NCBI RefSeq assembly: GCF_032854445.1
Contig: NC_088304.1
Span: 2,604,001-2,668,000 of the forward strand
DNA length: 64,000 bases
Direction: 5' to 3'
DNA from: Liolophura sinensis
Lineage: Eukaryota; Mollusca; Polyplacophora; Chitonida; Chitonidae
The position numbers were made by a program, and so were the translations under genes. The notes beneath the pieces are model-generated. The model did not search any database and had not been told where the DNA came from. It saw only the letters and a program-made list of their open reading frames with translations. Numbering within the stretch: position 1 is the first letter of the stretch; each line of letters starts with the position of its first letter. Shown here one piece after another: positions 1 to 64,000 of the stretch.

Positions 1-436
1 ATACTGTACTTTGCACTATACTATACACTATACTATACTACACCATTCTATATATTATACTACATTGTACTACACTGTACTACACTATACCATACTACAC
101 TATACTAAACTACACTACATTACATTGCACTACACTACACTACACTACAATATACTACACTACAATATGCTACACTACAATATATTACCGTATACTAAAC
201 ACTATGCTGTGCTGTGCTGTGCCTGCCATGCCATGCCATCCCATGCCCTGCTATGTTATGCTATGCTATGCTGGGCTATTACATGCTAAGTATGCTATGT
301 CATGCCATGCCATGCCATGCCATGCCATGCCATGCTATGCCATGCTGCGCTATGCTGGGCTATGCTGTGCTATGCTGTGCTATGCTATGTTATACTATAC
401 GATACTGTTACATTATACTACACATCAATAACGCCA
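1..436. repeat. Pentanucleotide satellite (ACTAT/ACTAC, then TGCTA/CATGC variants)
   Basis: Nearly every base falls in a five-base repeat. The unit drifts along the array from ACTAT and ACTAC (1-195) to ATGCC and ATGCT (about 215-390). All frames stay open over long stretches because 15 bp equals three units and five codons, which gives meaningless Tyr/Leu/His or Cys/Ala/Met-rich readings. No gene is present. Confidence 0.95.
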
Positions 437-600
437 CTTCAATGCGCATCGACCGTACCTTCCCTGCAGCAACCTGTGGAAGGCCGTGGGCCTCCCCTGG
501 GCTCTGCGCGGTTTCCTCCAACCATTATGCCTGCCGCCGTCGTATAAGTGAAATATTCTTGAGAACGGCTTAAAACACTAATCGAATAAATAAAAAAATA
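437..600 (+). mobile_element. SINE-B 3' part (AATAAATAAA tail)
   Basis: This is a 5'-truncated copy of a repeat seen many times in the window. It contains the hallmark CCTGCCGCCGTCGTATAAGT followed by GAAATATTCTTGAGA and an AATCGAATAAATAAA tail. Fuller copies at 59571-59806 and 60530-60775 show a tRNA-like head, so the family is a tRNA-derived SINE. The family name is not assigned; it resembles repeats common in molluscan genomes. Confidence 0.7.
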
Positions 601-662
601 AATGCAAAAACGGCTATGGAAAAATATACTACTATACTACACGACAATTCACTATACTATTC

Positions 663-805
663 AAGTCCAGTTCATGCTGGCTTCCTCTACGGCCGTACGT
701 AGAAAGAACTGACAGCAACCTGCGTATGATTGTGGGATTTCCACTGCTCTGCCCGGTCGAAGTACGGCGTAAAACACCAATCAAATAAAAAAATATATAC
801 GCTAC
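663..805 (+). mobile_element. SINE-B 3' part, truncated copy
   Basis: The middle of SINE-B is recognisable (CAAGTCCAGTTCATGCTGGC, then CTCTACGGCCGTACGTAGAA), followed by a shortened tail with CGTAAAACACCAATCAAATA. The copy has lost the stretch around the conserved CCACCATAATGCTGGCC. It sits inside the pentanucleotide satellite, so the satellite was present before or grew around the insertion. Confidence 0.65.
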
Positions 806-2175
806 ACTATACCTATACTATACTATCATATGCTATACTATACTATACTATACTATACTTATACTACACTACAGTATACCACACTACACTACACTACACT
901 ACACTAAACTACAATATACTTTAATATATCATACTATACTATACTATTCTTTACAAGATTAGACTAGACCAGACCAGACTAGACTAGACAACACCACACC
1001 ACACCACACTATTGTTCTATACTATACCACACTACACTTCTACTACACTACACTACACTACACTTATACTACACTTATACTACACCATACTATACTTCTA
1101 CTATAATACACTACACTATACTTATACTATGCTATACTATACTACACTATACTTATACTACACTACACTACACTATACTTGTACTACACTACACTTCACC
1201 ACACTACACTATACTTTAGTATACTATTCTCTACTCTACTCTACTACACTCTGCTACACTCTACTCTACGCTACGCTACACTACACTACACTACACTTTA
1301 ATATACCATACTATACCATACCATACTATACTATAATATAATATACTATACTTCTACTGCACTACAATTATAATACACTTATACTACACCACACTATACT
1401 TCTACTATACTACACTACACTACACTACACTATACTAACTCTATGCTATACTATACTACACTACACTACACTATACTATACTTAAACTACACTACACTAC
1501 ACTTCACGTTACCACACAACACTATACCTCAAGACACCTTAATATACCATACTATACTATACCTTAAGATACCTTTATATACCATACTATACTATACCTT
1601 AGGATACCTTAATATACCATACTGTACTATACCTTAAGATACCTTAATATACCATACTATACTATACCTTAATATACCATACTATACTATACCTTAAGAT
1701 ATCTTAATATACCATACTATACCATACCATACCATATCATACCACACTATACTATACTATACTATACTATACTATACTATACTATGCTATACTATACTAT
1801 GCTATACTATACTATGCTACACCACACTATACTTTTACTACATTTATTCTACACCACACTATACTTCTACTATAATACACTATACTACACTATACTTATA
1901 CTATGCTATGCTATACTACACTACACTACACTATACTAATACTTTTGTATACCATACTATACTACACTTTACTATACTCTTCACGGCTCTACTATACTCT
2001 AGTCTACTCTACTCTACAATAGTCTACTCTACTGTAGTCTAGTCTACTCTAGTCTAGTCTACTCTAGTCTAGTCCACTCTAGTCTACTCTACTCTAGCTA
2101 CACACTACACCACACTATATTATACCATACCATACTATACTATACTATACTATACTATACTATACTATACTATAC
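806..2175. repeat. Pentanucleotide satellite
   Basis: This is a continuous array of ACTAT, ACTAC, ACTTA and CCATA pentamers. A TCTAG/TCTAC-rich patch occurs at about 1985-2100. Between about 1540 and 1730 a secondary repeat of roughly 50 bp (ACCTTAAGATACCTTAATAT) is superimposed on the pentamer pattern. There is no coding signal. Confidence 0.95.
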
Positions 2176-2835
2176 TTATAAGTATAAACGTCAAGTCCGA
2201 CATTCCTATACCATTCGTAGTCCGTAAAGGGCGTTCCAAGTCGATAATCGCAAGATCCATTTCCACAACAACGTTTAACACTATCTCCCGAAGACAAAGG
2301 TATGTAAGAAATTATAGCCTACAAATAAGAAATAAAGCCGGTAACACACAAGAGAGAAGCGGTCATCAATTTTCAATGATGCCGGGCAGACAATGAATAT
2401 TCCAGGCATGAATTCCATATCAAAGTTCAAATTCGTAGTCCGTGAATGAGTTCCATGTCAAATAACAGCTAAACAAGTATCTCAGTCGCGCTTTCATTGC
2501 CACTGTTCATAAAGGCATCATGCTGATGTAATTAGCATGGCTACCTTTACGGCCCCTAGCCCCAGGTTAAGCGGTATTAGATACAGTTTGAAAATGACGA
2601 GCATTACAGACCCTAACCGATCAGATTATGATTCAAAAGTAACGGACGATTACGTCTTTCCCGTTGATATGTAAAGCTCTCATGCTACAAGAGGCGCCAT
2701 CTATGGTGTTACACATGACACACAAGATAGACGGTTACACTGGGTAACCAGCGCCATCTATGTTGTTAAATACCATGTACGTGATAGATATGTACATAGG
2801 GATAACAGCGACGTCTATGTGGTTGATAACAGCGC
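2176..2835. other. Unique noncoding spacer inside the satellite
   Basis: About 650 bp of ordinary-complexity DNA with no convincing ORF. Its last 150 bp contain a diverged internal repetition of the type GATAACAGCG(A/C)CGTCT, seen at about 2735-2840. The stretch 2235-2400 loosely resembles 35790-35950 (shared GTTCCAAG and ATAATCGC-like words, then TGTAAGAAAT), so it may be part of an old dispersed repeat. Confidence 0.5.
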
Positions 2836-3985
2836 CGTCTGTACCATACTATGCTATACAACACTATACTATACCATACTATACTATACTATTCTGTACT
2901 ATACTATTCTATACTATACTATCTAGACTGGACTATACTAGACTATATTACCCTCCACTACACTACACTACAATACAATACACTACACTACACTACACTA
3001 CACTACACTATACTATACTTTGCTATACTATACTATACTATACTTTACTATACTATACCATACCATACCATACCATACTATATTATACCATACTATGCTA
3101 TACTATACTATACTATACTATACTATACTATACCATACTACAAGACACTACACTTATACTACACCACACTATACTTCTACTATTATACACTATACTACAC
3201 TATACTTATACTATGCTATACTATACTGTACTACACTACACTATACTTTTACTACACTACACTTAACTTCACCACACTAAAGCATACTTTACTATACTAT
3301 ACTATACTATACTGTACTGTACTGTACTGTACTGTACTGTACTGTACTGTACTGTACTGTACTGTACTGTACTCACTACACTGTACTGTACTGTACTGTA
3401 CTGTACTGTGCTGTACTGTACTATACTATACTATACTATACTTTACTATACTATACCATGCCATAGGATACCATACCATACCATACCATACTATACTATA
3501 CTATACTATACTACACGACACTACACTTAAACTACACCACACTATACTTGTACTATTATGCACTATACTACACTATACTTTTACTACACTACACTCAACT
3601 TCACCACACTACAGCATACTTTAGTATACCATACTATACTACACTTTAATATACCATACTATGCTATGCTATGCTATGCTATACTATACACTACACTGCA
3701 ATGCACTGCACTGCACTGTTCTGCACTGCACTATACTATACTGTACTACACTATACTATACTGTACTGTACTGTACTGTACTGTACTGTACTGTATTGTA
3801 CTATCTAGACTGGACTATACTAGACTATACTATACTATGCTATACTACACTACACTACACTACACTACACTACATTACACTACATTACACTACACTACAC
3901 TACACTACACTACATTACACTACACCATACCATACCATACCATACCATACCACACCATACCATACCATACCATACCATGTCCTTG
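2836..3985. repeat. Pentanucleotide satellite with a TGTAC sub-array
   Basis: ACTAT/ACTAC/CCATA pentamers, with a pure TGTAC run at about 3311-3373 and a second at about 3765-3795. From about 3680 to the end this stretch is closely matched by 24050-24360, including the one-off words CTGCACTGTTCTGCACTGCA and TAGACTGGACTATACTAGAC. That marks the left edge of the large duplication. Confidence 0.95.
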
Positions 3986-4403
3986 TCTGGCCGTGGAACT
4001 AGTCTTTGTGCTCTCAGTTTTTATTTAGTGTTTACCCAGTTTGAGGGTGGTGCGACTTTACGTTCTGTCGCTCTTACCTGCAGGACGTATTCACTAGCCT
4101 CTCTGTAAATAGCCTGAATATAGTTTATTGCATTTCCACTTTGTAATGCCGTATCTATTTTGCACTCAGTACCCACACTGTTCCAAACGCATAGTTGTGG
4201 TCCTCTCTTTAGGGTAGTAGTTCTTGCCCTGGCCCACAATGTTGTGGTCAGGGCGAGTAAATAGACCCTTAAGCCTTAAACTTGGAATACAGGGAGGTGT
4301 ACAACCGGTTGATGTATACAAACGGCTGAAGGAGATAGTGGGAAGTGGGCCTAATGTCTTATAGGGACAAATCAATGTCTCTAGAGATGTCTGGAATGTT
4401 ATA

Positions 4404-5765
4404 GTGGCTACGCAAACTGTGAAGGACCAGCTGTGGGCTAGCGGCTTCACATTCAAAGGGGTAGATTGTCCAGTATATGATGTGGAGGAACAAAGGCTCC
4501 TGGTTAGATCTCGATGTCTGATTGAGGTGCCCGATGACACTATTCGAGGTTTGATGTCCCAGTATGGCACGGCCCATCACGTCAGCCGGGAACATTACCT
4601 TTTTGATAGGTCACTTGAGAATGGTATGCGCCGTATTTACATGAGTGGTGTGACCGAGATCATTCTACAATCAATTCCGGTTGGGAATTTTAGAATTCCT
4701 ATGTAGTACAAAGGTCAGGACCGTGCCTGTCACATCTGTGATAGCAAAGAACATTTCAAGGCCGACTGTCCTTTAAAGGATAAATGCCTCAAGTGTAAAC
4801 AGGCAGGCCACTTCCAAAAGGACTGCCCGTTGAGCGATGAAAATGACAATGGCGATAATGACGATAACGATTGCAATGATAATGATGATGATGATAAAGA
4901 CAGTAATAATTATGAAGTTGAAGGTGACAATAAAGATGAGAATGAAGGTCGAGGAGATGATGATGGTAATTATAGTGAGGGACATGGGGATGATGTGGAA
5001 ATTGGGGTTTCTGGCGAGTCTGTTCCTTCCAGTCAATAAAATAAGGGGACTTCGGATAACTCTGCTGCTGACAACGAGGAAGCTGGAGAGTGGCAAGTTG
5101 TCACTAACTCCATGTCCTCCAGCAAAAAGATTCGAAATAAGCGCATTGATGATACAAATAAGGTCAGGAACTTAAGCGAATCGCCAGTAGTAGGTGGGCC
5201 CCAGAGCCTTTGCGAGGCATCTCAGACGTCAAATAGCCCGGAGTGGGTTGTCGGTATGAGTCAAATCTCGAATTCCTCCTCACCCCCTAGATCGTCAGAA
5301 ATTTCGAATACTACGCCATCCTGCATTAAGGAGACGCAAACCAGTAGCGTGACCCCCTCCAAAGGTGCACTTGGTAAGAGCCCGTCCTTATGGGGTAGCA
5401 CGCTCAGCCCTGACCCATCTACAATGTCACAGTTAGACACTAGAGATATAGCAGATTGTCTTGATCCTCAGAGAAGCTCTCAGCAATCTGATATGTCTAG
5501 GGCTGGCGGAGAATCCAATACGGAGGAATCTCTTTCGGAAATGGATGCATCCGAAGACTTGCCTGCCTATACCAGTGGCAAGGGTGAGGTCTTGGTACCT
5601 GTCTCAACATTCCTGGGGTCGTATTATCGCACATTGCGACACGATTCTAAAGTTGACAAGGTTAAAAAGCAGAGGAAGTTGATAACGTTGTCACAGGAGG
5701 ATTTTGCTGAACGTAGGGCAGCGATGTATAAAATGTCCAGGAAAAAAAAAACAAGTAAATATTAA
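4404..5765 (+). pseudogene. LINE copy 1 ORF1 (gag-like RNA-binding protein), broken
   Basis: The reading frame gives an RNA-binding type N-terminal part, then two adjacent zinc knuckles of the form CX2CX4HX4C (CHICDSKEHFKADC and CLKCKQAGHFQKDC) at about 4730-4830. A strongly acidic Asp/Asn/Glu-rich linker follows (about 4835-5036), then a Ser-rich tail ending in a basic KKQRK and SRKKKTSKY segment. In-frame stops interrupt it before the knuckles (TAG at 4704-4706) and after the acidic linker (TAA at 5037-5039). In LINEs of this type ORF1 coats the RNA. The stop before the knuckles is private to copy 1, since copy 2 reads TGG there. Confidence 0.75.
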
Positions 5766-5767
5766 TA

Positions 5768-8700
5768 ATGGCTACTACAAAGATCTTACAGTGGAACTGT
5801 AGAGGATTGAGGTGTAACCTCGCAGAGCTCCAGATGTTAGCTCAAGACCTCAATCCTATAGCTTTTAGCTTGCAGGAAACTCTAATGACTGATCCTAGTT
5901 ATCAATGTCGAGGTTATGTATCTCATCACGCTGTTGCCACGTCTACGAATGGAAAGGCATCAGGCGGTTCTTCTCTTTTGATCAGGCAGGGCGGTGGCGG
6001 TGCGTATCACACTGGGTATAGTGTTAGCAATCTGTTCTATTTATATACCACCTTCTTCTACTCTTCACCAACAAGAGCTGCAAAATTTATATGATCAATT
6101 ACCTAAACCGTGTCTTCTTTTGGGTGACTTTAATGCCCACAGTGTTCTCTGGGGTGACTCTGAACGTAACCAGAAAGGCTCTGTATTGGAGGATTTTATA
6201 TCTAATAACTCTCTATGCGTCTTAAATGATGGCACACATACTTACATTCATCCTGCAAAGGGCACTTATTCGGTCTTTGATTTGGCTCTGGCTGATGCAG
6301 GGCTAAGGTCGGAATTCAGCTGGAGCGTCCATGGTGATCTGTGCGGAAGCGACCACTTCCCCACCATACTTACCCTTGAGGAGCCGATATCTTCCTCCCT
6401 TCCACGCTTTAATTATGATAAAGCAGACTGGCCCCACTTTGCTGTTCTGTGTGGTGAAACACTTACTAGCGACCTTTTTCTTCATGCAGTTGATCCTGTC
6501 CAGTTATTCTCGGATCAGCTAATCGATATAGCTTCCAAATGTATCCCGAAATCATGTGCAGTTCCCCGTATTAAGAAACCGTGGTTCACGGAAGACTGTA
6601 AACGAGCTAGGCGTTTCAGAAAACGTGCTGAGCGCGTGTACCGATGTAGACCATCTCCCGGTAATTTTTTAGACGATGTTAGGCGTAGTCGAACTAAAGC
6701 CCGTAGGACTATCAAACAGTCCAAACGTGACTCTTGGAAACGTTATGTTTCTAAGATTAATCATCGTACCCCTATGTCAAAAGTCTGGAATATGATCCAA
6801 CGCATCAAAGGCAAGGGATCCAATGTTACTGTCAATCATCTTAAAGACGGGAATAATTCTTTGACAGAAAAACCTGACATATCCAATAGGTTGGGCGCTT
6901 CTTTTGCGCACCATTCGTCTTCAGATAATTACTTGCCTCAGGTCCAGCGGAACAAGGAACGGAACGAGGCAAGTCCTCTTGATCCTCAAATGAAGAATCC
7001 TACAATGCTACATTTTCTCTACATGAACTATCCGCATCCCTGAGCAAGACCCATAACTCAGCTCCAGGACCAGACGATATCCACTATCAGCTTTTACGAC
7101 ACCTTCCAGAATCTTCGTTGAGGGTGCTTCTCGGAATTTTTAAAACCATTTGGATTTCCGGAAATTTTCCTGCCTCATGGCAAAACGCTATTATTGTCCC
7201 CATCCTAAAGCCCGGAAAGGATTCTACCGATCCAAATAACTATCGTCCTATTTCCTTAACCAGTTGTGTATGCAAGACTATGGAGAGGATGATTAACGAT
7301 CGCTTAGTCTGGTTTTTGTAGACTAACGAGTTGATAAGCGACATTCAATGTGGATTTCGAATCCACAAAAGAATCGCAGTACTGTTGATCATCTTGTTCG
7401 TCTAGAATCCTTTATTAAGAACGGTATCGTTAATCGTGACCCTGTCCTATCTGTCTTTTTTGAGCTGGAAAAGGCATATGACACTACTTGGAAATATGGC
7501 ATTATGAAAGATATGCATGGATTTGGACTTAGAGGTCGGCTTCCTGACTTTATTCGTAAATTCTTAGACCATCGACACTTCCAAGTTCGGGTTGGGGCTA
7601 CCCTATCTGACTACTTTGAACAAGATTAGTGAGTTCCTCAAGGAAGCATTTTATCAGTTACTCTCTTTAGCATTAAGATTAATAGCCTTGCCAGAGTTTT
7701 ATCTCCTGGTATGAATGCGTCCCTTTTTGTGGACGATCTTGGTATCTCTTGTCGAGGCAAAGGTATGAACACTATTTAGAGACAGCTGCAGCTTTGTCTT
7801 AATAAAATCCATGCCTGGGCACTGGAGAACGGATTTAAGTTCTCCAAGTCGAAGACTAACTGTGTACACTTTTGTCGGAAGTACTTCCCCCATGAAGACC
7901 CCAAGGTATTTTTAGATTGGTCCCCCATCAAGGTTGTGCCGAAGGCAAAATTCCTCGGGGTGATCTTCGATAAGCACCTTACATTTAAATCTCACATTAA
8001 TTATCTTAGAGCCAGATGCCTAAAGGAGCTTTGTATTTTGAAGGTTGTCTCTAGTGCTCGATGACCCTACTTTAGCTCTATCGAGCACTTATTTGTTCTC
8101 AACTAGACTATGCCTGCAGTGGCTATGGAGGTGCGTCACGCTCCCAATTGAAGAAACTCAATACTGTATATCACCAGGCCTTACGGTTGTGCTTAGGTGC
8201 TTTCCGCGCCTGTCCTGTGGAGAGTCTGTATGTTGAGGCAATCGAGCCTCCATTGGAGCTTCGAAGAACTAAACTATCTTTACAGTATATCACGAAGCTT
8301 AGACCCAATCCATCCAATCCAGCCTTTGATTGTGTCTTCCATCCGGAATTTGAAGACTTATATGCTCAGAGGCCATCCATTGTTCCTCTACTGGGTGTCC
8401 GCATCCAGGAACATGTGCAAGCAGCTAGAGTTGGGCTGGATCCAGGAACAACCACCGTGGTTATGTGCTGAGCCTCAGGTTGATACCTCGCTCTCCTCCC
8501 TAAAGAAATCTTCCACCAATCCTCTTGTATACCAACAGGAGTTTAGTAATATGTGCTCAAAGTAACCATTTTATCACCGTATATTCACTAACGGTTACAA
8601 GGATGATGATGGCGTGGCTTCTGCCGCTGTCCTTGGGCCCAGAACCATTTCAACTCGGTTTCCAAATTCCTGCTCTGTATTTACTGCGGAAGCCAAGGCA

Positions 8701-9174
8701 ATTTTGTGCGCACTCCGGTACATACCAGATCTCGGAGATGGCAGATTTCTCATCCGCTCTGACTCCCTTTCCTGCCTCCAGGCAATTCGGACTAGTTCGC
8801 CTGTACATTCAGACATTCTGTCTATCAGGGAGATGTTCAAACAACTTAATGAAGATTTTATCATTGTCTTTTGTTGGGTGCCCGGGCATATGGGCATCCC
8901 AGGGAATACTGCTGCAGATGAAGCCGCTAAGGCGGCTCTGCATTCCGTTACTACCCAAACTGACTTTCCGTATTCGGACTTGCGTTCACTTATTTGCTCC
9001 TATATCAAGCGTTTGTTTCAGGCTCAATGGGATGACCGGACAACCAACAAACTCCATGATATTCGTCACTTTGCTGGTCCATCACCTTCCCTTTCACGGC
9101 ATCGTCTCCGCTCTTCCATTTTGAGGAGGTGTCGTATCGGTCACACACGTGCTACGCATGGGTATTTCTTGTAA
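5768..9174 (+). pseudogene. LINE copy 1 ORF2 (endonuclease, reverse transcriptase, RNase H), broken
   Basis: It starts with the APE endonuclease signature KILQWNCRGLR. A deletion of about 41 bp near 5990, relative to copy 2, shifts the frame within the endonuclease. The RT core includes PNNYRPISLTS and the catalytic FVDD box (about 7725-7737). The RNase H domain follows, with SDSLSCLQAI and VPGHMGIPGNTAADE (about 8580-8940). Stops shared with copy 2 include TAG at 7319-7321, TAG at 7777-7779 and TAA at 9172-9174; the TAG at 7627-7629 is private. Beyond the last stop a conserved Cys-rich tail is still readable (CSACDQRFTVKHILLDC). Confidence 0.8.
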
Positions 9175-9596
9175 GGAGAAGATGCTCCTCATTGCTCTGC
9201 TTGTGATCAACGGTTCACAGTCAAGCACATATTGCTTGACTGTGGCAACTTTCCTCCTGCACGAGATTCCTTTTATCACGTGAGCTCTCTTGCAGAACTT
9301 AGAAAGTGTCAATGCTGTAGAAAGTGATACTATTTTTGATTTTCTCTCTACCATTGGTATGACAGGAAAGCTATCATTTTAGACTACCGTCTGTGTTTGT
9401 TATGTGACTTCCGATGTCCTTTTTGACAGACTAGTAAATGAATTATCCCTTGTAGATCGACTACTTGACGTTTTATTGTCGCGATAAAACTAAAATATTG
9501 TTGAAAACGACGATAAAACTTTCACTCACTCATTCAATCCTATACTTCTACTACGCTACACTACACTACACTACACTACACTACACTACGGCCTCT

Positions 9597-10739
9597 CGCC
9601 ACGATGTGCTGTACGTCCCTAGGCTTAACTGCTCCTTTCATCTACTGCCATCGGTCTGTCATCTTCTATCCTTCAATCCAGAAATGCCCCGATCATTTGT
9701 CCGTCATCACTCATATACTTGTTCCACAGCGTCTTTCCATCTGTCTGGCAACGTGTTTCCGTCTGTTCACCACTCATTGTCCCTTTGTCCGTCATTACTC
9801 TGTCAGACCTCATGTTTCCGTCTGTTTACCATTGATTGCCGTCCATTTGTCCATCACCATCCACCTACTTATCCCAGCCCATCCTTCTGTCTATCTGTCA
9901 ACGTGTTTCAACGTCTGTCCATCATCCTGTTTTTCTCTGTTTAACACTGATTGTCCATTTGTCCATCATCACTCATATACTTGTTCCACAGCGTCTTTCC
10001 ATCTGTCTGTCAATGTGTTCCAACGTCTGTCCGTCATCCTGTTTCCGTCTGTTCACCACTCATTGTCCCTTTGTCCGTCATTACTCTGTCAGACCTCGTG
10101 TTTTCGTCTGTTTACCATTGATTGCCGTCCATTTGTCCATCACCATCCACCTACTTATCCCAGCCCGTCCTTCTGTCTATCTGTCAACGTGTTTCAACGT
10201 CTGTCCATCATCCTGTTTCTCTCTGTTTAACACTGATTGTCCATTTGTCCGTCATCACTCATATACTTGTTCCACAGCGTCTTTCCATCTGTCTGTCAAT
10301 GTGTTCCAACGTCTGTCCGTCATCCTGTTTCCGTCTGTTCACCACTCATTGTCCCTTTGTCCGTCATTACTCTGTCAGACCTCGTGTTTTCGTCTGTTTA
10401 CCATTGATTGCCGTCCATTTGTCCATCACCATCCACCTACTTATCTCAGCCCGTCCTTCTGTCTATCTGTCAACGTGTTTCAACGTCTGTCCATCATCCT
10501 GTTTCTCTCTCTTTACCACTGATTGTCCATTTGTCCTTTTGTACGTCATCACCCATCTACTTGTCCCACAGCGTCCTTCCGTCTGTCAGACCTAGTGTTT
10601 CCGACTATTAAGCATTGATTGTCCATTTGTCTGTCATCATCCATCTTCTTGTCCCACCGCGTCTTTCCGTCTGTTGGTCATCGTAGTTCCGTCTATTTAC
10701 CAATGATTTTCCATTTGTCCATCATCATCCATCTACTTG
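9597..10739. repeat. 286-bp tandem repeat (CTGTCCGTC-rich), copy 1
   Basis: The period is 286 bp: the same phrase around GCCGTCCATTTGTCCATCAC recurs at about 9836, 10122 and 10408. Each unit is built from shorter diverged blocks with TGTCCRTTTGTCC and GTCTGTCCGTCATCCTGTTT. The plus strand is pyrimidine-rich and open in all three frames, giving false Cys/Ser/Pro/Leu-rich ORFs. The array is repeated at 32640-33788 with the same period. Confidence 0.85.
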
Positions 10740-10752
10740 TCCTTCCCTCCAC

Positions 10753-11117
10753 ACACCGGCCAGGATAGCTCAGTTGGTAGAGCGTCCGCTTTGAGTGGGC
10801 GGTAGATCCAGTGCCAATCCTGGGTCCGGTCACACTTAAGACCTTAAAAGAGAAAGTTGTAGCTCCAGCATCGCCTTCAGCATTAAGGAAATAGTGCAAC
10901 GACACGTTGACACGTGTCACTATAATGGCGCGGGTCGGGTAAATTACTTACCTTTGGTAAGTCGTCTCAGTGAAGCAGCACTAGATAAAAGAGGGGTGGA
11001 AATCCGTCCTACAACTAGGAGGCACATTACACGTATATGCACTCTCTTGACTCCTTATATGACTGAAAAAATTGTTAACTTTGACGTGAAACCTTAAGCA
11101 CTCACTCACTCACTCAC
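10753..11117 (+). mobile_element. SINE-A, tRNA-derived, full length, copy 1
   Basis: The head resembles a tRNA with a pol III A box (GGATAGCTCAGTTGGTAGAG) and a B-box-like segment (GGTAGATCCAG). A body of about 250 bp and a CACTCACTCACTC tail follow. The element is flanked by a perfect 13-bp target-site duplication, TCCTTCCCTCCAC, at 10740-10752 and 11118-11130. The tail (GACGTGAAACC then CACTCACTCACTC) resembles the 3' end of the LINE in this window (GACGATAAAAC then TCACTCACTC), which suggests that LINE family supplied the machinery. Family name not assigned. Confidence 0.85.
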
Positions 11118-11130
11118 TCCTTCCCTCCAC

Positions 11131-12410
11131 CATTGTCCTTAAACCTTGTTTTATATTTTCATCATGACATTTGCTTTTTACCTGCACATTATTATTTTTT
11201 ATCATCTTTTGCCAGGTAAATATTGTAAGAGACATGTCTTACTTCACTAGTGTTATCAGATAAAGCATGTTATAAATACTTACTGCAAGAGTAAGCTTAC
11301 TCATTCCATGTGGGGTCTGCATTCTTCCTGCTGGTGACCTTCGACTTTCTTAGTTTTGCATCTCCCAAACCTACTTTTTAGTCTAATCACGACCATTACC
11401 TTTTTCTTGCGATGACATATGAACTGAATTTAAAACATTGTGCATTCTGTTACATATCATATTGTACTCTTCATCTTTTTAATGCAAAGTCATACAACTA
11501 TCAACTAACCATTGTGGCCGTAATCAAATAGACTTTAACTGTATCTAATCACAGCTAAATAATGCGACGGCTCGCCATGTCATGTGAAAAGACAATACTG
11601 TGGTCTTAAACAGTGGCCATACTTCTTGTGGTCATTAAACTACTGCTTTCCCGCACAAATTCTTTAAACACTGCCGTCAGTTCATTACGAGGTGCCGTTT
11701 CCATCCGCAATATAGAGCCTAGGAACACAGCTTATGCGACCGAAGCACTAAATACCACAGACACTGGACGGTTGTAGCAGGGATACTACAAAGTTTTGGC
11801 TACAGATATATAATCCAATGTTCCTCTTGCTCTTTGGACAATAATAAAGGCGATGTCACACAGTAGCCTATTTCCTTTCTTAAAACATGTTTTCAAACCA
11901 TATGCTCGCCATTTCGCCAGCATATAAGGTTAAGATTAAATAAATCTGAAGGATATCTTGGCTCCGACATCTGTAGTTTACGGTCTCAGATTGCAGCCCA
12001 TGACCTCCGGGGTCAAGGCCACTGTTAATGATAACGCGGGATGGAATCCAGCCAACCCCGATGATAGTGCACGGGCTCGGTATAAAGATTTGTGGGTATT
12101 TGGCTAGTTGCTGAAATTTCCTCCTTCCGTGATTTCCTCAGCTGTGTCAGTGAAATGAACAACTTAATCCTTAGCTAACAACTGTCAACATAATTTCACC
12201 ATCTTGTTTATTTATTTCGCTCTTGATTTAGGCAATATTCAAGGAATTGCCACATATCGCCATGACGTGTCCCTCATTTGCGTTCAGAAATCACTGTTTA
12301 GATACTCTAAATGCTGGTTTCTGTCTGACCATATGCTCATACAGTCAACCGAATGAGAAAAGCCAGTTCCATGAATAATTTTATGTCTGTGGTTAATACA
12401 TAGAGAGTAG
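11131..12410. other. Noncoding DNA, part of the large duplication
   Basis: No supportable gene. The sequence matches 34178-35457 almost base for base with scattered substitutions and small indels. The match ends abruptly after GTCTGTGGTTAATA, which marks the right edge of the duplicated block. Confidence 0.8.
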
Positions 12411-14150
12411 AAAGCAAACAGTTACATTTCTCTCTCGTTTTTTTTATTTCGGAAAGTAAAGATAGGTATATGTTGTTCATCGCCTATGTTAATCATGCGA
12501 AAAAAGTAAAACTGTGTCTTCATGATACATTTACAACAATACGATTAAAAAGAGCGGACAAAATGTTCTAAAACTGATAAGATGATTTTTGTCACCCAAC
12601 TGGTCGGAATAGTAAAGCATTCCACATACTTCTAACTGGTCAAATTGACGTCGCCCAAGGACATGACATTTATCCAAAACTGTTTGTGGGGTACAGAAGA
12701 AACAACTGCTGACTGCTTTTACAAGCCTCCATCCTAACTTCCTCCTTTAAAATCATTCTTATTTTGTCCGATGGTTTTGTTATTTTAACGTTGTTTCAGA
12801 AATTGGCATTCGTCTAAAGGCCCAAAATGGAAAGCAGGCCACTTTGAGCTACCCGTCCGGAAAATGAATTATCGGTGTAATTTAACTGGCCAAAACAAAA
12901 AAACATGCGGAGATAAGACAGTCTAAATCTACGCCTTGAAACGGACATTCGTATACCAGCTGTCAACCAAAACCGCAAGGCCAGTTTCTGATTAACAAAG
13001 AAACCAAGAATGTAATGCTACTTTAAACTGAGTCATGCAAAGAGAAGCAATCAACAGTTTTCAATGATGACTGAAAGAGTCAAGTTACATGTACATATAT
13101 GTTCTAGACGACTGAATTAAAAACAGAATAAAACAGGGAGTACCACGTATGCCAGATTATATTTAATGTTCATAAAATACCGTCATCGCATTAATAGAGG
13201 TTAAATACAAATTAAAGATGATTGTTATTTTAGTACTGGTCGAACAAAAACTCCGTTGTAGATAAGAAGAAAATTCATCGATAATATTGCATAATTTATT
13301 CCCATATTTCAAAATCTATAGTTGCTTTTTCTTCTTTCATTTAACCCAGAACTGCGGAAATACAGCTGAGTTGGTCGAACGGCAGTTCAATATTATTGGT
13401 TGATATACCTGAAGGCCTAACATTTAACGTGACCACGGTACATTTTCACTAAAGCTGCATGTAGAGAGGAATCCATCGAAATAAACCTTGTTCAGGTTGG
13501 TCGAAGACTCAAATCTTAATACCCCTTGTGTATCGTGCACATTCAAAAATCCCAAAACAGTCTTTTTACCACATTTTATTAAATTAGATGCCAGTATTTG
13601 ATACCAGTGGTGGTCAATAAATTTCTTGCAGAAGTCCAGTAAGGTTCGTATTTCATAAATTTAGCTACCCAACCTTAGTTAAATCTTGTGGAGACGTAAT
13701 GCTAGGTAAAAGTTCAGCAATAACTTCATTCAGTATTCAGAGAATTGCCATCACCCCCTCACCACTGCCCTCCCCCATCCCTCCCCTCTTTAAAATGAAA
13801 CACACCACCGTTTGCTACACACCACCATCATAAGACGGGGCTTCTCATTTTATAAAGCATACCAACGCTTCTCCAACAGCCACCATAAAACATCCCTTCT
13901 TGAGTCTGCTTAAGGCCTTCAGCTATTCTACAGGCTACATATTTATAACAGTATATAATAATACCTCATTGCTTTTCTGCAGACTACCTATTTATAACAT
14001 TATATAATAATACATCTTGCTATTCTAAAGACTACCCATATATAACAGTATATAATAATATCTCATTGCTATTGTAAATTGACAAGTAAATAATGCTACC
14101 CTTGTATACACAATGGCTAAATTTAAATATATGCAAAATAAATCATTTCC
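12411..14150. other. AT-rich intergenic DNA with a short tandem triplication
   Basis: No convincing coding region. At about 13925-14075 a unit of about 60 bp built around TATTTATAACAGTATATAAT AATA and CTCATTGCTATT is present in three diverged copies. The block 13021-13070 shares words with 2350-2390 (GAGAAGC, TTTTCAATGATG), another hint of an old dispersed repeat. Confidence 0.5.
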
Positions 14151-14154
14151 ATCA

Positions 14155-14272
14155 TATGGCCTGTAAATCATGATTAAATGTAATCTTTCCAGGATTACAA
14201 ATTTTACCCTTCATTATCTCTTCCGCCATCTTGGTCAGTAACAGTCTATCACATTTCCCGGACGTCGTCTAC
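14155..14272 (-). pseudogene. Fragment of an acyl-CoA synthetase 3' end
   Basis: On the minus strand this repeats the last about 20 codons of the neighbouring synthetase (TSGKCDRL then LTKMAEEI) plus about 50 bp of 3' untranslated sequence. It reads MAEEI, as the pseudogene at 37001-37999 does, where the intact gene has MAKEI. Its trailing UTR (CATGATTTACAGGC) also matches that pseudogene. It is therefore the tail of a second gene copy left just downstream of the intact gene. Confidence 0.7.
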
Positions 14273-14289
14273 TTCCCTATAAGTAAGGT

Positions 14290-15945
14290 TTAAGACTTCT
14301 GAGTTTTACCCTTAATGATCTCTTTGGCCATCTTGGTCAGTGACAGTCTATCACATTTCCCGGACGTCGTCTTTGGAAAAGAGTCCATGAGCAGGAAATG
14401 TCCTGGCATGTAACCAAGACCATCTGGCGCAAGAGACGGTCTGAAGATGTCCTCGACACGCCGCTTGATATCTTCTGTGGTTATGCGTGCGTCTGGTGTG
14501 AGCGTAATACAAGCGCAAATCTCCTGGTGCAATATGTCGTCATCCACACCAACAACAACAACTTCCTCAATCTCTTCAAAGTTTTCCTGAATCTTCTTCT
14601 CCACGAATGAGGGAAAAATTTTCACCGAAGCCCGTTTAAGCATTTCAGTCTTCCTACCTATGATGACGATTCGTCCGTCTTGGTGGATTAGTGCTACATC
14701 TCCGGTATGGTACCAACCGTCTTCGTCCACAATAGGGGTTCTGGAACCGTCAAGGTAGACATAAGCTTTGGCACATGCTGGTCCACGCAAACAGAGTTCC
14801 CCCTGTGTTTCCACACAGACGACTTCACCTTTTTCATCCACCACTCTAACTTCGCAGCCAGAGCAGGGGTACCCAGCTGTACCGAGTTCAAAGCCCAGCC
14901 CTGTTGCTACCTTCAAACCGATGAAATGCAAACATTCAGAAGAGCCGTAGGCGGAGGCGACGGAATCTGAAACTCGTAGCAAACTGTCTACAAACTTCGC
15001 ACTCACCCTTTGTCCTGCGGCTATCGAGGTGGAGAGAAACGGCATCCTGTCTAACAGATCAGGTCTTCTCTGTAAGCTGTTTAGTCTATATTCCATCAGT
15101 AAAGCAGCATCTGGGCGTTCAGAAGATAAAACGTTCACGAAGAACTCATCGTCTGAGTCTGAGTTGACTTTCGCCTTGATGTAGACTGTAGTCAACCCGA
15201 TACCAAGGTACAAAATTGGTTGGCCGCCTATCCAAGACATCGGTCTGTCGTTAGCAACGATTGTGTCCTCTTCGAACTCGCAAAAATCTCCCATTGAATA
15301 TGCTCCCGCTAGGATTGAGGCATGGGTGTGCACAACGAGCTTAGGCATTCCACTACTACCAGAGGTCAACACCATCATCGCTTCGTCGTCGGCGTGCACT
15401 TCGGGAAGGTCAACATCTGGAACCTGGTTGTCCTCTGTCAAACCGAAGAGGTCAAAGGTCGTTATCTTATCTTTATGGTCCTGAAATGTTGTCAGGATGA
15501 CGCTACGATGATGAGCCTTGGAAAGGTCTCCTTTAGATTGCTTCAATTCTGTTACAGTTGCCACGCATCCTATCCCTTTGGCGATCTTTGTAAATTCTTT
15601 CTCATCGAAGGATGGCGAGTTGATAACAGTGCCACCGGTCATGTTTATACCGAAATAAATTATGGTCCAGTTTCTCGGTGTGTCCACAAGTATGGCTACT
15701 TTGTCACCTGCTCTGATGCCATCTCTGACAAAATGTCGGGCCAACCAGTCGGACTGGTCTGCCACTTGTTTCCTTGTCAAGGTATCCCTGGGTTGTCCGG
15801 CTTGTCTGAAGACAAACGCCATTTTGTCTGGGTTGGCCTTCGCCAGCTCTCGTATTCTGTCCGGAATTGTGCGAGGTAAGTCGAACACTGCCGAGGGCGT
15901 CTGGATGTAGCTCATCTTGAGGTCGCCATATCCATGTTTCTCCAT
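14290..15945 (-). CDS. AMP-binding acyl-CoA synthetase (ACSF2-like), single coding exon
   Basis: The 551-residue reading frame carries all core motifs of the ANL adenylating superfamily. Counting from the upstream in-frame Met at 15972: the P-loop-like TSGSSGMPK (203-211), YGSSE (342-346), GWYHTGD (419-425), GRIVIIGRKTE (433-443) and the C-terminal PKTTSGK with the catalytic Lys at about 539. These enzymes activate a carboxylic acid with ATP and join it to CoA. The chain length preferred here cannot be read from sequence. I chose the Met at 15945 because a 3' splice site (TTCTATTCCAG) ends at 15956, so the first nine codons of the longer ORF are partly intronic; the paralogue at 37001 has the same arrangement. 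A coding upstream exon remains possible because the frame is open to the splice site. The usual Gly-Gly after the A8 motif is replaced by KRAS, a variation also kept in the paralogue. No introns interrupt the coding exon. Confidence 0.85.
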   Translation of the reverse strand: MEKHGYGDLKMSYIQTPSAVFDLPRTIPDRIRELAKANPDKMAFVFRQAGQPRDTLTRKQVADQSDWLARHFVRDGIRAGDKVAILVDTPRNWTIIYFGINMTGGTVINSPSFDEKEFTKIAKGIGCVATVTELKQSKGDLSKAHHRSVILTTFQDHKDKITTFDLFGLTEDNQVPDVDLPEVHADDEAMMVLTSGSSGMPKLVVHTHASILAGAYSMGDFCEFEEDTIVANDRPMSWIGGQPILYLGIGLTTVYIKAKVNSDSDDEFFVNVLSSERPDAALLMEYRLNSLQRRPDLLDRMPFLSTSIAAGQRVSAKFVDSLLRVSDSVASAYGSSECLHFIGLKVATGLGFELGTAGYPCSGCEVRVVDEKGEVVCVETQGELCLRGPACAKAYVYLDGSRTPIVDEDGWYHTGDVALIHQDGRIVIIGRKTEMLKRASVKIFPSFVEKKIQENFEEIEEVVVVGVDDDILHQEICACITLTPDARITTEDIKRRVEDIFRPSLAPDGLGYMPGHFLLMDSFPKTTSGKCDRLSLTKMAKEIIKGKTQKS

Positions 15946-15956
15946 GTCTGGTTCCC

Positions 15957-16190
15957 TGGAATAGAAATGCAAAGGAAGAAACAGTTGATATTCTTTTGTT
16001 TAGGTGGAAATTAACGGTGTTTGGAACTGAACATTGTGTGCTAGTAGGCTTTGAATTAGCCGCCCAAACTTCCTGCTAAGTGTGTGCTTGGGGAAGCCAA
16101 AGGTATATTGCCTTATTTTTTCTCTGGGGTTATATACTATAATAGAATATTACGTCAAAAGCGTGTCTGATTACAGACGAGAATGAGGGG
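15957..16190. other. Intron or upstream region of the acyl-CoA synthetase gene
   Basis: On the minus strand this lies upstream of the coding exon, and its edge at 15956-15957 is a good 3' splice acceptor, so it should be intron. I found no obvious first exon or promoter here. Confidence 0.5.
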
Positions 16191-16194
16191 GGAT

Positions 16195-16310
16195 CCCCTA
16201 AGTATACTATGCTATACTATAATAGACTATGCTATAATATACTACACTATATTACACTATAATACTATGCTGTATGACATGGCATGGCATATCATGGCAT
16301 GGCATGGTGT
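16195..16310. repeat. Short pentanucleotide satellite patch
   Basis: TATGC/TATAC pentamers followed by a GGCAT run (CATGGCATGGCATGG), the same family as the arrays at 1-3985. Confidence 0.85.
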
Positions 16311-16700
16311 CCGGTCGGCTTGTAGAGTTGAGTGTTGAACTGTGGCGCGCCAAAACGGATCAGTGGGTGGGTTGGATTCTCCCAATCGGGTTTCGTTTAG
16401 TCACCTGATTAGTGCATGCATGCTTTTGCATTAATATATGGCCAATACACGAGTAATGCCTCCACGTCTCCATCATACCTTTACCACATACATCTTAATA
16501 ATGCCATCTACACGTCCAAAATTCTATGATGAACATTAGTTTCATTTGTTCAGCGCACAACATAATACAAAATGATATATAGGAAAGGTCCACAGAAAGT
16601 GCATATGTCACTCCATACACCAAGTCACGATCTATAATCCAAATGATCACCTCTCCTTGTCTCTATCTTCATACTATTGAAGTATACTGCAACAAACAAC
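16311..16700. other. Spacer with no recognised feature
   Basis: Ordinary-complexity sequence of about 390 bp between two satellite patches. I see no ORF with coding character and no repeat match elsewhere in the window. Confidence 0.4.
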
Positions 16701-16709
16701 AACCAGTAA

Positions 16710-16930
16710 CAAACACTATACTCTATTCTACTCTACTCTGTTATACTATGCTATGCTATGCTATGCTATGCTATGCTATGCTATGCTATGCTATACAGCG
16801 TACTGTACTGTACTATACTATGCGGTCTACTAAATAGCAGCCAACACTGCAAAACACACAGTACTATATAACAACACAACACTACATACTACACTACATT
16901 GCGCTGCACTGCACTCTGATATACTTCGCT
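16710..16930. repeat. Pentanucleotide satellite (CTATG run)
   Basis: ACTCT, then a pure TATGC run at about 16745-16795, then TGTAC and ACTAC pentamers. It lies directly outside the left inverted repeat of the segment 16945-23735, and the same satellite lies directly outside the right one. Confidence 0.9.
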
Positions 16931-16944
16931 GGTGTGATGTAGTG

Positions 16945-17092
16945 TAGTGTAATATGTGGCGTGTCATGGTGTGGTGCAGTATAACGCAGTACACTGCCTA
17001 CACATCTACGGCACATTACGCTGCAGTCAGGCTGTGAGCATATCGGTGCCGGCCTGGGTGTCCGGCGTTCTGGCGGCCGTGCATCCAGGTAT
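16945..17092 (-). repeat. Left inverted repeat
   Basis: Inverted partner of 23578-23735. In translation both also share the residues PPERRT and RPAP, so the repeat may derive from coding sequence and not from a simple element terminus. Confidence 0.6.
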
Positions 17093-17169
17093 GGAGTCGG
17101 GTTGACATGAGTGCACTCCTCATCCAGCTCCCCCACCAATGCCCCGCTCACCTGGGCCTAACAACAGCG

Positions 17170-18985
17170 CCCCGACAAGAAATGGACAGGGGATCTCCTG
17201 ACTAACGTGTTGTTTATTGTTCAAAAGCTACACGATTTGCCCATCGGTGCGAGCGGGGCAATGTTTCCACCCTACCTGGAATGTGGGGGACTGCATGTGT
17301 TAGTGAAAGGGAGTCATGGAGCTTTTAGGGGCCGTTTGTGTTTGCTTCGATGTTTGGCCGATATTACCACTGAGCTTATCTACAGGCGGTAGAGATGGAG
17401 CCCAGGCATTTCCGCGGGGCTCTCTCAGTACGCTGGACACGGTGGATTGTCTACTCGACATGAACATTACAATGAACCAGTTCGCCCAGTGGAGAGCTTT
17501 TACTCGAGTAAGCTCTTCCATCGCAGTCCGCAGCGTCATTCTACCAACACGCAGTTGAGCCTTCACGATCATCATTTCAGCTATCTCAAGGGCCCAACTC
17601 GTCACGACCAATCCTGCACGTACGAAGTGTGCTATTGTTGGGAAATTCCAGCTACGTCAAAACCGTGATAAACCAAGACCTACACGTAGTTGTAAAAGTC
17701 TGTGGCCTGGCGAAGGCACGCAAGTTACTGGTGTCCGACGCCTTCGAAGTGGTAGGCAGCAAGAGGACCATTTGTTATAACCTACCGTGTGGTAGCAGTA
17801 CGCCAAACTCCGTATGTTGGACTCGGCGCGCACGACCTTCTCTGACCTGGACTAGGAATGCTTTGTTCAAACCTAAACTGTGGGCAACGTACGATGCGGA
17901 GCGGGACAAGTGGATGCCCCGACGCAACCACTACGACTTTGACAAACGCACTCCGGGGCTCTTCAAAGATCAATAGCTTGTGTTCGAAGACATACTGTTG
18001 TTACGGCGAGGGGTCGAATAGCAAAGACAAACTCTTCTGCACAGGCGTTAGTGTGCGGAGGTGTAGACAAGGACGTATACCTCTTCGTGTTGCGCAACCA
18101 TCAAAGTGCGAGTGGAGTGAACGAAGGAATGCGCATGCGGGGAAACAGCGTGTTTTCCTACACGCAGCAGAAAGGCGGTTTGACTTAATCTTAAGTGAAG
18201 AGTAAAGTACTGCCGGACGGTGTGAGCACCACTTACCTGGACAGCTGACCTGAATGCCACCGACTTTTGTACTATGACATTATGTGTTGCAGTGAAGGCG
18301 AAATAAATGCAAGTGAAACACACTGTATGCGAATGTCATCTGACCATTCATTAATGGAACGGGGTTAATACGCCTAGAACAGGCAAACACGGAAAGTTAT
18401 TACCACCAACTGGTTGGTTGAGTGATAAAAACACCAGGGCTGGGCCTGGTCCGCCCAGTCGAACACCATGACGACGTGACGCCCTCGATCCCGCTGGGTT
18501 AAGTAATACACGCAACACTGCCCGCACACAGCCGTGACCACACGCAGGCGCCGATCATTCCACGTTCAGTGGTGTGTTTTCCGGTTGAGCCAAGCGGTAA
18601 TATCAGCATGGATGGGTGACAGTCCGTAAGAATCAAAGCATTCTCCCTGGAGGCGGGTTGGGTTCGGGCAAACGTCAATGAAGACACCCACCCAGTGTTG
18701 CCCGAGGCGGAGCCACTCGGCGAAGAAGGTGGTCCTGAGAGTGTGAGACAACACACGCACGGTGTCCGTGTCCGCCTGTACGGCGCGTCGCATGTTGCGC
18801 CGTGTCTATGGTATTTAAGTGGCAAAGTCACAGAGAACGTTTCGGCTTTCCGCCAATAATTTGGCAAATCGCATCTCCAGACGCAAATCCCCTTTCTGGA
18901 CCAGGTGGTCTTGTGATCGTCCTGGATCGTCCAGACAGGCACTTGCAAATCAGGTCACACAATAACACAGGGCGCAGTCAAAGAC
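17170..18985. other. GC-richer stretch, possible decayed coding sequence, unassigned
   Basis: Base composition differs from the AT-rich surroundings (many CpG, CGCG and ACGT words). Short open stretches exist on both strands. On the plus strand 17629-17976 reads 115 codons; on the minus strand 18499-18948 and 17300-17611 read 149 and 103 codons. None resembles a family I can name, and the frames conflict, so I do not call a gene. It may be the remains of an element whose ends are the inverted repeats. Confidence 0.35.
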
Positions 18986-18989
18986 TGTA

Positions 18990-21900
18990 CTCATATAAGG
19001 CATTTGTCTGATATAAATGCAAACAAAGCATTTACTGAAGTGTACCCTATAAATATTTCTTCAGTTTTCATTAGTTAGATTGACCATTGGTCTTGTTATT
19101 TCTTTGATAACTGTGGAAAATTAAAGCCTTCGAAATCTTCCTTGTAGATCATGACGTCACTCCACGCTCATGAATATGAATGAGCTGATCTATTCGATGT
19201 TTATTGATAAATGATTTCATGTAATTTGCTGTAGAAAAATATGCTGAATAGAACTGATGAGAAATCTGTAGGCCTGGGTTAGCATGTTTACAAAGTTGGA
19301 ATGGCATAAGTAGTCATATATTGTATTCTTTTATATTATGTAAGAGAAAACGTTACATGTTTGTAATATTACATACCAAACGTTACCGATGTTGTTTGTG
19401 TTAATGTGTTTGTATTGCATAGTACACTGACACAGTGTTTATTTCATCAGTTTGATCATTTGTGATACGATCATTAAAGCTATTTTATCTCTTTCTTTTT
19501 TACAGAACGCACGCGTATTCAAGAGAATACAGTGTTTGTTAAGAAAAAATCTCCGTAGTAGTTGTTAACTTCATTACTTTCCGACCATGATTTCTAAAGA
19601 GTGGGAATTCTGAGGAGGAGAATTCCCAGGAACTTTCGACTCCTGTAGTGTGGTGAAAGTACTGAAGTTCAGACAGAGACACGATGAGTGAGCAAGAAGC
19701 CAGTGACAGTGAGCAACTAGATGGCCCACATGGGCAAGAAACCAACGAAGTGAGTGATACAGGAGCGGTAATTGAAACCGCACAGGCCAGTGGCGTTAAT
19801 CATGTTTCTGACGAAGAAGCTGTCATCAAAAACAGAAGGAAACAGCTACGTAACAAATTCACCAGGGCAATCAATAGAGGGTCCATCAGTGACAGAGAGG
19901 ACAACAGACGACGGTTAATGAAAGAAATTCAAGGCATTCGGCAACGATATGAAGCCGCGGGCGAAACACACAGTGAGCTGTATGACTTTGTAGCAGATGG
20001 AGAATCCAGAACTCTTGACCAGTGGGAGGCAAACTTAGCAAATGACTTCTATGACATTGAGATAGAAGTAGAGGACTATTTAAAAACTTTGGGTCCAGCT
20101 GATCACCAGATACCATCTGCTAGAGTTCACCACAGAGTAGTTACAAGAGGCTTGAGTGAAAGGGATAATGTTAATCATTTACCTGTATTAAATCAGGCCT
20201 GTAGGTTACATGTCACAAGAACAGGGAAATGTACAATTACAAGGTGTACAAGTGGCACAATCCGGTCATGAAATAGGGGCTAAAAGTCAAGTTTCTGGGG
20301 CTAGCAGTCTGGGGTCAGAATCAGTCATGGGGATAGCAGACAACACATTGTCCACAAATCAAACAAGTAATAATGATGAAAATCACAGAGAGACCACATT
20401 GGGAAAACCCTTTGATAGCTGGATAGATGAGCTTGTTGAATTTCAAGCCACAAATGTTACAGCTAAAAATTCACAAAACATGTCAATTGCAGATGCACTC
20501 AATTAGTTAGAAGCCAACCGGGACATCCTTGCAATTGAGCTTTCAAAGTTTAGCGGTAGCCCCCTAGATTACGTTGAATTTACATAGAAATTCAAGATAC
20601 ACATACGTGACAAGCAAAATATTACTGATGACATGAGAATGATTAAGTTAAAAATGCATGTTACCAGAGAGGCAGAGCGTGCCACATCAGGCTTGGGATC
20701 AGTGGGGATTATGTATGTCACCGCCTTGAAGCTGATCAAAGATCAGTTCGGTCAAAAAAGCGTTATCGCGTGCGGATGTTAATCGGCTAACAAAAGCTGC
20801 AAAGATCGCGGCGAGCGACAGGCAAGGGTTGCGCCATTTTTCCATCGACATCAATAATTCCTTGACCATGTTGCAACAGATGAAACATTTCGCGGATCGG
20901 TTGAAGTTTAACCAGTTTGAAACAATTCAAGCGCCTAACTGTTTCTGCCCAGCGACGGCGATGTCACCAGACGATAAGCCACCACTTGACTTGTTTGAAT
21001 CCTCCTGTACTAAGAATGGAAATCGTTTTGTTATTGGTCTGCCTTGGAAGCGAGACCCATCATGTCTAGCAGACAACTACGACTTGGCAAGAAGACGACT
21101 CCTGTCCCTGGAGAGCAGCCTGCAGTGGAATGAGTCAAAAGCAAGCCTGTATGACAAGGCGATCATGGAGTGTGAAAATAAAGGGTGGGCAAAAAAGGTG
21201 AGTGAGGAAGAAACAAAATCTGACGAAGACAGGCCTGTGTATTACCTTCCTCACCATGGCGTGTACAGACCGGATAGTGAGTACACTACTGCGCATGGTT
21301 TTCGACCCAACGTGTCAGTTCAGAGGATTAATTCTATACTTTTAAAGGGACCTTGCTTCACTGGCAATCTGTTTGCAGTTCTCCTCCGATTTCGAGAAGT
21401 TCATGTCGCTTTCGCAGGGGATATTTCAAAAATGTCCTTCAGATATGCTTGCCAGAAGCAGATACACACGTTCATCGTTTCCTATGGCGAAACATGGACA
21501 CAACTAGAGAGCCTGATGTGTACAGGTTGATGAGAGTCACGTTCGGAGACAAACCGTCTCCAGATATGGCGAGTTTCGTTATGTTGAAAATCGCCAAGGA
21601 GAGCGAAGAGAAACTTCCACATGCTGCCACAATTCTTGGCAGAGACAAATATATGGACGACCTGATCTATTGTTGCACCACACAAGAAGAAGCCGTTCAA
21701 CGGACGGCAGAAGTAGACCAAGCTTTAGCTACAGGTAGCTATGAAATAAAGAGGTGGATTCTCTCAGCTGAAAAATCCAATTCGTCAGTCTTGCGTGATA
21801 GGACTGTATCAGATGCAGAAGACAGTTCGGAGGATGCAAAACCCGAGGTTAGCATTGATGAGGAAGACGTGAAAACCTTGGGTGTTTGCTGGAATCCGTC

Positions 21901-22805
21901 TACGGACACAATCAAGTTCGTAGTCAACAACATTAATACGGATCGGTTGACTAAGATGGCAATATTATCTAAGATCTCTACACTGTTTGATCCTATCGGA
22001 TTAGTTTCAGTCGTGACTATCAAGGCAAGAATTGCCATGCAAGACATCTGGCGATGTAAACACCTGGATTGGGATGATCCTCTTCCTCCAGAAATGGTGA
22101 GAACATCGGAGCAGATCTTTCTAGAACTCAAACAACTAGACGGAGAACGATTTCCAAGATGTCTGAAACCAACTGATGCAGCTGGTGCACCTGAGATGCA
22201 CATATTCGAGTGGGTAAGCATAGGGTGCAGTAGCGTATTTGAGATGGCCGACAGAATGTGGGGTGGACATTCGTCTCATTTCGGCAAAGGCACGTGTTGC
22301 GACTCTTAGGCATACGACAGCTCCTCGCTTGGAGCTTATGGCTGCTTTTGTGACGTCTGGATTGGGCAAGACTATATTTGAGGAATTCAAAGTCAAGCCA
22401 GCTTCCGTTGTATTCTGGTCAGACTCGCAAATAGTTTTGCATTGGTTGTAGTCTGAATCAATGAAATTGAAAGTTTTCGTAGGTGTGCGGGTGGCTGAGA
22501 TACAGTCTACGTGGGACGCCAGTAGATGGCGATTTATGCCAACAGAGCTAAACCCAATGGATGATCTGAGTCGAGGTATCTCCGTTGATAAAATGAACGG
22601 TCGATTGAAGCACGGACCAGACTTCCTGAGAAGGCCCGAAAACGAGTGGCTGGGAATGGCAGCTATCAACGTAACTGACGATCCTGAAACAAAAAGGTGC
22701 ACAACTGTAGGGACAGTCGTCAGAGAGGGCCCAATCATTGCTTGTGCAAATTACTCGAGCTGGCAGAAATTGGTTAGAGTAACAGCATGCGGCCTTCAGA
22801 TTTTC
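18990..22805 (+). mobile_element. BEL/Pao LTR-retrotransposon fossil, incomplete
   Basis: A degraded LTR element of the BEL/Pao family. A gag-like region (about 19684-20770, with the SGSPLDYVEF type segment typical of this family) is followed by a reverse-transcriptase/RNase H region (about 20990-22800, with the YMDDLIYC type active-site block and the Pao-specific segment after it). A candidate 5' leader or LTR lies at about 18990-19500. I found no matching 3' LTR, so the 3' end is missing. It carries several breaks and is not recent. It lies inside the inverted-repeat-bounded segment, so it inserted after that structure formed, or was carried with it. Confidence 0.8.
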
Positions 22806-23577
22806 TAGGCCGGGGTGGTGTGTCCCTCTTTCCCCGCACTCACACACGGCAGCGATCGCTCGATCGACTCACCATGTCCGGCTGCATACCCAGTCTCTCG
22901 AAATGTTAATGGTCCTCAGTCTGCAGGTGAAGTCCTCCAGACCCGTGAGTTGGAAGTGTTGTCTTTCATACAATGGTCGTAGACCAAGTCGATCATGTTA
23001 CGGTCGGGGACGGTCTTTCCATGGAAGGTAACTTCTCCGCGGTCCGTCCACCCGCTGGTGGGGCTTTGTTTGACTTCTTTGGCAACGCTCCCGTCGAGCA
23101 GGCTCGGCTGCCATTGGCTGTCCATACCCCGTACCACGACCCGGTTACGAGCGTAGCACCGTCGAGCGGACCGACACGCGTGCCAGACTCACTTTGAGTC
23201 CTTGTTGATGAGCTGCGTTGAGCAAGGGCTGGGCGCCGCTGTATGCTACCAGGCTGTCGGGCTCATAGTGCATGGAGAATGACATCTAAAGGGTCTTGGT
23301 CGCTGCTCGCGAGAGTGCTCGCCTCCCCCTCTGCTGCTGCCGGCAAGGTGGCTGGCGGCCGGTGCGAGGCATGGTCCCATGTCGTCCCTGCGTGTGTCTG
23401 ATGATAAATATAGGTGTGGTCTGGCGGAATGCACGGTCGAGAGTGTGTTGACACCAAGACAGCGTATTTTTTAGGATTCGAATCCCAGTGTTGTCGAGTT
23501 GGGAGACGGTCTTGTCCCCTCCCCACTGCCCTGTGTGACTCAGAAGCCAGCCAGCTAGCAAGCACGGCCACACGCAA
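22806..23577. other. GC-richer stretch right of the BEL/Pao fossil, unassigned
   Basis: This is probably the continuation of the sequence interrupted by the fossil. The clearest open stretch is on the minus strand (22916-23137), with a segment of the form WTDRGEVTFHGKTVPDRNMIDLV that looks like a real protein motif I cannot assign. Overlapping frames at 23246-23615 are not convincing. Confidence 0.35.
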
Positions 23578-23735
23578 TGTACGACCGCCAGAACGGCGAA
23601 CAAAAAGGCCGGCACCGGCGCGCTCAGCAGCCTGACAGCCTCTTCATGTGACGTAGGTGTGTAGGCTGTGTACTACGTTGAACTGCAGCAAACCACAACA
23701 CGCCACATACTTTACTGCACCATACTATACTAAAC
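23578..23735 (+). repeat. Right inverted repeat
   Basis: Inverted partner of 16945-17092; see the entry for the whole segment. Confidence 0.6.
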
Positions 23736-24360
23736 TTCACTACACTATACTTAGACTATACTATACTACACTATACTATACCATACTACACTATACTTTT
23801 CTATACTATACTATACTATACTATACTATACTATACTATACTATACTACTACAATACAACTACTATACAATACTATACTATAATGTACTCTGCTGTACCA
23901 TACTATACTATATTATATACTATGTATTATATTATACTAAATACTATACTATACTATACTATACCATACTATTCTATACTATTCTATCTGGGCTAGACTA
24001 GACTAGACTAGACTAGACTTTACCATTCCATACTTACTGTACTGTACTATATTATACACTACACTGCACTGCACTGCACTGTTCTGCACTGCACTATACT
24101 ATACTGTACTACACTATACTATACTATACTGTACTGTACTGTACTGTACTGTACTGTACTATACTATACTATACTATACTATACTATACTATACTATTCT
24201 ATTTAGACTGGACTATACTAGACTATACTATACTATGCTATGCTATACTACACTACACTACACTACACTACACTACACTAAACTACATTACACTACACTA
24301 CACTACACTACACTACATTACACTACACCATACCATACCATACCATACCATACCATACCA
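23736..24360. repeat. Pentanucleotide satellite, second block
   Basis: Same satellite family as 1-3985. From about 24050 it follows 3680-3985 closely, including the TAGACTGGACTATACTAGAC word and the run of CCATA before the LINE. The two blocks therefore share ancestry beyond the LINE itself. Confidence 0.95.
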
Positions 24361-24785
24361 TGTCCCTGGCTGGCCGTGGAACTAGCCTTTGTGCTCTCAG
24401 CTTTTATTTAGTGTTTTCCCAGTTTGAGGGTGGTGCGACTTTACGTTCTGTCGCTCTTACCGGCAGGACGTATTCACTAGCCTCTCTGTAAATAGCCTGA
24501 ATATAGTTTATTGCATTTCCACTTTGTAATACCGTATCTATTTTGCACTCAGTACCCACACTGTTCCAAACGCATAGTTGTGGTCCTCTCTTTAGGGTAG
24601 TAGTTCGTGCCCTGGCCCACAATGTTGTGGTCAGGGCGAGTAAATAGACCCTTAAGCCTTAAGCTTAGAATACAGGGAGGTGTACAACCGGTTGATGTAT
24701 ACAAACGGCTGAAGGAGTTAGTGGGAAGTGGGCCTAATGTCTTATAGGGGCAAATCAATGTCTCTAGAGATGTCTGGAATCTTAT

Positions 24786-26139
24786 AGTGGCTACGCAAAC
24801 TGTGAAGGAGCAGCTGTTGGCTAGCGGCTTCACATTCAAAGGGGTAGATTGTCCAATATATGATGTGGAGGAACAAAGGTTCCTGGTTAGATCTCGATGT
24901 CCGATTGAGGTGCCCGATGGCACTATTTGAGGTTTGATGTCCCAGTATGGCACGGCCCATCACGTCAGCCGGGAACATTACCTTTTTGATAGGTCACTTG
25001 AGAATGGTATGCGCCGTATTTACAAAAGTGGTGTGACCGAGATCATTCTACAATCAATTCCGGTTGGGAATTTTAGAATTCCTATGTGGTACAAAGGTCA
25101 GGTCCGTGCCTGTCACATCTGTGATAGCAAAGAACATTTCAAGGCCGACTGTCCTTTAAAGGATAAATGCCTCAAGTGTAAACAGGCAGGCCACTTTCAA
25201 AAGGACTGCCCGTTGAGCGATGAAAATGACAATGGCGATAATGACGATAACGATTGCAATGATAATGATGATGATGATAAAGACAGTAATGATTATGAAG
25301 TTGAAGGTGACAATAAAGATGAGAATGAAGGTCGAGGAGATGATGATGGTAATTATAGTGAGGGGCATGGGGATGATGTGGAAATTGGGGTTTCTGGCGA
25401 GTCTGTTCCTTCCAGTCAATAAAATAAGGGGTCTTTGGATAACTCTGCTGCTGACAACGAGGAAGCTGGAGAGTGGCAAGTTGTCACTAACTCCATGTCC
25501 TCCAGCAAAAAGATTCGAAATAAGCGCATTGATGATACAAATAAGGTCAGGAACTTAAGCGAATCGCCAGTAGTAAGTGGGCCCCAGAGCCTTTGCGAGG
25601 CATCTCAGACGTCAAATAGCCCGGAGTGGGTTGTCGGTATGAGTCAAATCTCGAACTCCTCCTCACCCCCTAGATCGTCAGAAATTTCGAATACTACGCC
25701 ATCCTGCATTAAGGAGACGTAATCCAGTGGCGTGACGCCCTCCAAAGGTGCACTTGGTAAGAGCCCGTCCTTATGGGGTAACATGCTCAGCCCTGACCCG
25801 TCTACAATGTCACAGTTAGACACTAGAAATATAGCAGATTGTCTTGATCCTCAGAGAAGCTCTCAGCAATCTGATATGTCTAGGGCTGGTGGAGAATCCA
25901 ATATGGAGGAATCTCTTTCGGAAATGGATGCATCCGAAGACTTGCCTGCCTATACCAGTGGCAAGGGTGAGGTCTTGGTAACTGTCTCAACATTCCTGGG
26001 GTCGTATTATCGCACATTGCGACGCGATTTTAAAGTTGACAAGGTTAAAAAGCAGAGGAAGTTGATAACGTTGTCACAGGAGGATTTTGCTGAACGTAGG
26101 GCAGCGATGTATAAAAACTCCAGGAAAAAAAACAAGTAA
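24786..26139 (+). pseudogene. LINE copy 2 ORF1, broken
   Basis: Counterpart of 4404-5765. The segment from 24934 to 25422 is open through both CX2CX4HX4C knuckles and the acidic Asp/Asn linker. Stops occur before it (TGA at 24928-24930), after the linker (TAA at 25420-25422) and in the Ser-rich region (TAA at 25720-25722). The tail ends in the basic RKKNK. Confidence 0.75.
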
Positions 26140-26148
26140 ATATTAATA

Positions 26149-29100
26149 ATGGCTACTACAAAGATCTTACAGTGGAACTGTAGAGGATTGAGGTGTAACC
26201 TCGCAGAGCTCCAGATGTTAGCTCAAGACCTCAATCCTATAGCTTTTAGCTTGCAGGAAACTCTAATGACTGATCCTAGTTATCAATGTCGAGGTTATGT
26301 ATCTCATCACGCTGTTGCCACGTTTATGAATGGAAAGGCATCAGGGGGTTCTTCTCTTTTGATCAGGCAGGGCGTAATACACAATAGACTGGAACTGAAC
26401 ACCGACTTGCAGGCGGTGGCGGTGCGTATCACACTGGGTATAGTGTTAACAATCTGTTCTATTTATATACCACCTTCTTCTACTCTTCACCAACAAGAGC
26501 TGCAAAATTTATATGATCACTTACCTAAACCGTGTCTTCTTTTGGGTCACTTTATTGCCCACAGTGTTCTCTGGGGTGACTCTGAACGTAACCAGAAAGG
26601 CTCTGTATTGGAGGATTTTATATCTAATAACTCTCTATGCGTCTTAAATGATGGCACACATACTTACCTTCATCGTGCAAAGGGCACTTATTCGGTCTTT
26701 GATTTGGCACTGGCTGATGCAGGGCTAAGGTCGGAATTCAGCTGGAGCGTCCATGATGATCTGTGCGGAAGCGACCACTTCCCCACCATACTTACCCTTG
26801 AGGAGCCGATATCTTCCTCCCTTCCACGCTTTAATTATGATAAAGCAGACTGGCCCAGCTTTGCTGTTCTGTGTGGTGAAACACTTACTAGCGACCTTTT
26901 TCTTCATGCAGTTGATCCTGTCCAGTTATTCTCGGATCACCTAATCGATATAGCTTCCAAATGTATCCCGAAATCATGTGCAGTTCCTCGTATTAAGAAA
27001 CCGTGGTTCACGGAGGGCTGTAAACGAGCTAGGCGTTTCAGGAAACGTGCTGAGCGCGTGTACCGATGTAGACCATCTCCCGGTAATTTTTTATACGATG
27101 TTAGGCGTAGTCGAATTAAAGCCCGTAGGACTATCAAACAGTCCAAACGTGACTCTTGGAAACGTTATGTTTCTAAGATTAATCATCGTGCCCCTATGTC
27201 AAAAGTCTGGAATATGATCCAACGCATCAAAGGCAAGGGACCCAATGTCACTGTCAATCATCTTAAAGACGGGAATAATTCTTTGACAGAAAAACCTGAC
27301 ATAACCAATAGGTTGGGCGCTTCTTTTGCGCACCATTCGTCTTCAGATAATTACTTGCCTCAGATCCAGCGGAACAAGGAACGGAACGAGGCAAGTCCTC
27401 TTGATCCTCAAATGAAGAATTCTACAATGCTACATTTTCTCTACATGAACTATCCGCATCCCCTAGCAAGACCCATAACTCAACTCGAGGGCCAGACGAT
27501 ATCCACTATCAGCTTTTACCACACCTTCCAGAATCTTCCTTGAGGGTGCTTCTCGGAATTTTTAATACCATTTGGATTTCCGGAAATTTTCCTGCCTCAT
27601 GGCAAAACGCTATTATTGTCCCCATCCTAAAGCCCGGAAAGGATTCTACCGATCCAAATAACTATCGTCCTATTTCCTTAACCAGTTGTGTATGCAAGAC
27701 TATGGAGAGGATGATTAACGATCGCTTAGTCTGGTTTTTGTAGACTAACGAGTTGATAAGCGACATTCAATGTGGATTTCGAATCCACAAAAGAATCGCA
27801 GTACTGTTGATCATCTTGTTCGTCTAGAATCCTTTATTAAGAACGGTATCGTTAATCGTGACCATGTCCTATCTGTCTTTTTGATCTGGAAAAGGCATAT
27901 GACACTACTTGGAAATATGGCATTATGAAAGATATGCATGGATTTGGACTTAGAGGTCGGCTTCCTGACTTTATTCGTAAATTCTTAGACCATCGACACT
28001 TTCAAGTTCGGGTTGGGGCTACCCTATCTGACTACTTTGAACAAGATCAGTGGGTTCCTCAAGGAAGCATTTTATCAGTTACTCTCTTTAGCATTGAGAT
28101 TAATAGCCTTGCCACAGTTTTATCTCCTAGTATGAATGTGTCCCTTTTTGTGGACGATCTTGGTATCTCTTGTCGAGGCAAAGGTATGAACACTATTTAG
28201 AGACAGCTGCAGCTTTGTCTTAATAAAATCCATGCCTGGGCACTGGAGAACGGATTTAAGTTCTCCAAGTCGAAGACTAACTGTGTACACTTTTGTCGGA
28301 AGTACTTCCCCCATGAAGACCCCAAGGTATTTTTAGATGAGTCCCCCATGAAGGTTGTGCCGGAGGCAAAATTCCTCGGGGTGATCTTCGATAAGCACCT
28401 TACATTTAAATCTCACATTAATTATCTTAGAGCCAGATGCCTAAAGGCGCTTTGTATTTTGAAGATTGTCTCTAGTGCTCGATGACCCTACTTTAGCTCT
28501 ATCGAGCACTTATTTGTTCTCAACTAGACTATGCCTGCAGTGGCTATGGAGGTGCGTCACGCTCCCAATTGAAGAAACTCAATACTGTATATCACCAGGC
28601 CTTACGGTTGTGCTTAGGTGCTTTCCGTACCTGTCCTGTGGAGAGTCTGTATGTTGAGGCAATCGAGCCTCCATTGGAGCTTCGAAGAACTAAACTATCT
28701 TTACAGTATATCACGAAGCTTAGAGCCAATCCATCCAAAACAGCCTTTGATTGTGTCTTCCATCCGGAATTTGAAGACTTATATGCTCAGAGGCCATCCA
28801 TTGTTCCTCTACTGGGTGTCCGCATCCAGGAACATGTGCAAGCAGCTGGACTTGGGCTGGATCCAGGAAGAGCCACCGTGGTTATGTCCTGAGCCTCAGG
28901 TTGATACCTCGCTCTCCTCCCTAAAGAAATCTTCCACCAACCCTCTTGTATACCAACAGCAGTTTAGTAATATGTGCTCAAAGTATCCATTTTATCACCG
29001 TATATTCACTGACTGTTACAAGGATGATGATAGCGTGGCTTCTGCCGCTGTCCTTGGGCCCAGAACCATTTCAACTCGGTTTCCAAATTCCTCCTCTGTA

Positions 29101-29595
29101 TTTACTGCGGAAGCCAAGGCAATTTTGTGCGCACTCCGGTACATACCAGATCTCGGAGATGGCAGATTTCTCATCCGCTCTGACTCCCTTTCCTGCCTCC
29201 AGGCAATTCGGGCTAGTTCGCCTGTACATCCAGACATTCTGTCTATCAGGGAGATGTTCAAACAACTTAATGAAGATTTTATCATTGTCTTTTGTTGGGT
29301 GCCCGGGCATATGGGTATCCCATGGAATACTGCAGCAGATGAAGCCGCTAAGGCGGCTCTGCATTCCGTTACTACCCAAACTGACTTTCCATATTCGGAC
29401 TTGCGTTCACTTATTTGCTCCTATATCAAGCGTTTGTTTCAGGCTAAATGGGATGACCGGACGACCAACAAACTCCATGATATTCGTCACTTTGCTGGTC
29501 CATCACCTTCCCTTTCACGGCTTCGTCTCCGCTCTTCCATTTTGAGGAGGTGTCGTATCGGTCACACACGTGCTACGCATGGGTATTTCTTGTAA
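26149..29595 (+). pseudogene. LINE copy 2 ORF2, broken after an intact endonuclease
   Basis: The APE endonuclease and linker are open for 464 codons (26149-27543), beginning KILQWNCRGLR and including LLLG and SDHFPTIL motifs. The RT (PNNYRPISLTS, WVPQGSILS, FVDD) and RNase H (SDSLSCLQAI, VPGHMGIP, AADEAA) follow but are cut by stops and at least two frameshifts, including a shortened T run near 27883. The RNase H part is open for 325 codons with its upstream spacer (28618-29595). Confidence 0.8.
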
Positions 29596-29960
29596 GGAGA
29601 AGATGCTCCTCATTGCTCTGCTTGTGATCAACGGTTCACAGTCAAGCACATATTGCTTGACTGGGGCAACTTTCCTCCTGCACGAGATTCCTTTTATCAC
29701 GTGAGCTCTCTTGCAGAACTTAGAAAGTGTCAATGCTGTAGAAAGTGATACTATTTTTGATTTTCTCTCTACCATTGGTATGACAGGAAAGCTATCATTT
29801 TAGACTACCGTCTGTGTTTGTTATGTGACTTCCGATGTCCTTTTTGACAGACTAGTAAATGAATTATCCGTTGTAGATCGACTACTTGACGTTTTATTGT
29901 CGCGATAAAACTAAAATATTGTTGAAAATGACGATAAAACTTTCACTCACTCATTCAATC

Positions 29961-30080
29961 CTATACTTCTACTACACTACACTACACTACTCTACACTTC
30001 GCCACTCCACGCCACGTGGCGTGGCTACGCTACACTACACTACACTACACTACACTACACTACACTATACTATACTATGC
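29961..30080. repeat. Pentanucleotide satellite with an 18-bp perfect palindrome
   Basis: ACTAC pentamers interrupted at about 30000-30030 by a palindrome (CCACGCCACGTGGCGTGG). This is the junction where copy 2 of the duplication departs from copy 1: copy 1 passes from the satellite straight into the 286-bp array. Confidence 0.8.
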
Positions 30081-30196
30081 TATATTCTATTACCCTTCGA
30101 TTTCTTTTTATTACATACAACGCACGGACTGGCTCTATGCCAAGTGCACATTATCTGAGTCGTTAGATACCCCCCATCACTAGACAGAAGCGTTTA

Positions 30197-30424
30197 ATGG
30201 ATTGCGTTCTACACCTGGCTGTAAAAAGAGCTCGTTGCAAGCTCAACTTTGCAGACGACTTGGTTCCCAGGGAGGCGTGGATTTATAGCACAAGGCGAAA
30301 GGATGTTGTACAGACCAAAAACAGCTTTATATGCTCTCGTTGTTTTACAGCTGAAAGCTACAAGAAGAATACAGCTAAATTTCCACAATGGTACCTGCAC
30401 ATAGTTGTTACAAACTACTATTAA
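30197..30424 (+). CDS. Small ORF, possible THAP-like fragment
   Basis: Seventy-five codons, starting MDCVLHLAVK. The segment around SFICSRCFTAESYKKN, about 20 residues after a Trp and an STRRKD stretch, resembles the second half of a THAP zinc-finger domain (the C-x2-H/C followed by an aromatic). The first Cys pair of a THAP finger is not recognisable, so it would be partial. It may be an exon of a real gene or a transposon relic; I treat it as tentative. Confidence 0.25.
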   Translation: MDCVLHLAVKRARCKLNFADDLVPREAWIYSTRRKDVVQTKNSFICSRCFTAESYKKNTAKFPQWYLHIVVTNYY

Positions 30425-31736
30425 CTGAACTGAAACTGATGGATAGTACATTTGTGTAGGCTGACGCCCACTTCCACATCGTACAAGTACTTATATTATA
30501 CACGACTATAAGCATAGCTTATACGGAATGACAATAGCATGTACCTGTAGTTGTCATCGCATATATGTATGACTTTAGAATCACCAGGAGAATAGAATGA
30601 TATTTATTGTGAAGCAGACATAGGGAAAGAATAGTAAATACACATTAAATTTTAAACTGAAAACACAAAATTACCAATGTAACACCACTGGCAAATGGAC
30701 ATGCCTGGTCAAAATTCAAATTCAACGTTTGAAAATTGGGAATCTCAAGTCTGGCTAGATTTGTCCGTGTCATAAATCGGAACTTCAAAGTCGTCCACTT
30801 TGGGCACAGATTGCGGCAGTATATTTTCTTACATGTAGTTAGAATTCATATAAAAAGTGACATCGCTTTGATATGAATTTTCATGTTATTTAAGCCGGCT
30901 GGATTGGCTTGGCCATCTGTGACGAAACTGGCTGAACCGCTCCGAGCGGCCGGCTGGAGATCGGCTCGGGCGTTACATCTATTCTTTTTGAAGGATTTAA
31001 AGTCATTATTACGTTTCTCAGAAGCCCTCCAAGTAGCATACTATTTAAACAGGTTATAATCTTTATAATTAGGACAAGTAGCTAAATCTGAACACTAATC
31101 CTTCAACACTGACAGTATTCCAGCCTTGTTTCAAATACAAGTCAAAATTTAAAAAATGTTATGCGTTTCCACATCAGAACGAAACTGAGCTTCCAAACTC
31201 AGAAAAAAGAAAAGAGGTCTCCATTCAAAATCAACTGAAAATCCTTTCTATACGAAAAATCTCATTAAATATATATATTTTTTCTTATAAAATATCATAT
31301 CAAGGTAACTTTTCATTGATTTATTTACAGCCTCACTGACGAGCATATTCTGTTTACCAGGCCCACACAGAAGAGCTTGGGTTAGTCGAGACCCCAGACC
31401 CCAGACCCCAGACCCCACAGGTGTAAACAGGACAGGTGCACAATGTTTGACAAACATTCAAACTTTTCAAACAGAGGCTTATGCGTTTTACAAGGACGTG
31501 TATAAGCTGATGACTGCTTTGCTGTTCCGCTATATAATGATTGTCAAATAGGCCTTTTTGTATTTAGATGGATACTCCTGGCCGTTTTTGTGTACATTTG
31601 TTGTTAAATAACGACCTTGCTCGAGATAGGGTTTGCTCTTAATCCACTGGCAAAAGATAAACGGTGGAAATAGCACTAGTTTGACATTTGAATTGGATGT
31701 CATGCCTATAATATATCGACGTTCGTTGTAAGGTCT
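30425..31736. other. AT-rich DNA unique to the second block
   Basis: No gene recognised. A GC-rich patch of about 80 bp (30893-30975, GCCGGCTGG, GAGCGGCCGGCTGG) stands out, as does a four-fold tandem AGACCCC repeat at 31389-31417. This stretch has no counterpart in the first block. Confidence 0.4.
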
Positions 31737-31870
31737 TCCAGCAAGCTACGGATGGTCGTGGATTTCCGTGGGCATTGCCCTATTTCCTCGCATCATAATG
31801 CTGTCCGCGGTCGTCTGCCGTATAGGTGAAATGTTCCATCAAATAAATAAAAAAAATATATAAATAAATA
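31737..31870 (+). mobile_element. SINE-B 3' part, truncated copy
   Basis: Recognised by ATAATGCTGTCCGCGGTCGT, a GTGAAATGTTCC motif and a CAAATAAATAAA tail. Confidence 0.65.
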
Positions 31871-32639
31871 TTACACATCCTTGTAATATATAATACCTTC
31901 TCACATCGTTGGAAACTAAAGGCCCATTCCTTCTTACAGCTCTGTTCAGTATTTATGTATCATTTCTGACATATTCATTTGGGAATTTGTATTTAACTTT
32001 GCTTTTGGAAATCTTTCTTGGAATTATAAACTGTAAATACCCTTTCATGGTTTACGAGCAGTGAACGATTGTCGGACAAACTGACCTTTATATCTTCGTT
32101 AACCAGAGCTCTCATTTCTACCACTTCTGTACAATAACTGTAAATGTTTTTATGGCTATGTTTTTTAAGCTGATGACAAAAATCTAGGTGATAATTCTAT
32201 TAGAAAAGTCTTTGACACACACCAGACACTCTGTCTTCCTTCAACCATTTTGACAGATCAGTTTCATTGATTTCAGAGAAAGCAATTAAATATGCGACAT
32301 TCTGTCTCAACATAACAATAACAATTATCTGACTAACCACAAATGTTAACTTCATGGAAATCAGAATAAATCCATTACCTTATTCTCCCAATCTCTGGTT
32401 CAGTCGGCTCAATCCGCTAAAGTATGGACACTTCTATCAAAGTTACCAGGCCCACTTCTGAATCTATCCCTTGTCTGATCTGGATGCATCTGGTCTAACT
32501 TCATAAACATATATTACTTTTAGCAATGAGATGTGCAAAGTCTGGATGCAAATTACGTAAAATATGCATCAGTTATTGCGCAAACACGCCTGGTCACTAT
32601 ACCATTAACGGTTTGTCATCTCTCTGATAGTTTTCAGTC
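31871..32639. other. AT-rich DNA, no feature recognised
   Basis: Ordinary-complexity sequence with no convincing ORF. It ends at the point (TTTTCAGTCTACGGCCTCTC) where similarity to the first block resumes. Confidence 0.4.
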
Positions 32640-33788
32640 TACGGCCTCTCGCCACGATGCGCTGTACGTCCCTAGGCTTAACTGCTCCTTTCATCTACTG
32701 CCAGCGGTCTGTCATCTTCTATCCTTCAATCCAGAAATGCCCCGATCATTTGTCCGTCTTTCCATCTGTCTGGCAACGTGTTCCAACGTCTGTCCGTCAT
32801 CCTGTTTCCGTCTGTTCACCACTCATTGTCCCTTTGTCCGTCATTACTCTGTCAGACCTCATGTTTCCGTCTGTTTACCATTGATTGCCGTCCATTTGTC
32901 CATCACCATCCACCTACTTATCCCAGCCCGTCCTTCTGTCTATCTGTCAACGTGTTTCAACGTCTGTCCATCATCCTGTTTCTCTCTGTTTAACACTGAT
33001 TGTCCATTTGTCCGTCATCACTCATATACTTGTTCCACAGCGTCTTTCCATCTGTCTGTCAACGTGTTCCAACGTCTGTCCGTCATCCTGTTTCCGTCTG
33101 TTCACCACTCATTGTCCCTTTGTCCGTCATTACTCTGTCAGACCTCGTGTTTTCGTCTGTTTACTATTGATTGCCGTCCATTTGTCCATCACCATCCACC
33201 TACTTATCCCAGCCCGTCCTTCTGTTTATCTGTCAACGTGTTTCAACGTCTGTCCGTCATCCTGTTTCCCTCTGTTTACCACTGATTGTCCATTTGTCCG
33301 TCATCACTCATATACTTGTTCCACAGCGTCTTTCCATCTGTCTGTCAACGTGTTCCAACGTCTGTCCGTCATCCTGTTTCCGTCTGTTCACCACTTATTG
33401 TCCCTTTGTCCGTCATTACTCTGTCAGACCTCGTGTTTTCGTCTGTTTACCATTGATTGCCGTCCATTTGTTCATCACCATCCACCTACTTATCTCAGCC
33501 CGTCCTTCTGTCTATCTGTCAACGTGTTTCAACGTCTGTCCATCATCCTGTTTCTCTCTCTTTACCACTGATTGTCCATTTGTCCATTTGTACGCCATCA
33601 CCCATCTACTTGTCCCACAGCGTCCTTCCGTCTGTCAGACCTAGTGTTTTCGACTATTTAGCATTGATTGTCCATTTGTCTGTCATCATCCATCTTCTTG
33701 TCCCACCGCGTCTTTCCGTCTGTTGGTCATCGTAGTTCCGTCTATTTACCAATGATTTTCCATTTGTCCATCATCATCCATCTACTTG
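32640..33788. repeat. 286-bp tandem repeat, copy 2
   Basis: Same array as 9597-10739, with the recurring phrase at 32885, 33171 and 33457 (286-bp steps). Its first unit is shorter than in copy 1, so the two arrays have changed internally since duplication. Confidence 0.85.
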
Positions 33789-33801
33789 TCCTTCCCTCCA
33801 C

Positions 33802-34164
33802 ACACCGGCCAGGATAGCTCAGTTGGTAGAGCGTCCGCTTTGAGTGGGCGGTAGATCCAGAGTCAATCCTGGGTCCGGTCACACTTAAGACCTTAAAAGA
33901 GGAAGTTGTAGCTCCAGCATCGCCTTCAGCATTAAGGAAATAGTGCAACGACATGTTGACACGTGTCACTATAATGGCGCGGGTCGGGTAAATTACTTGC
34001 CTTTGGTAAGTCGTCTCAGTGAAGCAGCACTAGATAAAAGAGGGGTGGAAATCCGTCCTACAACTAGGAGGCACATTACACCTGTATGCACTCTCTTGAC
34101 TCTGACTGAAAAAATTGTTAACTTTGACGTGAAACCTTAAGCACTCACTCACTCACTCACTCAC
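33802..34164 (+). mobile_element. SINE-A, copy 2 (duplicated with its flanks)
   Basis: Same insertion as 10753-11117, with the same 13-bp target-site duplication TCCTTCCCTCCAC at 33789-33801 and 34165-34177. The shared insertion site shows the SINE was in place before the block was duplicated. Confidence 0.85.
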
Positions 34165-34177
34165 TCCTTCCCTCCAC

Positions 34178-35457
34178 CATTGTCCTTAAACCTTGTTTTA
34201 TATTTTCATCATGACATTTGCTTTTTACCTGCACATTATAATGTTTTATCATCTTTTGCCAGGTAAATATTGTAAGAGACATGTCTTACTTCACTAGTGT
34301 TATCAGATAAAGCATGTTATAAATACTTACTGCAAGAGTAAGCTTACTCATTCCATGTGGGGTCTGCATTCTTCCTGCTGGTGACCTTCGACTTTCTTAG
34401 TTTTGCATCTCCCAAACCTACTTTTTAGTCTAATCACGACCATTACCTTTTTCTTGCGATGACATATGAACTGAATTTAAAACATTATGCATTCTGTTAC
34501 ATATAAATTTGCACTCTTCATCTTTTTAATGCAAAGTCATGCAACTATCAATTAACCATTCTGGCCGTAATCAAATAGACTTTAACTGTATCTAATCACA
34601 GCTAAATAATGCGAGGGCCCGCCATGTCTTGTGAAAAGACAATACTGTGGTCTTAAACAGTGGCCATACTTCCTGTGGTCATTAACTACTGTTTTCCACG
34701 CAAATTGTTTAAAGACTGCCGTCAGTTCATTACGAGGTGCCGTTTCCAACCGCAGTATAGAGCCTAGGAACACAGCTCTTGCGGCCGAAGCACTAAATAC
34801 CACAGACCGTGGATGATTATAGCAGGGATAATACAGTTTTGCAGGGATATAGTTTTGGCTTCAGATATGTAATCCAATGTTCCTCCTGCTCTTTCGACAA
34901 TAATAAAGGCGATGTCACAGAGTAGCCTATTTCCTTTCTTAAAACATGTTTTCAAACCTACGCTCGCCATTTCGCCAGCATATAAGGTTAAGATTAAATA
35001 AATCTGAAGGTTATCTTGGCTCCGACATCTGTAGTTTACGGTCTCAGATTGCAGCCCATGACCTCCGGGGTCAAGGCCACTGTTAATGATAACGCGGGAT
35101 GGAATCCAGCCAACCCCGATGATAGTGCACGGGCTCAGGTATAAAGATTTGTGGGTATTTGGCTAGTTGCTGAAATTGCCTCCTCCCGTGATTTCCTCAG
35201 CTATGTCAGTGAAATGAACAACTTAATCCTTAGCTAACAACTGTCAACATAATTTCGCCATCTTGTTTATTTATTTCGTTCTTGATTTAGGCAATATTCA
35301 AGAAATTGCCACATATCGCCATGACGTGTCCCTCATTTGCGTTCAGAAAACACTGTTTAGATACTCTAAATGCTGGTTTCTGCCTGACCATATGTTCATA
35401 CAGTCAACCGAATGAGAAAAGCGAGCTTCATGAATAATTTTATGTCTGTGGTTAATA
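34178..35457. other. Noncoding DNA, second copy of 11131-12410
   Basis: Matches the first block with scattered differences. No gene is supported; short minus-strand ORFs at 34582-34970 are not preserved in the first copy. Confidence 0.75.
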
Positions 35458-36044
35458 TATACAAACCCGTCCTATCTGTCCTGATACATTTCTCAAGCAA
35501 CTTGTGTCCGTACATATCTTATTCCTCAACGTCGAGCCAGTGTTTAAAGAGGTAAGACTGGATGCATCCAAATCGAGTCGTTGATGCACCGTTACGGCGG
35601 TTTTCACAAGTATTAACATTTTTATAAGGCAACCCGCCTGAACGTAAAGTTTGGGAACCTCTTGTGGAGAATATAATGTATTCGGTTTACTGAGATTTCT
35701 GAAAACAGTTAATGATTTTTCAGTCTGGTCGGATCATCTTATAGTTATGTTGATGTAGAATGTAAGCATCGTATATCACGTTTTAAAGAGGGATTCCAAG
35801 TTGATAATTGCCAAACCCAATTAAAAAACTACCAAATACACCAATTCCCAAAGGAATGTGTAAGAAATAATTATTAGTGAAGAGAGCTCGTGACATGTAA
35901 GATATAAGCAGTCATGAGTTTTTAATGAGTCATGAGTTTTTAATGAGTCATCAGCATTAAGTGATGTAGGGAAGACATTCTGTGGTCTAGGCATTACATT
36001 TAGAGAGACTTTTCTAGGCAAAGTATCACTTAGATATACCTGGT
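35458..36044. other. AT-rich DNA right of the duplication edge
   Basis: No gene seen. A 17-bp direct duplication (CATGAGTTTTTAATGAGT) occurs at about 35913-35950. Words shared with 2235-2400 suggest a common dispersed repeat. Confidence 0.4.
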
Positions 36045-36172
36045 CGTGGGTTTTTCCTCCAGGCCCTGCTCGGTTTCCTTCCCCTATAATGCTGACCGCC
36101 GTCGTATAAGTGAAATATTTTTGAAAAGGGCTTAAAACGTCATTAAAAAATTAAATAAATAAATAATCTTAG
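36045..36172 (+). mobile_element. SINE-B 3' part, truncated copy
   Basis: Contains GTGGGTTTTTCCTCC, ATAATGCTGACCGCCGTCGT, ATAAGTGAAATATTTTTGA and an AAATAAATAAAT tail. Confidence 0.7.
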
Positions 36173-36304
36173 ACATACATGCATGTCCAAGATTATGTTT
36201 GTCGCACATTCTTAATAAACTTGGCTCAAGTTATCTCTCAGGCAAGATACACATCAGGGCTTTGCTTTAGTGAAAATGTAATATAACACTTACGGCACAA
36301 ACGG

Positions 36305-36600
36305 GAAGACCAGAGCAGTTAAGCCAGTGCAAAAGCTGGCAAATGGTCGCACGTTATATCCGTGAAATCCGTCTACTAGTCAATTTAGCTCAGTTAGGAC
36401 ATCATTCTACCTGTTCATATACATGCCTGAAAAGTAAAAATATATTTAATGACGTACAACATACAGGGTAAAACCTGAGTATTCATGGCAGTGCGATAGC
36501 TGGCAAATGGTCACATGTCTTACCGGTAAAACTCAGGTCATTAGTCAATTTATCTCAGTTAGGGCTTTAGGAGTTATTGTAACTGTTCATGTACATACTA
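36305..36600 (+). repeat. Dispersed repeat R1, two copies
   Basis: Two copies, about 160 bp apart, of a phrase with AGCTGGCAAATGGTC(A/G)CA, then an ACCGGTAAAA-like segment, then TAGTCAATTTA(G/T)CTCAGTTAGG. Three more degenerate copies lie at 38235-38475, so the repeat flanks the synthetase pseudogene on both sides. Confidence 0.6.
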
Positions 36601-37000
36601 AAAAAGTAGCATGGCGCATGTTCCACAGCATCACGTCTTCAACAGAAACGCCATTAATCTGTTACAAGTGGATGAACAACTACCCTGTCGTTTGTAATGT
36701 CTCTAAGTAACCATAAATGTATACACAGAAGTCCTACAATTCCAACAAATAATGTCCTCACCACTGTGAAAATATTGCCTAAAGTCTTCAAGAAAAAAGC
36801 AGTCTTAAGCTGCCTTTATCCTTGTTTTCATGTGCATTTTTTTTACCACTGCCAGCAAAGAGCTAATCTTCCACTTCGGTAATATTAATACACGGCAAAA
36901 TACACACAAAATCTTTTGGAGGTAAACTTTGAGAACCAGTGCCGTTAATTCCTAAACAAAGATAGAATTAGCATTTTGCTTCCTTTGTTTTTCTCTCCAG

Positions 37001-37999
37001 AAGCCAAACATGGAAAAACGACCATATAGGAATCTCCAGGTGAGTTACATCCAGACGCCTTCTTCAAGGATCGACTTCCATCGCACAATTCCGGACAGAA
37101 TACGAGAGCTGGCGAAGGCCAACCCAGACAAAATGGCGTTTGCCTTCAGACAAGCCGGACAACCCAGGGATACCTTGACAAGGAAACGAGTGGTTGGCCC
37201 GACATTTTGTCTGACATGGCATCAGAGCAGGTGACAAAGTAGCCATGCTTGTGGACACACCAACAACAGCTTACATAGAAGACCTGATCTATTAGACAGG
37301 ATGTCGTTTCTTCCAACCTTGTGTGCCTCAGGACAAAGGGTGCGCCCGAAGATTTTTGATAGTATGCTGCTCCTCGCAGAGTCGGCCGTCTCCTCCTACG
37401 CCTCTTCTGAATGTTTGCATTATGTCGGTTTAAAAACAACAACAGCGTTAGGGTTTGAGCTCGGTACAGCCGGGTACACCAGCTCTGACTACGAGGTTAG
37501 AGTGGTGGGTGAAAACGGGGAAGTCGTCTGTGTGGAAACACAGGGGGAACTCTGTTTGCGTGGACCAGCATGTGCCAAAGCTTATGTCTACCTTGACGGT
37601 TCCAGAGCGCCTATTGTGGACGAAGACGGTTGGTACCATACCGGAGATGTAGCACTAATCCACCAAGACGGACGAATCGTCATCATAGGTAGGAAGACTG
37701 AAATGCTTAAACGGGCTTCGGTGAAAATTTTTCCCTCATTCGTGGAGAGGAAGATTCAGGAAAACTTTGAAGAGATTGAGGAAGTTGTTGTTGTTGATGT
37801 GGATGACGACATATTGCACCAGGAGATTTGAGCTTGTATTACGCTCACACCAGACGCACGCATAACCACAGAAGATATCAAGCGGCGTGTCGAGGACATC
37901 TTCAGACCGTCTCTTGAAATGACGTCCGGGAAATGTGATAGGCTGTCACTAACCAAGATGGCCGAAGAAATCATTAAGAGTAATTCTCAGAAGTCTTAA
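37001..37999 (+). pseudogene. Acyl-CoA synthetase pseudogene, opposite orientation to the intact gene
   Basis: It starts after a 3' splice site (TTCTCTCCAG ending at 37000), with ATG at 37010, as in the gene at 14290-15945. The first about 98 codons are recognisable, with a frameshift near 37190. About 200 codons (roughly residues 100-302) are then missing, including the TSGSSG motif. The rest resumes at LLDRM and keeps SYASSECLH, GWYHTGD and GRIVIIGRKTE. A TGA interrupts the frame at 37829-37831, and about 22 codons before SGKCDR, including the PKT, are deleted. It ends QKS-stop like the intact gene. Without the ATP-binding loop it cannot be an active enzyme. Confidence 0.85.
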
Positions 38000-38234
38000 A
38001 ACTGGAAGATTACTTGTAGTCATGATTTACAGGCTATAAGATGAACCTGTTGCTCTCCTGTATTTGTAGGTAAGTAGCTGATTGTGGAACATTAGTGGAA
38101 CAGTAGGGTATAATTATACCTGGGAGGAATATAATTAATAACATGATGATACATTCTTAGATTGGAATTCATATTAGAACACATTATATAAATGACGATC
38201 TATTACTGATATAATTAAAGACCTACAGCATAGA

Positions 38235-38475
38235 GAGTAAAACCCGAGCTGCGACGACAGTGTAATAGCTTGCAAATGGTCACACGTAGCTTAAGAGGAA
38301 CGACGACAGTGTGATAGCTTGCAAATGGTCAAACGTAACCGGTGAAATACAGCTACAGCATAGAGAGTAAAACCGGAGCAGCGACGACAGTGTGGTAGTT
38401 TGCAATGGTCACACCTAACCGGGGAAATAGGCCCTCCTGTCAATTCACCCCAGTCAAGGTTTTATTCTCACTGTT
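38235..38475 (+). repeat. Dispersed repeat R1, three degenerate copies
   Basis: Three tandem-like copies of GACGACAGTGT(A/G)(A/G)TAG followed by TTGCAAATGGTCA, two of them preceded by ACAGCATAGAGAGTAAAAC. Related to 36305-36600. Confidence 0.6.
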
Positions 38476-39779
38476 TATGAAAATGAATAAATAGTAGAAA
38501 TTTACTCGCCTCCTAGCACAATGGTTTAAGCAGAATTCGGTACAAATAAATCCAATAATGATAAATGCAATATCTTTGACATCACTCGTCTAGAATTCAT
38601 AAAATGAGATGTCTTTTCTGCTGATGGTGAAATAAAATCCGAATCGGGTAATGGGTAGAGCGGAAGGAAAGGACACTTCACTGAAGGAGTGGATAAAAGT
38701 ATGGACCTGGGCTTGAAGGCAGTATTACATCCCCACAAGAGCTGTGGCATGTAGCTAGGTTGGGGTAACGACTCATGAAGAGCTGTATTCATCAACACCA
38801 GATCTTTGGACGTGCACAAGAATCTGACTTCAAATTGCTTATTCAAATGCTGTAAATTATTTCAATAAAAGTCACAGTGAAGGCTTCTGCTTAAGCGTGA
38901 TGGTTCCTGAGGGAGGACAATACACGATGAGCCCCAAGCCAACGTAAGCAAAGGGTTATTTTATTTGATGCATTACTTTAATCGTAAAAATCATGACAAT
39001 CAGACGAATGTATGTGAAAAGTTATTTGCTAGGAGAAAAGGATATTTGAAAATAATTTTTGTATGGTGGGTCTTTGGGACCACCTCTTGGAATGTACCGT
39101 CTTTGCATAATGAAGACCTGTTTTAATGTGATTGTATATTAAATGTGACGACAATACAGCATTTTAAGTAATTCTACACCAGTGACGTCAAATAAATTTC
39201 AATTAACATCCCTGTTTTATTTTTCTTACCTAATTCTGCTTAAAGGTGAAGGAAAGATAAAAATTACATAAAATTCAGATGAAAGAGTGCTAAAAGTTAG
39301 TTGTTAATGTGGTCTTCAATATTTTTTCGATTTTTCGGTTAAGAGACAAAGGCACTAGAAAATAATTTCTGAATGGTGGGTATTTGGGACCACCTTTTGG
39401 TATATATAGTCGTTGAGTAATAATGTCATAAATAAGGATGTAACATAAATATATTTGTACTCTTCAGTTTGGTTTCTTCAGCAAATAAATGTGTTCAACC
39501 TGAATTTTGGCCATATTTATAATTTTAATGTATTCATAAATATTATCATAATTCAGATTAAATGCATATGTTTGGATACAATCGGCAAATGTACACCTAA
39601 ACGAATGCATCACATCCTTATTTAGAACATTATTATGCATTATTATGAAACGAGTCGAGTCCATTTATAACCAAAGGGGCTACTCAATGTTATTTCTGCA
39701 ATACTGTGACAATACAATACTGTGACAATTAAAACACTTTAAACCATAACAAATAACCAATAAACTCTCATTACCACTA
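38476..39779. other. AT-rich DNA with a two-copy 65-bp repeat
   Basis: No gene recognised. A unit of about 65 bp beginning AAAATAATTT and containing GGTGGG then TTTGGGACCACC is present at 39050-39115 and again at 39358-39420. The GGTGGG...CCACC part is an imperfect palindrome. Confidence 0.5.
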
Positions 39780-39905
39780 CAGGCTGGTGGCAGACCTTCC
39801 CACGTATGGCCAGAGACGAAGTCAGCACGAGTCGTACTTGAACTTACAGCGATTGCATGGATGAGAGGCTCCTGGGTCATTCCTGGGTTTCCCCCTCCCC
39901 CCCCC
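39780..39905 (-). mobile_element. SINE-B central part
   Basis: On the minus strand the order matches fuller copies: CAGGAGCCTCTCATCCATGC, an AAGTACGACTCGTGCTGACT stretch, then GGAAGGTCTGCCACCAGCCT. The tail is missing. Confidence 0.65.
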
Positions 39906-40332
39906 CCCCAAAAAAAAAAAAAAATCAAGTGGCCACTCGATCCCAGGGACTATATGCCTGTTTCACCAACTAAGATCAGAAGAAGCACCTAAACGAATTG
40001 ATCCTTCTTTTCTTGGACATGTCAGACCAATTTTTTTTATTTATGTTGGAAAGATGCAAGGAATGCTCTAGACGACTGAGTGAAATCGGTAGTCAAATCG
40101 TGTACCATGGTAGATTATAAGTAATCTACAACAAAATATGTATCTCTGAAGCGCTTTGATTGCAGCTGCTCATATGCTCAACGTGGCGAAGAAAAAGAAT
40201 CTGCTAATATATTCTTGAATCTACCATGTCAACTGTAGCAGTTAAGATTAGAGCTAGGTCCACGACCACGCTGTGCGAAAAAAATTATCTAAATATTTCG
40301 TAAAGTTCATGACAGATCAATGCACCCACGGA

Positions 40333-40540
40333 AAATTAGTTTATTTGATTATGTGCATCGCCGTTCTACATTTCACTTATACTATGGTGGGAAGAAACCG
40401 GATCGACCCCAGAAGGAAGCCACGACCATCCCACGTACGACCGAAGATGAAGCCAGCTTGAGTTGAATTATCATTGGTGAGAGGCTCCTGGGTCATTGTG
40501 CCGTGCTGGCAGGGTAACCACCCCGGCCACCTCAACAAAA
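40333..40540 (-). mobile_element. SINE-B, nearly complete
   Basis: The minus strand reads a CACAATGACCCAGGAGCCTC head, the CTCAAGCTGGCTTCATCTTC middle, CGTGGGATGGTCGTGGCTTC, CCACCATAGTATAAGTGAAA and a short CAAATAA tail. Confidence 0.7.
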
Positions 40541-40809
40541 GTACAGAATTCCTGGCAGAGGTAAATAATACAATATTTGATCCCATGATAGCTTTGGCCA
40601 AATGCTGATGGGCTTAAATGAACAGAGAGCGGCGCCTAGATATGATATTGTTTTTATATTGCCATTGTCTATGCAAGTTCCATAGGGCATAGGGAAATCT
40701 GCGAGGCTACACAAGAATGACCTGGGAGAGTTGTCACCTTCTGTTCACGCTTCCACTTGCTCGGTATGGGGTTGATTCTTTTTGTTTTTTTTTTTTTTTT
40801 TACTGACGA

Positions 40810-41159
40810 GTGAGTGAGTGAGTGAGTGAGTGCTTGGGGTTTAACGTCGTACTCAAAAATTTTTCAGTTATATGACAACGAAGGAATCCTTAGGGTGCAT
40901 GTACGTGTAATGTGCCTCTTTATTGCAGGACGGATTTCCACCGCTCTTTTATTTAGTGCTGCTTCACTGAGACGACTTACCGAAGGCAAGTAAGCCACCC
41001 CGCCCGAGCCATTATACTGATACGGGTCAACCAGTCGTTGCACTATCCCCTTCATGCTGAACGCCAAGCGAGGAAGTTACAACTTCCTCTTTAAAAGTCT
41101 TAGATGTGACTCGATCAAGGATTGATCCTGGATCTACCGGTCCAGGAGCGGGCGCTCTA
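40810..41159 (-). mobile_element. SINE-A, copy 3 (independent insertion, 5' truncated)
   Basis: Reverse-oriented copy with a GAGTGAGTGAGTGAG end at the left. It is flanked by a perfect 12-bp target-site duplication, TTTTACTGACGA, at 40798-40809 and 41160-41171. About 25 bp of the tRNA-like head are absent relative to the copy at 10753. Its 3' region reads TACGACGTTAAACCCC before the CACTCA tail, closer to the LINE 3' end than the other copies. Confidence 0.85.
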
Positions 41160-41465
41160 TTTTACTGACGAAGTGGACAACATAAACACTGAGTCTGTAG
41201 TGATACAAGTACTGGGGAATGCGAAACTGGAAGAAATTACTTCGCCCTTGGAGGAAACCAAACAGAAACCACCATTTTTTCACTACATACTTGAGAAACC
41301 TGATCTAAAGTCACATTTGTACATGAAAATGCCAGTATACTGAAGGTATAAAATTAAGCCTCCTTTTTATACCTCCCCGTAGTCCAGGTATAAATATGTA
41401 CCAATGTGCTGCAGGTAAAAATTTGTGTCTCCATGTATGTTCTGAAAAATCGCAAGGCAGACACC

Positions 41466-41550
41466 AGACAGGTATTATTTATTTATATATTTATTTGATT
41501 GGTGTTTTACGTCGTACTCAAAAATATTTCACTTATACGACGGCGGCCAG
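41466..41550 (-). mobile_element. SINE-B tail fragment
   Basis: Minus strand: CGCCGTCGTATAAGTGAAAT, ATTTTTGAGTACGACGTAAA, ACACCAATCAAATAAATA. Confidence 0.7.
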
Positions 41551-42679
41551 CAAAGAAAACACTGACGTAAAGTGTGTACCAGATGAAAATAGTTCGATTT
41601 ATTTATTTATTTTTTTTTTTGTTAAATTTTAAAATGGTTTTAATTCTACACCCTGTGGTGGTCTGTAGCGACACAGAGGGTATCAGTAACATCATCTCCA
41701 CATTGTTGTTTACAATAGTTCGCTTCAAGGTCCACTGGGTGAAAGCATTCATAGATCTATATATCCGTGCATTTTGAATGAGCAGTTTGTACTAGTATTT
41801 GTGTTAAAGGAAAATAATCTCATGTCATGTCACTGGTCCCGATATGATCAGGAAAACCAAAGGTTTCTAATGCATTTCACCAAATTGAAGAAAGTTTTAA
41901 AAAAATAAATCAGACTATTTTTTCTGAAAAGAATTTGACGGTCTTTCAAATGACATATACTTCATGTTAGCGTTTTCTTTGCCTTTAAACCAAGGAGTTA
42001 TGATATAAAAAACATTCATCATTTTTGTTTACCTTTATGTAGCCATAATCAACATTTCAGTACACAAATTCACTTCCTCTTAATACGGAAGAAATAATTC
42101 GACTGCATCAGCAGCAGAGACAGTGAAGAGGGGTTTCTTCAAATCTAGTTAGCAACAAGTCAACCTGAGGAGCGGCTAACAAATGGGACTTCAGTCACAT
42201 TCAGCCCAACACCTGTCGTCTGTTCAAAGGGTCCACGTTTATCTCCCTTAGTGCACTATAGTGCTGGATGCACTCCATGTACTGCAGATCGCTATAGCTA
42301 TTAACAATATTTCACACAAAAATATATTGTTCTGATTACTACTATTGTATCGTGAAGGAAGTGGTAGTTTTTGACATTTGGCTATAGCTCAGTAGTTTGA
42401 TAGCCACTTGTGGCATAGAGAAAAACTTCCACCTTACATTTTTGTGACTTTTAGCTCAGCTATCTTACGTTCATTCTTGCTCTAAACGTTACACCTGTTT
42501 CCTTTTCAGTCATAGCCTACTGCTTTCTTCTACCTGTATGTCAGGTATATTTCTCTTTTTTTCTAAAACAAAACTCTCTTTCATCTACAGCAAAGTCCTT
42601 TCACATTCATTTAAACAGTCACAGCAAGCCACTGGAAGTAACATAACAACCACACTGTTCAAGTAAACACAGACATCAC
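41551..42679. other. Intergenic DNA downstream of MRPL16
   Basis: AT-rich, no gene recognised. On the minus strand this is the 3' flank and probably part of the 3' untranslated region of MRPL16. Confidence 0.4.
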
Positions 42680-43138
42680 TTATCTATACTTTCCCTTCCA
42701 CATGACATGGTATGGACTCAGGTAGATTCGAGCACCCAGCATGTTATGTTTAGCACAATGTTCAAATGTGAACGGGTTGATGTTATTTTCCTCTATATAC
42801 TTCTGCTCCTCTTCTTCCTTCTCCAGAATTTCCCGCGTGACCACACGGGATCGAAACGGGGTAATTTTCGTGATGTGGGTCAGGATGGTTTGTACCTCAC
42901 TCAGTTCGCATTTCCCCCCCATTTCTAGGATGATTCTTCCTGCTTTAATGGGCACTGTGTAGTGGTCGATAGAGCCCTTCCCTTTCCCCATCCTATGACC
43001 TATGCCCTTCTTTGTGATGGGCTTCCAAGGGGAGTCAATCCGCCACACAGCAAACATACGGCGCTCATCCATTTTACGATTGACCACCAGGCGAACACCC
43101 TCGATATGCCCCCAGCGCATCTGCCCTCCTGTTAGTGC
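42680..43138 (-). CDS. MRPL16: MRPL16 last coding exon
   Basis: Open for 152 codons from a 3' splice site (TTTGCATTGAAG) ending at 43139. The ATG at 43144 lies in the intron and is not a start. Conserved blocks: WGHIEGVRL, GHRMGKGKGSIDHY, AGRIILEMGG, NPFTFEHCAKHNMLGAR and the ending LSPYHVMWKGKYR. Confidence 0.93.
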   Translation of the reverse strand, partial: ALTGGQMRWGHIEGVRLVVNRKMDERRMFAVWRIDSPWKPITKKGIGHRMGKGKGSIDHYTVPIKAGRIILEMGGKCELSEVQTILTHITKITPFRSRVVTREILEKEEEEQKYIEENNINPFTFEHCAKHNMLGARIYLSPYHVMWKGKYR

Positions 43139-46100
43139 CTTCAATGCAAATAAAAGAAAAAAAGAAAATAACGAATAAGTTTAAAATTACAGCAGCACCA
43201 AGCAGCAACAAGCATAATTAAGAAATAAATGAAAAGTATACAAAAATGGAGTAGAAAAGCACAATGTTATACTACATGCACCTGTACAGGTAACAGAAAG
43301 CATAGACAAGCTTTTCACTTCATAGCTATTGACTTAATAAAAACAAAAGCGAATGCGTGGTAAATATAAAGCATTATTTGCCAGGCTATCATTTTTGTTT
43401 TTTGAGCAGCTTTTGACAACCCTTGTATAAGACTTGGAAGGTTTTCCCACCTGAATTCATACAGCTATTCTCCACACTCTAGATAGTGTCTGGTGTGTTT
43501 TACAGCACACCTAGATTTTGTTCCAGGATTGTGAAGGTGTAACAGTGTGACAGAACACCTCAATTTCGAAGGCTTTTTTGACTTTGCATATCTCACTAAT
43601 GTTCACTTGAGGGACTTGGTTGAGAATTGTATTTGGTTGAGATCAAAAGTATTCATTAGTTCTATGTTTAACATAATATTCAAGAAATTTCCGCTTTAAT
43701 ATATGATTACGATCATTATTATGGGTCAAAGAAACTAGGGGACCAGCGCTAAAACCCACTCCACACTTAGGGGACCAGCACTAAAACCCACTCCACACTT
43801 AGGGGACCAGCGCTAAAACCCACTCTACGCTTAGTGCGTGGTCTATAATTACTATATTTTACTAAGGATCCCAAACTGTAGCATACTCTCTATTCAATAG
43901 TTTATCATAACCCTCCACACACACCTGAATCGCGTACTGTAGTTTATTATGAACATCCAAACACACCTATATAGCGTACTGTAATTTATTATGAACCACC
44001 ACACATACCTGTATAGAGTACTCCCCATACTGTACTTTGTTATGAACATCCACACACACCTGTATAGTGTACTCTCCATACTGCAGTTTATTATGAACAT
44101 CCACACACACCTGTATAGCGTACTCTCCATACTGTAGTTTATTATGAACCTCCACACACACCTGTATAGAGTACTCTCCATACTGTAGTTTATTATGAAC
44201 CTCCACACATACCTGTATAGTGTACTCTCCATACTGTACTTTGTTATGAACATCCAAACACACCTGTATAGCGTACTCTCCATACTGTAGTTTATTATGA
44301 ACATCCACACACACCTGTATAGCGCACTCCCCATACTGTAGTTTATTATGAACCTCCACACACACCTGTATAGTGTACTCTCCATAATGCAGTTTATTAT
44401 TAACATCCACAGACACCTGTATAGCGTACTCTCCATACTGTAGTTTATTATGAACCTCCACACACACCTGTATAGTGTACTCTCCATACTGTACTTTGTT
44501 ATGAACCTCCACACACACCTGTATAGTGTACTCTCCATACTGTACTTTGTTATGAACATCCAAACACACCTGTATAGCGTACTCTCCATACTGTAGTTTA
44601 TTATGAACATCCACACACACCTGTATAGCGTACTCTCCATACTGTAGTTTATTATGAACATCCACACACACCTGTATAGCGTACTCTCCATACTGTAGTT
44701 TATTATGAACCTCCACACACACCTGTATAGCGTACTCTCCATACTGTAGTTTATTATGAACCTCCACACATACCTGTATAGCGTACTCTCCATACTGTAG
44801 TTTATTATGAACCTCCACACATACCTGTATAGTGTACTCTCCATACTGTACTTTGTTATGAACATCCAAACACACCTGTATAGCGTACTCTCCATACTGT
44901 AGTTTATTATGAACATCCACACACACCTGTATAGTGTACTCTCCATACTGTACTTTGTTATGAACATCCAAACACACCTGTATAGCGTACTCTCCATACT
45001 GTAGTTTATTATGAACATCCACACACACCTGTATAGCGCACTCCCCATACTGTAGTTTATTATGAACCTCCACACACACCTGTATAGTGTACTCTCCATA
45101 ATGCAGTTTATTATTAACATCCACAGACACCTGTATAGCGTACTCTCCATACTGTAGTTTATTATGAACCTCCACACACACCTGTATAGCGTACTCTCCA
45201 TACTGTAGTTTATTATGAACCTCCACACACACCTGTATAGCGCACTCCCCATACTGTAGTTTATTATGAACCTCCACACACACCTGTATAGCGCACTCCC
45301 CATACTGTAGTTTATTATGAACCTCCACACACACCTGTATAGTGTACTCTCCATAATGCAGTTTATTATTAACATCCACAGACACCTGTATAGCGTACTC
45401 TCCATACTGTAGTTTATTATGAACCTCCACACACACCTGTATAGCGTACTCTCCATACTGTAGTTTATTATGAACCTCCACACATACCTGTATAGTGTAC
45501 TCTCCATACTGTACTTTGTTATGAACATCCAAACACACCTGTATAGCGTACTCTCCATACTGTAGTTTATTATGAACATCCACACACACCTGTATAGCGC
45601 ACTCCCCATACTGTAGTTTATTATGAACCTCCACACACACCTGTATAGTGTACTCTCCATAATGCAGTTTATTATTAACATCCACAGACACCTGTATAGC
45701 GTACTCTCCATACTGTAGTTTATTATGAACCTCCACACACACCTGTATAGCGTACTCTCCATACTGTAGTTTATTATGAACCTCCACACACACCTGTATA
45801 GCGCACTCCCCATACTGTAGTTTATTATGAACCTCCACACACACCTGTATAGTGTACTCTCCATACTGTACTTTGTTATGAACATCCACACACACCTGTA
45901 TAGAGTACTCTCCATACTGTAGTTTATTATGAACCTCCACACACACCTGTATAGTGTACTCTCCATACTGTACTTTGTTATGAACATCCACACACACCTG
46001 TATAGAGTACTCTCCATACTGTAGTTTATTATGAACCTCCACACACACCTGTATAGCGTACTCTCCATAATGCAGTTTATTATGAACCTCCACACATACC

Positions 46101-49100
46101 TGTATAGAGTACTCTCCATACTGTACTTTGTTATGAACATCCAAACACACCTGTATAGCGCACTCCCCATACTGTAGTTTATTATAAACCTCCACACATA
46201 CCTGTATAGAGTACTCTCCATACTGCCGTTTATTATGAACCTCCACACACACCTGTATAGAGTACTCTCCATACTGTAGTTTATTATGAACCTCCACACA
46301 CACCTGTATAGAGTACTCTCCATACTGTAGTTTATTATGAACCTCCACACATACCTGTATAGAGTACTCTCCATACTGTAGTTTATTATGAACCTCCACA
46401 CACACCTGTATAGCGCACTCCCCATACTGTAGTTTATTATGAACCTCCACACACACCTGTATAGTGTACTCTCCATACTGTACTTTGTTATGAACATCCA
46501 CACACACCTGTATAGAGTACTCTCCATACTGTAGTTTATTATGAACCTCCACACACACCTGTATAGTGTACTCTCCATACTGTACTTTGTTATGAACATC
46601 CACACACACCTGTATAGAGTACTCTCCATACTGTAGTTTATTATGAACCTCCACACACACCTGTATAGTGTACTCTCCATAATGCAGTTTATTATGAACC
46701 TCCACACATACCTGTATAGAGTACTCTCCATACTGTAGTTTATTATGAACCTCCACACACACCTGTATAGTGTACTCTCCATACTGTACTTTGTTATGAA
46801 CATCCACACACACCTGTATAGCGTACTCTCCATACTGTAGTTTATTATGAACCTCCACACATACCTGTATAGAGTACTCTCCATACTGCCGTTTATTATG
46901 AACCTCCACACATACCTGTATAGAGTACTCTCCATACTGTAGTTTATTATGAACCTCCACACACACCTGTATAGAGTACTCTCCATACTGTAGTTTATTA
47001 TGAACCTCCACACACACCTGTATAGCGTACTCTCCATACTGTAGTTTATTATGAACATCCACACACACCTGTATAGCGTACTCTCCATACTGTAGTTTAT
47101 TATGAACCTCCACACACACCTGTATAGCGCACTCCCCATACTGTAGTTTATTATGAACCTCCACACACACCTGTATAGTGTACTCTCCATACTGTACTTT
47201 GTTATGAACATCCACACACACCTGTATAGAGTACTCTCCATACTGTAGTTTATTATGAACCTCCACACACACCTGTATAGTGTACTCTCCATACTGTACT
47301 TTGTTATGAACATCCACACACACCTGTATAGAGTACTCTCCATACTGTAGTTTATTATGAACCTCCACACACACCTGTATAGCGTACTCTCCATAATGCA
47401 GTTTATTATGAACCTCCACACACACCTGTATAGAGTACTCTCCATACTGTAGTTTATTATGACCCTCCACACATACCTGTATAGCGTACTCTCCATACTG
47501 TAGTTTATTATGAACCTCCACACACACCTGTATAGTGTACTCTCCATACTGTACTTTGTTATGAACATCCACACACACCTGTATAGCGTACTCTCCATAC
47601 TGTAGTTTATTATGAACCTCCACACATACCTGTATAGAGTACTCTCCATACTGTAGTTTATTATGAACCTCCACACACACCTGTATAGTGTACTCTCCAT
47701 ACTGCCGTTTATTATGAACATCCAAACACACCTGTATAGCGCACTCCCCATACTGTAGTTTATTATGAACCTCCACACATACCTGTATAGTGTACTCTCT
47801 CTGCTGCAGTTTCTTATGAACCTCCACACACACCTGTATAGCGTACTCTCCATAATGCAGTTTATTATTAACATCCACACACACCTGTATAGCGTACTCT
47901 CCCTACTGTAGTTTATTATGAACCTTCACACACACCTGTATAGCGTACTGCAGTTTATTATGAACCTCCACACATACCTGTATAGCATGCTCTCCATACT
48001 GTAGTTTTGTATGACCCTCCACACATACACCTGTAGAGTGTATATGGTACTCTCCCTACTGCAGTTTATTATGAACCTCCACACATACCTGTATAGCGTG
48101 CTCTCCATACTGTAGTTTTGTATGACCCTCCACACATACACCTGTAGAGTGTATCAGGTATTCTCCCTACTGTAGTTCATTGTGAACCTCCACAAATACC
48201 TGTTTAGTATACTCTCGACAGAGCAGTTTATTATGAACCTCCAAACATACCTGTATGGCGTACTCTCCATACTGTAGTTTTGTATGACCCTCCACACATA
48301 CACCTGTAGAGTGTATAAGGTACTCTCCCTACTGTAGTTCATTGTGAACCTCCACACATACCTGTTTAGTGTACTCTCGACAGAGCAGTTTATTATGAGC
48401 CTCCAAACATACCTGTATGGCGTACTCTCCATACTGTAGTTTTGTATGACCCTCCACACATACACCTGTAGAGTGTATAAGGTACTCTCCCTACTGTAGT
48501 TCATTGTGAACCTCCACAAATACCTGTTTAGTATACTCTCGACAGAGCAGTTTATTATGAACCTCCAAACATACCTGTATGGCGTACTCTCCATACTGTA
48601 GTTTTGTATGACCCTCCACACATACACCTGTAGAGTGTATCAGGTACTCTCCCTACTGTAGTTCATTGTGAACCTCCACACATACCTGTTTAGTGTACTC
48701 TCGACAGAGCAGTTTATTATGAGCCTCCAAACATACCTGTATGGCGTACTCTCCATACTGTAGTTTATTATGAACCTCTTCAGGCCCTCTCATGTCAATC
48801 AATCTCTTAAACATTTTGGGTGGTCGTTTGTTGGCTGGAAGTAGTGGGACTCTATCCATAATCCGAAGTTTCCTCCTTTCTGGGTACTCCACGTCTGACA
48901 TAAACACAATCAAACATTCTGTTATTTGCAGCAATATTTTTAAGCAATCGGAAGACCCTGGGATCAAACCTAGGCCAGGGATACCAGGTATTTACTGCTG
49001 CCTTGCTTGGTACTCAGCACTGAGAGGTTAGAGCAGGGAAACATGACTAGTTGGCCTTGTGGCAGCATAATGTGACTGTGTGGGGTGTCATCGGCAGGAT

Positions 49101-50166
49101 ACTCCATTGGCGGCAGCACTTTGGCAAACGACCACCTAAGTGTCTTCTATCGCCTAATGTCACCAAGGACCCATATCCAGTGAGAGAGGGGAAATCTACA
49201 AATGCCCTGTCCAAGAGCACGTGTGAAAGTGTACCTCATGATCGTGTGTGGAGGCCCTAACCACTAGACCATGACCCGCTCCACTCGAATACTTTTAGTC
49301 ATAGATTCTGCAAACACATGTCTGTGACAAATCAAATTTTCGCTCTCTATGTCACATTTTTGAAACCTTCATCAATACAAGAAGAAATATTCTGGTATTC
49401 ACATCTTCAAGTGCTTCAAAGCTGAAATTCATAGAAGGAGTCCATCCTTAAAAATGCTTTGCTGGGCATAAGTTCCTATTATTCAAATATTTATTTATTT
49501 ATTTGCTTGGTGTTTTATGCCATACTCAAGAATATTGCACTTACATCATGGTGGCCTGTGTTAAGGTGAGAGGAAACCAGGCAGAGCCCTGCGGAAACCC
49601 ACGATCATCCACAGGTTGCTGGCCAGAGCTTCCCACAGATGACCAGAGTCAAGGCCAGAATGAGCTTGACTTGAACTCACAGCAACCACATCAGTGAAAG
49701 GCTCCTGGGTAATTGTGCTGTGTAATCAGTAGGCCATAGAGCCCCACCCCACCCCCACACACACAAAAAATAGGGTTGACTGGTAGGGAAACTTTCTTAA
49801 TTGAGGTATTAATGAAACAATCATGACAATAGGGGGTTTCAGTGAAACAACGGGTGAAACAAGAGATGTTTTCATGAATCAAAAAGTGTTTTCATGCAAC
49901 AATAAAAGTTTTAAACAAATAAACCTTGAGGCAAAAATGAAATATAAAGTTCATTGAAACCCCAAGAAAATGTAGAGCCTTGTATTGGTAAATGGAACTC
50001 CTGGCCAAACTAAAAGCAAGCCTCTGTCAGAAGCACTTGTAAATACTTTTCCACTGGGTTCCTAATTTCTTACCATCATATTTTGGTGGCATTTCATACT
50101 TGGCTACTCTGTATGACCCAAACAGACAATGTGGAACATAAGAACACAGTAAAGGTATTGCGGTAC
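42680..50166 (-). CDS. MRPL16: Mitochondrial ribosomal protein L16 (uL16m), three exons seen
   Basis: Exons on the minus strand: 50166-50074 (93 nt), 48894-48737 (158 nt) and 43138-42680 (459 nt with stop). Splice sites are all GT-AG and phases match (phase 1, then phase 0). Exon 2 ends MPPKYD; exon 3 gives EYPERRKLRIMDRVPLLP and ends GEYAIQ; exon 4 opens ALTGGQMRWGHIEGVRL. The L16 signature GHRMGKGKGSIDHY and VKAG-like PIKAGRIILEMGG are in the last exon. Product so far is about 236 residues against about 250 in vertebrates. The protein is a large-subunit component of the mitochondrial ribosome near the peptidyl-transferase centre. The first exon, with the start codon and the beginning of the transit peptide, lies upstream of 50166 and was not located. 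The intron 48736-43139 is filled by a 51-bp array derived from this gene. Confidence 0.93.
43145..43738. other. MRPL16 intron, unique part
   Basis: AT-rich intronic sequence between the last exon and the arrays. No feature recognised. Confidence 0.5.
43739..43836. repeat. 32-bp tandem repeat, three copies
   Basis: The unit starts GACCAGCGCTAAAACCCACT and recurs at 43741, 43773 and 43805. It is unrelated to the neighbouring 51-bp array. Confidence 0.9.
43901..48736 (-). repeat. 51-bp array: amplified exon end plus 5' splice site of MRPL16
   Basis: About 95 tandem units. On the minus strand each unit reads GAGGTTCATAATAAACTACA, GTATGGAGAGTAC, a short variable segment, ACAG then GTGTGTGTG or GTATGTGTG. 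The first 42 bases correspond to the last 42 bases of the MRPL16 exon ending at 48737 (EVHNKLQYGEYAIQ), and the last nine to the start of its intron. Every unit therefore carries a copy of the CAG|GT donor. The array starts directly at the real donor. Because 51 is divisible by three and stops are rare, two minus-strand frames stay open for more than 1,300 codons. Variants (GAATGT, TGCC and AATAATG-type changes) recur in blocks, so higher-order copying has taken place. Confidence 0.92.
47926..48736 (-). repeat. 162-bp higher-order repeat at the exon-proximal end of the array
   Basis: Here three subunits (51, 51 and about 60 bp) form a 162-bp unit. The longer subunit contains ATACACTCTACAGGTGTATG. 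The phrase CCACACATACACCTGTAGAG recurs at about 48128, 48290, 48452 and 48614. In-frame stops occur in this part (for example at 48653-48655). Confidence 0.85.
48737..48894 (-). CDS. MRPL16: MRPL16 internal exon, parent of the 51-bp array
   Basis: The acceptor TTTATGTCAG ends at 48895 and the donor CAG|GTATGT lies at 48736. It encodes the segment aligned to the start of the mature domain (RKLRIMDRVPLLP, then RGPEEVHNKLQYGEYAIQ). Its last 42 bases are the source of the array unit. Confidence 0.9.
48945..49280 (+). mobile_element. SINE-C, copy 1
   Basis: A repeat of about 300 bp matched by 52781-53080. Shared phrases are CTGCTGCCTTGCTTGGT, CTCAGCACT(G/A)AGAGGTTAGA, TGACTG(T/G)GTGGGGTGTCAT and GGCGGCAGCACTTTGG. 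The start (GGGATCAAACCTAGGCCAGG) may be a B-box-like remnant. It lies in a MRPL16 intron. Class inferred from size and dispersal only. Confidence 0.6.
49488..49745 (-). mobile_element. SINE-B, nearly full length
   Basis: On the minus strand: a GGGGCTCTATGGCCTACTGA head, ACCCAGGAGCCTTTCACTGA, the AAGTCAAGCTCATTCTGGCC middle, ATCGTGGGTTTCCGCAGGGC, then ATATTCTTGAGTATGGCATA and an AAATAAATAAAT tail. It lies in a MRPL16 intron, antisense to SINE-C next to it. Confidence 0.75.
50074..50166 (-). CDS. MRPL16: MRPL16 upstream exon (end of transit peptide region)
   Basis: Acceptor TTCTATTTACAG ends at 50167; donor G|GTAAGA lies at 50073. The exon encodes TAIPLLCSYVPHCLFGSYRV and AKYEMPPKYD. It begins with two bases that complete a codon, so at least one more exon lies upstream. 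The content suits the junction between a mitochondrial targeting segment and the mature protein. Confidence 0.8.
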
Positions 50167-52210
50167 CTGTAAATAGAATACAAATTGACTGTAGGCAATG
50201 CGAGATCAATCCACTTCAAGTAATATCACTGATTAATAAGTGTATACGTGTGCTTTTATGCACAAGGACCGAAAAGGATGAAATTTCATGTTTCACTTTT
50301 CACACAACTCATACGTGGGAAGGTCAGCAGCAACTTGCAGATGGTCATGGGTCTCCCCCGGGGCTCTGCCCGCTTTCCTCCCACCATAATGCTGGCCGCC
50401 GTCGTATAAGTGGAATATTCTTGACTACAGCGTAAAAAAACAATCAAATAATTAAGTTTCACACAACTAATCCAAGTAAAAAGATTCAGTATGTAAACAA
50501 TTTTTGCGTAACAGAATAAAATCATCTGCACTTTTAAGCTGTATATAAAACATATATCTTTAAATATAATGAGGGCGTTTTATTTGTTGAGATTACGTAT
50601 GCATGTCAAAATGCATAACGCGCCACAAAATTAGCCTGCGAAATTTTGGAGCAAATTGAGTTCAAGTGTATGGCGATAGGCCTATCTATCATTTGTGCCT
50701 CTTTCTCACCAATGACATTGTCCGATTTACTCAGGAGTAAACATCTTCTTGAGATTTTTTCGACGGGTGAAATCATCATAAAATGTTGGTGTTGCACTAA
50801 ACTACTGGTGTTGCACTGATATGTTATACCGAAAATCACATGTCAGAATAAAACACTTTCAATGTTGATTTCTCATCAAAGCCAACCAAACTCCGCCGGC
50901 GACATGCGTGGTTGTACGGTTGTTATGAAAATACGCACTTAAATATGTTCCTCCTAAAATGGAAAAAATCTATAATTATAAATGTACAAATCAGAATGTT
51001 TATTCCAGAATTAGACTTCTAAAACTAAATCAGTTATGTTCAGTTTTGTCACTTTTAAACGGTATAGGTGTGTATGATAAAGATATTTTTGTTGTTTTCG
51101 AACTTCTTTGACTTTACTAAATTTCAGCTTCAAATCGTTTGTCAAATCTTAGATTTTAACCCAACCATCATGGAAAACACGGTGATGTCGTCTGCAACCT
51201 TGTAAATGATTGTGTCGTTCCAGTCGTGGTGACCTTTAGCATTGTGCTAGTCTAACGCAATGACTGCTTTCAAAGAATCTTGGGTGTACATATGGCTTTG
51301 ACAAATCAATCAAACATGAAAACATACAAACTTTGGCTGCATCAAAAGTCTCGGACCTCAGGTAACTGCAACAACAACAACACCATTATGTTTTTGTGGG
51401 TTTTTTTTTTTTTTTGTCTGAGCAGCCCGATACTGCCGTCAGTTTTAAACTGTTAAAGACCAAACTTGTTTGTGTCATGACACCAGCATGAAATATTTTA
51501 AAAAGTGTTGATCGAACTAACTGTGTAAAAAGCCAGATCGGAACATGTTTCACTGAGGGAATTTTCCACATCACATGATCAGTCTGACATGACAGACTGG
51601 ACGGTAATAAAGACCGGATTAGAGAGGGATCAGCTACACATAAGCAACCATAGCACACTCAAACTACTACATGGACATATACCAAGCAACAGCAACAGCA
51701 TTTCAAGCTATCCAGACATGCCAGAAATATGCAATGGTGATTTGGTAAAATCATGGAGGTAGAATACAAGGAGGTAAAACAGGTTGGCCTCACATACATG
51801 CTGTGGCATTGTACTCTGAATGAAACTTCCTGTCGTCGTGCAGTCTTTCATGTTCAATGATACCGTGCTTCAGAGCGCGTATGCAAGCCAAGGTTAACAG
51901 GATCTGGGTAGAAAAGGATCTCACCATGTGCACTTTCCTTGAGTGAATATCATTAACACCAAATTTTTGTGTACAAGAAAGATGTAAAGGGTCATTTTTT
52001 AAAATGAAAATGAAAATAAAATGAAAAGGGCTAGGCCTATGGCCGTACCAGCACTACTGCTTCCAACGCCACTGAAAAGGGTGCATGTCTCAAAAGCACA
52101 GAGACACCCTCCTCTCCACCACCACTTGCCCAAGCTAAACCAGTAAGTAAGACAGGTGCATGTAATTATGATGTTTGTGTAATGACGTCTTTGTGATCTT
52201 CTGTTCCCAG
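50167..52210. other. Region between the divergent genes MRPL16 and DEPDC5
   Basis: The first exons and promoters of both genes should lie here. I could not identify either start codon with confidence. The most CpG-rich spot is at about 50880-50935. A possible donor-like GTAAGT occurs at about 52140. A truncated SINE-B is present at 50308-50452. Confidence 0.5.
50308..50452 (+). mobile_element. SINE-B 3' part
   Basis: Contains GTGGGAAGGTCAGCAGCAAC, the CCACCATAATGCTGGCCGCC core, GTCGTATAAGTGGAATATTC and a CAATCAAATAA tail. Confidence 0.75.
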
Positions 52211-55200
52211 ATCCGAATGTGGATATTGTGATAAACCCAAAGGAGTTCCCTGGATTGAAGGCCAAGGATATCCTGGAGATTTACCACCCAGATGAGGAGT
52301 ATAGGTAAAGGATGTTCTTTAAATTTTGAAAATTTGCAGAGATATGTTAAATTTTTCACAGCGTTTAAGATAGATGGAAGAATGAGGCAGTCGGAAATTT
52401 GCACCCAGCTCCAGTAACTGTAACTGTATTTCAGTGGTATATATAGACTTAAAAGCATCATTACAGTTTTTGTTCCCGCAGTGAATTTATGTATGGAATT
52501 TTCTTTTAAAGTGGGTAACTTCCTTTAACTGGCATTGAGAAGTTAGACCATGGTCATTAGTCAAAAGTTTCATGGGGCCACTCCAAGACATTGCTATCGT
52601 GTTATACAAAAAGTTGTTTAACAAATTCGCTGCCTTGTATAACTTATGAAGTGGGTTGAATTTTGGACTTTTTTCAAATACATTGAGCATTTAGGATAGA
52701 TGTATGGTCTTAATATACAGAACATATGAAATAAAATATTCTTGAGTATGGTGATAAACAACAATCAAGTTGGTTAAATTGGCTTGAAGTCGCGCGACCA
52801 GAGATCAAATCCACGTTGGGTCATACCAAAGACTTGTTGGTACTTGTTGCTGCCTTGCTTGGTGCTCAGCACTAAGAGGTTAGAACGAACAAACAGGGAC
52901 TGGGTGGCCCAGTGTCAGTATAATGACTGGGTGGGGTGTCATGTTTGGTGTCTTCAGTGATACATCAGTGGCGGCAGCACTTTGGTGGCATGCCAAAAGA
53001 AGTGACAGTACTCACACCTAATGACACCAGGTCATCATATGACTGAAAAATTGACAAGTACAGTGTTAAACCTCTAGCATTCAGTTAATCAGTCATTCAT
53101 TTCTGGGATTGATTTATTTTGACATTTGTAATATTGTGTGTTGGTAATATTGGCATAATATTGAAGAATAGGTCATTAAACTGGGACAGAATTTAACCAT
53201 TTTGTTAAAAAATTTATGTCAGGGTTTATCACAAATGTCATGATTGATATCTATGAAATGATGGATATAAAGGATTCATTCATTTTCCTTCCAGTCGCCT
53301 GCTGCTACAGTTTGAAGAGTTGAATGATGAGCAGAAGCAAATTAATCAAAAAGGTATGATTGGAGTTTTTCACCAGTTGTGTGGAGAAAACGTTTTTGCC
53401 CATATGCAGGTGTAAACCAGCATACGAAGACAGAAACTCCCGATTCATCTTTACACAAGATGTGGCTAGCTGTTTGTGGCCTCATGACCAAGTTGCTGGA
53501 ACACACAAGTAGCAGGTTCAAACCCAACCTTGGACAGGAAATTTGTGAATTCCTTTAAATATAATTTCCCTTTTTGTTATGCCTTTTGTCCTCATCCTCT
53601 GTCTGGTAAAATGAACAGTCTTAACATTATTGGAATTTGTATTACACCCTTCATGTTCACCCGCACATATCTTTTAGCTTCTTTCCAGCTTACATCATAA
53701 ATGTTAAACCTGTCCATGTCTTTACAGAGACAGTCAGTATTGACCAGTCTATCGCCACTGCCTTCCAGCTGCGAATGTACAAAGATGTCTATGTCCAGAA
53801 AGTTAACCCACAGGTAAGAAAGTTGTCTGTGTCATAATAAACGAAGCGCTCTACAAAAAATCCTAATGGACAAAGTAATTGGCACATTCTGTAGGTGCCT
53901 TCATCCATTTTTCACTTCAGTTATTTTTCTGTTAAGTCAAATTATTAATAGAAATAGACTGACTGCTTAGACTCTTGAACTCCTGAAATTCTTTACTGTC
54001 TTTCCTAACTTTTGGCTGTTTGCTATGACCTGGTAATATTTCAAACTCAGTGTGTTATTTCTAGCTTTATGTGGTACATGTAGGCAGTTATTTATAGTTT
54101 TGAAGTGATGTCATAGCTGCACTGAGCCAATTATCCATACACTCTTTAGTCACCTGGCTACAGCACTGGAGGTGAAAACAAAAACCAAATTTAACCGATG
54201 TGAGATCGGCCTTCAGTAAGATTTTAACATGAATAATGAAAAATATATCTTGTAAGTAATTTTTTTGGTAGTTTCATTGTCTTGTAGCTCTTTAAACTTC
54301 ATAAATCGGCAAAAATCAGCATTCACCCATTTAGCTTCATGTTATTTATCACCCTCTGATTCTTGCGAGTATCCCAGATGCTCAAGGGTAGGAATTCTCC
54401 AGTTTCACAGTTATCATATTTCTTGATTTGGATGCACCCATTGACATTATGCTCTGCCTTTATGCCTTGTGCTGTCTGTTTTTTTTTTTTTGGAGTGTGT
54501 TCTCCAGACCTTCAGTTATTTATATTGTCATCTGCTATGCATTGTTGTCTCAGGATGTTACCCTGGACCTGGTGGAGCTCCTGTTTAAGGAGCAGTACTA
54601 CAGTCGAAGTGATATGTGGAGGATGAGGAAGAGTCTGGTAAGGGAGGCAACTCTCTCTAATACAACAAAGTAATGATTGATGGAGCTCCTGTTTAGGTTA
54701 CACGAGCACATCGGTTTAACTTAGTGTTAATGTCGTAAATTTGTCAACTGTAACCTCAAAAATATATCCACTAACAATACCAACATATGCAGCTTGCACT
54801 TTTCTCTACAACATAAGACAAGCATGACAACCATTGTTTTGAGCTGTGAATTAAAGTCATAGTATCTTGATAACCTACACGGGGGTGGGTGGTAACACAA
54901 AGCAAAACATATTCAGTTCTATCGAAGGTAGACAAAATTCTGTTGTACATTGTATTTTAACTGGGTGCAAAATAGCAGTGTAGCAATTTATAGTGTATCA
55001 ACAACCTAACATGTCTGTATGGCAGTATTATCCAATCGGTGCTCCTTCACTCTTTAGTTCGGAAGCAAATCTTTGACCCAGTTGCCCGAATTACGCATGT
55101 GTAACATTAAGAGACGTTATTTTGCTGAGTCTGGTTAGGGAAGTAGTCAAGGATTTCAAGATGATGATGATGATGTGGGATGTAAGTTGTGACAGGTTGG

Positions 55201-58200
55201 TTAGAGGGGTTAATCTCTCAGGAAGAGTTGTGAGGGGTGGGATGGGGATATGAATGGGGCCTGGCGTGGGATGGGGATATGAATGGGGCCTGGCGTGGGA
55301 TGGGGATATGAATGGGGCCTGGCGTGGGATGGGGATATGAATGGGGCCTGGCGTGGGATGGGGATATGAATGGGGCCTGGCGTGGGATAGGGATATGAAT
55401 GGGGCCTGGCGTGGGATGTATATAAGTTACACCTCTATTTAACACATTACGGTCACATAAACATTCATTTTCTACTTATTTCAGGTGAACACTTGTGCAT
55501 ATTTGACCAAAAAAGTGGCATTTGCCGACATGAGGTGAGAAAGCTCACTGTGGTTTTTGTTATCTTATAGTTCAGTACATGTATATGGTGATGAAGTAGA
55601 TACACGTATCTTGGCTTGAGATTTAAGTAAAGTGTAATGTCTCCCAGGAGATAAATGTATCGGATTTACAATGGACATCAAGTATGAAGAATGCAGCATT
55701 GGTAAATCAACAGACTTAATTTGAATTGAATCTGAATCTGACATTTGTTTCATTGTAGAGCACAGGTCAATGAACTTTGGGCGAAAGGAGAGAAGGTGAC
55801 GTGTGGTGTGGTTTCTGAGGACACTAGGGTGAGTTGCCTCCCTTTTCTGATCGCTCTATACCATATGTCCTTGCTATAGAGTTGTTTGCTGAATACTGGT
55901 AATTCAGTGGTTTTTTTCATCGACATTTCATCAATCTGTATAAATATCTGTATTATTAATTGGCATGCTGTATACCAAGTTAAAAAATGATTCTACCCTT
56001 TTGCGTAAGATTTTCCATTTGTAAATGATATGTACAGTTACACACTGTTCACAATATTCCACTAATTCACAACCCATTACTTAAGAAATTCTGAAATGCT
56101 TTATACCAGTGTTGAAACAGTAGTTAACTTTTGTGTCACCTTGCTGTCAGATCGTGTTCCGTTCCCCAACAGCTGTAGTCAGCATTTTCATACAGATGAG
56201 CTCAGAAATGTGGGAATTTGACAACTATGGTGATCTGTATTTTGAAAAAGCTGTGGATGGATTTTTGAAAGACCTGTTTGCAAAATGGAAGGTAAAAATA
56301 AATCTTACTTTTATGTTGTTTGGCTCTGCAAGTTTCACCGAACTCCTCAACAGAGCATTACATCACCTTTCGCTTTACATCACCGCCACCAATAGACAAG
56401 CTTGAACTTTGGAGCCTGTGAGACACACCTGGGCCTGTTTTCACTTAATCTCATCACTTGTCTCCTCCCGCGGAACTATTTAATCAGCATTCATCAATAA
56501 AATTGTTTTTGGTTTTGGTTTGAATCATGTTGTACATACTCTAGATGAAGAGAGCGTATGTGTATTAAGTAATATCATAGATTTCTGTACGAAATTTCCT
56601 ACTGGTAGCAGTGATGTAAAGCGAAAGGTAGAGAGCAATACATGCATTATAAGGAGTGTGAAGTTTCATGTGTGAATGATACCATTTAGATTCTGTTGTA
56701 AAATGACACCTAACAGAGTAATGTATTGTAAATGCAATGTTGAACTTAAAATCAATTCTACTTTAACACTTTAGCATTAAGATCAGGATAGAAAACCTTC
56801 AGATTAAAAGGCATAGCAGAATGAGGAATTTCCTGGTTGTAACTTCAGCATAAACCCCATGTGTACTGCAGAAGGCATAGTGATAATACTACACACAAGT
56901 CATAGTAATTATCACCCTGTTTGTGCTCTTAGGGCTGTCCTTTTTGAGACAATGTAATGGCTTCCACAGAAACGCGGCCAGTAAGGTTACAGTACTGAAG
57001 CCACCTCTTGTTGGTTCAGCTATGACTGAGGGAAATACTCTTGAGCACAGCGTGAAATACCATGGAGATAAATAAATAAATAAATGTTTGTGTTATTGCA
57101 GGAGCAGAATTGTTTACATGATGTCACAATAGTGCTGTTTTCAAGAACATTCTTTGATGCCAAATCAAGAGGTACATGTTTTTTTTTTTTTGGTTTTGAG
57201 GAATTTGTACTGTTCATGTGGGATTAGTATGCCAGCTTTGAGACTCGTATTCTATGTAGGTATGACTTAACAGATGTAACTTTGGACTCTTTATTTAAAC
57301 TGTAATCCTGTGACTTCTGAAGCATATTGTTTCTTAGTGGCATCCACATGGAGGTCTGATATGATCGCAGTAGTCTTAATACTTCATGTATACTTATCTT
57401 TTTATAAATAGCACAATTTTTGTCTTCTCTGTCAGATGAGTTCCCAAGGTCAATGAGAGATTGTGTACAGCAGGACTATAGAGGGCGCTTTTATGAGGAC
57501 TATTACAGGTATGCAAGTGTTTTGAAGCTTACCTGTGAACTGTAAGCTTCAAAACTATAGAAAGAAACAAAACGATAACAGAATATAAACATATTTCACA
57601 TTTCACAGAATAAATAATTGAAGAAGAGAAATTTATGTAGTTAAAAAGATCAGAGAAACAGTCAAGCATGATTAATGTTTGAGGTAAAGAACTAACGTTA
57701 TTTGAATTTCCATGAAGTTTCGGTCTTGTTCTTGCAGTGATATTTGAAGAAATTGTTTTAATAATCATTTTATCAATTTTTGTTTTTTTCAAAACCAGGT
57801 GGAACAAGAATTGAAACACATTTTAATGCTTAAAACTGTACAATTATGGCTGAGGAGAATTTGCACTACGGCAGGTACATATCTGTGCTCTGGATGTTTA
57901 AGAATAATATATGAGGCAAGTATTTCAAGGAAAAGTGTTGTTGTTGTTGTTCTCAGGGTAGTGATTCAGAATGAGAGGTATGAAGACTGGACCAGTACAC
58001 TTGTTCGACTGAAGACACTCTTCAACGAGTACCCACAACGAGTCCTGCATTACCACGAAAACAGGGGAGATAACCAGAAGGTCCCCACAGCCCACAACTC
58101 GACAGCCGCACAAGGCAACTTCCTGGAAACCTTGAACATGGCGCTTAACTGTGAGTTCTGAAAATAGTTATGTATGAGTAAGTAATTCATCATTTATAGC

Positions 58201-61200
58201 CACCTAAAAAGGTTAGAGAACCAAGCAGGAGACCTGGGTTCAGTTCTATGTTTGTGACTTTTGTATTATCATACACTCTTGGTTCTTCCTCTCTGGGTTA
58301 ACTGTGTGTGTATTTTGACTTGTTTGTCTTTGGCCATATCCTTGCATTGTGGCAGCACTGTAAATGCTCAAGAAATGGTTGTAAATTGATCCAAATAGCG
58401 ATAGAACCAAAGTAAATATCAAGCAAACATACCAACCTACTATTATACATGTAACATGACATTTAAAAGAAACTCATGATTTAGGCTTGTTAGATATTAT
58501 CACATTTACTTGAAGTACAGAAAAAACTATGGTCTACAGCTATCTGTGCCCATACATTTAACTTACAAAGCAAAGAAGTACACTCACGTTTTCATTTAGT
58601 GCCATCATATTAATGTATTTAGAGGCTGAATAAGTGACATGGTCAAATCATGTGACAGAATCACTCACGTTATATGTTCATCTGCAATGCCCCTCATGAT
58701 TTTTCATGAATTCGTGAGTTTGTCAGTTGTTTTGTCAGTTTTTTCCTTCCAATTTCTTTCTTTTTTGTGATGTGTTTGTCCTGTAACTGATGCTGATTTT
58801 TCAGTACATGAGAAGTCATGTAAGGGCCATAACTTTGGACGGAACAAGGAAATCCCACCATCCTGGAAGTCAAAACTCTCTTGTTTTCAGGCTCCTACAT
58901 CCTCTTTATGCTCATCGAGTTTGCTGTTAAATCCGTGTATTTTTGTCATCTATTTTCATGCATCTGTTGCTGCTGTTTGCAGTGTTTGAGAAGTGGTACA
59001 TAGACCGTAACTTTGACAGAACGGGGAAGGTGGCTGTGGTGATCACCCCGGGGGCAGGAGTATTTGAAGTGGACAGAGAACTGTGCAACATTACGAAGCA
59101 GAGGACCATCGACTGTGGTGAGTTCTTAATTGGTCAAGCTTACCTTATGTATACTTTTCTTCAATATGTTAAATTATTTCAGTGCTTAAAATAATCTCTT
59201 CAAGATTTACTTTACATTTACGTGAATAAAAGATAATCTGCATGAACCCGATGTGTTCACACATATTAAAACTGTATATAAGCTGTCACGAAATCTTAGG
59301 CTGCCTTTACTGAGCATGTATTTCTACTTGTAGGTGTTGGCAGTGACCTGGTTTGTGTTGGAGAACAACCCCTCCATGCTGTCCCACTGTTTAGGGTCAG
59401 TGCCACAAACACACTCCTTTATGCCAGTGTACCAAAAATCAGTGATCTAACAGCTATAAAATCTTTTTCTTTTTATTAATCAAACAGGGATGAATTCTCT
59501 ACTTACATTATCAGAATTGTATTATATTATACTTGCACATACTAATACGGAAAATTCTTTAAATGTTCCTTGGGCCCCTGTGGCCAAGGGGGTTAGCATG
59601 CCAGCACGACCCAATGACCCAAGAGCCTCCCACCAATGTGATCACTGCAAGTCCAACTCATGCTGGCTTCCTCTCCAGCTGGACGCAGGAAGGTCTGCCA
59701 GCAACCTTAGGTTGGTCGTGGGTTTCCCCCCCACCATAATGCTGGCCGTAATATAAGTGAAATATTCTTGAGTATGGGGGAAAACACCAATCAAATAAAT
59801 AAATTTAATATGCCTTTAATTTCTTTATTATATCTTCTCGCCACAAATCTTCCCTCTTCGTCTTAAAACTTTCCTATGTATTTCTTGCTAAAATTTATAT
59901 ATGTGAATAAGATATAAATAACAATGATTTTATTATGTTATAAGAACATACTTTTGTATTTATGATTTTGTTCATTCTGTTTGGTCAGTTTCACAACAAA
60001 AACCCTAATCAAAGGATGCAGGACATGGGAGATGATTACAACATTCCACATTGGATGAACCACAGGTAAATACAGGACCACTGGGCTGCCATTTTCAGTA
60101 TTTAAGTTTCTCACCACCACTCCATTCATAATATTGAAGAAGACAAGGCATGACTGCGTAAATTTCAAATGCCACACACGCTTTCCATCCTCATGCCTAT
60201 AATTTCATCAAGTTCACCTAAGTTGTTTACAATGAAATGGTTCAATGTTAACAGCCAGTCAGTTGCGATGCATCAAAATACTATGTCACAAAAAACTTTC
60301 CTTCCTTAACTTTTTTGTGATTATTTCATTGCATTGTGATATTAACTTGGTTGTGGTTCAACTGATAGCTGTTTGTATCTTGCTACTACTTAATATATTA
60401 GAAATAAAAGATGTCATTCTCTTGATAAAGATCCATACATGAGGATTGAAAACTTGTGTAGCACTAAAACTTTATGTGGAGGAGCATTGACTTCTTCATT
60501 GCTATCATTAAACCTATATACTGCATCAGGGGGTCTCTGTGGCTCAGTTGGTTAGCGCGCTAGCACAGCGTAATGATCCAGAAGCCTCTCACCAATGCGG
60601 TCGCTGTGAGATCAAGTCCAGCTTATGCTGGCTTCCTCTTGGGCCGAACGTAAGAAGGTCTGTCAGCAACCTGCGGATATTCGTGGGTTTCCCCTGGCGT
60701 CTGCCCGGTTTCTTCCCACCATAATGCTGGCCACCGTCGTATAAGTAAAACACCAAGCAAATAAATAAATCTTTCAACCCCAGCTTTTAGAAATAAGCTA
60801 AGAAGTTGGTCACAAATGTCTGTGGTATAGGCCTGTAAGTTTATTACGCTGAGCATTATGGATTCCTCTATCTTTCAACCTGACCTCTGTGATATAAATC
60901 AACAATACTTAAACACGGTATGATTACACCCCAGTCAAATAAATAAATTTACATATATGTGTATGGTGCATCATGGTTGAAGTTATGGTGATAATGAATG
61001 TGGGAGATTTTTTGGGCAAATAAACTGAAATTATTACAGTTGTTTGAGAGTGTCATTATGACGTGCAGTTTATTAAAAAACATCATGAAGGGACATGGTT
61101 ATACTGCTGCAGTGCTTGTCTTCTATAGTCTCTATAGAATTCACTTCCTAATCTTGCTTTCTCTGCCACAGTTTCTACACATCAAGAAGCCAAGTCCAGT

Positions 61201-62521
61201 GTTTGGCCAACTCCACATTTGTACCCAGGATTAAACCTCCACCTGAAGTGGTAAATATTGACATACCCTAATTATTGAACCGTTACAATCGTCTGGCAGC
61301 TAATATTGTAATACATTCTGAGAGACTTATGATGTGTATAGAAATACTTTGCACAGTGTTGTGAAGCTTGCATTTTTAATGACACAGACAAATCATTTTT
61401 AGTGTCTTTTTCATAATAATTGTATGCATAAATTCGATCGCGAAAAGTGCTTTAGTGGTTGAAAAAGTTGAAGATTTACAATATCATGGCAACTTAAAAT
61501 TGTTATACTTAAATTAAATGTTCATTTCAGGAAAGTTAGGAAATTTAAAATAATGTTTCCATCTTTACGGGAATAGGATATAATTCGTTCTTAAACAGTA
61601 AAAATATGTTGAAAAGTGCCCTCTGGATAACGTTTAAGCTGCAGTCCTGATCTCAGGCTTGAAATGGGGCATGTGTAAGACTTTAATTTGTCAGTGTTTG
61701 TTATTCCCATTCTGGCATGTCAGGTGTCTTCTGCGTGGTGTTCCAGTGAAGCAAGACTCACTGGAATGTGGACATCTATATATATGCCAGCATGTCAATG
61801 ACACTGACCTCCAGCAAGGATGTGTGATGTTGAAAATGGTGTTAAAAGCCAAACAAACAAATTTACCAGACATAATTCCTTGCTGTAATTCCAGAAAGAA
61901 GCTTTGCTGAGGGGTAAATCCAAGGAACAACCCAAGTGCAAAAAGAAGAAAGAAGGTAATGAGTCTGTTCAATAATGGGAAGGACTGTTTATAAAATTGG
62001 ATATTGTCTTCAAGAAATAGCTCCTTGCTGCTGTATATGGAATTCTGTTTGGTCAAAAACAGGAGGCTGTAGCAGTTTAATTTGATTGAGATAGTGATAT
62101 AAAATTTCAAGTTGTCTGTTTGGAGGTCTGTTAAACATGGCATGGAAAAGGCTTAGTCTGATTCTTCTGGCACTGTGTCATTTTGTTATGGTAGTGGAAT
62201 GGCAATCCTGGGTGGTAAATGTATTTTAGCTGGTAACATGTGACATGTATGGCATAAGGTTAACTAGTGCTTTGTATGCATACTGAAAATACGGCAAGCT
62301 GAACAATTGTTGAGCAGTTCGCGCCTTTGGCTTGACCAAACCCCATATGATTGTGCCAGTTTTGCTCATGTGTTTTGTGCTTATTTTTTCTTTTCAGCAG
62401 ACAAGATATTTTCGAGCCCTCCTTACATTAATGAGAACGAAGAGAATTTTCAGTTCATAGACTACGATGAGTATGATGCCCAGGTGTTTAAGATCCCATC
62501 ACGACCAATGAGGAGAGGGGG
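52211..62521 (+). CDS. DEPDC5: DEPDC5 (GATOR1 subunit, Iml1 homologue), 16 exons of the N-terminal part
   Basis: Exons: 52211-52304, 53295-53353, 53728-53813, 54554-54637, 55485-55534, 55759-55828, 56151-56291, 57102-57171, 57436-57508, 57957-58150, 58983-59117, 59334-59395, 59989-60065, 61172-61250, 61895-61955, 62398-62521. All have GT-AG borders and matching phases, giving about 486 codons. Diagnostic blocks include [62 protein letters not shown] and [18 protein letters not shown], and the last exon gives [13 protein letters not shown]. This is the N-terminal domain and the Iml1 structural core of DEPDC5, which with NPRL2 and NPRL3 forms GATOR1 on lysosomes and restrains mTORC1 through Rag GTPases when amino acids are scarce. 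The start exon lies upstream of 52211 and was not found; the C-terminal two thirds, including the DEP domain, lie beyond the window. The intron after the last exon opens with a 59-bp array derived from that exon. Confidence 0.93.
52725..52772 (+). mobile_element. SINE-B tail fragment
   Basis: ATATGAAATAAAATATTCTT, GAGTATGGTGATAAACAACA, ATCAAG. Short and old; lies in the first DEPDC5 intron seen. Confidence 0.45.
52781..53080 (+). mobile_element. SINE-C, copy 2
   Basis: Partner of 48945-49280 in the same orientation on the window. Shares GTTGCTGCCTTGCTTGGTGC, TCAGCACTAAGAGGTTAGA and GGCGGCAGCACTTTGG. It ends near GACTGAAAAATTGACAAGTA then GTGTTAAACC, the kind of 3' end seen in SINE-A. Confidence 0.6.
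55219..55430. repeat. 29-bp minisatellite, about six copies
   Basis: The unit contains GGGATGGGGATATGAATGGG and GCCTGGCGT, in a DEPDC5 intron. Copies are nearly identical (one G to A change in the last), so it is young. The unit is not derived from either flanking exon. Confidence 0.95.
57000..57085 (+). mobile_element. SINE-B tail fragment
   Basis: GGAAATACTCTTGAGCACAG, CGTGAAATACCATGGAGATA then AATAAATAAATAAAT, ending 16 bp before the acceptor of the DEPDC5 exon at 57102. Confidence 0.55.
58805..58852 (+). pseudogene. Relic of a duplicated DEPDC5 exon
   Basis: After a good acceptor (GATTTTTCAG) the sequence tracks the first about 48 bases of the exon at 58983: TGAGAAGT, then a diverged middle, then TAACTTTG, GAAC and GGAA at matching places. 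It lies 178 bp upstream of the real exon. The frame continues open into the intron but no donor follows at the right place, so I regard it as decayed. Confidence 0.5.
59571..59806 (+). mobile_element. SINE-B, full length
   Basis: Head CCCCTGTGGCCAAGGGGGTT AGC resembles a tRNA A box region. The B-box-like GATCACTGCAAGTCC, the TGCTGGCTTCCTCTCC middle, the CCACCATAATGCTGGCC core and the CACCAATCAAATAAATAAAT tail follow. It lies in a DEPDC5 intron. Confidence 0.8.
60530..60775 (+). mobile_element. SINE-B, full length
   Basis: Head GGTCTCTGTGGCTCAGTTGG TTAGCGCGC is clearly tRNA-like (A box), followed by the conserved middle, CCACCATAATGCTGGCCACC and a CAAGCAAATAAATAAAT tail. This copy best shows the tRNA origin of the family. 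Confidence 0.85.
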
Positions 62522-64000
62522 GTGAGTTTTACTGTGATGAGTATCACGCCCAGGTGTTTAAAACCCATCACAACCACTGAGGAGAGCAGGGTGAGTTTTA
62601 CTGTGATGAGTATGATGCTCAGGTGTTTAAGATCACTGAGGAGAGGCGGGTGAGTCTTACTGTGATGAGTATGATGCCCAGGTGTTTAAGAACACTGAGG
62701 AGAGGCGGGTGAGTTTTACTGTGATGAGTATGATGCTCTGGTGTATGAGATCACTGAGGAGAGGTGGGTGAGTTTTACTGTGATGAGTATGATGCTCAGG
62801 TGTTTAAGATCACTGAGGAGAGGCGGGTGAGTATTACTGTGATGAGTATGATGCCCAGGTGTTTAAGAACACTGAGGAGAGGCGGGTGAGTTTTACTGTG
62901 ATGAGTATGATGCTCTGGTGTATGAGATCACTGAGGAGAGGTGGGTGAGTTTTACTGTGATGAGTATGATGCTCAGGTGTTTAAGATCACTGAGGAGAGG
63001 CGGGTGAGTATTACTGTGATGAGTATGATGCTCTGGTGTGTGAGATCACTGAGGAGAGGTGGGTGAGTTTTACTGTGATGAGTATGATGATCAGGTGTTT
63101 AAGATCACTGAGGAGAGGTGGGTGAGTCTTACTGTGATGAGTATGATGCCCAGGTGTTTAAGAACACTGAGGAGAGGCGGGTGAGTTTTACTGTGATGAG
63201 TATGATGCTCAGGTGTTTAAGATCACTGAGGAGAGGCGGGTGACTCTTACTGTGATGAGTATGATGCTCAGGTGTTTAAGATCACTGAGGAGAGGCGGGT
63301 GAGTCTTACTGTGATGAGTATGATGCCCAGGTGTTTAAGAACACTGAGGAGAGGCGGGTGAGTTTTACTGTGATGAGTATGATGCTCTGGTGTGTGAGAT
63401 CACTGAGGAGAGGTGGGTGAGTTTTACTGTGATTAGTATGGTGCTCAGGTGTTTAAGATCACTGAGGAGAGGCGGGTGAGTATTACTGTGATGAGTATGA
63501 TGCTCTGGTGTGTGAGATCACTGAGGAGAGGTGGGTGAGTTTTACTGTGATGAGTATGATGCTCAGGTGTTTAAGATCACTGAGGAGAGGCGGGTGAGTC
63601 TTACTGTGATGAGTATGATGCTCAGGTGTTTAAGATCACTGTGGAGAGGCGTGTGAGTTTTACTGTGATGAGTATGATGCTCAGGTGTTTAAGATCACTG
63701 AGGAGAGGCGAGTGAGTTTTACTGTGATGAGTATGATGCTCAGGTGTTTAAGATCACTGAGGAGAGGCGGGTGAGTATTACTGTGATGAGTATGATGCTC
63801 TGGTGTGTGAGATCACTGAGGAGAGGTGGGTGAGTTTTACTGTGATGAGTATGATGCTCAGGTGTTTAAGATCACTGAGGAGAGGTGGGTGAGTCTTACT
63901 GTGATGAGTATGATGCCCAGGTGTTTAAGAACACTGAGGAGAGGCGGGTGAGTTTTACTGTGATGAGTATGATGCTCAGGTGTTTAAGATCACTGAGGAG
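62522..64000 (+). repeat. 59-bp array: amplified exon end plus 5' splice site of DEPDC5
   Basis: It begins at the donor of the exon ending at 62521. Each unit reads GTGAGTTTTACTGT (intron start) then GATGAGTATGATGC, CAGGTGTTTAAGATC and ACTGAGGAGAGGCGG (exon end). The donor GTGAGT is repeated in every unit. The first unit is 69 bp and still contains an ACCCATCACAACCACTGAGG segment close to the exon's ATCCCATCACGACCAATGAG; from the second unit on this part is shortened and the period is 59 bp. About 25 units are visible and the array continues past the window. Two main variants (CTCAGGTGTTTAAG and CTCTGGTGTGTGAG) alternate in blocks. Confidence 0.93.

Follow-up and report, generated by a model that had tools for sequence, protein, structure and literature searches.

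The MRPL16 and DEPDC5 genes, a divergent pair of animal genes in the 64-kb window (the whole stretch of DNA analysed here, with a GC content of 41%), each contain a minisatellite whose unit consists of the last bases of an exon and the first bases of the following intron. The original prediction of such twin exon-end/donor minisatellites in two adjacent genes was confirmed by TRF, by unit parsing and by Smith-Waterman alignment against shuffled sequences. The two arrays are a real, little-described kind of repeat with precedents in the literature. As their most likely origin, held with reasonable though not high confidence, we consider a chance duplication spanning the donor, which was tolerated as the first donor still works and was followed by ordinary minisatellite growth.

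The minus-strand gene was identified as MRPL16 since it matches uL16m in solved mitoribosome structures (best E 7.9e-27). For the plus-strand gene, DEPDC5, the identification is based on its match to DEPDC5 in solved GATOR1 structures, with E about 7e-68 for ordinary chains and 5.3e-138 for one GATOR1 chain containing the sequence twice. The 16 exons of DEPDC5 (52211-62521; exon and intron numbers are our own) join into a stop-free frame. MRPL16 exons upstream of 48895 are unannotated and are absent from every count given below. The features of the two genes and the minisatellites in or beside them are the following:

42683..43138, minus strand: MRPL16 downstream exon with an open frame; its acceptor, TTGAAG|GCACTA, was not copied from the repeat unit
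43736..43834, minus strand: 32-bp array of 3.1 copies in the MRPL16 intron, by inspection not derived from an exon; coding strand G-rich
43879..48736, minus strand: 51-bp array of MRPL16 within the intron, unit of 42 exon and 9 intron nt; the distal units are decayed
48737..48778, minus strand: exonic copy 1 of the MRPL16 51-bp unit, 42 coding nt
48737..48895, minus strand: MRPL16 exon from whose 3' end the 51-bp array is derived; its protein aligns to uL16m free of gaps at the splice junction; the acceptor end is perhaps 48894
49855-49912, found by TRF: weak 20-bp repeat with 2.9 copies; it lies upstream of the annotated MRPL16 exon, possibly within an MRPL16 intron outside the annotation; coding strand not G-rich
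55237..55418, plus strand: 29-bp array of 6.3 copies in DEPDC5 intron 4, away from exon borders and with a G-rich coding strand; used as a comparison array
62398..62521, plus strand: DEPDC5 exon 16
62466..62534, plus strand: copy from which the DEPDC5 array arose, 56 exon and 13 intron nt
62535..62603, plus strand: first intronic copy of the DEPDC5 array, 69 bp
62604..64000, plus strand: DEPDC5 units of 59 bp that lack about 10 bp, with 23 full ones in the window; the window end cuts the array

For MRPL16, the intron following the annotated exon is 5598 bp long, with its donor after 48737 and the next exon starting at 43138. TRF identified a 51-bp array at 43977-48778, and a wrap-around unit parse extended it from 48778, inside the exon, to 43879, with the alignment being ambiguous in the last bases of the distal end. 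The array comprises 96 units including the exon copy, 92 of which are near full length (at most 3 gaps), and each unit corresponds to the last 42 bases of the exon plus the first 9 of the intron. Column counts were based on the 91 near-full intronic units, so that the exon copy and 4 gappier units were excluded. CAG|GT is present in 91/91 of them. Among the 92 units, the donor reads CAGGTGTGT in 64, CAGGTATGT in 22, CAGGTGTCT in four and CAGGTATTT in two. A higher-order repeat of the types B-C-D adjoins the exon, with C-type units containing a 9-base insertion that was set aside by the parse, and the three most distal units show 14, 14 and 23 differences to the exon copy when gaps are counted. 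The exon copy has GCC and GTATGTTTG in common with the D-type units, as an exchange of exon and array would give, but as would equally follow from the retention of the ancestral state by both.

Copy 1 of MRPL16 is coding sequence whose frame continues into the next exon: it encodes EVHNKLQYGEYAIQ, which is joined to ALTGGQ, and the junction is gap-free in the uL16m alignment, while the residues directly before GEYAI are poorly conserved there. The first MRPL16 donor is probably the donor that is used. A coding array was rejected, since the frame of copy 1 is interrupted by 7 stops within the array, the first of them in the second intronic unit; with about 200 nt beyond the array included, 11 stops were counted.

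For DEPDC5, TRF identified a 59-bp array at 62575-64000, downstream of exon 16. Here the founder is 69 bp long, comprising the last 56 bases of the exon and 13 of the intron; it is repeated once at 69 bp, and the 59-bp unit is a later deletion form of it, which was subsequently amplified. Thus, of the unit lengths given in the original prediction, 51 and 59 bp, the first was correct for MRPL16 and the second describes only the derived form in DEPDC5. Contrary to what had been stated, neither array starts exactly at the 5' splice site; both straddle the donor, and copy 1 begins within the exon, 42 nt before its end in MRPL16 and 56 nt in DEPDC5. GTGAGT occurs 24 times in 62501-64000, including the donor of the exon itself, and the commonest forms of the unit donor are CGG|GTGAGT (12/23) and TGG|GTGAGT (8/23). 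The array and its intron extend beyond the window, and the 23 full units are an in-window count only. Copy 1 lies within a protein stretch matched by DEPDC5 of solved GATOR1 structures. At this site the motif DYDxYDAQ[V/I]F is kept in 7 of 9 relatives, chosen from the best 18 of 120 listed rows, and has diverged in the other two (P0005 and P0018).

The tandem structure at both donors is far beyond that of shuffled sequence. When the last 50 exon and 15 intron nucleotides were aligned to the following intron, Smith-Waterman scores of 51 for MRPL16 and 48 for DEPDC5 were obtained, with maxima of 17 and 16, respectively, in 100 shuffles each. In the same comparison of donor and following intron, none of the other 15 donors in the window scored above its own shuffle maximum. 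Because copy 1 is coding sequence in both genes, the exon end reads as the source of each array. On the coding strands the two units align with a score of 9, which was reached by 239/500 shuffles, and the claim that they share no sequence holds for this orientation. In the opposite orientation a score of 10 was reached by 14/500 shuffles; this similarity is weak, and homology was not read into it. The comparison supports the independent origin that had been proposed for the two arrays, which lie on opposite strands and appear to have arisen separately. A megablast search of 133 bases against plasmids gave no match and is uninformative here.

The self-alignment scan of donors and acceptors, which had been suggested on a genome-wide scale, was carried out for this window and revealed donor-founded arrays at 2/17 donors and arrays at 0/17 acceptors. 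For one of the 17 acceptors, that of DEPDC5 exon 11, an upstream partial copy scored 24 against a shuffle maximum of 16; it is a decayed copy of the exon start and acceptor at 58803-58890, which precedes the real exon by about 180 bp. For the first DEPDC5 acceptor, the comparison covered the 2 kb in front of the listed exon 1. Under uniform placement over the gene span (52211-62521 plus 42683-48895), two donor-founded arrays are expected with P = 0.002 under strict limits of at least 20 exon and at least 6 intron bases. With loose limits, P was 0.007 for four arrays and 0.009 for five, the fifth being the TRF row at 49855-49912. These P values are post hoc, since the array pair prompted the test and both the gene span and the choice of arrays were ours. 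The excess over uniform placement is suggestive, no more, and a tolerance filter, by which the upstream donor stays usable after duplication, would favour donors too. The original interpretation is supported in part, namely for the independent origin of the two arrays, and a recurrent mechanism is not demonstrated by them.

The explanation that we prefer would run as follows. A single chance tandem duplication of 51 bp in MRPL16 and of 69 bp in DEPDC5 would have crossed the exon/intron border. The original exon and donor would have stayed in place, with the surplus exon end and donor falling into the intron. Splicing at the first donor would still yield the normal mRNA. Finally, unequal exchange or slippage would have multiplied the intronic copies, giving rise to the spread of variants and to higher-order repeats. 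Since exon and first donor remain intact, a duplication of this type should be tolerated, which would usually not apply to a duplication inside an exon; donor borders may thus stand out as the exon-touching type of duplication that selection tolerates. The head-to-tail units with variant spread are those of an ordinary minisatellite, in MRPL16 together with the higher-order repeat and the decayed edge, and this pattern points to unequal exchange or slippage as the process. DEPDC5 provides a series of steps, from the 69-bp duplicate over the 59-bp deletion form to amplification. Tolerated duplication and ordinary growth explain everything seen except, perhaps, the frequency.

Several results count against a chance duplication of this kind. 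With four or five minisatellites considered, two founded at donors are more than expected from uniform placement (P 0.002-0.009), and all 91 near-full intronic units of MRPL16 offer CAG|GT, so that competing donors that look usable are present throughout. In a position weight matrix built from the 15 other native donors, a small set, the real donor of MRPL16 scored 9.2 and the commonest array donor 8.4, and for DEPDC5 both scored 9.3. The real donor thus scores slightly higher than the array donor or equal to it, and strength alone fails to explain why the first donor would win over the array donors, as it presumably does. In addition, the partial copy upstream of DEPDC5 exon 11 indicates that acceptor duplications can be tolerated too, which counts against a tolerance of donors only. 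In favour of the preferred explanation, selection on the array donors was considered and rejected: by conservation of 9-mers, the donor columns rank 5 of 51 in MRPL16 (3 when only distinct unit types are counted), but 34 and 51 of 59 in DEPDC5 for all units and distinct types, and the extra donors of the two arrays thus show no uniform signature of selection. The predicted RNA folding of two MRPL16 units was unremarkable (z +0.49, with 132/200 shuffles folding as well), and for two DEPDC5 units z was -1.62, with 12/200 shuffles folding as well.

A recurrent process linked to transcription would account for the frequency in another way. According to this explanation, the G-rich coding strand at donors leads to R-loops or to breaks whose repair duplicates the local sequence, after which G-rich arrays continue to expand. 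The four minisatellites that lie within annotated introns have coding-strand GC skews of 0.39, 0.30, 0.68 and 0.53, compared to a mean of 0.06 (sd 0.16) in 40 windows of 200 nt from ordinary introns. Donor-centred segments (45 + 13 nt) have a mean skew of 0.24 (n = 17 donors), and the presence of arrays at two donors and at none of the acceptors fits the same process. However, the arrays are few, the fifth minisatellite at 49855-49912 has a coding-strand skew of -0.20, and the array-bearing donors do not stand out, with skews of 0.27 and 0.42 against a mean of 0.22 for the 15 array-free donors, 4 of which exceed 0.42. A G-rich strand bias is common among minisatellites generally. The R-loops named in the original prediction are thus possible, with a G-rich coding strand in four of the five minisatellites in or beside both genes, and this G-richness could link donors to the birth of repeats; as the origin of the two arrays, we consider the transcription-linked process unlikely, though to be taken seriously. 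The wider reading, by which donor borders are preferred birthplaces of minisatellites in this genome, with a G-rich coding strand leading to recurrent duplication during transcription, many introns carrying their own exon-end arrays and the border acting as a hotspot of intron enlargement, is in our view doubtful.

A function of the arrays is improbable. Repeated donors might bind U1 snRNP or serve as alternative or dual-specific splice sites, or the units might extend MRPL16 by in-frame repeats, for which the invariant CAG|GT in 91/91 near-full units and the unit length of 51 bp, divisible by 3, could be cited, as could the AG|GT of the MRPL16 units, which is the dual-specific motif in the part of PMC10809524 available to us. 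These points are opposed by the stops in the frame of copy 1, by the DEPDC5 unit of 59 bp, which is not divisible by 3, by donor columns that are not unusually conserved in DEPDC5, and by an MRPL16 intron that is no multiple of 51 and ends in an acceptor that is no unit copy. More improbable still is an assembly artefact in one or both arrays: long arrays are difficult to assemble and the copy number may be wrong, but the variants are graded, a higher-order repeat and a 69-bp intermediate exist and the distal units are decayed, none of which is expected from repeated or collapsed reads. The reverse-transcribed intermediates of the original prediction, or mobile introner-like elements inserted at borders, would explain why both arrays adjoin a splice border. 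A template of spliced RNA is disfavoured because each unit holds intron bases past an intact donor; moreover, the units are copies of the local exon and have no sequence in common on the coding strands. To this origin we assign a probability close to negligible. A chance duplication across the donor with subsequent ordinary growth is preferred over all of these.

That the arrays represent an undescribed phenomenon, as had been suggested, is too strong, since both a donor-bearing minisatellite in IFI6 and human minisatellites at exon-intron boundaries have been published. For human IFI6 (6-16), a minisatellite providing several splice donor sites was reportedly described by Turri et al. in 1995. 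In MRPL16 and DEPDC5, likewise, the unit holds a 5' splice site, copy 1 is the exon end and further copies follow one another head to tail in the intron downstream; by their anatomy, the two arrays would belong with donor-bearing minisatellites of the IFI6 type. They differ in that the units are 51/59 bp long with 42-56 nt of coding exon, in up to about 95 copies, while the unit of the IFI6 minisatellite is short, about 12 bp. According to the portion of PMC4526556 that was available, the IFI6 minisatellite supplies multiple splice donors, and downstream repeat units are used as donor sites, whereas the array donors of MRPL16 and DEPDC5 are predicted only. Human variable internal tandem repeats, with average units of 30 bp in 4 copies, can sit at exon-intron boundaries, and 27 intron modifications were listed for them (PMC2812944, accessible in part). 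Like the arrays described here, they are minisatellites at such boundaries that alter introns; as far as the accessible text goes, they are located in segmental duplications and mostly gave rise to new introns backed by transcripts, in contrast to the enlargement of an existing intron in the present case.

Other known systems are less similar. In human tandem repeats, an 8.4-fold excess of introns with a length that is a multiple of the unit was reported in the sections seen of PMC10809524. The dual-specific splice sites described there for UBC resemble MRPL16, and only MRPL16, in the AG|GT of each tandem unit; the commonest DEPDC5 units end in CGG|GT or TGG|GT. For MRPL16 the UBC pattern was not found, since its intron is 109 x 51 + 39 bp long, no multiple of the unit, and its acceptor TTGAAG|GCACTA is not derived from the unit. 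Intron gain by tandem duplication has been reported (PMC2891723, in excerpt), and in the excerpt of PMC4974935 tandem duplication of exon sequence together with a splice site turned one copy intronic, as here. However, the MRPL16 acceptor is no unit copy, so that intron gain of this type was not found for MRPL16 and the duplication lengthened an intron instead of creating one. Short direct repeats of 4-30 bp near intron borders were read as insertion scars in the text seen of PMC11782384; they share the location at or near intron/exon borders, but were compared between both borders of an intron and are not tandem arrays downstream of one donor. Intronic minisatellites were reported in earthworm, abalone and worm (PMC12783039, PMC6905558, PMC4039745), and the portions of these papers that were at hand contain no mention of units derived from exon ends. 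In the open-licence literature, no paper was identified on intronic minisatellites that arose from tandem duplication at a donor splice site.

Other repeats were identified elsewhere in the window. Two similar LINE-like copies are located at about 4.0-9.6 kb and 24.3-30.0 kb; an endonuclease-reverse transcriptase domain was found in the second, the only copy scanned. Pentamer repeats flank each copy, of the CATAC type in front and CTACA behind, which may reflect a preference for the insertion site or a templated tail. Pentamer arrays of CTATA/ACTAC, long and degenerate, are present at 802-2176, 2842-3975 and 23707-24358, and two similar complex arrays with a 286-bp period at 9740-10742 and 32755-33791, outside the genes studied. 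A 569-aa AMP-binding open reading frame (14293-15999, minus strand) has a partial second copy on the opposite strand (37235-37828, plus strand), and 49-bp tandem repeats lie near both. These repeats, near 13921 and 38245, were rejected as exon-border arrays, as no exon border was seen on inspection.

If the process is recurrent, splice donors would contribute to the growth of introns and supply decoy splice sites, and transcription, errors of replication or repair and intron size would be joined in one testable process. Even as isolated cases, MRPL16 and DEPDC5 are natural tests of how the spliceosome chooses the first of some 90 near-identical donors.
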